Part shown: piece by piece, positions 1-64,000 of the stretch
Layout of the letters: each line of letters opens with the position of its first letter
Position numbering within the stretch: position 1 is the first letter of the stretch
The notes under the pieces: model-generated
Databases searched by the model: none
Told to the model about the DNA's origin: nothing
Seen by the model: the letters and a program-made list of their open reading frames with translations, nothing else
Made by a program: the position numbers and the translations under genes
Assembly (NCBI RefSeq): GCF_019704315.1
Contig: NZ_AP024597.1
Coordinates: 1,426,001-1,490,000 of the forward strand
Source: Stygiolobus caldivivus
GTDB taxonomy: Archaea; Thermoproteota; Thermoprotei_A; Sulfolobales; Sulfolobaceae
DNA length: 64,000 nucleotides
Direction: 5' to 3'

Positions 1-3000
1 GGGACTTGAAACTTCAAGTTCAAAAACTACAAGTTTTTTATGAGGCTGGTTTGTAGCATTCCCTTGGGGACTTGAAACTAGTTATTAAAATAAAATTGTC
101 TAGTAATAATAAAGACGTTTGTAGCATTCCCTTGGGGACTTGAAACCGTTGTGTACTAATATGTACCGTTCTGTGATATAGTCGGTTTGTAGCATTCCCT
201 TGGGGACTTGAAACTAGTTATTAAAATAAAATTGTCTAGTAATAATAAAGACGTTTGTAGCATTCCCTTGGGGACTTGAAACCGTTGTGTACTAATATGT
301 ACCGTTCTGTGATATAGTCGGTTTGTAGCATTCCCTTGGGGACTTGAAACTAGTTATTAAAATAAAATTGTCTAGTAATAATAAAGACGTTTGTAGCATT
401 CCCTTGGGGACTTGAAACCGTTGTGTACTAATATGTACCGTTCTGTGATATAGTCGGTTTGTAGCATTCCCTTGGGGACTTGAAACCGTTGTGTACTAAT
501 ATGTACCGTTCTGTGATATAGTCGGTTTGTAGCATTCCCTTGGGGACTTGAAACCGTTGTGTACTAATATGTACCGTTCTGTGATATAGTCGGTTTGTAG
601 CATTCCCTTGGGGACTTGAAACGCAATTTCTATAAATAACCCGTCTCTAAGTAATTTCGGTGTTTGTAGCATTCCCTTGGGGACTTGAAACAATTTGCAT
701 AAATTTCGTAATATTTAAATAAATTGAAGTTTGTAGCATTCCCTTGGGGACTTGAAACTCTAAACAGGGGAGGTCAGCAAAGCCCAACAATTCCAGTTTG
801 TAGCATTCCCTTGGGGACTTGAAACCCAAGAGGTGATTGAGTAATGTCCACTAATAGCGTTAGTGTTTGTAGCATTCCCTTGGGGACTTGAAACGCTTTC
901 AAATCAGCAAGAGAAATATTAAATCGAAAACGTTTGTAGCATTCCCTTGGGGACTTGAAACCTCGCCATCTTCGTCACCCGCGTAGTCTGCTACTAAGTT
1001 TGTAGCATTCCCTTGGGGACTTGAAACAGTTTTCTCCTAGTATCGTAGACGGCGTCCTCTCTTGTTTGTAGCATTCCCTTGGGGACTTGAAACTAAAGTG
1101 GAGTGTGATAGGTAATAATTGGGGATAAGGTTTGTAGCATTCCCTTGGGGACTTGAAACGGCTGACCCTATACTTGTCAAATAGTGGATATGCAAGGTTT
1201 GTAGCATTCCCTTGGGGACTTGAAACGAGAACAGGGGCGATGTGGATAAGATTTATGAGAAGGTTTGTAGCATTCCCTTGGGGACTTGAAACCTAAGGCG
1301 GAAGAGCTAAGCAAAGTAGACAGCGCTGCGTTTGTAGCATTCCCTTGGGGACTTGAAACCCCCACTTAGTAAATAAAAATTCAAACTGAAACAAATTGTT
1401 TGTAGCATTCCCTTGGGGACTTGAAACTTCTGCAGCTTTGTTATAGTGTCAATAGCTTTAGCAGTTTGTAGCATTCCCTTGGGGACTTGAAACCCGGTGT
1501 AATAATAAAGGCTACGAAGGATCCAGAGTTCCGTGTTTGTAGCATTCCCTTGGGGACTTGAAACACCAGCAAAAGGCACTCATATCAAAATTCTTTGAGA
1601 GTTTGTAGCATTCCCTTGGGGACTTGAAACCCTGGTGTTGCCGCTAATGTTATTATCCTTGTTATGAGTTTGTAGCATTCCCTTGGGGACTTGAAACCAA
1701 TTCCGTATTCGTCTTGCTCAACTAAGATTATTCTGACGTTTGTAGCATTCCCTTGGGGACTTGAAACGTAAACTCCCCAGTTTCTCTCCTTAACCTATCC
1801 AAAAGTTTGTAGCATTCCCTTGGGGACTTGAAACTCTGAAAGTTAAGAAAAATTATTGATAATGTTAGACAGTGTTTGTAGCATTCCCTTGGGGACTTGA
1901 AACACGGGGGCAAAAACCAAGACCTTCTTTTTTTAATTGTTTGTAGCATTCCCTTGGGGACTTGAAACACGCGAGGACTGTTAATACTTCTTGTTGAAAC
2001 GAGGTTTGTAGCATTCCCTTGGGGACTTGAAACCTCAGCCTGGAGCAAGCTATCGACATTTGCCTTACGGCGTTTGTAGCATTCCCTTGGGGACTTGAAA
2101 CCCTAATGCTAATGCTTTTCTATCTGTATTATTTTCAGGTTTGTAGCATTCCCTTGGGGACTTGAAATGCTAACTAGATGAGAAAATAGAAGAAGAAGGA
2201 GAGGGTTTGTAGCATTCCCTTGGGGACTTGAAACCCACAAAAACTTGGCTATCTCGTCTCTCAAGAAACTTGTTTGTAGCATTCCCTTGGGGACTTGAAA
2301 CCGGTTGTTGATTTGGTTAAAAAAACTTTACCCCGCCTGTTTGTAGCATTCCCTTGGGGACTTGAAACACCGGCACTTTTATACCGAGTCCAAACGGTTT
2401 TAAAGTTTGTAGCATTCCCTTGGGGACTTGAAACTTGCATACGCATATACACTACTCACACTAATTCTATCCGGTTTGTAGCATTCCCTTGGGGACTTGA
2501 AACCCTGGTGTTGCCGCTAATGTTATTATCCTTGTTATGAGTTTGTAGCATTCCCTTGGGGACTTGAAACGGAAACGTGTAGTTCTGTAGTTTGAGCCCG
2601 TCTTCAGTTTGTAGCATTCCCTTGGGGACTTGAAACACGAATCTGGTCTCACTTCCTCCACCTCTTGAGAAGCTGTTTGTAGCATTCCCTTGGGGACTTG
2701 AAACTTCACTTTTCAATAAGTGAAAAGAGTAAGCTAATATGTTTGTAGCATTCCCTTGGGGACTTGAAACTAGAGAAGATGGAGGCTGAGGACTGATGTC
2801 AGCGACGTTTGTAGCATTCCCTTGGGGACTTGAAACCTTTTCCATATAATGCGTAAGCTTTCTCTAGATGTTGTGTTTGTAGCATTCCCTTGGGGACTTG
2901 AAACAAACCCCGAGGAGGATGACGAAAGAAGACAAAATAGTTTGTAGCATTCCCTTGGGGACTTGAAACTCATAGTACCAGCAGGTACATACTCATACAT

Positions 3001-4372
3001 CATCAGAGGTTTGTAGCATTCCCTTGGGGACTTGAAACTATATATACTCATCACCGCTCAGTGCTGAGCGGATAGGTTTGTAGCATTCCCTTGGGGACTT
3101 GAAACAAGTTTTCCTCTCTTTTTCTGTGGAGAAACTTTTAGGTTTGTAGCATTCCCTTGGGGACTTGAAACTCGAACGACACTACTTGTTGAAGGACATA
3201 AAATAGGAGTTTGTAGCATTCCCTTGGGGACTTGAAACGACTTAGTGACTTCGTTAGAAGAAGGAGAACAAGTCAGGGGTTTGTAGCATTCCCTTGGGGA
3301 CTTGAAACGCGAGCTATCACTACACTAAGACGAAAAGACATGGGTTTGTAGCATTCCCTTGGGGACTTGAAACCGATTATTATCCTGGAAACACCAGGAT
3401 AACTGTAAAGTTTGTAGCATTCCCTTGGGGACTTGAAACTGAATTCAACTGACTTCTCGTAATAGAACTTCAGAGGTTTGTAGCATTCCCTTGGGGACTT
3501 GAAACTCACTCCAAATTATATAATATTTGGTGAATTTTTACAGGTTTGTAGCATTCCCTTGGGGACTTGAAACCGATTATTGCTATTATGATCCAAAAGA
3601 GGGGGCTATGTTTGTAGCATTCCCTTGGGGACTTGAAACACATGATCTTCAGCAGGCTCGAGAGCTTCATCAATTCGTTTGTAGCATTCCCTTGGGGACT
3701 TGAAACGAAGAAGTCAAAGAGACAATGACGAAAGTGAGCCAAGTTTGTAGCATTCCCTTGGGGACTTGAAACATCTAGCAAACCCTGAGAGCGTCAGTGC
3801 GATCGGCGGTTTGTAGCATTCCCTTGGGGACTTGAAACTGAAGGCGAAATCATCTACGCCCTAGCGTTGTTAGGGGTTTGTAGCATTCCCTTGGGGACTT
3901 GAAACTGTATGTTTCACCGTGAGGTGCTGATGACCATACCGTGTTTGTAGCAATCCCTTGGGGACTTGAAACTGAAGGCGAAATCATCTACGCCCTAGCG
4001 TTGTTAGGGGTTTGTAGCATTCCCTTGGGGACTTGAAACTGTATGTTTCACCGTGAGGTGCTGATGACCATACCGTGTTTGTAGCAATCCCTTGGGGACT
4101 TGAAACCACTCACGCAAAGCGTATGCACTCACTGTAGTGAGGTTTGTAGCAATCCCTTGGGGACTTGAAACAACCCGTAAGGTTTTAGTTTTTCACAGTA
4201 TTCTGGCTGTTTGTAGCAATCCCTTGGGGACTTGAAACTCGTAAACAGCAAAACCGTAATTGTCGTAACTCACTATGACGTTTGTAGCACTCCCTTGGGG
4301 ACTTAAAACGATAGCTGTATAGTGCTTGTCCTCCTAGACCTGCTGTTTGTAGCACTCCATTGGGGACAAAAC
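1..4372 (+). CRISPR. CRISPR array 1 (66 repeats, 65 spacers, cut at left edge)
   Basis: Repeats of 30 bp begin GTTTGTAGCAT and end GGGGACTTGAAAC; spacers are about 35-40 nt and the period about 66-68 bp. I counted repeat starts from 49 to 4345 plus a partial repeat at 1-12. The GAAAC end fits a 5-prime crRNA handle, so the array is transcribed on the plus strand and its leader lies left of the window. Repeats degenerate at the right end: 3943, 4077, 4142 and 4209 have GCAATCCC, 4280 and 4345 have GCACTCCC, and the last has lost bases near its 3-prime end. The repeat at 2139 ends AAAT. A short palindrome at 4446-4460 resembling the repeat end may be a further scrap. Several spacers are duplicated (see findings). 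The repeats create many false ORFs. Confidence 0.99.
79..592 (+). repeat. Amplified two-spacer block in array 1
   Basis: Two 38-nt spacers, A (starts TAGTTATTAAAATAAAATTG) and B (starts CGTTGTGTACTAATATGTAC), occur in the order A B A B A B B B from 79 to 592. A is at 79, 215 and 351; B is at 147, 283, 419, 487 and 555. All copies look identical, as do the repeats between them. This is expansion by recombination or slippage between repeats, or an assembly artefact. Confidence 0.95.
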
Positions 4373-4819
4373 TCCGCCATAAATTTTCAGCCGATAACAA
4401 GTGGCTAGTGACGTGAGCCGTTTATAGGGGGTCTTTCATGTTTTCGTTTCAAGTTGAAACCAGCACCGCCAATGACCCCGCCCATATGGTCACTCACATC
4501 TCCGTTTTAATTGAAATGATCTCTCTCAAATTAATATAATTGGATTTAACACTATTCATGGACTACATACACGACCTAACTTCTTTTAAATGACCTATTC
4601 GACTAAAGTCGTGGCCCCTGTTGACCGCCTTATCAGCTTTTTAGTATTGATTTCACCCATCACGTGTAATTAATGATGATGATTAAAATACCGCTCCGTC
4701 AAAAATACAATTAGGGTTACAACGAGTTCACGGGCAGCCCTTATCGGTAAAAAACGGGATATGGTGGTAGGGAGGAGGGATGGAGGAGGAACTACGTTCC
4801 CGATAAAAACGCTATGGGT
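4373..4819. other. Intergenic, array 1 tail to cas3
   Basis: No convincing ORF. The stretch holds the trailing flank of array 1, an AT-rich section at about 4500-4680, and the 3-prime flank of cas3. No RNA gene or clear terminator was recognised. Confidence 0.5.
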
Positions 4820-7066
4820 TTACCATATCAAGGCACCCTCGTCCTTCCTAGCTTTAAAACCGGTGTCAGGGTCGTAGAACTTGCCTAAGTCCCCCCTTTC
4901 GAGGACGTACCACCCCAGTTCGTCGTCTAAGCCCAAGTCGGGCTTTTCCCAGACCTTTACGACATACCCCTGTGCTTTCGCCATTAACGCCTTTACCTTA
5001 GCCCTCCTCTGGAAACCCTTTTCCTTCAAGACCTCTTTCAACTGCTTATAGACCGCCTCCGCCTCTTCGTCTAAGGTCACATAGACCGTGTACTTGGGCT
5101 CTTCCGTTATCAGCTTTAGCTCTACCTTGTCGAACTCCAGCTTAGTCACGTTCCCCAGTACTTCCGCCCTCTTCTTACTGGACTCGGGTTTAAACTTCTT
5201 CCTCACCTCCTCATAGTACTTCGACAGCAGCCTGTCTACGTCTTTTTCCTCCAGTTCCCTTACGCCCGACAGTGCTGAAAGGGTTATCTCTTCCGTAAGC
5301 TTACCGTAAACTAAAGAGAAGTCTGTGGAGTTAGCGCTTTCCCTCTTCACCCTGACCACGGTGAGCTCCCCTTTGTCCCGCGTCCACTCCCTGTTCACCC
5401 TACCCGCCGCTTGTATTATGGAGTCTATAGGGCCCAAGTCCCTCACTGCCTCCCTGAAGTCCACGTCTACACCTGCTTCTACCAGCTGTGTGGTAACTAA
5501 CGCTACTGCCTCACCCCTCTTCTTTTTCCTTATTATCTCTTCCACCCTCTCTATCCTCTGTTTCGGGGCTACCCTCGTAGAGAGGAAGTAGACGTCGTCG
5601 GTGCACTCCTTCAACGTCCTGAACCCCCTCTCAGCGGAGTCTATCGTGTTGAACTCCACCATCACGTCTTTTTTACCGCACACTTCCGCTGCTACGTCTT
5701 CAGGCCTCACGACTGTGTCGAGGTCCCTGAAGGTCACCTTGTAGCGGTTCGGCGTGTAGTTCACCGGCCTCACCCCCTGCCAGAACGGGTTCGTGGCGGT
5801 CATGAAAAGGGCTTTGATGTTCAGCTCCCCCACAGCCCCTTCCAGTGCCTCCTTTACTATGTAGAGCTCCTCTATCCCCATAGCCTGTACCTCGTCGAGG
5901 AGGAGGAAGGAGTTAGCGGTGTTGTGTAACCTCTTTAGGTAAGCGTTCTTTGAAGACAGCAGCGTGTTGACCAGTGCCTCAAAGGTGGTGACGATGAGGG
6001 GGGAGTCCCAGCTCTCCGCTGTGAGCAGTTCCTTCTCCATGTCCCTGTACTCGTCCCCGGTGACGGGGTGTCCCTTAGGCTCAGGGTAGGAGAGGTGATG
6101 GAACCTCATCACTTCCTCCCCGTACACGGAGTGGAGGACGTTATAGGTCTGTTCGATTATGTTAATGAAGGGCAGGGAATAGATGAGCCTCCTAGCCTTG
6201 TGCTTCAGCCCTATTACCGTACCGCTGATGGTCTTCCCGCTACCCGTGGGCGCGTTCAGGAACGTAAGAGGACCTGAAGGGGAATACCCCTTAGCGAAAT
6301 TGAAGAGCTGTTCCCTCATCGGGTAGGCCCTGCCTGACTTGGGTAACCCCTCGGCGTAGCGTATGAGGGGGTCGGGGTCTAGGGGCCCGTGCCTGAGGTA
6401 CTCGGTGCCGGAAGCACTGTGCTTGTCGGCGTCTATCAGTGAGGAGAACAACAGCAGCCCCTCAAAGTACCACTTCCACGAATAAGCCTTTTCCTCCACC
6501 TTTCTGGCCACGTACCCCTTTACCTTAAACACGGACTTTTCAGCTTGGCGGAGGAGGTCGTCGGAAGGCTTCACGTGCAGGGGGACCCCGAGCTCGGACG
6601 TGATAAAGCCCCACCTGTCGCTGAGCTCCCCTATCTGCGTCTTCAGGCAACCGTCATATTTCAGTTCGTCTTCTTTATTCCATAACAAGTCGTGGACTGT
6701 GGTTAGCCCTTTCAGCCCGGTGTGGTGAGAGAGGACTGCGAGCATGGTGAGTAGCGGGTAGACGTGGGAGGTTATGTCGTCGCCGGGGCGGAGGCTACGG
6801 GCTTCGCCGTAGGCGATGAGGGAAGAGACCAAGGCGTGGTCGGAACACGGTACTTTCTTACCCGTCCTGAGGTGTCGCTGGAACTCGTCGGTGTACTTGC
6901 CTATGTCGTGGAGGAGGCCCGCGGTATAGGCTAAGTCTGACAAGTCGGGCCTACCTGCTCCCTTCACGTTCTCCCTCGCCGATTCACCTACTTCCTTTAA
7001 GTGGTCCCTCAAATACTTGTCCGGGTGGGAACAGAAGCTGTCACGGAAATCTATACAGAGCCCCAT
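4820..7066 (-). CDS. cas3: CRISPR-associated HD nuclease-helicase Cas3
   Basis: 748 residues, the single-chain form of Cas3. It is the effector nuclease-helicase recruited by Cascade to unwind and degrade target DNA. The N-terminal HD domain shows H53-D54 in LLHDIGK, H77 in the DHA motif, the pair H114-H115 and D213 in LIDADKH. The superfamily 2 helicase follows: Walker A APTGSGKT at 272-279, motif II DEVQ at 391-394 and TAT at 423-425. DEVQ rather than DEAH/DExH is noted. The ATG at 7066 sits just behind an AT-rich stretch. The gene points away from the rest of the interference genes and is separated from cas6 by 1.1 kb, so it probably has its own promoter. Length is normal and the frame is intact. 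Confidence 0.96.
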   Translation of the reverse strand: MGLCIDFRDSFCSHPDKYLRDHLKEVGESARENVKGAGRPDLSDLAYTAGLLHDIGKYTDEFQRHLRTGKKVPCSDHALVSSLIAYGEARSLRPGDDITSHVYPLLTMLAVLSHHTGLKGLTTVHDLLWNKEDELKYDGCLKTQIGELSDRWGFITSELGVPLHVKPSDDLLRQAEKSVFKVKGYVARKVEEKAYSWKWYFEGLLLFSSLIDADKHSASGTEYLRHGPLDPDPLIRYAEGLPKSGRAYPMREQLFNFAKGYSPSGPLTFLNAPTGSGKTISGTVIGLKHKARRLIYSLPFINIIEQTYNVLHSVYGEEVMRFHHLSYPEPKGHPVTGDEYRDMEKELLTAESWDSPLIVTTFEALVNTLLSSKNAYLKRLHNTANSFLLLDEVQAMGIEELYIVKEALEGAVGELNIKALFMTATNPFWQGVRPVNYTPNRYKVTFRDLDTVVRPEDVAAEVCGKKDVMVEFNTIDSAERGFRTLKECTDDVYFLSTRVAPKQRIERVEEIIRKKKRGEAVALVTTQLVEAGVDVDFREAVRDLGPIDSIIQAAGRVNREWTRDKGELTVVRVKRESANSTDFSLVYGKLTEEITLSALSGVRELEEKDVDRLLSKYYEEVRKKFKPESSKKRAEVLGNVTKLEFDKVELKLITEEPKYTVYVTLDEEAEAVYKQLKEVLKEKGFQRRAKVKALMAKAQGYVVKVWEKPDLGLDDELGWYVLERGDLGKFYDPDTGFKARKDEGALIW

Positions 7067-8178
7067 TTTATATCATAACACCATTTTCAACCGTCTGTAA
7101 TAAGCGTTACGGTGGGAACAAGGGCGTTGAATAAATTTGGGGACGAACTGTCACCCCGTGTTGGGCTTACCCCGCGGCTGTTGAGGGCAGAGGGGTAGTG
7201 GTGGGCTCCCACTTGCGGAGGGGTAGCAGGGCGGCCCGGGAGGTCGCCTGACGTGTAGATCACGCTATTTACCTCTTTATTTTGGGGAAAAAAGCAAAGG
7301 AATTGCCTTTTATCTCTTTGACAATACACAGGCTTTTAGTATACGGGGGGTCATAGGCTGTACCGGAGGCGTCAAAGCAAGCCGCACTCAGGTCGTGAGC
7401 GGGCTCCGAAAAGCCCGTGACACTTTTTGTCAGCCGTTTACGCCTGAGGTACGACGTGTAGCAAGCCCCCGACCGGAAATTCCCTTCGTCAAAAATACGA
7501 GGTCGTTTGGGCCGCACTCGTTTCCGTTGCAAACCGAAACGTTGTTAGTGAGTAATCCTTTACGGGTGAGCAGAGGTGGGCTAAGCACACTTTTCGGTCT
7601 AAGCAGATGCGTGTTCATACCCGTACATCCCGCTCTTCAGGCCTTTTGTAGAACACACTTTTAAATATGTCAGCTGGTCAGAATAGAGAACTGGACAGGG
7701 ATACGCGTCAAACACCTAATTTTGACTCGAACAGAACCGGCTCCCCCAAAATAAAATGACGTTATGCCGTCAAACTCTTCATAACCGGGGCGGTCTTACC
7801 CACGGAAAAAACACGGCTTCATAACTTATTATTTTACCAAGTAGATCGTGACTGTACGCTTTACTCCCCTTATCGGAGTATACCGTAGTCAAATCGGGTA
7901 CTAACACGTCGGTGTGTTTTCTACCTCGTGGGGTCTTAGGACGTGAGGCGGGGGTGGGGCGGAGTGTACTCACGGCTGTAAGTGTCGTGTGTACTTTCGT
8001 GGCTCACACTATAAGGGCTTGTTACTTTTCGCGCCGAGGGGGGACTACTCACCTGCAAGTCCCCCTAACGGAGGGGTTGGGCTTTAAAGTCCGCACACAT
8101 TAACTCACGTGTTGTTCCCCCTAATACGGTTCTTCACTCCTACACATCCCCTCCTAACTCTAACACCGACCCACCGCG
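7067..8178. other. 1.1-kb gap between cas6 and cas3
   Basis: Short overlapping ORFs on both strands look random: Pro/Arg/Ser-rich, no shared direction, no promoter. The DNA is GC-rich compared with other intergenic stretches here. A gap this long inside a cas operon is unusual and may be a site of past gene loss. No tRNA or IS end was recognised. Confidence 0.5.
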
Positions 8179-8913
8179 TCATTCCCCTAATACCCCCCTT
8201 ATGCTTACCCCCTCGTACTCCAACATACCGAACCCTTGGCTGTTCTTTACCCCCAGCCCCGCTTCGTAGACCACTTTCAGGGCGGTGAGCGGCCCCCTCA
8301 CCTTTAACTTCCCCCTTGCCCCCTCGACCCTCGTGCCCTTATACCTCACCACCGCCCTCTTCCAGTTGTCGAACCTCACTTCTATGTCCGTCTTCAGGGC
8401 CTTACCCGTCAACGCCAACACCTTCCTCTTAGCGTTCATCTGTAAGAGGTAGGTGTACTCGAGCTGGTGGGGGAAATAGTAGTTACTCGTGTCCCCGGTC
8501 TTCTTCGTCACTACCACTGGCGAGAGGGTATAGAAAGACCCCCTCTTTGCCAACTCCTTGTCGAATTCCCTCATCGCCATTTTGTCTACTTCTAACTTAG
8601 CCTTCCCGATGTTGAACTGCGGCTCCGCGTTCACCCTCTCATAGACGTATTTTACTAACTTACTGAGGGCTGAGGAAAAGGCGAAGTAGACGTAGTCTTT
8701 GTAGTAAAGCCTGTCACCCCTCCTTTCAAAGTCCCCGTAAACCCTGGAGAACGTGAACATCTTGAACTTACGGGGCCCTAAACGCACGCCCGAGTCGTGT
8801 ATGTCCTTCCTCACTTTACCGGGGAAACTCTTGTAAAAAAACGACTGTAAGTAATAGTTATAGTGTACCGGTATGTAGCCCTCTATTAGCCTAGCCTTGA
8901 TGTAGAGCCTCAT
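8179..8913 (-). CDS. cas6: CRISPR RNA endoribonuclease Cas6
   Basis: 244 residues, usual for Cas6, which cuts the repeat of pre-crRNA to leave an 8-nt handle (here predicted CTTGAAAC). The signature is the C-terminal glycine-rich loop GLGVKNSQGFG before a final beta-strand; two ferredoxin-like halves are expected. H17, in PVHYNY near the N-terminus, sits where many Cas6 proteins have the catalytic His; this is inference. The start is 4 bp after the cas5 stop, so translation is probably coupled in a cas7-cas5-cas6 operon. Both arrays should be substrates because their repeats differ at only two positions, away from the handle. Confidence 0.92.
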   Translation of the reverse strand: MRLYIKARLIEGYIPVHYNYYLQSFFYKSFPGKVRKDIHDSGVRLGPRKFKMFTFSRVYGDFERRGDRLYYKDYVYFAFSSALSKLVKYVYERVNAEPQFNIGKAKLEVDKMAMREFDKELAKRGSFYTLSPVVVTKKTGDTSNYYFPHQLEYTYLLQMNAKRKVLALTGKALKTDIEVRFDNWKRAVVRYKGTRVEGARGKLKVRGPLTALKVVYEAGLGVKNSQGFGMLEYEGVSIRGVLGE

Positions 8914-8917
8914 GGGA

Positions 8918-9622
8918 TCACAAAAAGACCAGTTCCTTACTCTTCCCTCCTATGTCACACCTTATCCCTTTACCGCGTCCCCTCACTACCATCGCTTTCG
9001 GTTCCGTGGGGAAAACGTAGTCGTGCAAAATACCGGATATACGCCTCTCCTCGTACCTCCTCGGCATCCCGTACTCCAGCGTGTGTACCGCCTCAGGCTT
9101 TACCGTAAAGGACTTAACCGGTACCGCCCCGTAGACCTCTTCGTCGTCGAACTCCTCCTTTTCCTCGCACTCCAGCACTTCTTCCCCGTCCACCCAAGCT
9201 AACATCTCGCTTTGTCCGAAAGAGAGCGGGAACTTTGGCCTCCTGAACGCCTCTTCCACTTCCTTACTGTAGGTCACGTATATGTTATACCCCAAGAAAC
9301 CCCCGTCTGATGCCACTATGAACTCCCTTGTGATGGGCACCCTGTTCCCCTTCCCCCTCAACTTTTCAGTAGTCATTTGGTCCGTGTCCAGGAAGTTTTC
9401 GCCGAAGACCAGCTTTTTCAGCGGGGTCAGTGCTTCTACCGCGTAGTCCAGTTTGTCCAGTTCGTCGTAATACGAGTCCCTCTCCATCCCTAAGGCAGCT
9501 GCTACCATACCCATTATGGTAGTCCTAGGTGGGAAATAGTAAGAAAGTGAGCTGGAGTTAGAGAACACCTTCCTAAAGTGCGCCATCTTACCGTATATCC
9601 TCACCGATAATACCTTCACCAA
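8918..9622 (-). CDS. cas5: Cascade subunit Cas5 (Cas5b/Csh-type)
   Basis: 234 residues. The N-terminal signature of Cas5 is present: a strand with VRIYGKMAHFRK followed by SYYFPPRTTIMGMVAAALG, as in Cas5 proteins of type I-B. Cas5 caps the crRNA 5-prime handle and contacts the large subunit. The called start is TTG at 9622; GTG at 9619 is equally possible. It lies 25 bp after cas7 and 4 bp before cas6, in the same operon. Confidence 0.93.
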   Translation of the reverse strand: MVKVLSVRIYGKMAHFRKVFSNSSSLSYYFPPRTTIMGMVAAALGMERDSYYDELDKLDYAVEALTPLKKLVFGENFLDTDQMTTEKLRGKGNRVPITREFIVASDGGFLGYNIYVTYSKEVEEAFRRPKFPLSFGQSEMLAWVDGEEVLECEEKEEFDDEEVYGAVPVKSFTVKPEAVHTLEYGMPRRYEERRISGILHDYVFPTEPKAMVVRGRGKGIRCDIGGKSKELVFL

Positions 9623-9647
9623 GGCGTACCACTACGGTCTTTAGTCC

Positions 9648-10580
9648 TTAAGGGAACGTCACTCCTTTGTGTGGGAGGGGTACGGGGTTTAGCCCTTGGA
9701 GCTCTTTGCACACGTTATCGATGACGTCGTTATTACACCTGAGGTATACGGTCCCCTTGCCGTTTAACTTCTCCACCAGCCCTTTTACGCTGACCTCTAA
9801 GTCGCTTATGTCCCTCACGTTTTCCCCCTTGACCTTTACTGTCACGAACCTCCTCAGGTCGCCTATTAGTGTGTCGGGGTCTTTATGTTCCAGCCTCAGG
9901 TAAAGCAGGGGCGTATGCCCTATTTTACTCCTAGTAATACTCTGGTGCAGTATAGCCTCCCATAAGAAGTTGTCGAAGACCTTCAGGTCCTTGTCGGTCA
10001 CCTTAGTCTCCTTTCCCCTCCTCCAGCTAAAGGCACCGTAAAAGGCTATTAGCGAGTAGTACACCCTGTAGTCCTTGCCTATGTTCAACGACCCGGACTC
10101 CCTACCTGAGAGTATGGACGTGATAGACCTAGTGTCCATTAAGTCCACTTTGTGTAGGGAGTACCCCCACGTGAACTGCAGGGGGCCGGTGAAAGCGTAA
10201 GAGTCGCCTTTGCCCTTTGAGGACTCCCCCTTCCCCTTAGACCCCCCTTTCTTTGCTATCGTCGCACCGAACAGCCTCGCGTCTATACACTTGTCTAATA
10301 CTTTATCGGGGTCGTTACCGAAGTGTTCAAACCTCTCTGTGGCGTCTACGTTCTTCCCCTCCTGAGTGCTCACCCACACGTAGTCTTCACCGTACTTCAT
10401 TACCACGTAGTCCCTGAAGAACCTCTTCAACCTCACGTCGGTGACGTAGTTGGTCTTGGTCTTGGGGTCTATCCTAGGCCTGTTCTCGTCGTCCGGGTCA
10501 CCGTTAGGGTTCGCGTTCTTTACTTGGTAGAGGATTAAATATTCGGAGTTTGTGGTTGGTGAAACTCCTGCCTTAGACAT
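9648..10580 (-). CDS. cas7: Cascade backbone subunit Cas7 (Csh2/DevR-type)
   Basis: 310 residues. The N-terminal motif NANPNGDPDDENRPRID is typical of the Csh2-like Cas7 family of type I-B, which forms the helical backbone along crRNA. A Gly/Lys/Ser-rich insertion lies at roughly residues 110-125. It is the first gene of the cas7-cas5-cas6 operon. The ATG at 10580 is preceded on the minus strand by TTATTTAAAAAC at about 10594-10606, the spacing of a leaderless mRNA. Confidence 0.95.
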   Translation of the reverse strand: MSKAGVSPTTNSEYLILYQVKNANPNGDPDDENRPRIDPKTKTNYVTDVRLKRFFRDYVVMKYGEDYVWVSTQEGKNVDATERFEHFGNDPDKVLDKCIDARLFGATIAKKGGSKGKGESSKGKGDSYAFTGPLQFTWGYSLHKVDLMDTRSITSILSGRESGSLNIGKDYRVYYSLIAFYGAFSWRRGKETKVTDKDLKVFDNFLWEAILHQSITRSKIGHTPLLYLRLEHKDPDTLIGDLRRFVTVKVKGENVRDISDLEVSVKGLVEKLNGKGTVYLRCNNDVIDNVCKELQGLNPVPLPHKGVTFP

Positions 10581-10739
10581 AACTTATCAGTTTTTAAATA
10601 ATTATTCCACTTTAATAAGTTTTGTAGTCCCCCCCCTCCTTATACTGAAAATAGTCCTTAATACACCGTAAGTAAGAGGTGCTAATACCGGTAAATAGAC
10701 TACACAATACTTATTTATTTTGCCAAAATAGGTGTTGTT
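10581..10739. promoter_or_regulatory. Divergent promoter region between cas7 and cas8
   Basis: This 159-bp spacer carries a TATA-like element for each direction: TTATTTAAAAAC on the minus strand for cas7, and ACTTATTTATTTT at about 10709-10721 on the plus strand for cas8, each about 22-30 bp from its ATG. Both Cascade transcripts therefore start from one short region where one regulator could control both. No clear operator palindrome was seen. Confidence 0.7.
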
Positions 10740-12479
10740 ATGTTTAAGTCACTATTGCGAATAGGGGAAATAACGGGCTCTGGAAGTTCTACCAAGTTGC
10801 CCATTGTAAAAGTAAGGACAAAAGGGGAGGGGCTCCTCTGCTTCGTAGTGTTCGACAACGCGGAGAAGAAGGTGTACGTAGAAAAAGAAAAACTAGGGGA
10901 AGACGACGAGGAGAAGTACGCCTTTATCGACGACGCTAAAGGGCAGAAACCCCAAGACAGGCTGACGACAAAGCACTTAGAGTACATTTTAGGTTTCAAG
11001 GAGGGCGGTGAAAAGGTAAAGGGCAACAAGTTCGCCCTCGAGGTGGTCAGGGACAAGCTTAAGGGCGGTAAGACACGCCAACTCCTGGACGAGGTGCTGA
11101 GTTGGTACCCTTCAGAAGCGGAAGTAGACATAAAAGACGACGACTGGGAGTGCACACTGTACACGGTTAGGGTAAAGACAAAAGACGGTAAGGCAATAGA
11201 CTTGGCTACGCTCGACGACTACAGGAGGTCGTTGACGGATTACGGCGAGACTGTAAAGGGTAAGTGCCAGTTCTGCGGCTCAGACCAAGTCTTAGCAGAC
11301 CCCGCCTACCCCGGGGGTAAGATGTTGAAGGTCTTCATAACAGACAAGAAGGGGTTCCTCTCTCAGTTCGGTGACGTGGTCCAGTCGCACACTATATGCC
11401 CCTCTTGTAAGTACAAGCTCGAAATGGGGCTCAACTACGTAGAGTCTAAGTTGACCACCAACATAGGTAAGCTTAACGTGTCCATAGTGCCCGACTTACC
11501 GCCAGACGCAGACGCGGGCAAGCTTAGCGTAATCGAAGTGAGTAGGGAGGGTTATATCCTGAAGGGGCTGGAGCAGTTGGTGAGGGGTGAGAGGGACGCC
11601 GAGGAGGTCCTACAAGAAATGGTGGCGGACGTCAGGCTCGACCTCGTCTTCGGGGAGTCCCAACAGAACAAGTTCAAGCTCTGGAGGGTCATCCCTGAAG
11701 TGGGGGTACCGCGTTTAGTCCGAGTGGTTAAACTGATGAACAGTGCTAAGTCTAAGGTCGACGTCACGCCCGACGGGGGGAAACTCGGGCTGGGCGACGT
11801 GTCGTTTAATACGCTATACGGAGTCCTGCCCGTAAGGGACGTAGGGGGCAAGGTAGACCCTAAGGTCTTCTTGGAGTTCCTCGAAGCCATACTACTTGGC
11901 AACCCCGTGGACAAAAACTACGTTTACAGCTCCTTCTTATCGGTAATAAGGTGTAAACGTTACGACACTTGTACTAACAGCTTGACGTCCTTCACCTTGG
12001 AAGACTTAGTACTATACCAAGAAATATTTATATATGTTATGAAGGAATTGGGAATTATGGAGGCAAATACTAGTCAGGCCCCCGACCAAGTGGTAAAAGA
12101 CGTGAGCAGTTACGCCGACAGCCTGGGGCTGAAAGGGGGGCTAAAAGGGCTCTTCCTATTAGGGGTGTTAACGGCACACGTAGGGAGGGCGCAGTACAAC
12201 AAGGGAGACCAAAAGAAAGCCATACTGGACAAGATAGATTTTGAGGGGATGGACTACGACGACGTGGTAGCGTACGCGAACAGGCTTATGGAGTCGCTGA
12301 GGGACTACAAGTTACTGAACTCCTACACCGAACTACTCTACAGCGAGGCGTTAAGCCTTATTAAGTCCAACAGGGGAGACCTCTCAGACACCCAGTCTAA
12401 CGTCTTCCACATCCTCTTAGGCTATTCGTACCAGACTAAGGTGTTCATACTGTCTAAAGCACAGAAGGAAGAGGAATAA
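10740..12479 (+). CDS. cas8b: Cascade large subunit Cas8b/Csh1-like
   Basis: 579 residues. The large subunit of type I-B complexes recognises the PAM and recruits Cas3. Two Cys pairs, C176-C179 and C220-C223, make the zinc-binding element common in Csh1/Cst1-type proteins. The C-terminal half is helical. The family call rests on this Cys pattern, the size and the Csh2-type Cas7 neighbour; Cas8 proteins diverge fast and another I-B subfamily is possible. The gene is divergent from cas7, which is unusual for this module. A run of 11 C begins 24 bp after the stop. Confidence 0.85.
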   Translation: MFKSLLRIGEITGSGSSTKLPIVKVRTKGEGLLCFVVFDNAEKKVYVEKEKLGEDDEEKYAFIDDAKGQKPQDRLTTKHLEYILGFKEGGEKVKGNKFALEVVRDKLKGGKTRQLLDEVLSWYPSEAEVDIKDDDWECTLYTVRVKTKDGKAIDLATLDDYRRSLTDYGETVKGKCQFCGSDQVLADPAYPGGKMLKVFITDKKGFLSQFGDVVQSHTICPSCKYKLEMGLNYVESKLTTNIGKLNVSIVPDLPPDADAGKLSVIEVSREGYILKGLEQLVRGERDAEEVLQEMVADVRLDLVFGESQQNKFKLWRVIPEVGVPRLVRVVKLMNSAKSKVDVTPDGGKLGLGDVSFNTLYGVLPVRDVGGKVDPKVFLEFLEAILLGNPVDKNYVYSSFLSVIRCKRYDTCTNSLTSFTLEDLVLYQEIFIYVMKELGIMEANTSQAPDQVVKDVSSYADSLGLKGGLKGLFLLGVLTAHVGRAQYNKGDQKKAILDKIDFEGMDYDDVVAYANRLMESLRDYKLLNSYTELLYSEALSLIKSNRGDLSDTQSNVFHILLGYSYQTKVFILSKAQKEEE

Positions 12480-13553
12480 CAAGGACTAACCCACCTCCGC
12501 CACCCCCCCCCCCGTACGGGGCAAAAACCCAATACACGAATAATTTTGTACCTTGTTTGATACCACTTAGCGTATACGAACTGTACAAGCACCGGGGACA
12601 GCGGGAAAGTTGCTACACCCTAAGCGGCATTCCCGCGGTAAGAAGAGGGTATACGCTTGGCTAACCAGACCTTAAACATGTCTATAACATGAGCCACAAG
12701 AAATAAGACAAATAAAGGGGGTTTAAACTAGTCTTTTATGTCAAAGCCCTCAAAATTTTTGGGTAAATTATCTCTCCTATTTGAACTCCTTAAATCAGAA
12801 CGGTAAGCCCTAATCAATATCTAACCTACAAGTGAGCCCTCGGACAGCCGTCATACCTCTTTAACGTAAATTAAAGGCCTTTACCGGGGCCGGTGCACTA
12901 CCTGAATTAAAGTACTCCTCAGACGGTCTTAAACCGGGGGGTTAAGCACTCCCCACTACGCGCTCCACCCGGGCTAGTGTACGCTCTCTACTTTGGCAGT
13001 AGCCGTCCCCTTTTCGTACTACTCGCGTTTTATACACAGCCTAGAGTTAAGGAGTATACCGTCACACACGCGGGGCATACACCTTAGACCGTGACCCCTG
13101 TCCTCCTCGGGCTTACCCAGTGTAAACAGACCTTATGCCGGTCATACCTCCACATCGTTCCGGACATACCGCACTGCAAGGGGAGTAGGGTAACTGCTGT
13201 CAAAGGGTTAACGCTAATTCAGGAGCCGTGTAGGGCGAGTATTACCTTAAGCATATACGCCGGTTTAATGTTAAGCAGCGACCCTACTTGTCAAGCCCCG
13301 AAACGTGTCAGACTACACGCCCGGTCAGCGAAAACGTGTCTGTGCAAGAGTTTCGCGTGAAACGCAACCCGTAATTGGAAACCGACTTATCGGTTCTTCA
13401 ACCCCACAGGGAGTACTAAGGACACTTTTATAAAGTGGGGGCTAAGACAGTTTTCCTCACTCACCCACATACCTTATGATGGGTGGAGAGGCTCCACGAG
13501 GGAGAGGTGAGAATTTTTCCCCTTCCCCCATCCCCCATGTCGTCCCTATCTCA
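12480..13553. other. 1.1-kb intergenic region
   Basis: No convincing gene. A run of 11 C lies at 12503-12513. Small ORFs on the plus strand at 13091-13360 and 13483-13668 have no promoter or recognisable product, and the second runs into fossil CRISPR repeats. The stretch is likely the decayed flank of array 2. Confidence 0.5.
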
Positions 13554-13644
13554 GTTCCAAGTCCCCCGAGAGGTTTCTACGGATTATAGTCCTAGACTTA
13601 AAATCATCGATATTTGTTTCAAGTCCCCCGAGGGAATACTACAA

Positions 13645-14812
13645 GGGAGTGTTCTCAAACAGTCATGAAATTCGATAAGTGTTTGTAATATTATATCAGT
13701 TTACTCCTAATATACTGTACACCCTCCAAGTAAGCCTCGTTCAACGGAGTTTTCTCCCTCGAGTAAACTACCGGGTACATCACGTTCAACAAGGCAAGGC
13801 TATACTCAACTATCCCCACGTCCCTGTTAACAGCCCTCGTGTCCCTTGCCAACCTAGCCAAGTGGGCCCTACAGTAAGAATGATAACTCTCCACAGTGTA
13901 AGTATACTCCTTACCCACTACGTGGTTGTTAAGTACTTGATAAACTGAATAACCATCAGTATAGTACACCCTACTCTCGGGTAGGGGGTCCTGGAGGAAG
14001 CTGAAAGTCATGTAATCCCTATCACCCGTGATAAAGAAGGGTACACCATCTGCCAACGCGTTCCATATCCACAAGTCTTCCCTCTTTTGCCCATGTCTGG
14101 CCCACACGTAAGTCCAACTCTCGTCGAGCACTGTAGCTTTTGCCGTGAAACCCTCCAGCCGTCCTTGCAAGAGTAGTAGGTAAGCATACGCTTCTACCCC
14201 TTTCCTCCTTATAAAGCTGTATATTGTAGTTAACGGTTTCCCTTCGACCCTCGCTATCCCCCTCATGCTCATCCTATTCGTGTATTCTTTCAGTACTCTC
14301 TCCTTTTGTTCTTTACCCATCTTGTGGTTTGTCGCTTGGTAGGACGTCTTCCCGCAAGTTTTGCACTTGTATTTTGTTTTTCCTCTAGCTGATCGTCCTT
14401 TACTACTCTGTTTGATTTGCACGAGGGGCAAGGTGGCCTTTCTTCTCTCCTCCTCTTTACCCCGAGTTTTTTAGTGTAGTAGTATAGTGTTGATGGCGGT
14501 ATCCCTAACTTGGTGACTTGTACTCCGAGTATGCTGCTATTGTGTAAGCGAGGTCTTCCGGCTCGTGTTTTCTCGGCTTAAAATTTAAATCCCTTAGGGT
14601 TAAAAGTATTAATTGTGCAAGGGTTACGAGGTCCATCTCGTAGACCCCCTTAAAATCTCGTGACCCTTGCACATAAGTGTTTCTACAGTAATGTTTGCTC
14701 TCATTACTTCTAGCTCTTTCCAGCAAGTAGTAATAGAAAGGATAGTTTTTATAAATACTCTATTATTTTTACAAATCCTTATCGAATTTGGTGACTGTTT
14801 GAGAACACTCCC
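13645..14812 (-). mobile_element. IS1-family insertion sequence (ISC1173-like) with 8-bp target duplication
   Basis: The 1168-bp element has inverted termini of about 35 bp: GGGAGTGTTCTCAAACAGTC at the left, and its complement with few mismatches ending CACTCCC at 14812. The direct repeat TACTACAA flanks it at 13637-13644 and 14813-14820. The size and the transposase agree with the ISC1173 type of IS1-family elements in Sulfolobales; the name is from memory and unchecked. The element interrupts a fossil CRISPR repeat. The ends are well kept but the transposase frame is broken. Confidence 0.93.
13691..14636 (-). pseudogene. IS1-family transposase, frameshifted
   Basis: Three frames are needed. 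The first, from ATG 14636, gives MDLVTLAQLILLTLRDL and stops at 14505. The second (about 14520-14390) carries a helix-turn-helix-like stretch and the first half of a zinc ribbon, CPSC. The third (14431-13691) supplies the second half, CKTCGK, and the DDE-type InsB-like domain with DESWTYVWARHG, YYTDGYSVY and ESYHSYCRAHLARL. Breaks lie near 14505-14525 and 14375-14400. An A6C stretch, the IS1 frameshift signal, occurs at about 14466-14472, but the zinc ribbon is restored only by a shift further downstream, so I read these as mutations rather than programmed frameshifting. Confidence 0.85.
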
Positions 14813-14885
14813 TACTACAAAAGAGAGGCTGATAGCGGGACGGCACGCCACCCTAGTGTTCCAGGTTCCCAAGGGAATACTATAA

Positions 14886-15072
14886 ACAATACCTGAAAGT
14901 ACAATATGGTACATGGCGGGGCAATTAAGATACGCCCCACGACTGAGATAGGATGAACGGCTGACACACAGAGCCCCGCCTTACTATTTTTTGTACTTTA
15001 TAACTAATAACTTTAACCCTCTGCCCAAAACTCAAAAATTTTAGTTATGAGAACTTGCTCTCACGGTAATGG
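14886..15072. other. Gap between fossil repeat and array 2
   Basis: This is about 187 bp, close to three repeat-spacer units minus repeats. I see no recognisable repeat or gene in it. It is probably fully decayed array. Confidence 0.4.
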
Positions 15073-18000
15073 GTTTCAAGTCCCCAAGGGAGTGCTACAA
15101 ACTACTTCCAAAATTGTAGTACTTTTTTCTCGTCTGAAGTTTCAAGCCCCCAAGGGATTGCTACAAACCGAAATTGATAAGGGTGATCGAAGAGTGGACG
15201 AGAGGGTTTCAAGTCCCCAAGGGATTGCTACAAACGTCTCAGGTATCATGTTAGTAATTTCGGGAAAGATGTTTCAAGCCCCCAAGGGATTGCTACAAAC
15301 ACGGGTTAAAAAGCAATTCTGTCAGACAGCTGTCAGAGTTTCAAGCCCCCAAGGGATTGCTACAAACATTCGTCGCTGTTAAATACCCTACCAAAGAACC
15401 CTTGTTTCAAGCCCCCAAGGGATTGCTACAAACCTGGTGAAGAACGAACTTGAACAGGGTATAGAAATGATGAGTTTCAAGCCCCCAAGGGATTGCTACA
15501 AACTCGTTTCGAATGCACCTGAGATAGACTACTCAATAGTGTTTCAAGCCCCCAAGGGATTGCTACAAACAACAAGAAAGAGATTAGCTTTTTACTTAGG
15601 AATTGGGTTTCAAGCCCCCAAGGGATTGCTACAAACTCGTTTCGAATGCACCTGAGATAGACTACTCAATAGTGTTTCAAGCCCCCAAGGGATTGCTACA
15701 AACCTAAAAAGTGCGAATTTGCTATAGTAGTGTTTTTTCCGTTTCAAGCCCCCAAGGGATTGCTACAAACGGTCTATTTCACTTATTATCTTACTTACTA
15801 TTTCAATGTTTCAAGCCCCCAAGGGATTGCTACAAACTAAGATATGAGTGAAGAACAAGTTAATTCGCAAGAGGGTTTCAAGCCCCCAAGGGATTGCTAC
15901 AAACAACTGGTAGGGGTTTACTGGTGACCATTTTATTATGGTTTCAAGCCCCCAAGGGATTGCTACAAACATGCAATAAGCTCAATTACAAAGAGAGTGT
16001 AATAAGTTTCAAGCCCCCAAGGGATTGCTACAAACTAATTGAGTGATAAAAAATGTCCGAAGAGATAAATGAAGGTTTCAAGCCCCCAAGGGATTGCTAC
16101 AAACACTTCACCAGACCATGAAGAACAGAGGTTATCGCGTTTCAAGCCCCCAAGGGATTGCTACAAACCTCCTTACTCGTCATTTTATACCCCACCTCTT
16201 TCCTGGTTTCAAGCCCCCAAGGGATTGCTACAAACAGTATGACCCCTACATTTACGTCATTGACCCTATGAAGTTTCAAGCCCCCAAGGGATTGCTACAA
16301 ACTATCATCATTTGAAAAACTGTAAATTTCTTTATCTGAGTTTCAAGCCCCCAAGGGATTGCTACAAACTAAACCTCAGAGAGCTGAAAGGCAAAATAGT
16401 CGTGAGTTTCAAGCCCCCAAGGGATTGCTACAAACACTTTTGATGAAGATAGAAAAACTGCAATGACATTTCTATGTTTCAAGCCCCCAAGGGATTGCTA
16501 CAAACTATATTCCTCCTAATTTTTGAATATCTCTTTGATCGAGTTTCAAGCCCCCAAGGGATTGCTACAAACTGAATATTGTGTGAAATGGTAATACGTA
16601 AGAGCAAAAAGTTTCAAGCCCCCAAGGGATTGCTACAAACATATAATAAGCTTTGAGACCGTTCACCATATTTGTGTTTCAAGCCCCCAAGGGATTGCTA
16701 CAAACGCCAAGTCCTTGTACTTTTTAGGTAGTTTTCTGTAGGTTTCAAGCCCCCAAGGGATTGCTACAAACGGATAATATGGAAGATGGCTAAGGATAAG
16801 GTAATTCTGTTTCAAGCCCCCAAGGGATTGCTACAAACACGTAGTGAACTTGGTGCTTAAACAAATGAAAAATATGTTTCAAGCCCCCAAGGGATTGCTA
16901 CAAACCTCCACGATGGGGGGCATCGCGTCCGCCAGGAGATCAACGTTTCAAGCCCCCAAGGGATTGCTACAAACACGTGCAAAAAAGATGATGACCCTAT
17001 CGCAAATTTAGGGAGTTTCAAGCCCCCAAGGGATTGCTACAAACATATCAAGGTATCCTATTTTAACGTAGAATTTTATGGTTTCAAGCCCCCAAGGGAT
17101 TGCTACAAACTGTAAAAATGCCGTGGAGTGAGGCTAGAAGGATTGAGTTTCAAGCCCCCAAGGGATTGCTACAAACCCTGGGTGACGACAAACCCTTTGG
17201 AACAGCGGTCTGTGTTTCAAGCCCCCAAGGGATTGCTACAAACGTGAAGATGATAGCGATTTGAAACCTATGATTTGTGGTTTCAAGCCCCCAAGGGATT
17301 GCTACAAACTGCAAATCCGTTAGTAGCCTTAATATTAGTGCTTGCGAGTTTCAAGCCCCCAAGGGATTGCTACAAACATTTACAGGACTGCAAGGGCTCT
17401 CAGAACTAGCATGAGTTTCAAGCCCCCAAGGGATTGCTACAAACAGCAATGAGGGTTATCAGTCCCTCCACGTCTCGGTTGTTTCAAGCCCCCAAGGGAT
17501 TGCTACAAACATCATGAGGTGGGAGTATTGGAGCAGGGCAATGGAGTGTTTCAAGCCCCCAAGGGATTGCTACAAACTTTGTAACAAAGTCCACGATAGC
17601 CCTATTAGTACGTGTTTCAAGCCCCCAAGGGATTGCTACAAACATTTTTGAGACGTCAAAGGGCTATTACCAAAATGGGTTTCAAGCCCCCAAGGGATTG
17701 CTACAAACATCTTCAAAAATCTATTTGAAGAAAAACTCAAATAGTTTCAAGCCCCCAAGGGATTGCTACAAACCCCTGAAGAACGGGAGAAAAATAGTGT
17801 TTGGTGAGGAGTTTCAAGCCCCCAAGGGATTGCTACAAACTGAGGCTGAAAAGTTCAGAGAAGTTGCCAAATTCGGGTTTCAAGCCCCCAAGGGATTGCT
17901 ACAAACATTGTATTATCGATTTGATTGAGTTTGTTCTGGTCGTTTCAAGCCCCCAAGGGATTGCTACAAACTCCATGAGGTGGGAAAATGAAAGAGCAAA

Positions 18001-20657
18001 AAGTATCGTTTCAAGCCCCCAAGGGATTGCTACAAACGTAACTCAATAGCACCCATATTTGTATCAACACCTGGTTTCAAGCCCCCAAGGGATTGCTACA
18101 AACTTTAATCAACATGGTCTTCTTCTTCTTCTCTTGTAAGTTTCAAGCCCCCAAGGGATTGCTACAAACTCCTAAGAGTGATTTCCACGGTAGTTCCCTC
18201 AGGGTCAAGTTTCAAGCCCCCAAGGGATTGCTACAAACTTTTGATTAGAATCTATTTCTACCTGTATGCTATTAATGTTTCAAGCCCCCAAGGGATTGCT
18301 ACAAACACAAGCGGGGGCATCGCGTCAGCTAAGACGTCGATGTTTCAAGCCCCCAAGGGATTGCTACAAACCCTACACAATTTTAGCTTATGCCACAAAT
18401 GGACAAGGGTTTCAAGCCCCCAAGGGATTGCTACAAACCAAAAGCTGTAGTTGAAAAGCTCAAATTCCAAGAAATAGTTTCAAGCCCCCAAGGGATTGCT
18501 ACAAACTCTTTATCTTTCTTCTTCATCTCAAATCACCGGGGGGTTTCAAGCCCCCAAGGGATTGCTACAAACTTAACGTTACAAATTTCGGAGAGGCGAA
18601 TGCAAACAGTTTCAAGCCCCCAAGGGATTGCTACAAACTTAACTGGGGGGTTAACAAAATACATATAAATGTCTAGTTTCAAGCCCCCAAGGGATTGCTA
18701 CAAACATGAGCGGGAATTCAAACCCAAATATAGGTGTTTTTTGTTTCAAGCCCCCAAGGGATTGCTACAAACTCTATAGAACGATTTATTACCTTTATTC
18801 CCTTTTCTTCGTTTCAAGCCCCCAAGGGATTGCTACAAACCTTAACGGCGATCCCAGTGACGCGTATTATGAAAGATAGTTTCAAGCCCCCAAGGGATTG
18901 CTACAAACCACAGGGACACTTAGAAGTTTACTTAATTCCAATCCCGTTTCAAGCCCCCAAGGGATTGCTACAAACCTTCAGGTTATGCGGGTTTATATGG
19001 CGGGGGTTTGGGCTCGTTTCAAGCCCCCAAGGGATTGCTACAAACATAAAGCAAAAGTTAGAGCAAAAATTAGGCTATCTGTCATGTTTCAAGCCCCCAA
19101 GGGATTGCTACAAACAGAGATGAAATTTCAAAGTTTTTATGCAATCACAAGAGTTTCAAGCCCCCAAGGGATTGCTACAAACAAAACTTGTGCCTTTGGA
19201 AGTTTCTGTACATACTCCGTTTCAAGCCCCCAAGGGATTGCTACAAACTACTGAAACAGCTATTCAAATGCAAAGAGGGCTGATGTTTCAAGCCCCCAAG
19301 GGATTGCTACAAACAAATCCACGGAACGCATTATATGCTATCGAAGCTGCAAGTTTCAAGCCCCCAAGGGATTGCTACAAACTATATAAAGCTTCAGGAA
19401 TTCCGAGTGTTCCACTTCCGTTTCAAGCCCCCAAGGGATTGCTACAAACGAAAATGGTGACAATTAGTATAGAATGGTCACAACCTGGTTTCAAGCCCCC
19501 AAGGGATTGCTACAAACACATTATATTATATTTTCTATATCATCTCTATTTCACGTTTCAAGCCCCCAAGGGATTGCTACAAACAACCTCCACCCTTTAG
19601 GGTGGGGAGGAAGTCAAGGAGTTTCAAGCCCCCAAGGGATTGCTACAAACATTACTTTATTCATGTTTAATCACTTTTTGCTATAGGTTTCAAGCCCCCA
19701 AGGGATTGCTACAAACCCAGAATATTGGCAAGAAAAACAGGTATTCAGGAGATAGAGCGTTTCAAGCCCCCAAGGGATTGCTACAAACAGATTTCAACTC
19801 CAAACTGTAGAGCATATTGATCGAGTTTCAAGCCCCCAAGGGATTGCTACAAACGTCAAAAAGAGATGGGTAATCTAGAGAGAAAAACATGTTTCAAGCC
19901 CCCAAGGGATTGCTACAAACGAACACTCTCACTATGTACATATGCACATCACATTTTGTTTCAAGCCCCCAAGGGATTGCTACAAACTGAAAAAAAAGAT
20001 GAAGTAATAAAAAAAGTGATAGAAAGTTTCAAGCCCCCAAGGGATTGCTACAAACAGGCGAGAGGAATTTAGCTGTTGTAGTAGCATTAGTGTTTCAAGC
20101 CCCCAAGGGATTGCTACAAACACACTAATGAATATGTAGATGTCGCTGAAATGTGTGTTTCAAGCCCCCAAGGGATTGCTACAAACCCGAAACTACCGAT
20201 TCCAACAGAAGTCCAACTACTAGCTGGTTTCAAGCCCCCAAGGGATTGCTACAAACAGGTACGGTCTACCAAAGTTTGACAAAGCACGGCTCAAGTTTCA
20301 AGCCCCCAAGGGATTGCTACAAACGTGTTTTTAACCAAAGTGAGTTTAATAACGCGGTGAAGTTTCAAGCCCCCAAGGGATTGCTACAAACGATAGTCTC
20401 ACCGTGTTATTTCGCGTTACACAAAGGGTTTCAAGCCCCCAAGGGATTGCTACAAACCTATTGCGGTAGACCTTACGACAGCGGAAAAAATTCGGTTTCA
20501 AGCCCCCAAGGGATTGCTACAAACAATTTTTAATCTAGAACAGCTATCGTAGTTTTTTCTAGTTTCAAGCCCCCAAGGGATTGCTACAAACTTACGTTGA
20601 AGACTTTTGAAGAGGTCTATACATATCGTTTCAAGCCCCCAAGGGATTGCTACAAAC
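15073..20657 (-). CRISPR. CRISPR array 2 (84 repeats, 83 spacers)
   Basis: The 30-bp repeats read GTTTCAAGCCCCC at the start and GGGATTGCTACAAAC at the end on the plus strand. The transcript strand is minus, so the crRNA handle end is CTTGAAAC as in array 1. I counted 84 starts from 15073 to 20628. Spacers are about 35-40 nt. The leader is at the right (20658 onward) beside cas4-cas1. The oldest repeats at the left differ: 15073 has GGGAGTGCT and AAGTCCCC, and 15206 has AAGTCCCC. One spacer is duplicated at 15504-15540 and 15637-15673. The repeats create many false ORFs. Confidence 0.99.
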
Positions 20658-20860
20658 TCCTCTTGTATTATATGTTTTCTAGGTTGATAAAAGTTTTGCT
20701 GTTTTTCGGCAGCGGTACAACGCCTTAAAGCTACCTTTCACTGCCGAGGGAGTTTTACGTAAAAATAAATATGTTTTAGTAGTAATATTTTTGTTTTACC
20801 TTTCACTGCCGATCTCACTCCCTGCCATATAAAATGAATAAATATATATAGAACTGTAAC
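20658..20860 (-). promoter_or_regulatory. Leader and promoter of CRISPR array 2
   Basis: AT-rich DNA directly beyond the youngest repeat. A TATA-like tract, ATATATATTTATTC on the minus strand, lies at about 20838-20850, placing initiation near 20810-20820 and transcription into the array. The 16-mer TACCTTTCACTGCCGA occurs twice, at 20732-20747 and 20797-20812, exactly 65 bp apart, and a partial CGGCAGCG lies at 20708-20715. TTTTACGTAAAA at 20753-20764 resembles a motif in dispersed repeats elsewhere in the window. Leader repeats of this sort are candidates for adaptation-protein or regulator binding. Confidence 0.8.
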
Positions 20861-21639
20861 AAATTAAGGACTGTGGTGTGGGAGGCGTTATAGGCGTGTT
20901 TTTTTATTTTTGTTTTTATTTTTGAATTCACTTGTCCTGATTACCCGAATCGGAAAATCGGTCGTAAATATAGGGTGTTTTACGTCCCAAGGACGGTCCT
21001 CGGTCGCTATAATTTCTGTTAGTCTTGTTGGGCTGTTTTAACTGTTAACTAGACACGGGGCTGAATTAATACTGGGATACTGATAGGAGAGCTAATAACG
21101 CGATCCTACTTCGGTAAGGCACAGTGTCTAATGGGGGACTTGTCGTTTTATCAGCGTCAAGATTTGGTCGAACATGACGTGCGGCGGGGGTTTTGTCGTT
21201 TACACATAGGGCTGTATTACATGGACTCGGTGAAAACCAGTAGTGTAAGATGGCATACGTTCGGCTGTTTACACACAGAGCTGCATTAATTCGATAAGTG
21301 TGGTCTCAATTTCTTTCAACATTTTTATGATAAAGAGTTGGAGAAAATGGGAAAATAGTTTATGGGTTTAGCGCAAGTCGTTTTCTTTCATTTTATCCGT
21401 TATAAGGTAAAGCGTAAGAGTGTATTCCCCTAATGTCAAGCACAATTAAGATTTTTCCCATTTTACGAGTCGTGCAGTTAAGGACAGCCTTTTAACGGGG
21501 GTCGCTAAGGTCGCCGGTATAGGCGTTTTAAGTAATACGGCCGTCGCGAGTTTTTAATAATGTGTGAGTGACGACAGAGAAAGAGGGAGGAGAAAAACAA
21601 ACACAAAAGTAATATATTACATATACATTATTAATTACT
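20861..21639. other. Intergenic upstream of cas4, with direct repeats
   Basis: No gene. Two similar 25-bp segments at 21198-21222 and 21267-21291 (GTTTACACA-YAG-RGCTG-YATTA pattern) are 69 bp apart, and a weaker third lies at about 21046-21076. The cas4 promoter is at the right end: TAATATATTA at about 21609-21618, 26 bp before the ATG, which predicts a leaderless cas4 message. Confidence 0.6.
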
Positions 21640-22155
21640 ATGTCAGGTAAACAAAAGCCTTATGAGATAAGTAGTGACGTCTTCGTGACCGGGACTTTGA
21701 TCTGGTACTCCTATATTTGCCCGAGGGAGGTGTGGTTGATGAGCAGGCAGATCGTACCATACCAAGACGACAGGAGGCTGGAATACGGCAGGGCGGTACA
21801 TAAGGTCCACTCCGATGAGACTTTCCTGATAATGGAGGGGATGAGGGTGGACAGCTATAACACTGAGACCGGGGTAGTGGTGGAGGTGAAGTGTTCCAGT
21901 AAGCACTTGGAGTCTGCTAGGGCACAGTTGCGGTATTACCTCTACAGGCTGAAGGAAGTGGGGGTGAAAGCAGTAGGCGTCGTCAGGGTGCCCGACGAGG
22001 GGGTGGAGGAGAGGTTAGAGGAGGTGGACGAAGGGAAGGTGTTGGAGGACATCAAGAGGGTGAAAGCTATCGTCGCGTTGGAGAGGCCTCCCGAAAAGGT
22101 GAGGGTAAAGTACTGTAAGAGGTGTGCCTACAGGGAGTTCTGCTGGCCCGTTTAG
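21640..22155 (+). CDS. cas4: CRISPR-associated exonuclease Cas4
   Basis: 171 residues, a short Cas4 of the RecB-like nuclease family that trims prespacers and selects the PAM with Cas1-Cas2. Four cysteines for a 4Fe-4S cluster are visible: C27 (YICPRE), then C159, C162 and C168 near the C-terminus. Nuclease residues appear as H54, D71 and the E82-V-K84 motif. It lies beside the array 2 leader and points away from it. The start is a leaderless ATG. It is followed after 337 bp by cas1 on the same strand. Confidence 0.93.
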   Translation: MSGKQKPYEISSDVFVTGTLIWYSYICPREVWLMSRQIVPYQDDRRLEYGRAVHKVHSDETFLIMEGMRVDSYNTETGVVVEVKCSSKHLESARAQLRYYLYRLKEVGVKAVGVVRVPDEGVEERLEEVDEGKVLEDIKRVKAIVALERPPEKVRVKYCKRCAYREFCWPV

Positions 22156-22492
22156 GACGTGCAGGGGGTAGTACGCGTGAAAGCGTCCCAAAGGTGCATA
22201 GGATGTGTACGGGGAGAAGGTAGAGAAATGCGGGGAGAAGGGCGCCAGAAAGTGCTTAGCGTCGTGCGGGGCGTGGTCTCTGCCGTGAGTGGTGTGTGGA
22301 AGGTGAGGGGGTTTGTCCCCAAGCTTTTCCAGCACCGTGTGTTTAGCGGGCGGTGCACTGCGCGGGGGCGTCGTGCGGGCGTTGAGGTGGTGAGCGGGGG
22401 GTTGTCGGGGGTCTACGTGACACCTAAGTGTCGCACGTGCCCTGCGGTGTCTGCCCCCAAGCCCTACTGCTATTCAGGAGGGGTGAGGTGCT
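22156..22492 (+). other. cas4-cas1 spacer with a doubtful Cys-rich ORF
   Basis: An open frame of 113 codons runs from GTG 22159 to 22500 and overlaps the cas1 start by 8 bp. Its product is rich in Gly, Val, Arg and Cys (RCIGC, KCRTC) and shows no Cas2 features: no N-terminal strand with the conserved Asp, no ferredoxin-like pattern. It may be non-coding GC-rich DNA or a relic gene. No promoter was seen. Confidence that it is a real gene is about 0.2. Confidence 0.3.
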
Positions 22493-23440
22493 TTGCCTAA
22501 GAGGCTTTTCCTGACCACCCCGGGGGCGTTGAAGAGGAAGAACAACACTATAGCGTTGGTGACGAAGGAGGGCACTAAATACGCGCCTATAAACGACGTC
22601 AAAGCAATATACGTCTTCTCTGAGGTGAGGCTTAACAGGAGGTTCCTGGACTTCATGGCCAAGAACGGTATAGTGGTGCACTTTTTCTCGAAGAGGAGGA
22701 GGTACGTGGGGTCGTTTATACCGAAACAGCCCCACATGTCCGGCCTCGTACTGGTGAAGCAAGTAGAGGCTTACTTAGACCCCGGGAAGAGGTTGCACTT
22801 GGCAAAGAGGTTCGTGGAAGGGTCTATTAGGAACATGTCGTTAGTCTTGAGGGAGAACAAGGTGGACAACTCTGCCCTGAAGTCGTCACTGGAGAGGTTG
22901 GAGGGTGCAAAAAGCGTAGAGGAAGCGATGGGGGTAGAGGGGAGTGCCAGGGAGGAGTACTATAGGGGACTGGACGTCATACTAAAGGGGGGACTGGGGA
23001 AGAGGAGTAAGAGGCCCCCGGAGAACTGGGTGAACTCCCTCATTAGCCTGGGCAACATGATGTTGTATACTGAGGTCTTGGGGGCTATATACCAGACCCA
23101 ACTGGACCCGAGGGTGGGTTACCTCCACACTACTAACATGAGGAAGTTCTCCCTTAATTTGGACATAGCCGACGTCTTTAAGCCCATAATAGTGGACAGG
23201 CTGGTGATAGCGATGATAAACAGGAAGGAAGTGAGTGAGGGGGACTTTGAGGTGAAGGGGCTGAAGCTGAAGGACGAGGGGCTGAGGAAGTTCGTTAAGA
23301 AGTTCGACGAAAAGATGGAGAGTAAGGTGAAGGTGGGGAAGAGGAAAGCGAGGTACTCCACACTCCTCAGGATGGAGGCGTATAAGGTGGAGAAGTACGT
23401 GTTAGGTGACGAGGACTATAAGCCCTTTGTAGGCAGGTGA
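22493..23440 (+). CDS. cas1: CRISPR integrase Cas1
   Basis: 315 residues. Cas1 joins new spacers to the leader end of the array. The three metal ligands expected in Cas1 are in place: E149 (GVEGSAREEYY), H212 (GYLHTTNM) and an Asp of LDIADVFKP (D224 or D227). The start is TTG at 22493: an in-frame stop lies 9 bp upstream, and a purine-rich GGAGGGGTGAGG sits just before it as a ribosome site. No cas2 follows within the 419 bp to the next gene. Confidence 0.96.
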   Translation: MPKRLFLTTPGALKRKNNTIALVTKEGTKYAPINDVKAIYVFSEVRLNRRFLDFMAKNGIVVHFFSKRRRYVGSFIPKQPHMSGLVLVKQVEAYLDPGKRLHLAKRFVEGSIRNMSLVLRENKVDNSALKSSLERLEGAKSVEEAMGVEGSAREEYYRGLDVILKGGLGKRSKRPPENWVNSLISLGNMMLYTEVLGAIYQTQLDPRVGYLHTTNMRKFSLNLDIADVFKPIIVDRLVIAMINRKEVSEGDFEVKGLKLKDEGLRKFVKKFDEKMESKVKVGKRKARYSTLLRMEAYKVEKYVLGDEDYKPFVGR

Positions 23441-23859
23441 GCTAGCCAAGTGGACGGGTGCGGGAGAGTTATAAAATAACTGTTGACTTAGGGAAAGGGG
23501 TGTAAGCCCGCCAAAGCGAGAGAACTAATGGGGTAGTGGCTCTAGAAATAATCCTGCTAAAAATACTATAAATAGTTAGGGGTTCCGGGGCTGTCCCGTC
23601 TTGGATTCAGCTCTACCCCCTACATAAGAAATTAAGATCACGCGTGTCCCTTAAAAACCAGAGCGGCGTTTTGCTTAAAAACTTCACGTCGACGTGTTTT
23701 TGTCAACCCGGGGTGTAGTCGGACATATTTCAAGTTATGACGGGTGGGAGTGGCTGTTTAACGGGAAGTTGGGTATAAATATTAGCGTAGGTGTTCAGGG
23801 TAGACCTCGACTGCATCGTCCTCTTAAAGCCCTGACCCGGGGTATTCCGCTATTTTACC
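23441..23859. other. Intergenic downstream of cas1 with a decayed dispersed repeat
   Basis: The segment at about 23662-23800 resembles the dispersed repeat best seen at 26925-27071 (shared ACGTCGACGTGTTTTT, GCTGTTTAAC, GGGTATAAATATT). No ORF fits Cas2 or another gene. Confidence 0.5.
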
Positions 23860-24971
23860 TCATGACCTCATCTTCTTCGTCACTTGGCTCGTTATCTCCT
23901 TTTTCAGGTCTGTGGTGTTCTGAAACCCCTGCTTTAGGCTCTTGGTAGTTTGCATTAGCCTTATGTCCTTGGTCTGTTGGGCTATCCTTTCCATCTCGTT
24001 AAGTGTCCTTGTAGCGTCTGCTAAGTTGTCGGCACTCACTTGGGACTCTAACGCCTTCATCAGCGCGTAGTAACGGTACTCCATCATCAAGTCGCTGTCG
24101 ACTCCGCTGATGAAGGCTTGTTGGTTCAACGTCGCATTAACCCTTACAGTGTGTCCTTGTGATCCCCTTCTACCGGTTACCGGGTCTTCATAGGTCACCT
24201 TAACGGTCATTAAGGTCCCGCTGTAGTTCGGTGGGACCGTCGTTTCTCCGAGAATCCTAACTAAGGCCTCGATAGCACCTAGCTTTACTGGGGGGCCTAC
24301 GTAGTTCAGTAAGGTCAAGGGCACTTCAGAGGCTATGTCCGCACATCTTTCGCGCCTACTTGTGTGACGGCCGCTTGGGGGAGCGCGTTACCTACTTCTG
24401 TGAAGTCACTAATGTGGTTCAATACTCCGCCACTTCTGTCCGCTAAGGCTTTCAGTAGTCCCTCGTTATAGGCTTGACCTATACCGAACGCGATGACCTT
24501 AAACCCGGGAGGTAGTTCTAGGTCCTCATAGGGCTCTTTAAACGGTACGTCAGTCGGGATACCGTCTGTGAGGAGGACGATGTAGCCTGGTGGCCCGTAC
24601 CTCATGGCTATCCTTATCGCTTCTATTAACGCTGAGTACATCGACGTGAGTCCCCCCGTCCCTGTGCTTGATACCGTGTCTATCAGGGAGCCGGGGTCTT
24701 TATACTCGTCTAAGACTTCTACGTAAGAGGAGAAGACTATAAGTGTGGCTTTGTTCCCTTCAGGGATCCTCTTTAATAACTCTATTGCACCGCTCTTTGC
24801 GGTCTCGAGTTTTTCTCCCCTCATAGGACCGGAGTTGTCGACCAGTACGATGTAATGGAAGCCGGTCGCTGTAGCCATCCTCTCTGGGACGAGCATTATC
24901 CTGAAGACCCCTCTAGTCCTCTCTTTATATGAATATTTGTGACTAAAGTCTATCCTACTCGAGATCGTCAT
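23860..24971 (-). pseudogene. VWA-domain protein, frameshifted
   Basis: Two adjacent frames make one protein of about 370 residues. The first (24971-24333) is a von Willebrand A domain with MIDAS-like DNSGPM (D45, S47; the third Ser is Pro), T109 (TGGLTS) and D136 (LLTDG). The second (24324-23860) gives the beta-sandwich and helical C-terminus seen after VWA domains in archaeal proteins. The frame changes at about 24335-24345. VWA proteins of this kind are soluble adhesion or scaffold proteins and the partner is unknown. Either the gene is broken or one or two bases are wrong. Confidence 0.8.
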
Positions 24972-25424
24972 AGAATTAGGTGTGTGATAACGTCTTATAA
25001 ACCTTTCATACTAACCGAATTACATCTTAAAAAAAATAAGGAGTGTCTATTTATTGGTCAAAGGTAAACGGGTCACCTCCAAGTCGGGTCTTTTAGGGCT
25101 ATTATACGGTACCGTTTTATTTTATTATTGCAGTTGTCCTACTTTCCCTTGAATGTGGACAATGTGATTTTAAATTTGGGCTAAAGGGTTTTTGTTCAAC
25201 ACCAGATATCATCAATGTATGGGGGCTCCGCTGAACGGGGCTTACTCGGAGGGCGTACAGTATATCAGGAGTAAACTGATATAATATTACGAATACTTGT
25301 CGAATTTCATGACTGTCCGGGGACACTCCCCTAATTCTCCTCTTATAAAAATGAGCTCAAGCAGAATATAATACTTAACTAACCTTAAGACTATGTGGGA
25401 TAAATTTGCGTAAGTGGGGAAAAA
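24972..25424. other. Intergenic with IS and MITE scraps
   Basis: This stretch contains the IS1-family fragment at 25222-25330 and, at about 25127-25148, a scrap AGTTGTCCTACTTTCCCTTG like the terminus of the CAGCAGTT MITE family. No gene. Confidence 0.5.
25222..25330 (+). mobile_element. Fragment of ISC1173-like element (transposase 3-prime end and terminus)
   Basis: Plus-strand reading gives the last 17 residues of the IS1-type transposase, LNGAYSEGVQYIRSKLI, matching the C-terminus encoded at 13691, followed by the terminal inverted repeat ending CACTCCC at 25330. The rest of the element is missing. Confidence 0.85.
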
Positions 25425-25454
25425 GTGATAAACTGGGGATCCACAATATATAGT

Positions 25455-25700
25455 ATGGGCTACGTCGTAAAAGTCGATGATAGTGGTCGAATAAAACTCC
25501 CTAAAAACCTGGCTAATGCCGACTCAGTAATAATTATTGATGCTGAGGCTTTCTTCATTGGCATCCCCATACCCAAGGACCCCCTAACTGAAACTTCTGG
25601 CATAATCGAGACCAAACTCAGTGTTAAGGAGTTGAAAGAGGTTGCTGAAAAGGAGGCTGAAAAAGACGCACTAGGCACTCAAAATGATGATAGAGAGTGA
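25455..25700 (+). CDS. vapB: Antitoxin VapB (AbrB/SpoVT-type)
   Basis: 81 residues from ATG 25455; an upstream GTG at 25425 would add ten residues (INWGSTIYS) that do not belong to the domain. The swapped-hairpin AbrB fold is shown by VKVDDSGRIKLPKNL at the N-terminus, followed by an acidic and helical tail that would wrap the toxin. The stop overlaps the vapC start by 17 bp, the usual arrangement of a toxin-antitoxin operon with autoregulation by the pair. Confidence 0.85.
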   Translation: MGYVVKVDDSGRIKLPKNLANADSVIIIDAEAFFIGIPIPKDPLTETSGIIETKLSVKELKEVAEKEAEKDALGTQNDDRE

Positions 25701-26097
25701 CACTCTCTTAGCACATATTAAGTCTAACGATAGGCTTAAAACAGTGGCAGACACAGTCCTTTTAAGGATAGCTAAAGGAGAGTTGAGAGTAATAGCTTCT
25801 AGAGAAGTATTTCATGAGCTTTATTATGTTTTAAGGAATATGGATTTATCTCTACAAGAAATACTCCTAAAACTTGGTGCGTTAAAAAGTATACCTAGCA
25901 TAGAATGGGTCCCTACTACCGTAGATACGGATCTCCTCGCAATATCTTTGATGCACCAATACGGTATAACTTCAGTATTCGATTCTTATTATGCAGCAAC
26001 TTGCTTATTATACGATAAGGATAAGACCATGATCTCCACAGACCACATATTCGATAAAGTAGCTGGAATCAAAAGGATAGACCCAAGGGATTTTTAA
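25684..26097 (+). CDS. vapC: PIN-domain toxin VapC
   Basis: 137 residues. PIN-domain ribonuclease with the four acidic positions: D6 (ESDTLLA), a Glu in VFHELYYVL, Asp in VFDSYYAAT and Asp in STDHIFD. The protein would cut RNA when not bound by VapB. The frame is intact. The pair lies between an IS scrap and a MITE relic, a position typical of mobile TA modules. Confidence 0.9.
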   Translation: MMIESDTLLAHIKSNDRLKTVADTVLLRIAKGELRVIASREVFHELYYVLRNMDLSLQEILLKLGALKSIPSIEWVPTTVDTDLLAISLMHQYGITSVFDSYYAATCLLYDKDKTMISTDHIFDKVAGIKRIDPRDF

Positions 26098-26282
26098 AGT
26101 GAGGGAAAGAGAGGAAACATTAGGTTGAAGACCTTATTTTAGCTTTCTGATACATTTAGCGTTAAACCTCATGGCTAAATTTCGAGAATAGAACAGACTA
26201 AGGGCGCTTATATAACATTCATTGATCCCTAATGGTACAACCGATATCACACTACATAACGATAAAACTCAAAATATTCATT

Positions 26283-26664
26283 AGCAGTCGTCCTACTTTT
26301 CCTTGGAAATACTAAACCACCGGTATTACTGATAAAGTTTTTAGGCTCACGTCCAATCTCTTCAAAAACATGAAACACGGAAAAACAAACGACGAAAACG
26401 GGCTAAACACCGCGAAAAACGAGCTCACCAAAGCGTACAACTACTTAGCCGAGATACCCCAATGGACGAGCTGAGTGAGGAGGTAGCACTAGCCCTAACA
26501 CTCACCCCCGGCAAGAGCAAAAGCGTCGGGGACACCATGTAGGCAAGGGCGTTCAGTCCAGTAATAAACTTATATAAGGGTTTTTATAATCTGTTGAAGG
26601 CCCTTTTAGAGGTGCACTAGTCCTGATGGAGACTATTAACACACTATAAAGTAGGGTAACTGCT
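26283..26664 (+). mobile_element. Deleted IS or MITE precursor with CAGCAGTT-type ends
   Basis: 382 bp bounded by imperfect inverted termini: AGCAGTCGTCCTACTTT at the left, and AAAGTAGGGTAACTGCT at 26648-26664. Within it an ATG at 26370 starts a 34-residue peptide beginning MKHGKTNDENGLNTAKNELT, and a shifted frame continues EEVALALTLTPGKSKSVGDTM. This looks like the N-terminus of a transposase cut by deletion and frameshift. The left end plus about 50 bp match the 255-bp MITEs at 36347 and 42965, so this may be a remnant of their parent element. Confidence 0.65.
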
Positions 26665-26716
26665 ATAAAGCGGTGTTTGCTATACACACTGCCGGCCCTT
26701 TCCCGCGAGGGGTGTT

Positions 26717-26791
26717 AGAAAGGATAGTTTTTCAGATACTCTAATATTTTTACAAAATTTATCGAATTTGGTGACCGTTGAAAACACTCCC
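26717..26791 (-). mobile_element. Solo terminus of ISC1173-like element
   Basis: This 75-bp stretch matches the right end of the IS at 13645-14812: GGATAGTTTTT, TTATCGAATTTGGTGAC and terminal CACTCCC ending at 26791. No transposase sequence is attached. Confidence 0.8.
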
Positions 26792-26924
26792 ATTTCACGG
26801 GCCCTTACAAGTTCTATTTGTCTAAGGAGAGCTAGGTTATCACAGTGAATTTGGACTAAGTAATATTAATACTTGTTATCGTATAAAAGTATTGGACGAC
26901 GGCTTATTAACTTAGTTTACCCGG

Positions 26925-27071
26925 AATAGCGTTTTACGTAAGACCCTTACGTCGACGTGTTTTTACCAATTACATGTGTGCTATTACGTACTTCACGATT
27001 GAAAACTAGGAATTTTTGGCTATTTAACATAAGGTTGTGTATAAGTGTTCACGTAAATATTTAGGGTAATA
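26925..27071 (+). repeat. Dispersed repeat family B, copy 1
   Basis: About 147 bp. Landmarks in order: GCGTTTTACGTAAG, ACGTCGACGTGTTTTTACC, TGTGCTATTACGTACTTCAC, GCTATTTAACATAAGG, TATAAGTGTTCACGTAAATA. The same landmarks occur inverted at 30490-30641 and 37857-38013 and in diverged form at 44298-44440 and 23662-23800. There is no ORF and no clear terminal inverted repeats. Confidence 0.75.
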
Positions 27072-27275
27072 CCAAGCTGTCAGGTTTTTCAATAAACGCT
27101 AAAAAAGGTCAGGAGGAGGATGTCCGCTCTACAGTCCTATTTAGGGTGGTAATCTATAACTTGTTTTAGCCTAAGTGTTAGGTTAAAAACCCGGGAATAC
27201 TATAAATAGTTGGAAGCTCTGAGACTTATTCGTCCCAAGCTTCTTGGTAACAGAAAAATTAAAGAATAAAAAAAA

Positions 27276-29396
27276 CTATTGGCCTTTAGCCCTTTTCAGT
27301 ATTGCTATCATGGCTGGGAAATAGAAATTCCTGATAACGAAAGTGTCTATGCCTATAGCTAGTATAAAAGCTATTCCTAACTGCTCCAAAAACCCCACCG
27401 GTATTAACGCTAAGACCCCTAAGGACGCGGCCAGAATTACCCCCAGTGCTGTGACGGTCTTCCCGGTCTTTGAAAACGCTTTAGGGATGGCCTCTCTGGA
27501 GCCCTTATAAGACTCCTCTTCCACAGTGGATATGATAAAGGTGCTATAGTCACTCCCCAGTGACATTAACATCACGAACAATATTATGGGGATCAGGTAT
27601 ATTAGCTGTTGGTGGAGGAATGTGGTCGAAATGAAATAGAGCAACACAGCAGACCAACTGATACTTATTATGACACCAGATACGGAAATTAACGCGTATT
27701 TTATTGACCTAAACGACACCCCTATGATCAACCCCGTCACGACGGCTAGTATTACTTCTAGAAGAGAGTAATAAACGCTGTTAACCCCCTGTTGGTCTAT
27801 TATACTAGATGTTAGCCCTCCCACTATTAAGTCGCTGTTACCCCTCAGTTGTTTGACCAGGTCTATGGCGTTTGTAGAGTAAGGTGAGTAATTGGAATAA
27901 AGTACATAGTAATAGTAATTACCGATTTTAAAGTCGGAGATATTGTTATTAACGACAGAGTCTTCCTGTAAGAACGGGCCCGACCCACCTGTAATCCCCT
28001 TCACCGTAAGGAGGTAGTTGGATATGTCCTTTAGCTGGCCGGTGTTGTTTGTTATTACGAATATAGGGAAAATGAAATTAGAGCCGAATTTGTCCTCAAG
28101 GTAGTTTAGCCCTTGGACACTGGGTAGGCTACCGGGTAGACCGGACTGGACGTTGTACGTGGTAGGTAGGTTTATAAAAAATAGGACGGACGGGACGGCT
28201 AAGATAAGGATTACCCCTATGACCAGGTACTTATGGTCGACCGAGTATTTAGACGCCTTATAGAAAAACGACTTTTCAGTGGGATTGTTGTCCCTGACCT
28301 TCACATTGCCCAAGACCTTTTTTCCTAACCAAGAGGTCATTGAAGGTACGAACGTGACCATAAACGTAACAGTGAGCAAGACCGAAATGACTAAGACTAC
28401 TCCCCAAGACAAGAAACCCGGGATCAACGAGAACGTGAACAAGCTAAACCCTACTGTGAGCCCGCTTATGAGCACCGTTTTACCTACCCTACTGGCGGTC
28501 TCCAGAGCGGCTTCTTCACCCTGTTTTCCAGCCTCCAGCTCACCCTTAAACCTACTCAGTATAAACACTAGGTAGTCCGTGGTGATCTCTATTAGTACGG
28601 CGGTAAGGGTGTAGTTCACTACATAGTCCACGGGGCCTATCAGGAGCCCCGCCATCACTATCCCTAAGTAACCTATTAGCGTAGTCACGGACACCAAGAG
28701 GACTGCAAGTATTGAAGCCCTATAACTGTATAGTGTAACCCCTACAGCTATTGCCAACACTACGAAGATCAAGCCGAAGGCGAACCCGCTCTGTGATGTC
28801 AGGCGTTGGGTATCGTAGAGTATCGCCCCGTCTCCGGTAATGTAGAAAGAACCTAAGTGTTTAGAAGCTATCCCCTCTATTTCAGGGTAGTCGTATTGTG
28901 GAGCCGTTTCCCCGTTAGGTAGGTAGTGGTCACTGGACACGTTAAACACAATAAATATGAGAAAGGTGGAATTGTCCTTGCTGATATACCCCGTCTTTAA
29001 TAAAAGGTGGGGCGTTTTTTAACCCGTGTTTTTCAACGTATTGGGTCGCGAGTGTGGCGTTGTGGGTGACCCCTGTCAAGAAAGCTATATAGTCCGAGAA
29101 GGGCGACTCTACCTTAGATACATAAGGTAGTCCCATTATTTCTTGCTGGAATTTCAGGACACTACCGGGTGACGTATTATAGGGGTCGTGTTTGACTATT
29201 ACGATTAGCGTGTCGTCGTTTATCGGCGATAGTATCTTATTGGCTATGCGACTTTCGCTGTTTTGGAGGCGGGGTTTTGTTGGCTATAAGTAATGAACTT
29301 GTTGTAGTTTAAGGCTGGTACTATCATTAAGGAGAGGACTATGGCCCAGACTAATACTATCACTCTGCCCTTTTTGACTATTGTGTTCCAACCCAT
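27276..29396 (-). pseudogene. MMPL/RND-type membrane transporter, two frameshifts
   Basis: Three frames together encode about 705 residues of an MMPL-family efflux or lipid transporter. Frame 1 from ATG 29396 gives the first membrane helix (MGWNTIVKKGRVIVLVWAIV). Frame 2 (about 29265-28942) gives the extracellular domain (SPINDDTLIVIVKHDP, MGLPYVSKVESPF). Frame 3 (28949-27276) gives the two sterol-sensing-domain-like helix bundles with DYLVFILSRF and SDYSTFIIS. Breaks lie near 29245-29275 and 28950-28980. A TATA-like CATATATAC stands about 26 bp before the ATG. A single protein is clearly implied; the gene is inactive unless the breaks are sequence errors. Confidence 0.85.
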
Positions 29397-29435
29397 AAGA
29401 TAAATAGCGTAGTATATATGATAAGGGCTTACTAC

Positions 29436-30229
29436 TCACTGCTTAGAAAAAGCATTTATACCCCTGACTGAGTAGTTGTACACCAACATGACCTGGGCAT
29501 ACGGGTCGACACTTCTCACCAAGCCGACTGTCTTTTTAGACTCCCTGATACCGCCGGTGAAGCGTATTTCAACACCTTCACTCCCCCCGTTATCTATGGT
29601 GATTACCGAACAGTTGAGGGTAAGGCGTTTAATTTCCTCCAGTCTATTGGTGAATATGCCTAAAAGTATTACGTCTGCTTTTACGAGGTCCACCTCCGGA
29701 ATGACCCTGGCTATCCCGTTTAATTTCAGCAGTGTCCGTCTTATTTTTTCTGGCTTGTAGTTTTTAGTTTTAAAGCGATTTCCCCTACGTCAGCCCCGGG
29801 GTACTCCGACAGGAAAGACAAGAGTCTTGCTACGTTTTTCTTAGCGGCGATGAGTCCCTGAGTAGGGGCATATTTCATCACGGGTGGCCCTAACGCCAAC
29901 GAAAAGTCCCTGACCAGTGCGTCTAACCCGGACGAGCTCTCGGCCTCTACCCCATAGACGTTGAAGTTTTCCAGACACCTAAACTTTATGAATATCCTGT
30001 CGTCTTCTATGTCCCTTAAGTTCTGGAACGCGAGGTACATAAAATACTTCCCGTACGCGTTTGGGTTCACAAATAGTTTGAAACCCCTTATTACCCCTTC
30101 TTCGATTAACCTCCTGAACCTAACGTTAATACTAGGTGAAGAAATATTAAGCAACTTAGCTAACTTGTTCTGGGAAACCCTACCGTCTTTGAGCAAATAG
30201 AAAATTATCCCCTTGTCAATGTCGTCCAT
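29436..30229 (-). pseudogene. Lrp/AsnC-like transcription regulator, frameshifted
   Basis: The first frame (30229-29741, 162 residues) has an N-terminal winged helix typical of Lrp (GRVSQNKLAKLLNISSPSINVRFRRLIEEG) and an alpha/beta ligand domain. The second frame (to 29436) continues after LKL with KPEKIRRTLLKLNGIARVIPE. Joined, they make about 260 residues. The break lies in the A-rich stretch at about 29755-29775. The gene stands directly upstream of the broken transporter on the same strand and was probably its regulator. If the break is real, a 162-residue product could still bind DNA. Confidence 0.75.
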
Positions 30230-30998
30230 AACTGTTAGACTGTGACAGACGATGAATCTTTTTCCCCATGTCTTGTCGTAATCACACCGAGGAGAGGTAA
30301 GTGAAGGTAAGGGCGGGTCTGATGTCTTACTGGTGGCACTCCCGTAAAGTCATTCTCAGTTGTACCTTCAAGGTCTATGTCATTATATGCTGAGGGCCTC
30401 ATTTATTATGGTGTTATTGCCTTTTACACGTTTACCGGGATATCGACTTGTTCATCACGTATAGTATTTATTCATCGTGGTGGTGAGTGTATTATCCTAA
30501 ATACTTACGTGAATACTTATACACAACTTTACGTTAAATAATCAAAAACTCCTAATTTCCGGTCGTGAAGTACGTAATAGCACACACGCAATCGGTAAAA
30601 ACATACCATACGTAAGGGTTTTTACGTAAAACGCTACACTATCACCACCACTAGTTATTCCGCTTTTTCTCTGACCTTCTTCGGCGCGTTTATCCTGTAC
30701 CTCTGTTCGCCGTACTTTTCCCTAACCCGCTGATGCTCTCACTCCTCTGAAAACTATCTGTTCCGGACGACATTTAGTAATTACAAAGTTCATAAGTTTC
30801 GTAGTTACCGGTCACTCAGAGAGTACCGCCGTGAACTCCGTAAGCGGTCGCGAGGGGGAGAAAGGCACTCAATGAAACTCACCGTGTCCTTGAAGGGAGT
30901 TAGTCACGTAGACTGCACTGGGAGGGAGGAGGAGTGATGAGGCTAAGTAACTAGTAGTCACGTAAAAGGTTACTAGTTACAATGAAAGCCGAACCCTG
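30230..30998. other. Intergenic with dispersed repeat B
   Basis: It contains repeat B (30490-30641). The remainder, at about 30660-30998, has no convincing ORF. It is the 3-prime flank of the lactonase gene. Confidence 0.5.
30490..30641 (-). repeat. Dispersed repeat family B, copy 2
   Basis: Inverted relative to 26925-27071, with the same landmarks: TACTTACGTGAATACTTATA, GTGAAGTACGTAATAGCACA, GGTAAAAACAT and TTTTTACGTAAAACGCTA. Confidence 0.75.
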
Positions 30999-31832
30999 TT
31001 ACAGCCTCCCTATATTGGTCGCCAGTCCCTTCACTCGGGTTTTCTCCTTAAATACCATCCCGCTTAACGGTTCCCCGTCCTTCTTTGCCGTGGTTATGTA
31101 AAGGGTGTCCAGCTCAGGCCCCCCAAAAGTGACAGATGACACATAAGTCACGGGGAGCCTGACCTCTAGTACTTTCCTTCCTTGAGGGGACCACCTACTC
31201 ACTTTACCCCCTCCCCAATGGGCCATCCACAGAAAGCCCTCCTCATCCACCGCCATCCCGTCAGGGTTACCGACGTCGTTTGAAAAACTTATTAATTCCC
31301 TCCTGTTCCACACTTTCCCCCTCTTTAAGTCGAAGTCAAAGGCGTAGACTTTCCTGGCGGGGCTGTCTATTAGGTACATCAACCGGTCATCGGGGTCCCA
31401 ACCCAGGCCGTTAGAGACCGTTAAGCCCTCTACCATTTTCTCGACCCCTTTTCCGTCGAACTTGTAGAGGCTTCCCGTGGGGGCTGACTTCTCCATGTTC
31501 ATCGTCCCTGCCCAATACCTCCCCACCTTATCGCATTTCCCGTCGTTAAAACGGTTTTTCTCCAGTTCTGCCTCTACCTCGACCAACTCCTTAAACGTCT
31601 TCCCCTCGAGGTCAACTAAATAGATCCCGTGCCTTACGGTCGCGTAGGCCCTCCTCCCGTCAATGACACAGAGCGAGGAGACAAGGTCGGGGGCCTCGAC
31701 TATCAGTTCATCCCCGCTCTGGAGGTCCTTCCTTATGACCCTTTTACCTTCGATGTCCACCCAGAAGAGCCTCCCCTCAAAATAGACCGGGCCCTCCGCT
31801 AAAATAGCCCTATACTTACTTACTACCTCCAT
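30999..31832 (-). CDS. SMP-30/gluconolactonase-family sugar lactonase
   Basis: 277 residues, a six-bladed beta-propeller of the SMP-30 family that opens sugar-acid lactones. Family motifs: [20 protein letters not shown] at the N-terminus (metal-ligand Glu in EGP), [16 protein letters not shown] (Asn and Asp in the centre), [17 protein letters not shown] and [20 protein letters not shown]. The start overlaps the end of the dehydratase gene by 17 bp, so it is third in the operon. It would hydrolyse the lactone made by a sugar dehydrogenase, feeding the dehydratase next door. The exact sugar cannot be read from sequence. Confidence 0.88.
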
Positions 31833-32973
31833 CGTTCACGTCCCCAAAGTACTTGTAGTCACTGCTGAAGTACTCTAGATGCAACTTCTTGTAGGGGAAC
31901 TTCTCTAAGGCCTCTTGGTTTACCTCAACGCCCAAGCCGGGTTTATTTGTAGCGTATATGTACGAGTCCTTCACCTTAAAGTACTCTTTTATTATCGACT
32001 TCCTCACGCTCTGTGCGTCGACCCAGAACTCCATTATCAACGGGTTATTGATGTTGAGCATCAAGTTGAGCGTAGCAGCAGTGGCAATGGGGCCGTTGGG
32101 GTTATGCGGGGCTACTGTGGTGTAATAGGTCTCAGCCATAGAGGCTATTTCCCTGAAAGCCCAGACTCCGCCAACATGGCACACGTCGGGCTGGATGATG
32201 TCCGCGGCCCTCTCTTCGAGGAACTCGCGGTACCTGAACTTCGTGACTATCCTCTCCCCACTGGCGATAGGGACTGGGGACCTCTCCTTGACGTACCTGA
32301 GGGCTTTTATGTCTTCCTCCGGGACGGGCTCCTCTAACCAGAAGGGCTCGTACCTCGCGATCTCGTTGGCCACCTTTACAGCCGAGGAGACGTTAAACCT
32401 CCCGTGGGCGTCCAACATCACGTCTACCCCGTAACCTACTGAGTCCCTTATCGCCTTAAGCCTCGCCTTGGCCCTCTCCAGCTCCTCCACGCTTATCTGT
32501 GGCCCTGAACCCCCGAAAGGGTCGATTTTTACAGCCGTGAAACCGGACTCCACAGTCTCCCTCACCGCCCTGGCGAACTCTTCCGGACTCCTATCTCCCG
32601 ATATAAACCCGTTAGCGTAGACCCTCACCTTGTCCCTGACCTTACCCCCTAAGAGCTCGTAGACGGGCCTGTTGAGGCTCTTCCCCATAATGTCCCATAG
32701 GGCTTGTTCTACGGCACTTATAGCTGACATGAGTATAGGCCCTCCCCTCCAGAAGAAGTGCCTGTACAAGAAATTAGACACCTCCTGGACGTTCACTTCC
32801 CTGCCTATCAGGAAGGGCTTAAAGTCGTTGACCGCTGCTTCGACAGTTTTCTCAAAGTCCCCCATAGTCCCCTCCCCGTAACCCGTTACCCCCTCGTCGG
32901 TGTCTACCCTGACTATTACGAAGTTCCTCCAGACCGCGTTGACCAAGTATACTCTGACGTCTTTAATCCTCAA
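31816..32973 (-). CDS. Enolase-superfamily sugar-acid dehydratase
   Basis: 385 residues, mandelate racemase/muconate lactonizing group. Catalytic positions: K149 (AVKID), metal ligands D188 (LDAHGRFN), E214 ([10 protein letters not shown]) and E240 (ASGERI), and H290 (APHNPNGP). This pattern fits galactonate/gluconate/arabinonate-type dehydratases, which convert aldonic acids to 2-keto-3-deoxy acids. It lies 6 bp after the aldehyde dehydrogenase gene and overlaps the lactonase gene, so the three act in one pathway. Pentonate or hexonate substrate is undecided; the aldehyde dehydrogenase favours a pentonate. Confidence 0.88.
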
Positions 32974-32979
32974 AGCCTT

Positions 32980-34416
32980 TCACCTCGAATACACCACCAG
33001 TTTCGTCTCCGTCATTTCCAGCATAGTGTTTATGACGCTTTCCCTCCCTATACCGCTTTTCAGTACCCCTCCGAAAGGTAGGTTGTCCCACCTTAGCCTC
33101 GTGGTGTCGTTTATGACCACCGTCCCGGCCTTGAGTTTTGACGCTATCTCGTAAGCCCTTGAGAAGTCCTTCGTGAAGACCGACGCGTCAAGGCCGTATT
33201 GTGTGGAGTTGGCTACTCTTACAGCTTCCTCGTCACTACTCACGGGGACTACGGGTAAAATGGGGCCGAAGACCTCCTCCCTGAGGACTCTGGCCTTACT
33301 CTCGGGGCTTAGCCTCAACACTACCGGGGGGAAATAGTAACCTTTATCGGGGACTTTGCCCTCATATACCTCCTCCCCTCCCGCAGCTAACGCGTCGTTT
33401 AAAAACTCTTTCATCCTCGCGACTGCGTCACTCGAAATCAGAGGGGGTATGTCGACGCCTTCGTCCATAGGGTCACCTGCCCTGAACTTTTGCAACCCCG
33501 ACTTTAGCTTTTCCGTGAACTCCTCCTCTACCTCCCGCCTCACTATCACCCTTTTCGTCGCGTTGCAGAACTGCCCGGCGAAGTCGAACCTGCCTACCAG
33601 TGCTGACCTCACTGCCTTGTCTATATCGGCGTCCTCCAGTACGACCATAGCGTCGCTCCCACCCAACTCCATTATTACCCTTTTCCCGTTCTTTACCGCC
33701 CTACTCGCTAGGTCGAGCCCCACTGACGCTGAACCGGTGAACGTTATCAGGGAGACCTTTTCGTTGGAGACAAACTCGTCCCCGATCATTTCTGAGTTGC
33801 CGGTAACGACGTTCAGGCTACCCGGGGGGAACTCCTTCAGGACTAGTTGGGCGAGCTTGAGCTGTGTTAGGGGTGTCAGTGACGAGGGTTTAAATACTAC
33901 TGTGTTCCCCACCGCCAAAGCGGGGGCTACTTTGTGGGCGAAACTTGCCGCGGGGAAGTTAAACGGGGTTATGGCCGCCACTACCCCTAATGGCTCCCTC
34001 TTAACGAACGCTACCCTGTTCTCGTTTCCCGCCGGTAGTTCGTAGAGGTCTAGGGGTATGAATTGCCCTTCTAAGGCCCTCCTCAGCTCCGAGGCCGCGA
34101 GTTCGAATATTTGTGCAGTCCTTTCGATTTCCAGCCTGGAGCTCTTTATAGGCCTCCCCGTCTCCCTAGTCATGGTCACGGCCAGGTCATCTACATTACC
34201 CCTAATGGCCTTAGCGACTTCAGTTAAAAGCCTCGACCTTTTTGCAGGTGCGATAGCGTTGAGGCGGGGGGAGGTGTCGAGTGCTATGTCTATCGCGTTT
34301 TTCACTTCTTCCCTAGGAAGAGAAGGGACGTAGTCTATGACTTCACCCGTCGCCGGGTTCCTCACGGGTATTTTTTCACCTGAATCGACCTTTTCGTTCC
34401 CTATTATCGTAAACAT
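32980..34416 (-). CDS. Aldehyde dehydrogenase, likely 2,5-dioxopentanoate or semialdehyde type
   Basis: 478 residues, NAD(P)-dependent ALDH superfamily. Visible motifs: TPFNFPAASFAHKVAPALA (cofactor and oxyanion Asn), FTGSASVG, ELGGSDAMVV (general base Glu), FAGQFCNATKRV (catalytic Cys) and EVFGPILPV. It is first in the operon with a dehydratase and a lactonase. In Sulfolobales the non-phosphorylative pentose route ends with oxidation of 2,5-dioxopentanoate to 2-oxoglutarate, which is my proposed role by context. An AT-rich promoter (GTTTTTATTTG at about 34439-34449) precedes the ATG by about 25-30 bp. Confidence 0.88.
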   Translation of the reverse strand: MFTIIGNEKVDSGEKIPVRNPATGEVIDYVPSLPREEVKNAIDIALDTSPRLNAIAPAKRSRLLTEVAKAIRGNVDDLAVTMTRETGRPIKSSRLEIERTAQIFELAASELRRALEGQFIPLDLYELPAGNENRVAFVKREPLGVVAAITPFNFPAASFAHKVAPALAVGNTVVFKPSSLTPLTQLKLAQLVLKEFPPGSLNVVTGNSEMIGDEFVSNEKVSLITFTGSASVGLDLASRAVKNGKRVIMELGGSDAMVVLEDADIDKAVRSALVGRFDFAGQFCNATKRVIVRREVEEEFTEKLKSGLQKFRAGDPMDEGVDIPPLISSDAVARMKEFLNDALAAGGEEVYEGKVPDKGYYFPPVVLRLSPESKARVLREEVFGPILPVVPVSSDEEAVRVANSTQYGLDASVFTKDFSRAYEIASKLKAGTVVINDTTRLRWDNLPFGGVLKSGIGRESVINTMLEMTETKLVVYSR

Positions 34417-34946
34417 GTATACAATTAAGTATTTACAAATAAAAACTTTTAATACACAGTCTGTTAGTGTATTACGTGTTTGGTAGCCGAGTCCCCGTCG
34501 TTAATTGAAATGTCCTTTAGAGGATTAGACGAGCCCTATCTATAAATGGCCAAAATACCCGTCACAAGTCATGGGGTATTAAAAGGCCTTCTCAATACTC
34601 TTAAGTCTGACGTCCAGTAATAGACCTCTCACAGCTGCAAACGCAAGCCTGTTAGAGGCGGAGCATGTGGGGCCTTTATAGGACATAGTGTAGTCGCTGA
34701 GCTGTCCCTTTTTACTGCATGAGGCATAATAAGTCCCTGTCCCGACCCGCCGCTCCGGGGAAAATGTCCCTTTCGTTCCCGGTATATATAGCTTAATAAC
34801 GGCACTATGTCCTCACTGCTACCTTAGTAAGAAAGGAGTAGAAACCGAAAAATGGACATGGGCTGTCACGGTACAAAGTCGCTGGACAGCTCCGGTACGG
34901 GTGGGCAAATGTAGTGTAAAGACGTAACATATAGAATAATACTAAG
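34417..34946. other. Intergenic upstream of the aldehyde dehydrogenase operon
   Basis: No supported gene. A TATA-like GGTATATATAG at about 34779-34789 precedes only a very short ORF. The promoter of the leftward operon lies at 34430-34450. Confidence 0.5.
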
Positions 34947-34973
34947 CCACAGAAAAGCTTATAAGCTTTGTGG
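34947..34973 (+). promoter_or_regulatory. Palindromic promoter or operator
   Basis: The core AAAGCTTATAAGCTTT (34954-34969) is a perfect palindrome and is extended by CCACA and TGTGG arms with one extra base. The TATA-like TTATAAG lies in its centre, about 26 bp before GTG 34988. A dimeric repressor bound here would block TBP directly. Confidence 0.55.
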
Positions 34974-35392
34974 TGTATATAAATTTTGTGCTCCTTAACG
35001 AGGAGGAGAAAAAAGTAAAGTCCGTCCTCGAAAAGCTTAAAGAGATCGGCGTTAAGGCTAACGTGAGCAGTATAAAGTTTCACACGCGGAGGAAAAGGCC
35101 CACACGTTTCTATGTCACGGTAAATAAAAGCAACGTCTTAGTCTTTTCTACGTACGAATTCGTCGTGTACTCGGACATGGAAAGGTATGCGAGTTTCCTC
35201 TCCTCAAGCGTTAAGGTTAACGGGAGGACAATAGGGTTTACGGAGATAAAGATCCGTGACGGGACTAAAGAAGAGTCGCACCAGATCAACGCGTATTCGA
35301 GGATAGTCCCAGCGCCGACATTTGAGCCGTTTGACAGTAGAGATATAGTACGTATTAGGGTAGTGATGAGCAGTCCCTTTCGTAAGCCTTAA
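34970..35392 (+). CDS. Hypothetical protein, about 134-140 residues
   Basis: Family not recognised. The product is a soluble, basic alpha/beta protein: an N-terminal helix EEEKKVKSVLEKLKEIGV, then strands FYVTVNKSNVLVFSTYEFVVYS, and a C-terminal strand RIRVVMSS. No membrane segment, no Cys motif. The annotated GTG 34970 would place the start inside the palindromic promoter. GTG 34988, 26 bp after the TATA centre, suits a leaderless start better and gives 134 residues. It stands alone between intergenic regions. Confidence 0.6.
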   Translation: MVYINFVLLNEEEKKVKSVLEKLKEIGVKANVSSIKFHTRRKRPTRFYVTVNKSNVLVFSTYEFVVYSDMERYASFLSSSVKVNGRTIGFTEIKIRDGTKEESHQINAYSRIVPAPTFEPFDSRDIVRIRVVMSSPFRKP

Positions 35393-36346
35393 CCGTGTGT
35401 AAAGCTCTTTATTAAGGGTGGTGAATTAGGATGCTTTGTGGACTAGTCCAATTTTTATCTGAGTTAACGTGGAACTTGCTTTTAAGTCAACGCCTGATTT
35501 TGAATTTAAAAAAGTTTAACGAGCTTAACATCTTAGAAAATTGAAGGATTCAACAAAGCAGAATAAGGAGTACCGCTTTTTATAATAGCCCGTCCGTGTA
35601 CCCCTCTACAAGCTAGCCTATCACCTTTACGGGATATGCCTCGGGTAGAGCAGAAAGCTGAGGATTCCCCAGTGCCATTTACCGCTTTGTTTTTCGGTCA
35701 CGTTTTATCGGTCTACACACACGGGTAATAAGGCGGGAAATGGTAAGGCGAGCAGTAAGCTGTAGCGACCCTTACCGCACCGCTTTTCGGGTGCCTGAAG
35801 TCTTACGTTTTCTCCCGAGCCCCTCCTTTTTAGCATTACTAGAAGGGTTGACCTTTCCTATTAAAAGTTTTAAGACGGTGCTCTAATTAAAACCTGTCCC
35901 CTGAGCAGTCGAGTACCCTAAGGGCCTCAGCGAGGTTAGTCAGCACCACTCTGACCAATTACATACAAGCGGGGAAAAACCAAGGGTAAGGGCTTTGTTT
36001 CAGGGCCCTTCAATGCACTACGAAGGGCGTAAGGGCTCTCCTGCTCGGAAAGGCCATAGCAGGGCCTCATATACGGCGATTAGGCCCCTCCTCGCACCGA
36101 TGCACGATACCGCATATGGACAACGGTATATTTCGCAGTCCCTTATAGGGGGAGATGACGTCCAACCCACTGCGTGACACGACCTTAACTCGTCGTCCTT
36201 CATCGCGGCCGTCCTCTAATACCTTTGCGGCTGCAAAGGCCATGAACGTCCAGGCCCTCTTCCCTCCCACAGTAGAAACCCGACGAAGATGTGAGCTTCC
36301 GTGCAAAGACCTTACGTCGACACTTTCACTAATTAGTGCAATATTA
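35393..36346. other. Intergenic with one arm of a 24-kb-spaced inverted repeat
   Basis: 35429-35557 is the long inverted repeat paired with 60003-60131. Overlapping ORFs at about 35995-36306 on both strands are short, random in composition and lack promoters. Confidence 0.5.
35429..35557 (+). repeat. Long inverted repeat, left arm
   Basis: About 125 bp; the reverse complement recurs at 60003-60131 with few mismatches. Shared blocks include ATCTGAGTTAACGTGGAACT and TCAACGCCTGATTTTGAA. No ORF. Confidence 0.9.
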
Positions 36347-36601
36347 CAGCAGTTTATTCTACTTTAACGTAACTTAAAGATTTTCAACAGAATCTGCGCA
36401 TCTTCTAAACGATTTTCAACAGACAGGAGGAGCCCTCTTCTATACCCCTCAGATTGATGAGCTCTCCCGTGCTAAGCTCACCTTTGCAGTGCTTAGCCCT
36501 TTTCGTACTCCACATTTTTTAATAAACCAGACGTAAACTTAAAAACTTTATCAACATTACCGCTAGTTTGGTATTACCAAGGAAAAGTAGAATAACTGCT
36601 G
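36347..36601. mobile_element. MITE, family A, copy 1 (255 bp)
   Basis: Terminal inverted repeats: CAGCAGTTTATTCTACTTT at the left and AAAGTAGAATAACTGCTG at the right. The interior is nearly identical to 42965-43220 and contains no transposase. No clear target duplication was seen at this copy. Confidence 0.9.
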
Positions 36602-36703
36602 TCGCTTATCTGGACACTGTCAAAGCGTGATAATAGCCTACTTAAAATACGCACATCCCCAACGAGGGAGTTGCCCTTTAGTGCTCGGCTGGGCATAAAC
36701 GGG

Positions 36704-37120
36704 TTAACTATTAACTAACTTGACCACGACCTCATGGACTCTGCACGCCATCTGTAAAGCCTTTTCGGCGTCAAACCTGGAATAAATGTCTTCTGGCGGG
36801 GTACCGGTCTCCTCGTCACCGTACATCGCCGGCTCCCTCTCCTTCCTCAAGACCCTCGAATAATAAGAAAGCTCGTCTATCAGCTCTTGGAACCACTTAG
36901 GGAATTTACCGCTTTCCCTTTTTAAGACTACTCCTACATCGTGCCATTTAGGTGGCTCCACACCCACGAACCTGAGGGACGCCTTAAGGAGTAGCTCAAC
37001 GGCCTCCTGACACTGTCGTACTACATAGGGGTAATTCCCGTCATTCAGGGCCTCTTTGGCGTGTTTTATCCTCTCCTCGGCCTGCCTAACATAAGACCTG
37101 ACTAAGTCTTTGTTATCCAA
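36704..37120 (-). CDS. HEPN-domain protein (MNT-HEPN pair)
   Basis: 138 residues, all helical. The signature is an N-terminal helix pair with VRSYVRQAEERIKHAKEAL and YVVRQCQEAVELLLKASLR, then KWHDVGVVL. In MNT-HEPN modules the HEPN protein is the toxin or RNase half and the nucleotidyltransferase neutralises it. The canonical R-x4-6-H RNase motif is not evident (only RVH near the C-terminus), so activity is uncertain. It lies 2 bp after the nucleotidyltransferase gene, in one operon. Confidence 0.85.
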   Translation of the reverse strand: MDNKDLVRSYVRQAEERIKHAKEALNDGNYPYVVRQCQEAVELLLKASLRFVGVEPPKWHDVGVVLKRESGKFPKWFQELIDELSYYSRVLRKEREPAMYGDEETGTPPEDIYSRFDAEKALQMACRVHEVVVKLVNS

Positions 37121-37122
37121 CT

Positions 37123-37635
37123 TCAGTCACCGAAATCTATTACTTCCCCGAACTTGTAGTCCCTTTTCCTCCAATACCACGCTTTCTTAGACACCCAGAC
37201 CCTCTCAAAGTCCAGTTCCTCCAGCTTTTTCCTCGCCTTGTCGAGTACCCCCTTAAAGAACCCGTTTACGTCATAAAGTATTACGGCGTCTTGTGTCATG
37301 TCCATATAAAGGGGCGAGAAATGTCCTGCTTCCTCCGGGGTCTTGAGGATAGGGGAGAAAGTCACGTAATAGCCGTCGTCCATAAGCCTCTCTAAGTCCC
37401 CCTCTAACATCACCTCGAACTGGTCAAACAATATGACCCTTTCCGTCACAGTTTTGGGGAGGTTTTTAATGACTATGAAGAGGTCTATATCGCTGTCCCT
37501 CCGGTAGTCACCCCTAGCTATGCTCCCGAACACGACTACAGACACCAAATCGTCGCCTAGCTTCTCCTTCATCAGGTTAACCAGCTTCTCTAGCAAACTC
37601 CTGTAAGGTTCGTCCACACCTATATTTAACCCCAC
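37123..37635 (-). CDS. Minimal nucleotidyltransferase (MNT antitoxin)
   Basis: 170 residues. Pol-beta fold with VVFGSIARGDYRRDSDIDLFIV: GS at 37-38 and the metal-binding Asp pair D49 and D51. Minimal nucleotidyltransferases paired with HEPN proteins can neutralise them, in known cases by AMPylation. The extension after residue 110 is longer than in the smallest MNTs and ends with a basic aromatic helix (KKAWYWRKRDYKFGE). It is first gene of the pair. Confidence 0.87.
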   Translation of the reverse strand: MGLNIGVDEPYRSLLEKLVNLMKEKLGDDLVSVVVFGSIARGDYRRDSDIDLFIVIKNLPKTVTERVILFDQFEVMLEGDLERLMDDGYYVTFSPILKTPEEAGHFSPLYMDMTQDAVILYDVNGFFKGVLDKARKKLEELDFERVWVSKKAWYWRKRDYKFGEVIDFGD

Positions 37636-37668
37636 ACAGTAAATAAAAGCTTTAGGCTGAAAGTCAGG

Positions 37669-37770
37669 TTTTGTCAGGGGTCAAAGGTCAAAAACCTCAT
37701 CTCCTCCTTAAAAATTTTTAGACCTTACACTAACGGTACTGTTGCCCTTTATTAACTGGGTATAGGTCTG
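37669..37770 (+). repeat. Dispersed repeat family C, copy 1
   Basis: About 100 bp: TTTGTCAGGGGTCAAAGGTC at the left and a conserved core CTTACACTAACGGTACTGTT then GCCCTTTATTAACTG at the right. It is related to 39284-39396 (inverted) and 42718-42816. Core-only copies occur at 46588, 46660, 46820, 56828 and 62418. Confidence 0.8.
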
Positions 37771-37856
37771 CAGTTAGGGTTGAGAAACGTGTGGTCTGGT
37801 ATTACCCTGAACAGTTACGTTAATACTCATATAGCATTTATTGAAAAATCGCGACT

Positions 37857-38130
37857 GCTGAGTATTACACTAAACATTTATATTAATATTTATACTTAAT
37901 CTTATGTTAAAAGCTCAAGAGTCTCCAACTCTTAACCGTGAAAAATGTAATAGCTCAACCTAATTAGTAAAAACATATCGACGTAAGTTTTTACGTAAAA
38001 TGCTACTCATATATCATTTTACGTCAAATATTCAATAGCTCCAAAACCCTGATCGTGAAGTTTGCAATACTACGTGTGTAATTGGTATAAACATGCCGAC
38101 ACATAGGCTTTGGATAAAATGCTTAGGAAC
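37857..38130 (-). repeat. Dispersed repeat family B, copies 3 and 4 in tandem
   Basis: The first unit (37857-38013) has TTTATACTTAATCTTATGTT, GTGAAAAATGTAATAGC and TTTTTACGTAAAATGCTA. The second (38014-38130) is shorter, with TTTTACGTCAAATATTC, GATCGTGAAGT and TTGGTATAAACATGCCGAC. Same orientation as 30490-30641. Confidence 0.7.
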
Positions 38131-38150
38131 TGGTTAAAGGGATCCCCATC

Positions 38151-38912
38151 TTACGCTACTATAATTTTCCCGTACATTCCCATTTCCGCGTGTCCTGGGT
38201 ATTCACATAAATAGTAGTAGACTCCGGGTTGAGAAAACGTAACAGTAAAACTGAACTCATAAGCTTGTCCGGAGTTATAATTCGCTGGAGGTAAGAAGGG
38301 GGTCATTCCCAATACGTTCATTCTAATGTCCATCATGACGTAATACGGATAAGGAGGGGGGACGGAGGTTATGGCAATATTGTGATAATCACCCGCGTCT
38401 AGGTTTATTAATACGACGTGGACTGACGCACCGGGAGGTATTATCAACGTGGGATTTATTAACCCGTAAATCACGAAAACGTTATCTTGAGCATAAGAGG
38501 GAGGAGTATAACCGGTTAAGTTTACAGCCCTTTTATGTCCCATCGATAAGACCGTTATAGTGATATCCTTTGACGTAAATATTATACTATCATTATTAGG
38601 GAATACCTTCGCGTATGAAGGCACACTTTTCGTCGTGGATACGGCTTCAGGTATAGGTACCGTACTTTCATACATCACTTCATACCCTCCGTAATAACCC
38701 ATCATATGATACATCCCTCTACTCCCCATCATCCCTCCACTCATCATCCCTCGTGAATAATAACCCATATTCTCTATTTGTTGGTTGTAATAGTTTGCTG
38801 ACTCTTTTTGGTATTGCTGCGGTAGATAAACCGTGTAGTACGCATATGAAATTACTCCAGCAACTGTAACAACTAACAAGATTAATAGTATTATAATAAA
38901 TGACTTCTTCAT
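38151..38912 (-). CDS. Membrane-anchored cupredoxin, sulfocyanin-like
   Basis: 253 residues. A membrane anchor at 4-26 precedes a linker with about ten Met (residues 56-80, for example GMMSGGMMGS), then a cupredoxin domain. Type 1 copper ligands: H177 (AGDYHNI), C236, H241 and M246 in CEYPGHAEMGM, the Cys-x4-His-x4-Met spacing of sulfocyanin and rusticyanin. It would carry electrons on the outer membrane face to a terminal oxidase. The Met-rich linker could bind Cu(I). No oxidase genes are adjacent. A GGAGGAG lies 14 bp before the ATG. Confidence 0.85.
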   Translation of the reverse strand: MKKSFIIILLILLVVTVAGVISYAYYTVYLPQQYQKESANYYNQQIENMGYYSRGMMSGGMMGSRGMYHMMGYYGGYEVMYESTVPIPEAVSTTKSVPSYAKVFPNNDSIIFTSKDITITVLSMGHKRAVNLTGYTPPSYAQDNVFVIYGLINPTLIIPPGASVHVVLINLDAGDYHNIAITSVPPPYPYYVMMDIRMNVLGMTPFLPPANYNSGQAYEFSFTVTFSQPGVYYYLCEYPGHAEMGMYGKIIVA

Positions 38913-39467
38913 TAGTCTTTTTACTCTCCTCCATATTATTCAAGTCTACTCTAATGGTTTTCAGTTACCTCTAAAGGTGAACGGTTACTGTACTCGGTAG
39001 GCTAATGAGGGGCAAACTGAGCTTTAAAGTGCCGTCGCAAATTGAAATTTTTCCCTTGTGTCAGTATAGTTCGTGAGAAGATAATACAGTATACGAGAAA
39101 CCCTTCTAGATAAACTAAATCATAAAATTGTTACCTTACACTTTTATAAGTGATATGTATTAATATTGACAAGTGTATATTTAATTGTGTATAACCTACT
39201 CTCTCGGGTCGTTCCACATATCCATTGGAATTTCTAATTGTCTTATTGAAGTGGGTTTTAACTGTTAATTATACGTCTCAAGTAAAATTATACCCGTTCA
39301 GTTAATAAAGGGCAACAGCACCATTAGCGTAAGTCCAAAAAAAAAAATGTTAGAAAAGAAGGTGGACGTTGACCTTTGACCCCTGACGAAGTATAATACT
39401 AAAAAACTGGTGTGAAGAGTAGGGGGCATGACTTAAATTAGATAGGACGTCCCACACACTTGGTTAT
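38913..39467. other. Intergenic upstream of the 1059-residue gene
   Basis: No gene. Repeat C copy 2 lies at 39284-39396; a run of 11 A occurs at about 39338-39348. Confidence 0.6.
39284..39396 (-). repeat. Dispersed repeat family C, copy 2 (left flank of 1059-residue gene)
   Basis: Inverted copy of 42718-42816, with conserved ends ATACCCGTTCAGTTAATAAA and TTTGACCCCTGACGAAGTAT. The two copies bracket the large ORF as an inverted repeat of about 105 bp. Confidence 0.85.
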
Positions 39468-42400
39468 TTGTCCACGAATTATACCAATTCCGTAGAGGAT
39501 ATTTCGATCTACAATGGAGACGTTACACCCCATAATATTCTAAGGTTTAAATTTTACCCCATGTTTAGTTATATAGTGGTAGAGGTCTTAAACGCCAAAC
39601 AGCTCAGGAAATTATTACGTTCTCAGGATAAGGTATTCGTAGGTGGTCTACCCTTCGTCGGGAAGACCACCCTTATCACTGAAGCTTGCGGGGGGCTTTG
39701 CGGTGAGAAAGTCCAGTATATAGAACTGCCCAAGGAGTTCCACAGCGTCGACGAACTAAACGCTTGGAAGGAGAAAGTCGACAAGGTACGTAGGGGGGTA
39801 ATAGAAGGCAGGAGTTACGTAATAGACCTCGTACTGGGGAAAGTGACCCCCACAGACAAACCCTCCCTGGTGTCACCGCTCAGGGGGATAGAAGGTGAAG
39901 TAGTGAAAGTGAAGGGCTTAAGAGCGATCAGGACGTTATATAAGGAGGGCATAAGGGATGACAAAGTGGTATCAAAAGTCCTGTTATATTCCACAGTGGC
40001 AATGCCAGACCACTATACGGTCATACCAAAGCTCGTGAACGAAGGGGTGGAGCTGTATAAGCAGGGCAAGTTGGACAAGGCCCTAAACGTCGTGTTAGGG
40101 CTGAAGAGGCTCTACGCCCTGCTCCTGCCAGAGGACGTGAGCGGGGAAGAAGCCATAGTCCACGCACTTGGGTCGGTACTACCAAAGGGTATAGACTTCA
40201 AGACCGCTTGGGGGGAGTTAAGCGACACGTGGAAGGAGCTGGTATATTACAGGTTGGACTGGGCACTGGGGCTCCTACCCGGTACAGCGAAGAAAGTCCT
40301 TGCTAGGAAAGAGGTCACACCTAAGGGAGAAGCGGTGTCCGTACCCCAAATAGACCCCTTCTTCGTAGACTTAGCGGAGTGGGGTAAGTCCATATACCTT
40401 AATGGAGCAGACTTGTGTATAGTAGGCCCCATAAAGTCGGCAAAGTCTACCTTAGCTGACTCTATACGTCAAATGATAGGGGAAGTAGACGTGGTCGACT
40501 ACAACAACTATAACTTCTTAAGCTTAAACGAGAAGCTTACATCAGGGGAGCGGTATATCGCAGTACTCACCGAGGACTTATACTACTCCATACCTACGGT
40601 ATGTATTATGATACACTCGGACAAGTATATTTCGGAATTTATAGACTATTTATACCTAAAGGAAAATAAGAGGCGTAAGAGGCCGCACGCCGACACCTTA
40701 AGGCCGGGGCCCGACTATTACTACGACCTCCACGAGCTTAAGTACGGTATGGAAGAAGACGAAATAGAAGACCAATACTTATACGAGATGGACAACTACA
40801 TTAAAAACACGGTCTTCGGCGGTGACGTCAAGCTAATGGAAAACTACTTACCCCTATTTGCGTTGGGGAAAGACTACTTACCCCTGCCTGTGAAGGCGAG
40901 CGAGGCTGTGCTGAAGTACCTTAACAAAAGTGTCCACGAACCGTTCCTAAGGTGGTTTTCAGCTTTTTACTATAGGAGTGATACTATAGGGGAGGGCGTA
41001 GAAATAGACAAAAAGCAGGCAGTGCAGAGGGTGAGGGAGGAATTAATAAGGGCGGTAAAGGAGCAAGGGCTGCAGGACGACCTATTGAGGGTGTACTTTG
41101 ATAATGTGTCAAAATTCGTTTACTACCCCGAGACTGGTATAGACGGTTTCGTAAAGACCGCTTACGGCAATTATTCCCCCTTGGCGGACGCAGTCCTTTA
41201 CGACCCCGACATATTGGAGGAGTTTGGATGGGATTTAGGGGACAAATTAAAGGAGACCTGCGACTCACTGGGGGAGCTCTTGAAACACATTTATGAGGTC
41301 GACGAGGATAATGCATCGGAGGTGATGAAAAGTGCCCTCAACATATTTGAGCGCAGGTTGTACAATTACGCGGCGGTATATAGGGTACTGTCCTCACATG
41401 ACGTCGACATAAACTGTATTAGGAATGCGTTTTATGCTATGAAGGTCTACGTATATTATCTGGAAGAGGTTGGGGTATTCGAAAAACTTGAGGAAAAGCT
41501 GTATGACGCTGTGGTCGCTACTAAGGACGAGGAATTAGTACGGGAGTACATGAAGATGGCCTTTAAGTATTACCTCAATACTAGGAGTAGCCCCCAAAAA
41601 ATAGTAGACCACGTAACCAAAATAGCCGGGCTTTCAGGTGTAGCCAAGGCTGCGTGTAGCCCCGTATACGCGGTAGACATGGTGCTGAACGGTAAGGTCA
41701 AACCCGAGGGGATAAAGGACCCGGTAGAGGTCTTTGGGGCGTTGATGGGGCTCATTGAAATGGGACCCCTTATAATGGAAAAGGATAATCTGGGGTTAGC
41801 CGTAGAGTTCTATAACGTCCTCGAGGGGCTCTACCACAAGTTCACTAAGGTAGCTAAGGTGATAGACGACGAGGCTATACGTACGGTCTACGACGTGGTT
41901 TACGATGCGGAACTGCAGGACAAAAAAGAGTTCTTGGACTATATATCCGTAGTGGTGGACATGTACGGTTTCGCAGCAGGGGTTATGACCTTTTACAATT
42001 ACGGTATAGAGGGAGATTTCGCCGACGCATTAGAACGAATAGACTTAATGGTCACCCCGGTGTACAGTTATATTGTTAATGAGCCCAGTCTGGATAAAGA
42101 GAGGGCGACGTGGTTATTGGAGGCCTATAAGGTAAAGCTCGCCAAAGAACTCCTCACCTCCAAGTACGGTTACAAGGCCGTACTGCAGGACATCGTGGAT
42201 CTGTACTCTAAGGTCGAGGGGTTACCCGACAAGACACTGAAGGAGAGGGTGCTACTGGCATACCTCATATCCAAGTTACTGCTATACGGTGAGGTCGCGG
42301 AACCGATACCACCCCTCCGAGCGGAGGTACTATATAGAGCGGCTTTAGCCCTTACCGGGAAAGACGTAGACGGCTTCCTCAAAGAAGTAGAGGAAATACG

Positions 42401-42647
42401 AGTACGTGGGAGACCTGTCACGGGACTGAAGTTGTTGAGGGAACCAGAGGTGATGGACTCATTAGCACCAATACTCTTAACTTACTTCTACTTAAAAGGG
42501 GACAAAAAGGGGATAGAGAAGGTCACCAAGTACGTAAAGAAGGGGGGCTCGGGGATACCGCTGTTCATAACTAAGAAGATATTTGACGAAATCAACATCA
42601 AAGGTAACATAAATAAGTATATCGCTTCGCTGATCCTCTACGTGTGA
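39468..42647 (+). CDS. Large protein with two P-loops and an alpha-solenoid-like C-terminus
   Basis: 1059 residues; no named family recognised. Walker A motifs occur twice: GGLPFVGKTT at 59-68 and GPIKSAKST at 320-328. The first P-loop is followed by a strand ending in YVIDLVLG (about 117-124). A very acidic Tyr-rich stretch (about 395-450) leads into long amphipathic helices to the C-terminus with no membrane segment. The start is TTG 39468. An NTPase core plus helical repeats resembles STAND-type sensors in outline only; that is inference. The gene is alone, bracketed by inverted repeats of family C, and is followed 18 bp after its stop by a run of 9 C. Confidence 0.75.
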   Translation: MSTNYTNSVEDISIYNGDVTPHNILRFKFYPMFSYIVVEVLNAKQLRKLLRSQDKVFVGGLPFVGKTTLITEACGGLCGEKVQYIELPKEFHSVDELNAWKEKVDKVRRGVIEGRSYVIDLVLGKVTPTDKPSLVSPLRGIEGEVVKVKGLRAIRTLYKEGIRDDKVVSKVLLYSTVAMPDHYTVIPKLVNEGVELYKQGKLDKALNVVLGLKRLYALLLPEDVSGEEAIVHALGSVLPKGIDFKTAWGELSDTWKELVYYRLDWALGLLPGTAKKVLARKEVTPKGEAVSVPQIDPFFVDLAEWGKSIYLNGADLCIVGPIKSAKSTLADSIRQMIGEVDVVDYNNYNFLSLNEKLTSGERYIAVLTEDLYYSIPTVCIMIHSDKYISEFIDYLYLKENKRRKRPHADTLRPGPDYYYDLHELKYGMEEDEIEDQYLYEMDNYIKNTVFGGDVKLMENYLPLFALGKDYLPLPVKASEAVLKYLNKSVHEPFLRWFSAFYYRSDTIGEGVEIDKKQAVQRVREELIRAVKEQGLQDDLLRVYFDNVSKFVYYPETGIDGFVKTAYGNYSPLADAVLYDPDILEEFGWDLGDKLKETCDSLGELLKHIYEVDEDNASEVMKSALNIFERRLYNYAAVYRVLSSHDVDINCIRNAFYAMKVYVYYLEEVGVFEKLEEKLYDAVVATKDEELVREYMKMAFKYYLNTRSSPQKIVDHVTKIAGLSGVAKAACSPVYAVDMVLNGKVKPEGIKDPVEVFGALMGLIEMGPLIMEKDNLGLAVEFYNVLEGLYHKFTKVAKVIDDEAIRTVYDVVYDAELQDKKEFLDYISVVVDMYGFAAGVMTFYNYGIEGDFADALERIDLMVTPVYSYIVNEPSLDKERATWLLEAYKVKLAKELLTSKYGYKAVLQDIVDLYSKVEGLPDKTLKERVLLAYLISKLLLYGEVAEPIPPLRAEVLYRAALALTGKDVDGFLKEVEEIRVRGRPVTGLKLLREPEVMDSLAPILLTYFYLKGDKKGIEKVTKYVKKGGSGIPLFITKKIFDEINIKGNINKYIASLILYV

Positions 42648-42717
42648 ACTCCAAGATGTGGTCACCCCCCCCCGCCCGTCGGTTATTACACTTTTATTTA
42701 AATTAGCGTCCTGCTAT

Positions 42718-42816
42718 ACTTTGTCAGGGTTCAAAGGGCAACGTCCGTCCTCTTGTTTGGCAGGTTTTTGGCCTTACGCTAATGGTGCTGTTGCCCTTTA
42801 TTAACTGAACGGGTAT
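42718..42816 (+). repeat. Dispersed repeat family C, copy 3 (right flank of 1059-residue gene)
   Basis: Core CTTACGCTAATGGTGCTGTT then GCCCTTTATTAACTGAACGG. Near-perfect inverted match to 39284-39396. Confidence 0.85.
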
Positions 42817-42964
42817 GAATTATGGGGAGGCCGTAAGCTCCTGCAGGTAACTCTATACTCAGAATAGTGCTAGAGGGGAAGTTTATTACCGCATACAAAG
42901 GGGTATATGCGCTTTGAGTTAGAGCTACTGAGTGCGGTCATAGTGTTCGTTGTTAAGTTATAAA

Positions 42965-43220
42965 CAGCAGTTTATTCTACTTTAACGTAACTTAAATATT
43001 TTCACTAGAGTTTGTGTATCTCCTAAACGATTTTCAACGGACAGGAGGAGCCCTCTTCTATACCCCTCAGACTGATGAGCTCTCCCGTGCTAAGCTCACC
43101 TTTTGCAGTGCTCAGCCCTTTTCGTACTCTACATTTTTTAATAAACCAGACGTAAACTTAAAAACTTTATCGATATTAACGGTGGTTTGGTATTACCAAG
43201 GAAAAGTAGAATAACTGCTG
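42965..43220. mobile_element. MITE, family A, copy 2 (256 bp)
   Basis: Same termini and interior as 36347-36601 with about a dozen differences. TATAAA occurs immediately left, and one base beyond the right end, a possible target duplication. No coding capacity. Confidence 0.9.
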
Positions 43221-43458
43221 CTATAAACTAAGCGTGAAATGGGCCTCATCATAGAACTACGATGCGGATCAGGGACTTGACATGCCTTAAGTACTATGAA
43301 GAGACTTTATAGCGTAATGACACTATGTCCACTCTAGGGTCTGTTATCATAATGGGGTTTGACGTCTTGTAGAGACCGCTCTACCTCACCCCGTGAAAAA
43401 GTGGCTTTGGTTTAACTTGTTACAATATGTTTTAAACCCCTATTACCATTTACATTAT

Positions 43459-44290
43459 ATGGAAAGAGTGGGAAAACTGAAAATAACTGTCCTCAGCGAT
43501 AACTTCACCTCAACGATAGTCCCTCCCTTGATCGGGGAGTGGGGTTTTTCAGCGTTTATACAAGCTGATGACGTAGGGATATTATATGATGTGGGGAACA
43601 GCGGCTTACCGCTAGTCCACAACGCCCCATACCTCGGCATAGACCTGAAGAGAGACGTAGACTATATCGTACTTTCCCACGGGCACTCCGACCACACCGG
43701 GGGGGTTAGGGAACGACAAGTTGAGGGAGCTCTTAAGGGGTAAGGTGGTAATAGCTCACCCAGATATCTTCGAGAAGAAGTTCCTTAACTGGCGGGGGAG
43801 GATCGAGTATATAGGGCTCCCCCTGAGCAGGGAAGAGATGGAGAGTGACTTCAAGCTCGTCCTGACCAGAGAACCAATCGAGTTCACAAAAGGAGTGGTA
43901 TTCGCGGGGGAGGTAAAGGGTTACGGTTTTCCGAGGTATAATAAAGGGCTACTGAAGGCAAAAGACGACAAGGTAGTGGATGACGAACTCTTAGATGACG
44001 CACCGCTCTATATTAATACGGATAAAGGGCTGGTAATAGTAACAGGGTGCGGGCACTCCGGGGTACTCAACATAGTCCGCCACTCAAAGGAGGTCACTAA
44101 AGAGGAGAAAATCCACGCTATAATAGGGGGGTTACACCTACTTTCCTCCCCGAAGGAGCACGTAGCCCAAGTCCTTAAAGAACTGGAGGGCGTCGCAGAT
44201 AAAATCGGCCCTGCACACTGTAGCGGTTTTCAGGTAAGGTTAAGCGAGAAGTATATAGACGCAGGAGTAGGCAGGGTATTTGAAGTGTGA
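43459..44290 (+). pseudogene. Metallo-beta-lactamase-fold hydrolase, one frameshift
   Basis: Two frames join into about 276 residues. The first has the metal motif HGHSDH (H74, H76, D78, H79). The second begins just after it with GNDKLRELLRGK and supplies GCGHSGVLNI and PAHCSG. The break falls in a run of 7 G at 43699-43705; with 6 G the frame is continuous (HTGGLGNDKL). The product resembles archaeal MBL proteins annotated as dihydropterin ribofuranosylaminobenzene phosphate synthase-like. The start ATG 43459 is leaderless after a TATA element. It could be intact if the run was miscounted. Confidence 0.85.
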
Positions 44291-44297
44291 GCGGATA

Positions 44298-44440
44298 ATA
44301 ATGGCGTTTTACGTAAAATCCCCCCACGTGTGATTTTTACCAGCGTGTGAATTACGTTTACGGCTAAAAGCTAAGGCACTGGTAGTTTAACATAAGGCCC
44401 TAGTAAAGTATTCAAGTAAATGTTCAGGTAGTGGTGGGGG
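44298..44440 (+). repeat. Dispersed repeat family B, copy 5 (diverged)
   Basis: Landmarks: GGCGTTTTACGTAAAA, GTGATTTTTACC, GTTTAACATAAGG and AGTATTCAAGTAAATGTTCA. A run of 11 G follows at 44436-44446. Confidence 0.65.
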
Positions 44441-44499
44441 GGGGGGAGTTGGGGAGAGTTAATATACCCTGTTGTCGCTCCTAATAATTCTGGACGTGG

Positions 44500-46428
44500 C
44501 TACTTTTTAAAGACCAGCCCCCACAGAGCAGGGCTACCTATGTAATGGTCTAGATAGACGTCTGGGAACCCGGTGAATACGTTGAGACGTGAAGGTTGGT
44601 TCCACACCATCCCCCTTTCTACTAACGCCTCCCACTCCAGTTCAATAATTTCCCGCCATTCCTCCATCCCCAGCCAGAGGGCTAAGGAGCCTACCGCAAA
44701 CACGAGTCTTACCCAAGAGGAGACGGTCTGTGGGGAGTAATTAAAGGGAGAGCCGTCTTGGTTAACCGTATTGGGGACACAACAGGTCTTAGACCTCTTT
44801 ATCCTCTCATAGGCTTCCCTTAACGCCCTCTTCACTTTTTCCTTATCGTAAGGTAAGTCCAAGAGTTCAGCCCACCAGAAGGCGATAAATTGACCTAGAA
44901 ACAGTGTGTCAGTTGCAGGCTCGTCCCACGCGGTGTAAAATTTCCCGTTCCACCTGAGCTCTTGCAGCGCTTTTTCGGCCAACTCCTCGGCCTTTCTCTC
45001 CGTGTCGGGGTCGTTTACAACTTCGGCGATCTTCTCCATGGCTACTGACGCGACATAAGTGAGTGATGTAATATAGGAGTCGTAGCCTCTCACAGAAGTA
45101 GCGTCAAATGCGTCATCTCCACTACCTTCTTTACCCGGTACTCCGCCGTTGAACCACGAAAAGGCTCTGAGTATTGATGGGTAAAACTCCTTTATGGCCT
45201 CGACGTCTCCCATAAGCTTGTAGTACCTATACGCCATTAAGATCAGGGTCGCGTTGGTGTCCTTCCATTCGGGAGGTGCTGTGGTCCCGTCTGTAGGTGC
45301 GTCAAATCCCAGGTACCCTAAGTCGTGGGGGACGTACCCGTCTTCTCTGACCGACTTTAAAAACATCTCTATTACTTTCCTTTCAAGTCCGGGGTAAAGG
45401 TAGAGTATAGGGAGGGAAGAGGCCTCATAAGTCAGGCCCCCTATGGTGTTCACCAATGGTAGGGCTTCAGGTGCCTCTAACACCCCGAACTTACCGTCAT
45501 CGGTGAGCCAAGTTGAGGTAGAGAGTATATAAGCTGAGTTGACGACCGCTTCGCCGAAAGGCTGGTCTGTAAACCTCAAGCTCTTGGCAAAAAATAGGTC
45601 AAAGTTATCGAGGAAATACTCCGCGACTTCTTTTGAGTCTTTAAAGAAGTTAGAGTAATAGTGTTTATAAGGGAAGTGGTGGGTGGGGGTGTTGAAGTAC
45701 CAACTCAGGACGCACGTGGCTTCGTCCTCTGAGACTACCATGCCCGCAAAGTCCTCCCACATACCCCTGGCTTCACCGTCCGTGGGGGTTAAAGACCCGT
45801 CTATTAGTTTTAGCCACGGGTCGGGGGACTCGTATAGTTCCTTTACCCACCCTTTTTCCAAAACTTCACGAGGGGAGAGGTTAATGTTGTACTGGTGTAT
45901 TACTTTACCGGACTTACAGATGAACGTCATATCACCTTTTGCAGGGTCGTACTTGTTAGCCTTAGTGTTGACCATTTTAAAACCGTTTTTTAACGGCTCG
46001 TTTTTCCTGCCTACCGAAAAACTACCGACGAGGTTTGCCACGGATATGGCTATCTTCCCCTTAGCCTTTACCGTCAGCCCGAAGGCCGGCAAAGACGAGT
46101 CCTTTAGGTCTCCCTTTATAATAGGCGTAAACGCCGTAAGGGTCGTGCCCCTCCCGGTTATCTTGACGAAAGGGTATTCGCCTTCATAAGTCAGTGTCGT
46201 CCCTCTGTCCTCCATCCCTTTGACCATTACGTCATCCTCAAGGAAATAGTAGTCGTCTCCTATGACGAAGACGTGAAAACCCCTCATACCGGTTACGGGT
46301 TTCTGCCAGTTATTGAAAATTGTCAGGTTTACCATTTTACCTTTGTTGTTGAGTTCTACCTTTCCGGCACCGATACCGCCCAAAGGGACGCCGTAGTCCA
46401 GGACTTGTTTTGAGTTGTACTTGACCAT
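44500..46428 (-). CDS. GH116 beta-glucosidase-type glycoside hydrolase
   Basis: 642 residues, similar in size to the Sulfolobus GH116 enzyme SSO1353, which acts on aryl beta-glucosides and xylosides; the human relative is GBA2. Recognisable parts: N-terminal PLGGIGAGKVELN, a beta-sandwich domain to about 270, then an (alpha/alpha)6 barrel with LEAPEALPLVN, DLGYLGFDAPTDGTTAPPEW and GSGDDAFDATSVRGYDSY. The Glu of LEAPEA and the acidic cluster DDAFDA are candidate catalytic residues, not proven. No signal peptide, so the enzyme is intracellular. TATA-like CTATATATCC about 25 bp upstream of the ATG indicates a leaderless message. Confidence 0.87.
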   Translation of the reverse strand: MVKYNSKQVLDYGVPLGGIGAGKVELNNKGKMVNLTIFNNWQKPVTGMRGFHVFVIGDDYYFLEDDVMVKGMEDRGTTLTYEGEYPFVKITGRGTTLTAFTPIIKGDLKDSSLPAFGLTVKAKGKIAISVANLVGSFSVGRKNEPLKNGFKMVNTKANKYDPAKGDMTFICKSGKVIHQYNINLSPREVLEKGWVKELYESPDPWLKLIDGSLTPTDGEARGMWEDFAGMVVSEDEATCVLSWYFNTPTHHFPYKHYYSNFFKDSKEVAEYFLDNFDLFFAKSLRFTDQPFGEAVVNSAYILSTSTWLTDDGKFGVLEAPEALPLVNTIGGLTYEASSLPILYLYPGLERKVIEMFLKSVREDGYVPHDLGYLGFDAPTDGTTAPPEWKDTNATLILMAYRYYKLMGDVEAIKEFYPSILRAFSWFNGGVPGKEGSGDDAFDATSVRGYDSYITSLTYVASVAMEKIAEVVNDPDTERKAEELAEKALQELRWNGKFYTAWDEPATDTLFLGQFIAFWWAELLDLPYDKEKVKRALREAYERIKRSKTCCVPNTVNQDGSPFNYSPQTVSSWVRLVFAVGSLALWLGMEEWREIIELEWEALVERGMVWNQPSRLNVFTGFPDVYLDHYIGSPALWGLVFKK

Positions 46429-47357
46429 AAGTTAAAGACTGCAACTGGATATATAGTCGTTTTGACTGTGTAGCCCTCCTCGTGATGGGTGAGCGATTTG
46501 GGATTTGTGAAGGCGTGTGCTTACTTACCCGTCACTGTACCCCTTTTACCCTAATGTGATTTACACTTGCCCAGTAAGTTATACCCGGTAGGTTAATAAA
46601 GGGCAACGGTACCGTTAATGTAGGGAAAAAAAATTCGCTAAGCAAGGGAATCGACTTTACCCTTTATTAACTGATAGAGAATAATAAAGGGCCACGTTAT
46701 CGTCAGCTCGAGGTGGTTACGGGCGAGAGTGTAGGGACTTGACCTTATTATCAGCGGCACTCCTCTATATTAGGGGACTAAGGTATAAGGCCCTCCCTCT
46801 CTCTCACTTAGTAATTTTTTAAGACATACACTAATAACTATACTACCCTTTATTGACTGACCGGGTATAAACGCTTAAAACCCGGTGCTCGATAGTGAGT
46901 TATCTGACTTCCTCACCGCCCCTAAGGGCGAAGCTTTCGGCCTCTTGTGATATCAAGGGCTTAGCTAGTAAGGCTTGTGGGCATAGGTTTTAGGTAAAAC
47001 GGTATAAGAGGCCGGAGAGTCCCAGTGTGTGTCACGGTGGTCTTACAAGGGGTAAGCTTACCCTCTGAGAAACTAAACCCGGTCGGTCGGAGGCTTATAC
47101 GCTCCCCGAGAGTTGGGTTTGTAAATATACGGCTGGGTCAAGACCCTGAACAAAGACTTCGTTACTTATACGTCCCCCGAAAGTTGTTGGGTTTGTAAAC
47201 CCCCGACGGGGTACATACAGACCTCTAAGGGCGTTATTACCGTCTTGACCGGGCAAAACACAAAGGCCTTAGGTCCCTCCGCTAAAAGGAGATCAGGGTT
47301 TCAGCACCCCCTTTACTTGTGGGGCCAAACGGGTTACAGCCTGAAAAAAGAGGTGGG
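46429..47357. other. Intergenic with several family C cores
   Basis: Core-only C repeats occur at 46588-46625 (inverted), 46660-46706 (two facing partial cores) and 46820-46872 (direct). No gene is supported. Confidence 0.55.
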
Positions 47358-48623
47358 TCAGAGTTTGAACACTTCCTTTATAGCCTTGTATACCTCTTTG
47401 TGCTCGTCCGGTATGAGGAATATATCGTTAATTTCCGTATACCTTACCTTCTTGGCCGAAAATAGGCCTAACAATATAAAGATGACGGCGGGTAACGACG
47501 CTATCCCTATGAGCTCCGTCAGGGGCACGTCAACACCCGACGCGTCGATTGAGAGGAATAAGGTGTAATAAGTGAGTGCTGCTAACGCGACTATTACACG
47601 GGTGACGCGCGTACTCTTCCTCTCGACTACCGATTTGACTTTATTGGGCACGACCACCCTGGCCTTCCCGATCTCTTTTTCACCTATTATTACCCTTTTG
47701 TTGGTAACCCCTACAGTATAGGACGGGAGGTTAAACGCTTTTATTAACTTCTCTCCGTCCTCGAGCTCTACCCCTGAAAAGTACTTGAGGGAAATGGGGT
47801 CGCTTTCGCTTACGGCCCTCAGAGTGTTCACCGGCGTGACTCCCTGAGTTACCAAGTAGAGGAAGTCCCCGTTAATGGACTTTACCCCCTCGGGCAGGTT
47901 TACATACCCTACCATCAGTGGGGACGTGGAAGCCATGACGAAACCCCACTCCCCGTTAAAGCTGGGGACGTTAACGTAATACCCCTTAGCGTACGGGAAC
48001 ACCCTGGACACGGTGTAATATACTCTTTGGAACTCCTCAGAACCGTATTTCCCCGCGTTGGTCACCATGACCTTGTTAAGCCTGGACTTCACCAGCTGGT
48101 AGAAGGACTCCGTGAACAGCCCTCCCGAGCTAACGTCCCCGCCCGGGTCGGTCGAGTCGATTATGATCACGTCAAATTTAATGTCTCTTTTTTCCAAGAA
48201 CTCCTTCCCGTCCCCTATGACGACCTCTACTCTGGGGTCGAGGAACGCGTCGTTATTGAGCTCCCTCAGTTTTCCCATACCCAGCTTGACAACGCAGGGG
48301 TCGATGTCCACTAAATACACTTTCTTTACACTCTTCCATTTCAGCACTTCCCTGAGCGCGAGGCCGTCCCCACCCCCTATGATGAGCACGGTCTCCGGGT
48401 CTTTGGCTACGGCCATTGCAGGGTGCACTAAGGCCTCGTGGTAGATGTATTCGTCTTTTTCTGTAAACTGGACGTTCCCGTCTATTACCAGTGTCAAGCC
48501 GTAGTCGGTGCGTAAGAGTTTTACCTGAAAGTGGTAACACGTGTCCTTCTTTTCTTCCTCTTCTTCTGTAGCTTCTTCGCTTCCCCTGTACCTTATATGG
48601 GGAGGGGGTAGCAGTACTCCCAT
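47358..48623 (-). CDS. Spermidine-synthase-like enzyme with C-terminal membrane domain
   Basis: 421 residues against about 300 for usual polyamine aminopropyltransferases. Residues 28-300 hold the enzyme: VLIIGGGDGLALREVL (79-94), VYLVDIDP (102-109), VVIGDG (134-139) and IDSTDP (155-160), the family active-site Asp motif. Residues 300-421 are extra: VGVTNKRVIIGEKEIGKARV, two hydrophobic segments at about 342-359 and 370-389, and a C-terminal helix EHKEVYKAIKEVF. The extension resembles bacterial PH-like domains with a membrane hairpin, by inference. The acidic N-terminus (about 15-26) is also unusual. A TATA element lies about 28 bp upstream of the ATG. Confidence 0.8.
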   Translation of the reverse strand: MGVLLPPPHIRYRGSEEATEEEEEKKDTCYHFQVKLLRTDYGLTLVIDGNVQFTEKDEYIYHEALVHPAMAVAKDPETVLIIGGGDGLALREVLKWKSVKKVYLVDIDPCVVKLGMGKLRELNNDAFLDPRVEVVIGDGKEFLEKRDIKFDVIIIDSTDPGGDVSSGGLFTESFYQLVKSRLNKVMVTNAGKYGSEEFQRVYYTVSRVFPYAKGYYVNVPSFNGEWGFVMASTSPLMVGYVNLPEGVKSINGDFLYLVTQGVTPVNTLRAVSESDPISLKYFSGVELEDGEKLIKAFNLPSYTVGVTNKRVIIGEKEIGKARVVVPNKVKSVVERKSTRVTRVIVALAALTYYTLFLSIDASGVDVPLTELIGIASLPAVIFILLGLFSAKKVRYTEINDIFLIPDEHKEVYKAIKEVFKL

Positions 48624-49329
48624 AGCTTAACTCTCTCGTGTTGAATTTATTAACTTTTCCATAACTTTTTGGGCTTAAGCTGGAGACATCAGTCCTGCGA
48701 TCCCATGCGACCTCTTCTCCCTACACATCACCCTTAACAACGTGTCCAAAAGCAGGCCTTTAAGGCGTTTTTAAATAAATTCTTCATAAAATTTTGCCCT
48801 CAACACTCAAAGTGTTTTTACTAAATATGAATTACGAGTGAAAGGGAATCCTTTATCAGAGCGACGTTGTAAGGAAAAAGACCTTAACACGCCTCGAGTA
48901 CCGTAAAGGTACTTTGTAGCTCGGTGAGGATACTATGTCCGCTCTCGTACTCATTATGACAAATCACTATAATTCACTTAGCCGTACATGTCTCTACTAT
49001 AATTTGGAATACTCTCTGTCAAATTCATATAATCCTATGTACACAAATAACCAGATACTGGCTAAACTATTTAGTCAGTTAGAGTTACATCTTCCCCCGT
49101 TATCCCCCGCAAGCATTTTAGTATTAATCTTATCCACGTGTAATTAACAGTTAAAATACCACTTCAATAACACAAACTGAAATTGTAACGTGGCCATGAA
49201 TGACCCATTTACCTCGACCTTATATCATACCTAGACGTGTACTGTTCCCCTTAATAACGGGGTAACGTGAATGCTCCTTATGGGCTGTTTTTCGATAAGT
49301 TTTAAAAGCCCTCATTACACTATGAAGCA
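48624..49329. other. Divergent intergenic region
   Basis: No supported gene; a 70-codon ORF at 48935 has no promoter or recognisable product. The TATA-like GTTTTAAAAGC at about 49295-49305 serves the surface-protein gene. Confidence 0.5.
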
Positions 49330-50682
49330 GTGGATAAAGGGTTTCTGAGTGTTGCCTTACCCCTACTCTTAATCCTTCCCCTAGTTTCATTGCTTACTTA
49401 TTCTCAAATTAACATATACGTAGGGGTCGGTTCAAGTGATTACGGGTATGAGTTCCCCATAATGCAGATAAGCGGGATAAACTCCACTATCACTTATTAC
49501 TGCGTTAACGTCACTTCACAGATACCTTCGACCCAACAGAACGTGTGTCTGTCTATCAATAACACACAAGTGTTCGTACAGAACGTCCTTTGGTACTACG
49601 GGAGTCACACCTACCCTGAGTGGGGCATAAGCCTTTACTACAACGGGAGTTACCACACTTACGATACACAGCCCGTAATGACGGGGGAGTCCTATACCCT
49701 GACCACTTTGTGGCACTATAACGGGAGCGGGGTAGTGGTCACTTTTTACCTGTCCAACGGGACCGATACGCTTAACGTCTCGCGTTACCTACCGGGTGTA
49801 TATAAGGGCCTCGCGGTTAGCTTACCCGGGACGGTAATAGTAGGGTACGGTGACAGTAGTATCGCTTGCTTCGCCCCGGGCTTTAACGTGTCGGTCTCCA
49901 CTACCGTCGAGGTAGACGACAAGTGGTACGTCCCGCCAGCGATTTTCAGCGGTTTCCCTAACACCGGTGAGAGCGCCGTCCACGGGAGGGCGTATTTGGG
50001 GAGCGGGAACAGGGTTTTCGTGGTCTATAACAAGACACACGAGGGCTTATACGAACCACAGATACTGGCATTACCGAGCGTCATCATAACCGGTAATAAG
50101 GTGGTGGTGTTCCCGTTTAACAGCCTATGGGTGGTCAGGTACCCTAACGGGACTTCTTCATACTTCGTCAACGAGACACGGTATGTTGGCGGGGCTGAAG
50201 TATGCCCTTACGGTAATATCTCCCTACCTTTCCAAGACCGTCTGCCCAATGTGACGCACTTTAGGCTGGAAAAACTCTATTACGTCAACTCTAACGTCCC
50301 CGTATACGGTAGCGAGTCCTTTTATGTCCCGCAGGAGGAGTACGTATTCGCTCTGGTAGACGGGTCTTACGAACCCGTCCTGATCGACGGGAATACTACG
50401 ATAGACTTGAGCACCACTGAACAGGCTACTAAAGTGACGTTTACCACTACTTCCACTGTTACGTCTACTGTAACGGATTACGTGACCACTACTGTAGCAC
50501 GGACGACTGTTACGTCTTACGTGACCGTCCACGTAATCACTTCGATAATTACGAGCATAACCCAACCATCCCCCTCAAAGAAGCTCTATGAAGGTGCAAT
50601 AGCCGTGATAGTCACTGAATTAATTATTTTCCTGCTGTTCAGGGGGTGGAGAGTAAATAGGAGGAAGAGGTATCCGTCTTAA
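49330..50682 (+). CDS. Secreted, membrane-anchored surface glycoprotein
   Basis: 450 residues. N-terminal signal sequence (about 5-22, ALPLLLILPLVSLLTY), a large beta-rich exterior domain with more than a dozen N-glycosylation sequons, a Thr/Val-rich stalk (about 375-415, TVTSTVTDYVTTT) and a C-terminal membrane helix (about 425-440) with a basic tail RRKRYPS. Wholly outside-facing. Two Cys near 57 and 72 could form a disulfide. The exterior domain is faintly thermopsin-like but I see no proof of protease function. GTG 49330 is chosen because the ATG at 49322 runs into a stop after eight codons and the TATA spacing fits. Confidence 0.75.
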   Translation: MDKGFLSVALPLLLILPLVSLLTYSQINIYVGVGSSDYGYEFPIMQISGINSTITYYCVNVTSQIPSTQQNVCLSINNTQVFVQNVLWYYGSHTYPEWGISLYYNGSYHTYDTQPVMTGESYTLTTLWHYNGSGVVVTFYLSNGTDTLNVSRYLPGVYKGLAVSLPGTVIVGYGDSSIACFAPGFNVSVSTTVEVDDKWYVPPAIFSGFPNTGESAVHGRAYLGSGNRVFVVYNKTHEGLYEPQILALPSVIITGNKVVVFPFNSLWVVRYPNGTSSYFVNETRYVGGAEVCPYGNISLPFQDRLPNVTHFRLEKLYYVNSNVPVYGSESFYVPQEEYVFALVDGSYEPVLIDGNTTIDLSTTEQATKVTFTTTSTVTSTVTDYVTTTVARTTVTSYVTVHVITSIITSITQPSPSKKLYEGAIAVIVTELIIFLLFRGWRVNRRKRYPS

Positions 50683-50939
50683 TGTACCGAGTGGTGAGTA
50701 AGGTCAACAACACTGTTTATAAAGGGTAAAAGTGCCTAGCTAACATGAGTTAAAAATGAGTTAAACTGTCTCTTAACCCTTGTGAATAAGTCCTGGCCCC
50801 ACGCAGAGCTGAATTTCCCGACCCTATGAGAGCTTAATGAGCTCGATGTGGGGTTTAAGCCTTACTCTATTTGTAACAAACCATAGTTAATTTTTTTACA
50901 AAAGAATATTTATATATGAGAAAATCCAGATTTGTTTTT
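50683..50939 (+). promoter_or_regulatory. Intergenic with strong promoter of the mini-gene
   Basis: TATTTATATAT at about 50908-50918 is a near-ideal archaeal TATA box, 28 bp before ATG 50940, preceded by an A/T-rich BRE-like stretch. The rest holds nothing recognisable. Confidence 0.65.
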
Positions 50940-51029
50940 ATGTGTTATGAGAAGTACGAGAAGAGTATGATAAAGCAGAGGAGCACAGTAAGGAAGAGAG
51001 TCGTTGTTACAGCCCCGTCAAGTAAATAA
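50940..51029 (+). CDS. Leaderless 29-residue basic mini-protein
   Basis: ATG to TAA gives 29 residues starting MCYEKYEKSMIKQRS and ending KRVVVTAPSSK. It is strongly basic in the second half. The support is contextual: a near-consensus TATA box at the right distance, an immediate ATG, and a T-rich terminator beginning 14 bp after the stop, so promoter, ORF and terminator form a compact unit. Function unknown; the RKR stretch could bind nucleic acid. The alternative is that this is a small RNA of about 110 nt whose ORF is chance. Confidence 0.5.
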   Translation: MCYEKYEKSMIKQRSTVRKRVVVTAPSSK

Positions 51030-51042
51030 GCAGGTTACCTCA

Positions 51043-51054
51043 TTTTTTCTTTTT
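51043..51054 (+). terminator. T-rich terminator of the mini-gene
   Basis: TTTTTTCTTTTT directly follows the mini-gene. Runs of T on the coding strand end transcription in archaea. Confidence 0.6.
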
Positions 51055-51194
51055 GCGTTAAGCCAAGTTTTTTTATCCTACATTTGCCTTAATATCACCC
51101 TTATCGGGTGTAGTCGCTGTCCGGTAGGCCCACGGTATTAGGTTAAACAAGCGTTTAGGCGTTCCAAAGCGATTCTTAGAGGGGTGAAATAGGC

Positions 51195-52286
51195 TCATTT
51201 AACAGGTCGGAGTAGGCCCATACTCGCCGTACTTACCGCAGAAGTGGCGATTAGAGCTATTGCTAGGGAGACTTTCAGGGGAAAAGGCAATAACGTTATC
51301 AGGAAAGTCCCGAAACCTCCCCCTATAACCCTCCCTACCAACAGTGCAAAGTTGCTCCCCGTACCTCTTACTTCCGCGGGGTATAGCTCACTTAACCAGA
51401 CACCGAAGAAGGCGAAGAAAGCCGATGAAAAATAGACGGCTAAGGCAAATAAGTCCGATATGAGGAAGAGGAACGAAGACACTACGGCTAACACGCCGAA
51501 GAGGACTGCGGAAAACTTCCTGCCCTTAACGTCAGAAATAAAGCCGGAAAGGGCAAAGGACAGCGTAGCTATCACGTCTCCTACAGCTACTAACGTGTCG
51601 TCCCTGAGGATGGTGGGCATAAGCTCAAACGCGGGGATTATGAACAGGAAAGAGGTCAGAGAGGCTATTGAACTCACCACAGTTAACACTATCATCCTAC
51701 TCGAAAATATATCTGACAGTTTACTCTTGTTACCGTACTTCACCCGCTCTTCCGGAATAAACGGGTAAAAGACAAAGGAGAGTAAAGAGGCTAACCCGGC
51801 GATAAGGAATATGAGCAGGAAGTCACCCCCTACCAGCGTCGCGGTTATAGCGCCCAACAGTGCCCCTAAAGCGTAGAAGCCCTGCATCACCCCTCCCAGA
51901 AAACCGCGTAAATTAGAGAGCCTGAGCTCCGCTACTATCACGTAACTTATACCGTTTTCACCGTTTACGCCGAGCCCGATAACAAACCACAGTATATAAA
52001 GTTCTAATAGGTTGTGTACAAAGTAGACCAATATCTCAGGGAGTGCGAAGAGGAAGAAGGAGATTAGTAAGCTCTTTTTCCTCCCTATTATATCTGCGAG
52101 CCTACCGAATAAAAAGCCACCTATGCCCCCGCCTATCCACGACAGAGTTATCGCGAAGACCACGTTAGAGATACTTGTGGACAGGTAGTGCGCGAGTTGC
52201 GGGACTACAAAGGAAATGGTATACATCGCATAAGCTGAAAGTAAAAAGGGTATGAGGACTGAAATCGAGGAAAGAGACCTCGACAT
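51195..52286 (-). CDS. MFS transporter
   Basis: 363 residues, somewhat short for the 12-helix major facilitator superfamily, but the ends look natural. The loop 2-3 signature GRLADIIGRKKSL and a matching GFISDVKGRKFSA in the second half mark the two six-helix repeats. WLSELYPAEVRGTGSNF near helix 10-11 is typical of metabolite:H+ symporters. The substrate cannot be told. ATG 52286 lies about 25 bp after a TATA-like CTTTTTAATAAATAAG. Confidence 0.87.
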   Translation of the reverse strand: MSRSLSSISVLIPFLLSAYAMYTISFVVPQLAHYLSTSISNVVFAITLSWIGGGIGGFLFGRLADIIGRKKSLLISFFLFALPEILVYFVHNLLELYILWFVIGLGVNGENGISYVIVAELRLSNLRGFLGGVMQGFYALGALLGAITATLVGGDFLLIFLIAGLASLLSFVFYPFIPEERVKYGNKSKLSDIFSSRMIVLTVVSSIASLTSFLFIIPAFELMPTILRDDTLVAVGDVIATLSFALSGFISDVKGRKFSAVLFGVLAVVSSFLFLISDLFALAVYFSSAFFAFFGVWLSELYPAEVRGTGSNFALLVGRVIGGGFGTFLITLLPFPLKVSLAIALIATSAVSTASMGLLRPVK

Positions 52287-52726
52287 GATCTAACAAATAA
52301 CTTATTTATTAAAAAGTTTGATTTCGAACAATATCTACCCGCGGTTATATTAGAGAAAATAGAATAAAAAAAGAGAAAGACATAACACGCGGTGACTTTA
52401 ACGCCTTGACACGTTTCAGGTAGGTAAGACTGGTACCATTAGCCTTACGCCCGGACGGAGAGAGTAAATACACCGGTCACCAGCGGGGCAAGTACACATC
52501 TACTACATGTTGAGAGTGAGCAAAAGTAAAATAAAAAAAACACCTACGAGGCTGTAGCGTGGTTTTGCAACGCGATAGTTATACCTGACGGGGGGCTAAA
52601 CCTCTTAGGAGGTGACATACGCTGACACCCCTATAAACTCGGGTCTCTAACCGTGGGAGAGACCCACACCTACCTTCAAAATATACCGCAAGTCTAGCCG
52701 GTCATAAAAGGCTTAGGTAACTCCGC
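52287..52726. other. Intergenic region
   Basis: Apart from the MFS gene promoter at about 52305-52320, no gene, repeat or terminator is recognised. Confidence 0.5.
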
Positions 52727-53950
52727 CTACTCTTTTATTAGCCCCTTTAGGTCGTAACCCTCGTCTGTAAGTTTGTCCTTCATCCCCGATATCTCTACTT
52801 TCTTCTCGATCAGCTTGTTCAGGACCTCAAGCTCGCTGAAGTCCCTGTTTACCGCCAAGTACCCCTTCACCGTGCCGCCTTTAAGGTATATTACGTTAAA
52901 TGACGGGTTATCTAGGTTGAACTTCCCCCTTATTACATATTCGTCGTAGCCTGCCGTGTCCCCTGCCGACTCTATATGGAGGTCAAATATGTCAGACCAG
53001 ACTGACGAAACGAAGTTATATACCTCGTTTTTGCCCGCCATATTCCTAGCAGCTAACTTACCGGTATAGTCGGCGTTATTCCAGTGCTCGATCCTCTTCC
53101 TCCTTCCCTCAACCGGGTCGTAAATGTTAGCCACGTCTCCTGCAGCATATACACCACCCATGCTAGTCTCCAGCCTCTCGTCCACTACTATACCGTTATT
53201 CACGCTAATACCGCTCTTTTGTGCTAACTCTACATTAGGTACTATCCCCACGGCAATAAGTACTATATCTGCTCCGAGCCTTTTACCGCTGTTAGTGAGG
53301 ACATTAGAAACCCTGCCTTCACCTTGTATTTCCTTAACCCCTTCATTGAGGAGGAACTCCACCCCTTTCTTCTCGAAGTACTGTTGTATAAACTTAGAGA
53401 CCTTTTCGTCCACAAACGTGTTCCAAATATAAGGTTTTACCTCAATTACCCTAGCCTTCACTCCCAACATAGTCAGGCTGGAGGCTACTTCCATCCCTAT
53501 GAACCCCCCGCCTATGATTACCGCCTCCTTCCCTTTCGATATTTCAGCCTTAATTGAGTCGCAGTCGTCGAGGGTCCTCAGGTAATGGACGCCTTTAAGG
53601 CCTTCTCCGGGGAGCCCTAACTTCCTCGGCCTACCTCCGGTAGCTATTAGAGCCTTGTCGAACCTTACCGCAGTCCCGTCATCGAGGACCGCCTCGTTTT
53701 TCCCTATACTCTCTACGCTTTTCCCCAGAACTACCTTGAGGTTTTCCCTCTTGTAGAAGCTTTCGCTTTCAAAGAACAGTTTATCACGTCCCATTTCTCC
53801 CCTTAAGTAATACTTTGACAGTGGGGGCCTATCATATGGGTAGTACTTGTCGTTAGACACTAATGTTATTTTAGAATTAGGGTCGACGTTAATGAGCTCC
53901 TTTAACGCGTTATAGCCCGCTATTCCGCTACCTATAATCAGGTATTCCAT
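52727..53950 (-). CDS. FAD-dependent NAD(P)H oxidoreductase (ferredoxin/rubredoxin reductase type)
   Basis: 407 residues from ATG 53950; the upstream start at 53971 would lie in the promoter (TTTATATTTT at about 53974-53983). Two Rossmann motifs: [18 protein letters not shown] for FAD and [18 protein letters not shown] for NAD(P)H, with ATGGRPRKL and [11 protein letters not shown] binding FAD. The [13 protein letters not shown] segment is typical of ferredoxin reductases of oxygenase systems and of rubredoxin reductases. No redox Cys pair, so it is not a disulfide reductase. The electron acceptor is unknown and no oxygenase is adjacent. Confidence 0.88.
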
Positions 53951-54439
53951 AGATAAATTCCGAAAAGACAAAATATAAAGGTGTGTTAGGATCTCGGCGT
54001 TAGAGACGTGATGACTTGGAGGTCGTCCACAGACCTATTACAATTTGTCTTATTGAGTTATTTATTAACAGTTAATTACACACGGGTAAAGTTAGTGCTG
54101 AAAAGCTTGAAGGGGTGTTAGCGGGTGGAGAGGGGGGATGAGGAGGGTAACTTCGATTAATAGGAGCTTAGCAAGTATTGGTTATCTATACATGGATTAT
54201 ACTAATCCTAAGGGAGTTATTCCAAATTTACAATAGGGAGCTGAGCATCAATAACCCAGCCTGAGCCCAGCCCGAGCTATTTAGCACTCCTTGAGGTGCC
54301 CGCTGAGGTACCTAACAGTACCCAAGAAATATATACGGTTGAAAATATATATTAAAAATTGTAAAAATTAAAAAAGAGTTGATATAATATATACTTGAGA
54401 GTAAAAATTTAAATACTAGAATTACTAAATTATGGCTAA
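53951..54439. promoter_or_regulatory. Divergent promoters for the oxidoreductase and ALDH genes
   Basis: The left end holds the oxidoreductase TATA element. The right end is very AT-rich (54330-54430), with ATTTAAATAC at about 54407-54416, 28 bp before ATG 54440. Between them no gene is seen. Confidence 0.6.
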
Positions 54440-55894
54440 ATGATAGAAAAAGGTGTCTTCATAGGGGGATACGTCGTCCCGCAGGACAGGGAGTTTTACG
54501 AAATCAGGAACCCCGCGGACTACAGGCAAGTGGTCTCAAAGTTCCCCATGCTTAGGAGAAGCGACGTGATAGAGGCCATAAAGGTCGCTAAGGAGACCTT
54601 TGAGAAGTGGAGGGAGACCACAGTCTATGAGAGGGCGAAGATACTGTTCAAGACGGCAGAGGTGTTAGAGAGCAGGAGCGAGGAGGTCGTCAAGACCATT
54701 ACTTTAGAAGAAGGGAAGACCCTACCAGAGAGCAGGTATGAAGTGGAGAGGATAGTAGTACTCCTGAGGTTCTACGGGGGGCTAATCCTCAACTCTTTGG
54801 GCAGGACGATCCCCTCAGGTACCAAGAACAGCTTTACCTTAACTATGAGGGAACCATTGGGAGTAGTAGGGCTAATAACTCCATGGAACTTCCCCTTCCT
54901 CCTCCCCTCATGGAAGGTCATCCCGGCCATAGCTACCGGGAACACGGTAGTCCTCAAACCCGCCAGTATTACACCAAACTCCGCTTTGGAAATAGTTAAG
55001 GCGTTTCACGACGCCGGAGTACCGCCCGGGGTAATAAATATGGTGACCGGGTCGGGGAAGGAAGTAGGGGACGAGATAGTCACCAATAAGGACGTCTCAG
55101 CAATATCGTTCACGGGGTCGCTGGAGGTGGGCAAAGAGATAAACGGGAGGGTGGGGAACAGGTTTGTAAGGGTACAGTTAGAACTAGGTGGTAAGAACGC
55201 TACAGTGCTGACAGATAAGGGGGACATCGACATGGCGATAAAGCACGTGACCGCGTCCACAGTGAGGAATGCAGGACAAATTTGTTTAGCCACTTCAAGG
55301 TTCCTAGTCCCCAAAAAGCTCCATGACAAGGTATTGGACGCGTTGACCGAGAGGTTTAAGAAGGTAGTGGTAGGCAACGGGATGAAACAAGGGGTAGAAA
55401 TGGGGCCCGTGTCGAGCAGGGAGCAGTACGAGAAGGTACTGAATTACATAGAGATAGGGAAAAGCGAAGGTGCCAGGCTGGTCTATGGGGGAGAGCCCGT
55501 AAAAGGTAGTGACGAATACGATTACGGCTATTTCATCAGGCCCACAATATTTGATAAGGTAACTGAGGACATGAGGATCGCTAAGGAAGAGATCTTCGGG
55601 CCAGTCCTCTCAGTAATGGAATACGAAGACCTAGATGAGGCTATAGAGATCGTGAACTCTACGGAGTACGGCCTTACAGCGGAGATAATCAGTAACGATA
55701 TAAGTGAGGTCATGGAGTTCAGCCAAAAGGTCGAGGTAGGGAACGTGAAGGTAAACAGGCCTACCATTGAACTGGACCAGTGGGTGCCCTACGGGGGTTT
55801 TAAGGGGTCGGGTAACGATATATATAAGGAACTCGGGGAGGAGGCTATACAGTTCTATACGAGGACAAAGGTGGTGTATTTCCACTACCCGTGA
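54440..55894 (+). CDS. Aldehyde dehydrogenase
   Basis: 484 residues, ALDH superfamily. Motifs: TPWNFPFLLPSWKVIPAIA, FTGSLEVGK, ELGGKNATVL (Glu base), NAGQICLATSRF (catalytic Cys) and EIFGPVLSV. It shares the overall pattern with the enzyme at 32980 but differs widely, so it is a separate paralog, perhaps for glyceraldehyde or a semialdehyde. ATG 54440 is chosen because the ATG at 54432 meets a stop after three codons. The nearby transporter at 57162 suggests sugar use, weakly. Confidence 0.88.
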   Translation: MIEKGVFIGGYVVPQDREFYEIRNPADYRQVVSKFPMLRRSDVIEAIKVAKETFEKWRETTVYERAKILFKTAEVLESRSEEVVKTITLEEGKTLPESRYEVERIVVLLRFYGGLILNSLGRTIPSGTKNSFTLTMREPLGVVGLITPWNFPFLLPSWKVIPAIATGNTVVLKPASITPNSALEIVKAFHDAGVPPGVINMVTGSGKEVGDEIVTNKDVSAISFTGSLEVGKEINGRVGNRFVRVQLELGGKNATVLTDKGDIDMAIKHVTASTVRNAGQICLATSRFLVPKKLHDKVLDALTERFKKVVVGNGMKQGVEMGPVSSREQYEKVLNYIEIGKSEGARLVYGGEPVKGSDEYDYGYFIRPTIFDKVTEDMRIAKEEIFGPVLSVMEYEDLDEAIEIVNSTEYGLTAEIISNDISEVMEFSQKVEVGNVKVNRPTIELDQWVPYGGFKGSGNDIYKELGEEAIQFYTRTKVVYFHYP

Positions 55895-57161
55895 CCTTTA
55901 AAGGGATCAGTAGTCCGGGCCCTCATATCGTTGGTCGTATAGCGTTTAGAGTTTACCTTCAAATTAAAGTTTTTGACGTTCTATAGTTATTAAATATGAA
56001 CAAAATCAGCGACCGTACCGTTAGACAGTACCCATGGTAGGTGCTTTAGCCGGTGTACTGCAGAGTACATAAGCCCGGAGCGGACATCGTAGGTGTAGCG
56101 GTTTTTGGAAAATTACCTTAGCCTCCACCCTGTCTTTGAAGGGCTGTGACGCTTATCGTCAGACAGTTGACGGGTTTACTCAGGCAATACGTGGTTGCCT
56201 TAATAATTTTCCCGGGGATTTACCTCGCTAAAGTTAGGTGACTGGGGAGAAAAGCCCCGCCTTTCCTTTTTTTTTTTTTACCCTATACATTTCGTGCACA
56301 CCTTTACCAATTTTGGTGACGTGAATGACGGCCCCACAAGATGGTCGAAGGCTTAACGGGACTGTGAGATGTAGACCGCTATCTCTCTTTTACAAGGCCC
56401 GAGGCGTTCTATGATGAGCTACTTTCAACGTGTACCCCATTCTACCGTCCGCCGACACGACCCCAGCCTATTGGTCGGGGCGGTGAGCCATCTGGAAAGG
56501 GGAACCCCCGGAAAAGGGGAACCGGTGTCCTTCTACCGTATTATTTAACGTGCACGGTCATAGTTTGTGACTATTTTATGGTAGCAGTGGTACGGAGTCT
56601 CCTTACACACAGTAAAAGTCCCGCTACATATGAACACGATCTTCACTTAACTGTAAGCAGGTACCGGACGAGTCCCTCTTAGTCCTAGGACTGTACTTGC
56701 TAGGGCCAGTTTTAGGTGTCCCTATCACATGTCCACTTAACGCTCTATAAACTGTTAAGCACCTGATGACGGCGAGCCATAACTTGTCCGAACTAAAGGG
56801 CAATGTCGATCCCCATACTCAGCGAATTTTTTAGCCCTACACAAATGCACCGTTGCCCTTGATTAACCGACCGGGTATAAATAACGTGTCCTCACACAGA
56901 TAAACCCAGAAGACTTCCCTAATAGCTGAAGAGCAGTCCCGAGGAGTTAATTACTGTCACCACGTATAAACGAGTCAGCGTAAAAATGAGTGGCTCTCTT
57001 AAAGATTACACAACAACCTTTAACTAGACCTACCAAGGTGAGTCCGGATTTAAACTTTTCAAAATGATTAAAACATGTACTCAAAAATTATTATATTCAC
57101 TTATTTCGTTTATACGGTTTATATTTACTAGAAAGGTTTAAGTAAGATAACTCACATAGTT
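55895..57161. other. 1.27-kb intergenic region
   Basis: No gene is supported. A long T run occurs at about 56267-56279 and a family C core at 56828-56882. The promoter for the next gene is at about 57115-57140 (TTTATATTTA). Confidence 0.5.
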
Positions 57162-58625
57162 GTGGAAAGGTGGCTTTTTGTGGCTGAAAGTAAAAAGATC
57201 CACACAAATATACCTTTCAGGCTGGACAGGCTACCGTGGTCTCCTTGGCACGTTTTAGTGGTCATATCATTGGGGATTACTTGGATCCTTGACGGGTTAG
57301 AGGTCACAATAGTAGGGGTAATAGGGGACGTCTTAGAGAGCCCCAAGACCTTAGCGCTCTCCAGCTTCGAGGTGGGCTTCTTAGGGACAGCGTACCTGAT
57401 AGGGGCGGTAATAGGCGCGATATTCTTCTCTTACCTAACAGACAGATACGGCAGGAAAAAGCTCTTCATGATAACCTTAGCTACGTATATCGGGGGTACC
57501 GTAGCGTCCGCGTTTTCGTGGAACTTCGCGTCAATAGCCCTCTTCAGGACTATCACAGGGCTCGGAATAGGAGGGGAGTACTCAGCAATTAACTCCGCTA
57601 TAGACGAACTGATCCCGGCCAGAGTTAGGGGCCATGTAGACCTGGCTATAAACGGTAGCTGGTGGGTAGGGACTATCGTAGGGTCAATACTTTCAATATA
57701 CTTACTGAACCCGCATATATTCCCCATAGACGTGGGCTGGAGGTTAGCGTTCTTCGTGGGAGCATCACTGGCGTTTGCAGTCCTCTTGATCAGGAGATAC
57801 TTACCGGAAAGCCCCAGGTGGTTACTAGTCCACGGTAGGGAGGAAGAAGCTGAAGCCGTAGTTTCGGAGATAGAGAATAAGGTAAGGGACCAGACGGGCA
57901 AGGAGCTAGAAGAGCCGAGGAAGTACTTAGTAATTACACCGCGAGAGTCCATAGGTTTCGGAGACGTAGTGAACACAGTCTTTAAGAAGTACCCTACGAG
58001 GACGGTATTGGGCCTGTGGTTGATGGCCGGACAAGCGTTCTTATACAACGCCATATTCTTCACTTACTCACTGATACTGGGGAAGTTCTACGGTATCCCA
58101 GCAGACCAAATAGGGTTGTATATATTCCCGTTCGCTATAGGTAACTTCTTCGGCCCCCTGCTATTAGGCAGGCTATTCGATACCTTCGGCAGAAAAGCGA
58201 TGATATCACTGACCTATATACTGTCCGGGGCACTACTTGCGGTCACTGGCTACCTCTTCTATCTGGGGGTACTTAGTGCGTTAACGCAAACCATCGCTTG
58301 GGTAGTAATATTCTTCTTTGCCTCTGCCGGTGCCAGCTCGGCTTACCTTACAGTGAGCGAGGTGTTCCCTCTGGAAATAAGGGCGATGGCGATAGCCGTG
58401 TTCTACGCCATAGGTACCGGGATCGGTGGGGTCATGGCACCCGCGATATTCGGAGCCCTAATAGGGTCAGGGTTAAGGATAAACTTGTTCTACGGGTACT
58501 TACTCGGGGCCGCACTGATGGCGGTAGCCGGCGTAGTGGAAGTCCTGTACGGTGTAAATGCGGAAAGGAAGAGCTTGGAAGAAATAGCTAAGCCTCTGAC
58601 AGAAGTGGAGGAAATCAGGGAGTAA
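57162..58625 (+). CDS. MFS sugar-porter-type transporter
   Basis: 487 residues, 12 predicted helices. Family signatures: DRYGRKKLFM after helix 2, GLGIGGEYSAINSAIDELIPARVRG between helices 4 and 6, PESPRWLLVHGREEEA after helix 6, and RLFDTFGRKAM in the second half. These match the sugar porter and related metabolite:H+ symporter families. It starts with GTG 57162; GTG 57180 is an alternative. Likely imports a sugar or organic acid. Confidence 0.88.
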   Translation: MERWLFVAESKKIHTNIPFRLDRLPWSPWHVLVVISLGITWILDGLEVTIVGVIGDVLESPKTLALSSFEVGFLGTAYLIGAVIGAIFFSYLTDRYGRKKLFMITLATYIGGTVASAFSWNFASIALFRTITGLGIGGEYSAINSAIDELIPARVRGHVDLAINGSWWVGTIVGSILSIYLLNPHIFPIDVGWRLAFFVGASLAFAVLLIRRYLPESPRWLLVHGREEEAEAVVSEIENKVRDQTGKELEEPRKYLVITPRESIGFGDVVNTVFKKYPTRTVLGLWLMAGQAFLYNAIFFTYSLILGKFYGIPADQIGLYIFPFAIGNFFGPLLLGRLFDTFGRKAMISLTYILSGALLAVTGYLFYLGVLSALTQTIAWVVIFFFASAGASSAYLTVSEVFPLEIRAMAIAVFYAIGTGIGGVMAPAIFGALIGSGLRINLFYGYLLGAALMAVAGVVEVLYGVNAERKSLEEIAKPLTEVEEIRE

Positions 58626-58991
58626 ATAACAGACACGGAAAATAACCGCCTGCTTCCCTCTTCTCTTTTTCTCTTTTCTTTTTTATATCCTAACGGTTCG
58701 GCAACTCCTCATAATCGTTTTCAGCCCTAAGTATAAGCTCTTTTAAGGTCCTCACTACTTCAGGGAATCCCCCTTAAAACTCGGGGGTAAATCATGACCG
58801 ATTAAATACTTTGATCTCTCGACTAAGCCCAATACGCTTGTCCCGCCTTCTGATGTCCTATAACGCTTAAGCCTATACGTGGACTACTACCGTTACCTAA
58901 GTCATGATCCATCGCAGTGATGCTACTCATTGTAGTGCCTCTAACCTTCTAAAAATTTATAAAGGTTAGCTCTAATGTAGTGTGACCTACT
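58626..58991. other. Intergenic region
   Basis: T-rich TTCCCTCTTCTCTTTTTCTC and TTTTCTTTTT at about 58653-58685 is a likely terminator for the transporter. TATA-like ATTTATAAAGG at about 58956-58966 serves the next gene. Confidence 0.6.
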
Positions 58992-59960
58992 ATGAGGAGG
59001 ACAAAACTGGGCTATTCCTGTTATCCCTCTATTTTAAAAATACTTGTAGATATATTTGGTGGGAAGCCCTTGTTAGTGAAGGTAATACCGGTAATAGGCG
59101 CCTTAGCGGTAATTCTGGGTATTGTGTTTGCGGTTCCCTATTTCACTACGACACAAAACACTGCGAGTCACCCGCCGACAAGTGTAATACAGACTACCAG
59201 TCCCCTGAGCAGTATAACGACGAGTGCTTCACAAGTGAACAGTACGACCTCTCGAGCTACACAGACCGAGACTACCACCGTGACATACACGACTACACAG
59301 ACCATTACGACTGAGACATACACGACTACACAGACCACGACTACCACAGAGACCACGACAGAGTCGACCGTTACTCAGACCACATCAGCTACCGCGTCAG
59401 GTGTACCGTTCTGTATTATAACTCCGTCCCAAGTCAGCGGTACCCTAGGCGGGGAGTGGGGTGTAGTGGACGACCTGAGCTTTGCGATAGTGAACAACAG
59501 CATCTACGTAGTGTCAGATAACGGGTCCTTAGTTAAGGCGAACCAGAACACGTCGTTTACTATAGGCTTCTTAATCTTTCTCGCGCTCGGAGAACACGTC
59601 CAAGGGCTTTCAAACGGGACTATAGAGTTGCTCTATAATAACGCTACTAACGGGGCCGTAAGCTTGGGCGGGTTTGAGTTCAATTACCGTAACGTGGGCT
59701 ATGCACAAGGCGCGTTTATGGGGTTGGAAGACCAGGCGTCTACAGAACCGGGTTTCGAGAACGTATCACCAAACGAATTCTTATTTTACAACTATAACTT
59801 GTCTACTGCACACAGTATGGTGGTCTCAGAGGGTAAGATAGTAGAAGACGCGTCTATAATAGTGAAGTGGGACAGTAGTACGATCAATGAAGTCATAGTA
59901 TTTGGTAACTCCACAGTCGCTGCTGACCAGCTGGTAACCTTGGTAAACTCAATACCTTAG
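58992..59960 (+). CDS. Membrane-anchored protein with Thr-rich stalk
   Basis: 322 residues; no family recognised. N-terminal membrane anchor at about 28-50 (VKVIPVIGALAVILGIVFAVPYF), then a stalk of about 80 residues dominated by Thr with TTTQT/TTET repeats, then a C-terminal exterior domain of about 185 residues with some eight N-glycosylation sequons. The stalk resembles archaeal pilin-like or binding-protein linkers. It faces outward, with the domain held off the S-layer. The TATA element about 30 bp upstream supports ATG 58992. Confidence 0.75.
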   Translation: MRRTKLGYSCYPSILKILVDIFGGKPLLVKVIPVIGALAVILGIVFAVPYFTTTQNTASHPPTSVIQTTSPLSSITTSASQVNSTTSRATQTETTTVTYTTTQTITTETYTTTQTTTTTETTTESTVTQTTSATASGVPFCIITPSQVSGTLGGEWGVVDDLSFAIVNNSIYVVSDNGSLVKANQNTSFTIGFLIFLALGEHVQGLSNGTIELLYNNATNGAVSLGGFEFNYRNVGYAQGAFMGLEDQASTEPGFENVSPNEFLFYNYNLSTAHSMVVSEGKIVEDASIIVKWDSSTINEVIVFGNSTVAADQLVTLVNSIP

Positions 59961-61393
59961 GCCCCTTGTAGTGAGGTGCCGTTAGTAGTAGTCTCAGATA
60001 ACTAAGTTTTGCTGAATCCTTCAATTTTCTAAGATGATAAGCTCGTTAAACTTTTTTAAGTTCAAAATCAGGCGTTGACTTAAAAGCAAGTTCCACGTTA
60101 ACTCAGATAAAAATCGAACTAGTCCGCAAAGCAATAACTAAGAAAATTTTTTATTATATACTCCATGACATAAAAGGGACGATCGATAGACCTTGTCACC
60201 GGACGCGGTGTATTTTCCTCGAAAAAGACGGGACGTTACGGAGGTTTATCAACCTCCTGCTCCGAAATGCCTCGAGCGTTAGTACTACGATATAGGGAAC
60301 CGAGAAACGCCTCGTAGCTCAATGGGACCCAGAGCTCTGGGGTCTAGGCATGAATTCAATGAAGATGACGGAGCTCATATCCCCTCTTTAAGTCCCCTAC
60401 ATGTCCCGTCTATATACCCCTTATAACTGTAACATTAGATAAAGACTCCAGCGGAGAGTCTCTCGCCTTAAACTCCCTCGCTCTTGCAGATCGGAGGGCA
60501 AGTCAGTTGTGCCAAAGTATAAGTGAGACCGTCCCCCTTCCCCCATTTTGGGGACGTTATGAAAAACTGTGTACTACCAAACAATAGGGTAGCTGACCGT
60601 TATGGAAGTGGGGTACATACGGGTAGCTAAGACGTACTTTAAGCTAACCTGATTGTTATTATTTTTATTATTGTTTAATTAAAATTTACAATCAACACGG
60701 TGATAACAATTACATATCTTGGTAAAAAAATATTGAGGGGATTTATTTAAAGATTGGACAGTAAAGAAACTATATAGCTAGAAAGTCTCTTTTTTCTATA
60801 TCACTAATATAAAAATTAATAATAATGAAACATTACAGAGCTCATATTTGACCCGTATATAGTCACACCTCTTTTTAACTGCATAACATGAATACAAATT
60901 CTAATGGTTAGGGACAATAGGTGCATGTAACCGGCACCAACTAAAATAAGTCCCGCATTATCAAGGGGTTTACGCATATCAAGAAAAACTATTACTACCC
61001 AATATTGAACCGTCATACAAAGGTGTTAGTCCAATCGTAGTACTTTACAGAAAATTGTTATTAACCCCAGAAGAGATATGGGAGAAAACTACCCCCGGCA
61101 ACCCTTTAATTCTACGAGGACCGTACCAAGGGCAATCTACATCAGTACTTGCTGAAAAATAAAGTTATTACTTCTCACCATCACTCACCTTAAGTTGGAG
61201 ATAATAGTTAGGAAATGGGTGTCTTAACATCATTATCAGGACCGGTTTACTTAAATAGGGAAGACGCTAAAAAGCCCCTACTTTGCCCTGGGTACACACC
61301 CTATCGTAGAGGAAAATTTAGACAAGGAAAGGTTCAACACAGGTTTTGGACACAGCTTTCAGAGACCTTATAGAAGAAAAAGATTAGACCCCC
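59961..61393. other. 1.4-kb intergenic region
   Basis: It holds the right arm of the long inverted repeat (60003-60131) and a very AT-rich block at about 60640-60840. A 66-codon hydrophobic ORF on the minus strand (61016-60816) has no promoter and is not called. Confidence 0.5.
60003..60131 (-). repeat. Long inverted repeat, right arm
   Basis: Reverse complement of 35429-35557 over about 125 bp with few mismatches; shared blocks include CAAAATCAGGCGTTGACTTA and AGTTCCACGTTAACTCAGAT. Confidence 0.9.
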
Positions 61394-62350
61394 TCAAGTG
61401 TTAGCTATGACTGGGAACTGTAGTGGAGAACCGTTCACCATAGCGGTCATTATTATTTTATATTGGCTACCTTGTTGTAACTGTACCTGCCCGAAGCTCA
61501 CAGTCACATTAGTTGGTTGGTTAGGCTGCACAAAGTTAGGTGAAATAGACCCGGTACTATAGTTTGTCCCTTCTATAGTAGCGCTTACCAGCTGTGCCGG
61601 CTGATATGAGAATACTGTAAAGCTGACCGTGCCGTCGGGTTTTATGACCGCCACCGGACCGGTCTGGTAAATGGGTAAAGGTGATGAGGGTTGTCTAGCT
61701 TGGGGCTGTTGTTGCGGAGGTATGAGGGGTTGGTACTGATAAGGCTGGTACTGGTTGAAGGGTGGCTTCCTCAGTAAGTAACCTAACCCAACGTAGGTTA
61801 TGATGAACCCTACAAACGGGAGTATTGTAGTAATTATCCCCCCTACATTCACCGTGTTTTCGTTATACTTTATCCCTACTCTGTGATACCCTATCCCGAT
61901 CAATATTATCCCGAGAATAATTATGACAGACCCTGTGACGATCCCTCCGATAGCTATCCCTAGACCTGCCCCTACATGTACGTAAAGCAGTATGACACCT
62001 ATAGGGTAAATGGCAAATAGGATCACCCCTACAAGGAAGAATATAACCCCCCACCTACCAGTCCTGGCCTCTTCCATATTAGAGGAAAGGTCGTTAAAGC
62101 CGAACAGCATTTCGAAGGTCGAGAACAACCCTATTCCGACCCCTATGAAGGGGAGTACACCAGCTATTACCAAAAGTAATAACGCTATTGCACTCGCTCC
62201 TGAAAAACCGAAAGATATTATAAGTGTTATCAAGTTTAGGAGTGTAGTATAGCCGAGCAGTATGCTTACATAGACCAGGAGCATTGATATACTCGCGAAG
62301 AGGCTCGCTAACCTCAATTTTCTGAGCCCGGAATATTCTTGATAACTCAT
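61394..62350 (-). CDS. DUF973 family membrane protein
   Basis: 318 residues from ATG 62350. The opening GLRKLRLASLFASIS and six or so membrane helices to about residue 210 match DUF973, a family confined largely to Sulfolobales. A Pro/Gln-rich linker (QPYQYQPLIPPQQQPQARQP) leads to a C-terminal beta-sandwich domain of about 95 residues. The upstream ATG at 62374 lies in the TATA box (CTTATAAATG), so ATG 62350, about 28 bp behind it, is the leaderless start. Function unknown. Confidence 0.85.
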   Translation of the reverse strand: MSYQEYSGLRKLRLASLFASISMLLVYVSILLGYTTLLNLITLIISFGFSGASAIALLLLVIAGVLPFIGVGIGLFSTFEMLFGFNDLSSNMEEARTGRWGVIFFLVGVILFAIYPIGVILLYVHVGAGLGIAIGGIVTGSVIIILGIILIGIGYHRVGIKYNENTVNVGGIITTILPFVGFIITYVGLGYLLRKPPFNQYQPYQYQPLIPPQQQPQARQPSSPLPIYQTGPVAVIKPDGTVSFTVFSYQPAQLVSATIEGTNYSTGSISPNFVQPNQPTNVTVSFGQVQLQQGSQYKIIMTAMVNGSPLQFPVIANT

Positions 62351-62654
62351 GATCCATATTTTTTCATGAGACATTTATAAGTTTTATTTCCCTTATCTTT
62401 TCTGTTACTATGACCTAAACAGTTCCGTTATACCCGGTCGGTCTACAAAAGGCGTTATCGTCAGCATAAGGTGAGTGTATTTACGGTAGAGAGCAGAGGG
62501 CTAGCTCTTTATTGTCTACATAAATGAACAGAGTACACGGGGAGTACTGGGGGGCTGAAGCCCCTACACCTAATCACAATGGAGATAAAAGTGTAGGAGT
62601 GAACGGTTTTATAAGGCAACTAGGCTTAAATACATCTTTTTCAAACCATCTTTC
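62351..62654. promoter_or_regulatory. Divergent promoter region, DUF973 and csx1
   Basis: TATA for DUF973 at about 62376-62383 on the minus strand. A family C core fragment at 62418-62472. For csx1, GCTTAAATAC at about 62625-62634 stands 25 bp before ATG 62655, giving a leaderless message. Confidence 0.65.
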
Positions 62655-63917
62655 ATGAAGACCTTATTCGCCCCCATAGGTGATCCTAAGAACTATAAGG
62701 AAGTAGAATATGTGGTAGATGGCTCAGACCATCAATACCCCACAAAGGCGAGTTTCGACGCGATACGTAAAGCCTTAAGCATAGACCACGTAGTAGTCTA
62801 CGCGGGGTTAAGCTTGTGTGACCTCACCAAGAACAGGAGTTACGAGGACTGTGTAAATTATGTCACAGGGTACGTAAAAGATAAGCTCAACATAAATGAC
62901 ATAGATTTGATTGTAGCACCTAACGTCTTTGGGAACACGTTCGTCCAAGAAGACAGAAAGAACACGCTCTTCTTTAACTTCATATATTATAACACACTAA
63001 AGTTGCTGGAGGACAAAAAGCCTGACGAAGTATATATTGACATAACCCACGGGATAAACTACATGCCCTTGCTGGCTACGGACGCAATAAAGCTCGCCTC
63101 ATATACATACATGGTCAATGAGAAGGAGGCCCTCAATTTATCTACCTTTAATTCGGAACCTGTGGTACAAGGCGTTAGCGGGCCTTACCACATTACTAGA
63201 GTGTACGAGGAGAAGACGTCCACCCGGTTATCACTGCTACACGTTTTATCCCCCTTCTTATCTAAAGACCACAAGAACAAAGTGCAAAACAACGTGCTTA
63301 AGGGGGAGACACAGTGTGACGTAGACCTAATCTACTCGTCAGTGACAGCGCTATTCTCGGGCATATTCCCCTATATCGCCTTAATTAAGGGAGGGCTAGA
63401 ACAGTGCTTCAGGGCAGTGGAGGACAAGCTTAGCGTAGTGGACTACATGAACTTCAGGGTCAAGACCGAGGTCAGAGACGAAGGAGGGGCTAGTAGACTG
63501 GTATATAAGGATAAGTTACCGGTGGAGTTGAGCCACCTCCATTCGTTCCTCGATGTGGTGATGAAGGTAACGTCTAACGTAAAGGCAGGAGACGAAGTAA
63601 GGCTAAGCGATATAGAAGAGATGGCGAAAAAGTTTTCTGTTTCAGAGACCGTTAGGTCAATGGTCTTAAACGAGGTAGACCTGATGAAAAAGAGGGGTAT
63701 AGGAAAAGAGCCGAGGCTATACGCAGAAATACTGGCTAACAGCGGGCGTGAAGGGGACGAGCGTAGGAAAGCACAGAAGGAATGTGACTCTAATAGGAGA
63801 AACCTATACGCACATGCGGGCTTTGAACAGAACGTAACATACTTAAGGAAGGAGGGGGATGAGATCTACGTGAGCTATGGTAAGTGTTTAGAGAACGTCA
63901 AGAATCACCTAAAATAA
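62655..63917 (+). CDS. csx1: Csx1-type CARF-HEPN ribonuclease
   Basis: 420 residues. The N-terminal CARF domain (about 1-190) has DITHGINYMP at 129-138, the hallmark of Csx1 proteins, which bind cyclic oligoadenylate made by Cas10. The C-terminal HEPN domain ends with R382-N-L-Y-A-H387, the R-x4-H RNase motif. Upon activation such enzymes cut single-stranded RNA in type III CRISPR immunity. Frame, both motifs and promoter are intact. No cas10 or other type III gene is present in the window, so the signal must come from elsewhere in the genome, perhaps just to the right. Confidence 0.92.
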   Translation: MKTLFAPIGDPKNYKEVEYVVDGSDHQYPTKASFDAIRKALSIDHVVVYAGLSLCDLTKNRSYEDCVNYVTGYVKDKLNINDIDLIVAPNVFGNTFVQEDRKNTLFFNFIYYNTLKLLEDKKPDEVYIDITHGINYMPLLATDAIKLASYTYMVNEKEALNLSTFNSEPVVQGVSGPYHITRVYEEKTSTRLSLLHVLSPFLSKDHKNKVQNNVLKGETQCDVDLIYSSVTALFSGIFPYIALIKGGLEQCFRAVEDKLSVVDYMNFRVKTEVRDEGGASRLVYKDKLPVELSHLHSFLDVVMKVTSNVKAGDEVRLSDIEEMAKKFSVSETVRSMVLNEVDLMKKRGIGKEPRLYAEILANSGREGDERRKAQKECDSNRRNLYAHAGFEQNVTYLRKEGDEIYVSYGKCLENVKNHLK

Positions 63918-64000
63918 GGGCCTGATTGTTATGCTGGCTCCTAATTCCGGTGAGTTAACTCAGCCTTGCGGAGCAGAGGTGTAGGTCAGTGCCACATACT
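63918..64000. other. Right edge
   Basis: 83 bp after csx1 with nothing recognisable; too short to show a following gene. Confidence 0.4.

Follow-up and report, generated by a model that had tools for sequence, protein, structure and literature searches.

The window, a 64,000-nucleotide stretch of the Stygiolobus caldivivus genome, contains on its forward strand one large open frame (39468-42647), which an open reading frame check of the window showed to be a single frame of 1059 codons. The two Walker A motifs of the original prediction were recovered within it as GLPFVGKT and GPIKSAKS (residues 60-67 and 320-327 in 1059-residue numbering), and its proposed long helical C terminus was borne out by alignment and by an AF2 model. 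The open frame is real, but the start is likelier to lie downstream: alignment places the first codon of the homologues at the equivalent of GTG 39576, and the 36 additional upstream codons have no counterpart. The box TTTAAATT is found at 39546-39553, ∼26 bp 5′ of this GTG, a position that matches the promoter spacing of leaderless Sulfolobales genes and on which its reading as a TATA box is based. Because the homologues start at the equivalent of GTG 39576 and this box lies at the appropriate distance, the true protein is likely a 1023-residue form initiated there, with the start probably leaderless; residue numbers below refer to this form. No Rfam RNA was found between 36 and 47 kb of the window. 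Other genes of the region include a HEPN-nucleotidyltransferase pair (36704-37635; Pfam HEPN and NTP_transf_2), two overlapping open reading frames at 43393-44290 that by eye appear to be a single metallo-beta-lactamase-type gene interrupted by a frameshift, and a small gene pair at 25425-26094 resembling, again by eye, an AbrB-type antitoxin and a PIN-domain toxin.

Features of the double-P-loop locus, its surroundings in the window, and examples of a co-occurring family (positions are those of the window unless a locus is named)
Feature	Position	Strand	Basis or remark
Type I-B CRISPR-Cas locus	48-23437		
CRISPR arrays of the type I-B locus	48-4041; 15147-20657		
Type I-B cas3; cas6; cas5; cas7	4826-7066; 8185-8913; 8924-9622; 9654-10580		
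Type I-B cas8b; cas4; cas1	10740-12473; 21640-22149; 22493-23434		
Dispersed MITE-like repeat (∼108 bp), copy	39286-39398	+	model R1, 87 bits
Candidate TATA box TTTAAATTTT	39546-39555	+	sequence; ∼26 bp 5′ of GTG
Likely coding sequence, STAND-like double-P-loop protein, GTG start, 1023 residues plus stop	39576-42647	+	homologue starts
NTPase module 1 (residues 3-232): Walker A, Glu77 ending strand 3, helical lid	39582-40271	+	AF2, structural matches, alignment
Walker A 1, GLPFVGKT (residues 24-31)	39645-39668	+	alignment; absent from clade B
NTPase module 2 with winged-helix-like lid (residues 256-465), STAND-like	40341-40970	+	structural matches, hhalign
Walker A 2, GPIKSAKS (residues 284-291)	40425-40448	+	G284 and K290 unchanged in all 16 aligned members
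Predicted Walker B aspartate, Asp308 (hhhDYH/N)	40497-40499	+	invariant in 16 members
Candidate sensor: C-terminal half, alpha-solenoid (residues 466-1023)	40971-42644	+	AF2 model, structural matches
Same repeat, second, inverted copy	42713-42819	-	model R1, 96 bits
Same repeat, further copies	37666-37764; 46578-46683; 46771-46871; 56786-56882; 62427-62517		
csx1 (CARF-HEPN)	62655-63911		20 kb from the double-P-loop gene
∼370-residue family, examples	L084:7200-8306; L180:3298-4422		

The AF2 model (pLDDT 87 for the full protein and 90 for residues 1-465) and the alignment predict two tandem NTPase modules followed by a winged-helix-like lid and an alpha-solenoid. In module 2, G284 and K290 of Walker A, D308 of Walker B and T332, a putative sensor-1-like residue, are unchanged in all 16 aligned full-length members; the Walker B stretch of one relative (L040) reads LMIIDYH. 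Two hallmarks of STAND proteins are thus present, namely intact Walker A and Walker B motifs in module 2 throughout the 16-member alignment and C-terminal superstructure-forming repeats, with residues 466-1023 modeled as an alpha-solenoid at pLDDT mostly above 80. Only 18 residues separate Walker A from Walker B of module 2 in the clade to which the window copy belongs. An origin of the two modules by internal duplication was considered and found to lack sequence support, profile similarity being restricted to ∼31 columns around the P-loop.

In structural comparisons, the region from residue 256 matched ZAR1 best (Z 7.0, reaching residue 416), followed by CED-4 (Z 6.9), NRC3 (Z 6.8), RPP1 and EfAvs5 (Z 6.4), these four at Z 6.4-6.9 and with alignments that extend to residue 465. 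All matches reaching residue 465 are STAND proteins with the exception of one to ClpA, although Z scores of 6-7 for this pairing of nucleotide-binding and winged-helix domains are moderate, unrelated AAA+ proteins scoring ∼6. Residues 3-232 resemble the AAA+ modules of RFC, Ctf18-RFC and TnsC, and also NRC2 (Z 5.8-6.4). The C-terminal half matched NprR, AimR, ARM and importin-type proteins at Z 9-11, values that are undiagnostic for a solenoid. Whole-protein Foldseek searches returned mostly unspecific solenoid matches and nothing below an E value of 0.001, and a search of BFVD gave nothing useful. With the nSTAND3 profile (Pfam PF20720), the NTPase family assigned to Avs5 (PMC12931631), the window protein scored 12.4 bits, below the curated cut-off of 27.2, whereas two relatives exceeded this gathering score (L039, 31.4 bits; L040, 32.1 bits). 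PADLOC did not match the window protein, and no catalytic effector domain was recognized in it; such absences are relative to the libraries searched and are silent on families missing from them.

Among 197 genomes of the order, single-sequence searches detected relatives in 16, all of them Sulfolobaceae. A profile search of the phylum gave strong matches inside this family, those elsewhere being short and at the level of the P-loop only, and a scan of genome contigs added Metallosphaera javensis alone. The relatives comprise two clades. Clade A, which includes the window copy, retains the first P-loop and Glu77, whereas clade B has lost both and retains module 2. Clade B genes are intact, occupy one fixed genomic place per genus and form a tree that follows genus phylogeny; S. 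caldivivus itself also carries one, 26% identical to the window protein. Clade A genes occupy variable locations, often adjoining IS elements, and include broken copies in two genomes (G125 and G155) and fragments in three (G078, G114 and G072). The copy of a presumed Sulfurisphaera pairs with that of a presumed Acidianus at 100/100 support. In these respects the clade A gene behaves as an accessory one that moves horizontally. Clade A being mobile with both P-loops intact, and clade B fixed in location with the first P-loop lost, the family offers a natural comparison for the role of the N-terminal module.

Near-perfect inverted repeats had been proposed to bracket the gene like a mobile cassette. 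Two inverted copies of one element do flank it, one on each side, but they are 84% identical over 111 bp, rising to 95% over the outer 57 nt only, and one of them is equally close (85%) to a copy ∼335 kb away. An initial search for the repeat returned 40 matches; a sequence-only model then built from 20 copies found ∼104 copies in the 2.96-Mb genome, four in one other genome, single weak matches in two more and none in the congener. Seven copies (the seventh weak) lie in the window. Genome-wide, 27 pairs of neighboring copies have a spacing of 0.5-5 kb, and nine share the plus-then-minus arrangement seen at the double-P-loop gene. None of the 19 other family loci examined is bracketed by this repeat, and one copy, in G078, has unrelated inverted repeats of 358 bp on both sides at a distance of 1-2 kb. 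In the congener, the HEPN-nucleotidyltransferase pair and a GH116-like gene are adjacent without the double-P-loop gene, but gene order there is rearranged, such that the empty-site comparison yielded no clean empty site.

Movement of the gene as a cassette by these repeats would account for the enclosure of exactly one gene by two inverted copies of one element. It is nonetheless very improbable because the repeats are dispersed, are found without the gene, are absent around homologues and, in the flanking pair, have diverged. A composite transposon or repeat-bounded cassette was likewise rejected, the terminal repeats being neither specific to the unit nor near identical. The flanking copies are ordinary dispersed repeats. 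Like Sulfolobus MITEs and other dispersed archaeal repeats, the element is short, has many copies and, judged by eye from the alignment, has imperfect terminal inverted repeats; it has expanded in this genome, the congener yielding no copy, and searches for a parent transposon or transposase found none.

Clade A genes are linked to CRISPR loci. A csx1 gene lies within 3 kb of 4 of the 15 clade A copies and fragments, compared to 0.097 expected for random placement, and a count of four was never reached in 100,000 simulations. Omission of the G114 copy, possibly orthologous, left three against 0.093 expected (P ∼1e-4), and restriction to intact clade A genes left two of ten (P = 0.002). CRISPR arrays adjoin clade A relatives or fragments in G175, G131, G151 and G078; of the 20-kb stretches compared, those around several clade A copies contain arrays and the eight clade B ones have none. 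In G078, one fragment comes directly after the cas6 gene in a type I-A operon, and another lies beside a cmr locus (these cas names were assigned by eye, save for stretches analyzed with PADLOC). The window copy has a type I-B locus (cas3 to cas1, with two arrays) on one side and csx1 on the other, their nearest parts being 16-20 kb off; it is adjacent to neither, the nearest csx1 being 20 kb and the nearest array ∼19 kb away.

A family of ∼370-residue proteins with no database match was present in all eight genomes in which the window-type clade occurs and in only one of the remaining 23 (Fisher P 1e-6, a raw value that ignores phylogeny and genome size). Its gene lies ∼155-160 bp from the clade A gene in G078 and G125, ∼2.5 kb away in G114, ∼5 kb away in G131 and far away elsewhere, and the S. 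caldivivus copy carries an internal stop. This family is a possible partner of the tandem-NTPase protein.

Considered together, these observations suggest that the gene probably encodes a STAND-type signal-transduction NTPase acting as an accessory defense sensor of a Sulfolobaceae family, without a recognized effector. The suggestion that NTPase and helical repeats might form an immune-sensor-like protein gains from the nSTAND3 matches of relatives, the NLR, CED-4 and Avs5 fold matches, and the Csx1, Cas and CRISPR neighbors, the defense function itself being inferred. Weighing against this reading are the lack of a recognized effector domain, the sub-threshold nSTAND3 score of the window protein and its silence in PADLOC, the moderate structural scores, the distance of the window copy from csx1 and the arrays, and the fixed, CRISPR-free loci of clade B. 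An accessory defense gene, often situated in CRISPR-Cas neighborhoods, is most likely. In such a protein, the solenoid would sense a virus- or plasmid-derived cue, as in Avs or NLR proteins; module 2 would switch upon nucleotide binding or hydrolysis; the switched protein may then oligomerize; and the N-terminal NTPase module, at the position usually taken by an effector, might execute or relay an antiviral output. A more elaborate version, in which a CRISPR-coupled STAND system of thermoacidophilic archaea employs the tandem-NTPase sensor, possibly with the ∼370-residue protein, alongside Csx1 and other cyclic-oligoadenylate responders or as a guard of CRISPR machinery, with an NTPase module in place of a known toxic effector, is doubtful. 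In one survey (PMC12988326), Thermoproteota generally showed few defense systems other than restriction-modification, CRISPR-Cas and argonautes. A STAND-type Sulfolobaceae family with CRISPR linkage would, if genuine, suggest that NLR-like sensing is present yet undetected in this phylum.

Chief among the alternatives is a regulator of cell physiology or transcription, STAND- or MalT-like, whose solenoid would have a small molecule or host protein as its ligand and whose NTPase would act as the switch of a regulatory complex. Clade B fits this reading as well, its genes being intact, held at one genomic place within a genus, congruent with genus phylogeny and free of CRISPR nearby, and NprR and AimR, both peptide-responsive regulators, are among the structures matched by the solenoid. 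A precedent is the archaeal OLD-family protein Cran1, a defense-like ATPase reported to serve as a cell-cycle protein (PMC12796447). The patchy, partly degraded, horizontally moved and CRISPR-linked clade A speaks against a regulator, as does the failure to see any DNA-binding domain other than this lid of winged-helix-like form inside the protein, and we regard a non-defense role as possible but rather unlikely. Patchy distribution, degraded copies and IS neighbors would also be expected of a virus- or plasmid-carried gene, for instance a counter-defense or partition ATPase, captured in the chromosome; searches of phage records (50,697), plasmid records (72,556) and IMG/VR matched no relative, which makes this origin improbable.

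As a candidate defense sensor, the window protein is reminiscent of Avs5 (AVAST type 5; SIR2-nSTAND3-repeat), with which it shares a superposable nucleotide-binding and following helical domain (9jap, Z 6.4; 9nc9, Z 6.0), C-terminal alpha-helical repeats and, in two family members, an nSTAND3-type NTPase. It differs in that no SIR2 was matched by Pfam, a second P-loop module forming the N terminus instead, in that the nSTAND3 score is passed by relatives only, and in that its immunity is one we infer. Eukaryotic NLR and apoptotic ATPases (ZAR1, CED-4 and APAF-1) similarly possess a P-loop nucleotide-binding domain, a winged-helix-like domain and a long superhelical C terminus. Identity to these is ∼10%, however, and the window protein has a compact nucleotide-binding domain, with the short Walker A to Walker B spacing of its clade, and lacks a CC, TIR or CARD signaling domain. 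The proximity of csx1 to some clade A genes recalls ancillary proteins of type III CRISPR systems, but the window copy is distant from csx1 and its protein has no CARF or SAVED match in Pfam or PADLOC.

Among distant matches beyond Sulfolobaceae that align over a long stretch, the best came from genome G312. It belongs to a family of STAND-like Thermoproteales proteins (L106, L107 and L133-L147), mostly 1300-1600 residues long and located in defense islands. These proteins are longer than the window protein, and many have two P-loops ∼310-440 residues apart, with a coiled-coil-like stretch between the two modules; in others only the central P-loop is present, the first being missing or degenerate in some. 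Also unlike the Sulfolobaceae genes, the STAND-like gene in L106 (8903-13661) is preceded at 92 bp by a CARF-type gene on the same strand; in L107 (7038-13332) a CARF gene is found two genes upstream, same strand, with a methyltransferase gene further off. Homology of module 1 to the N-terminal P-loop domain of these proteins was not significant. Comparison of the two families by hhalign nonetheless gave a probability of 96.9 over residues 204-491, a match spanning the end of module 1, the nucleotide-binding domain and the lid.
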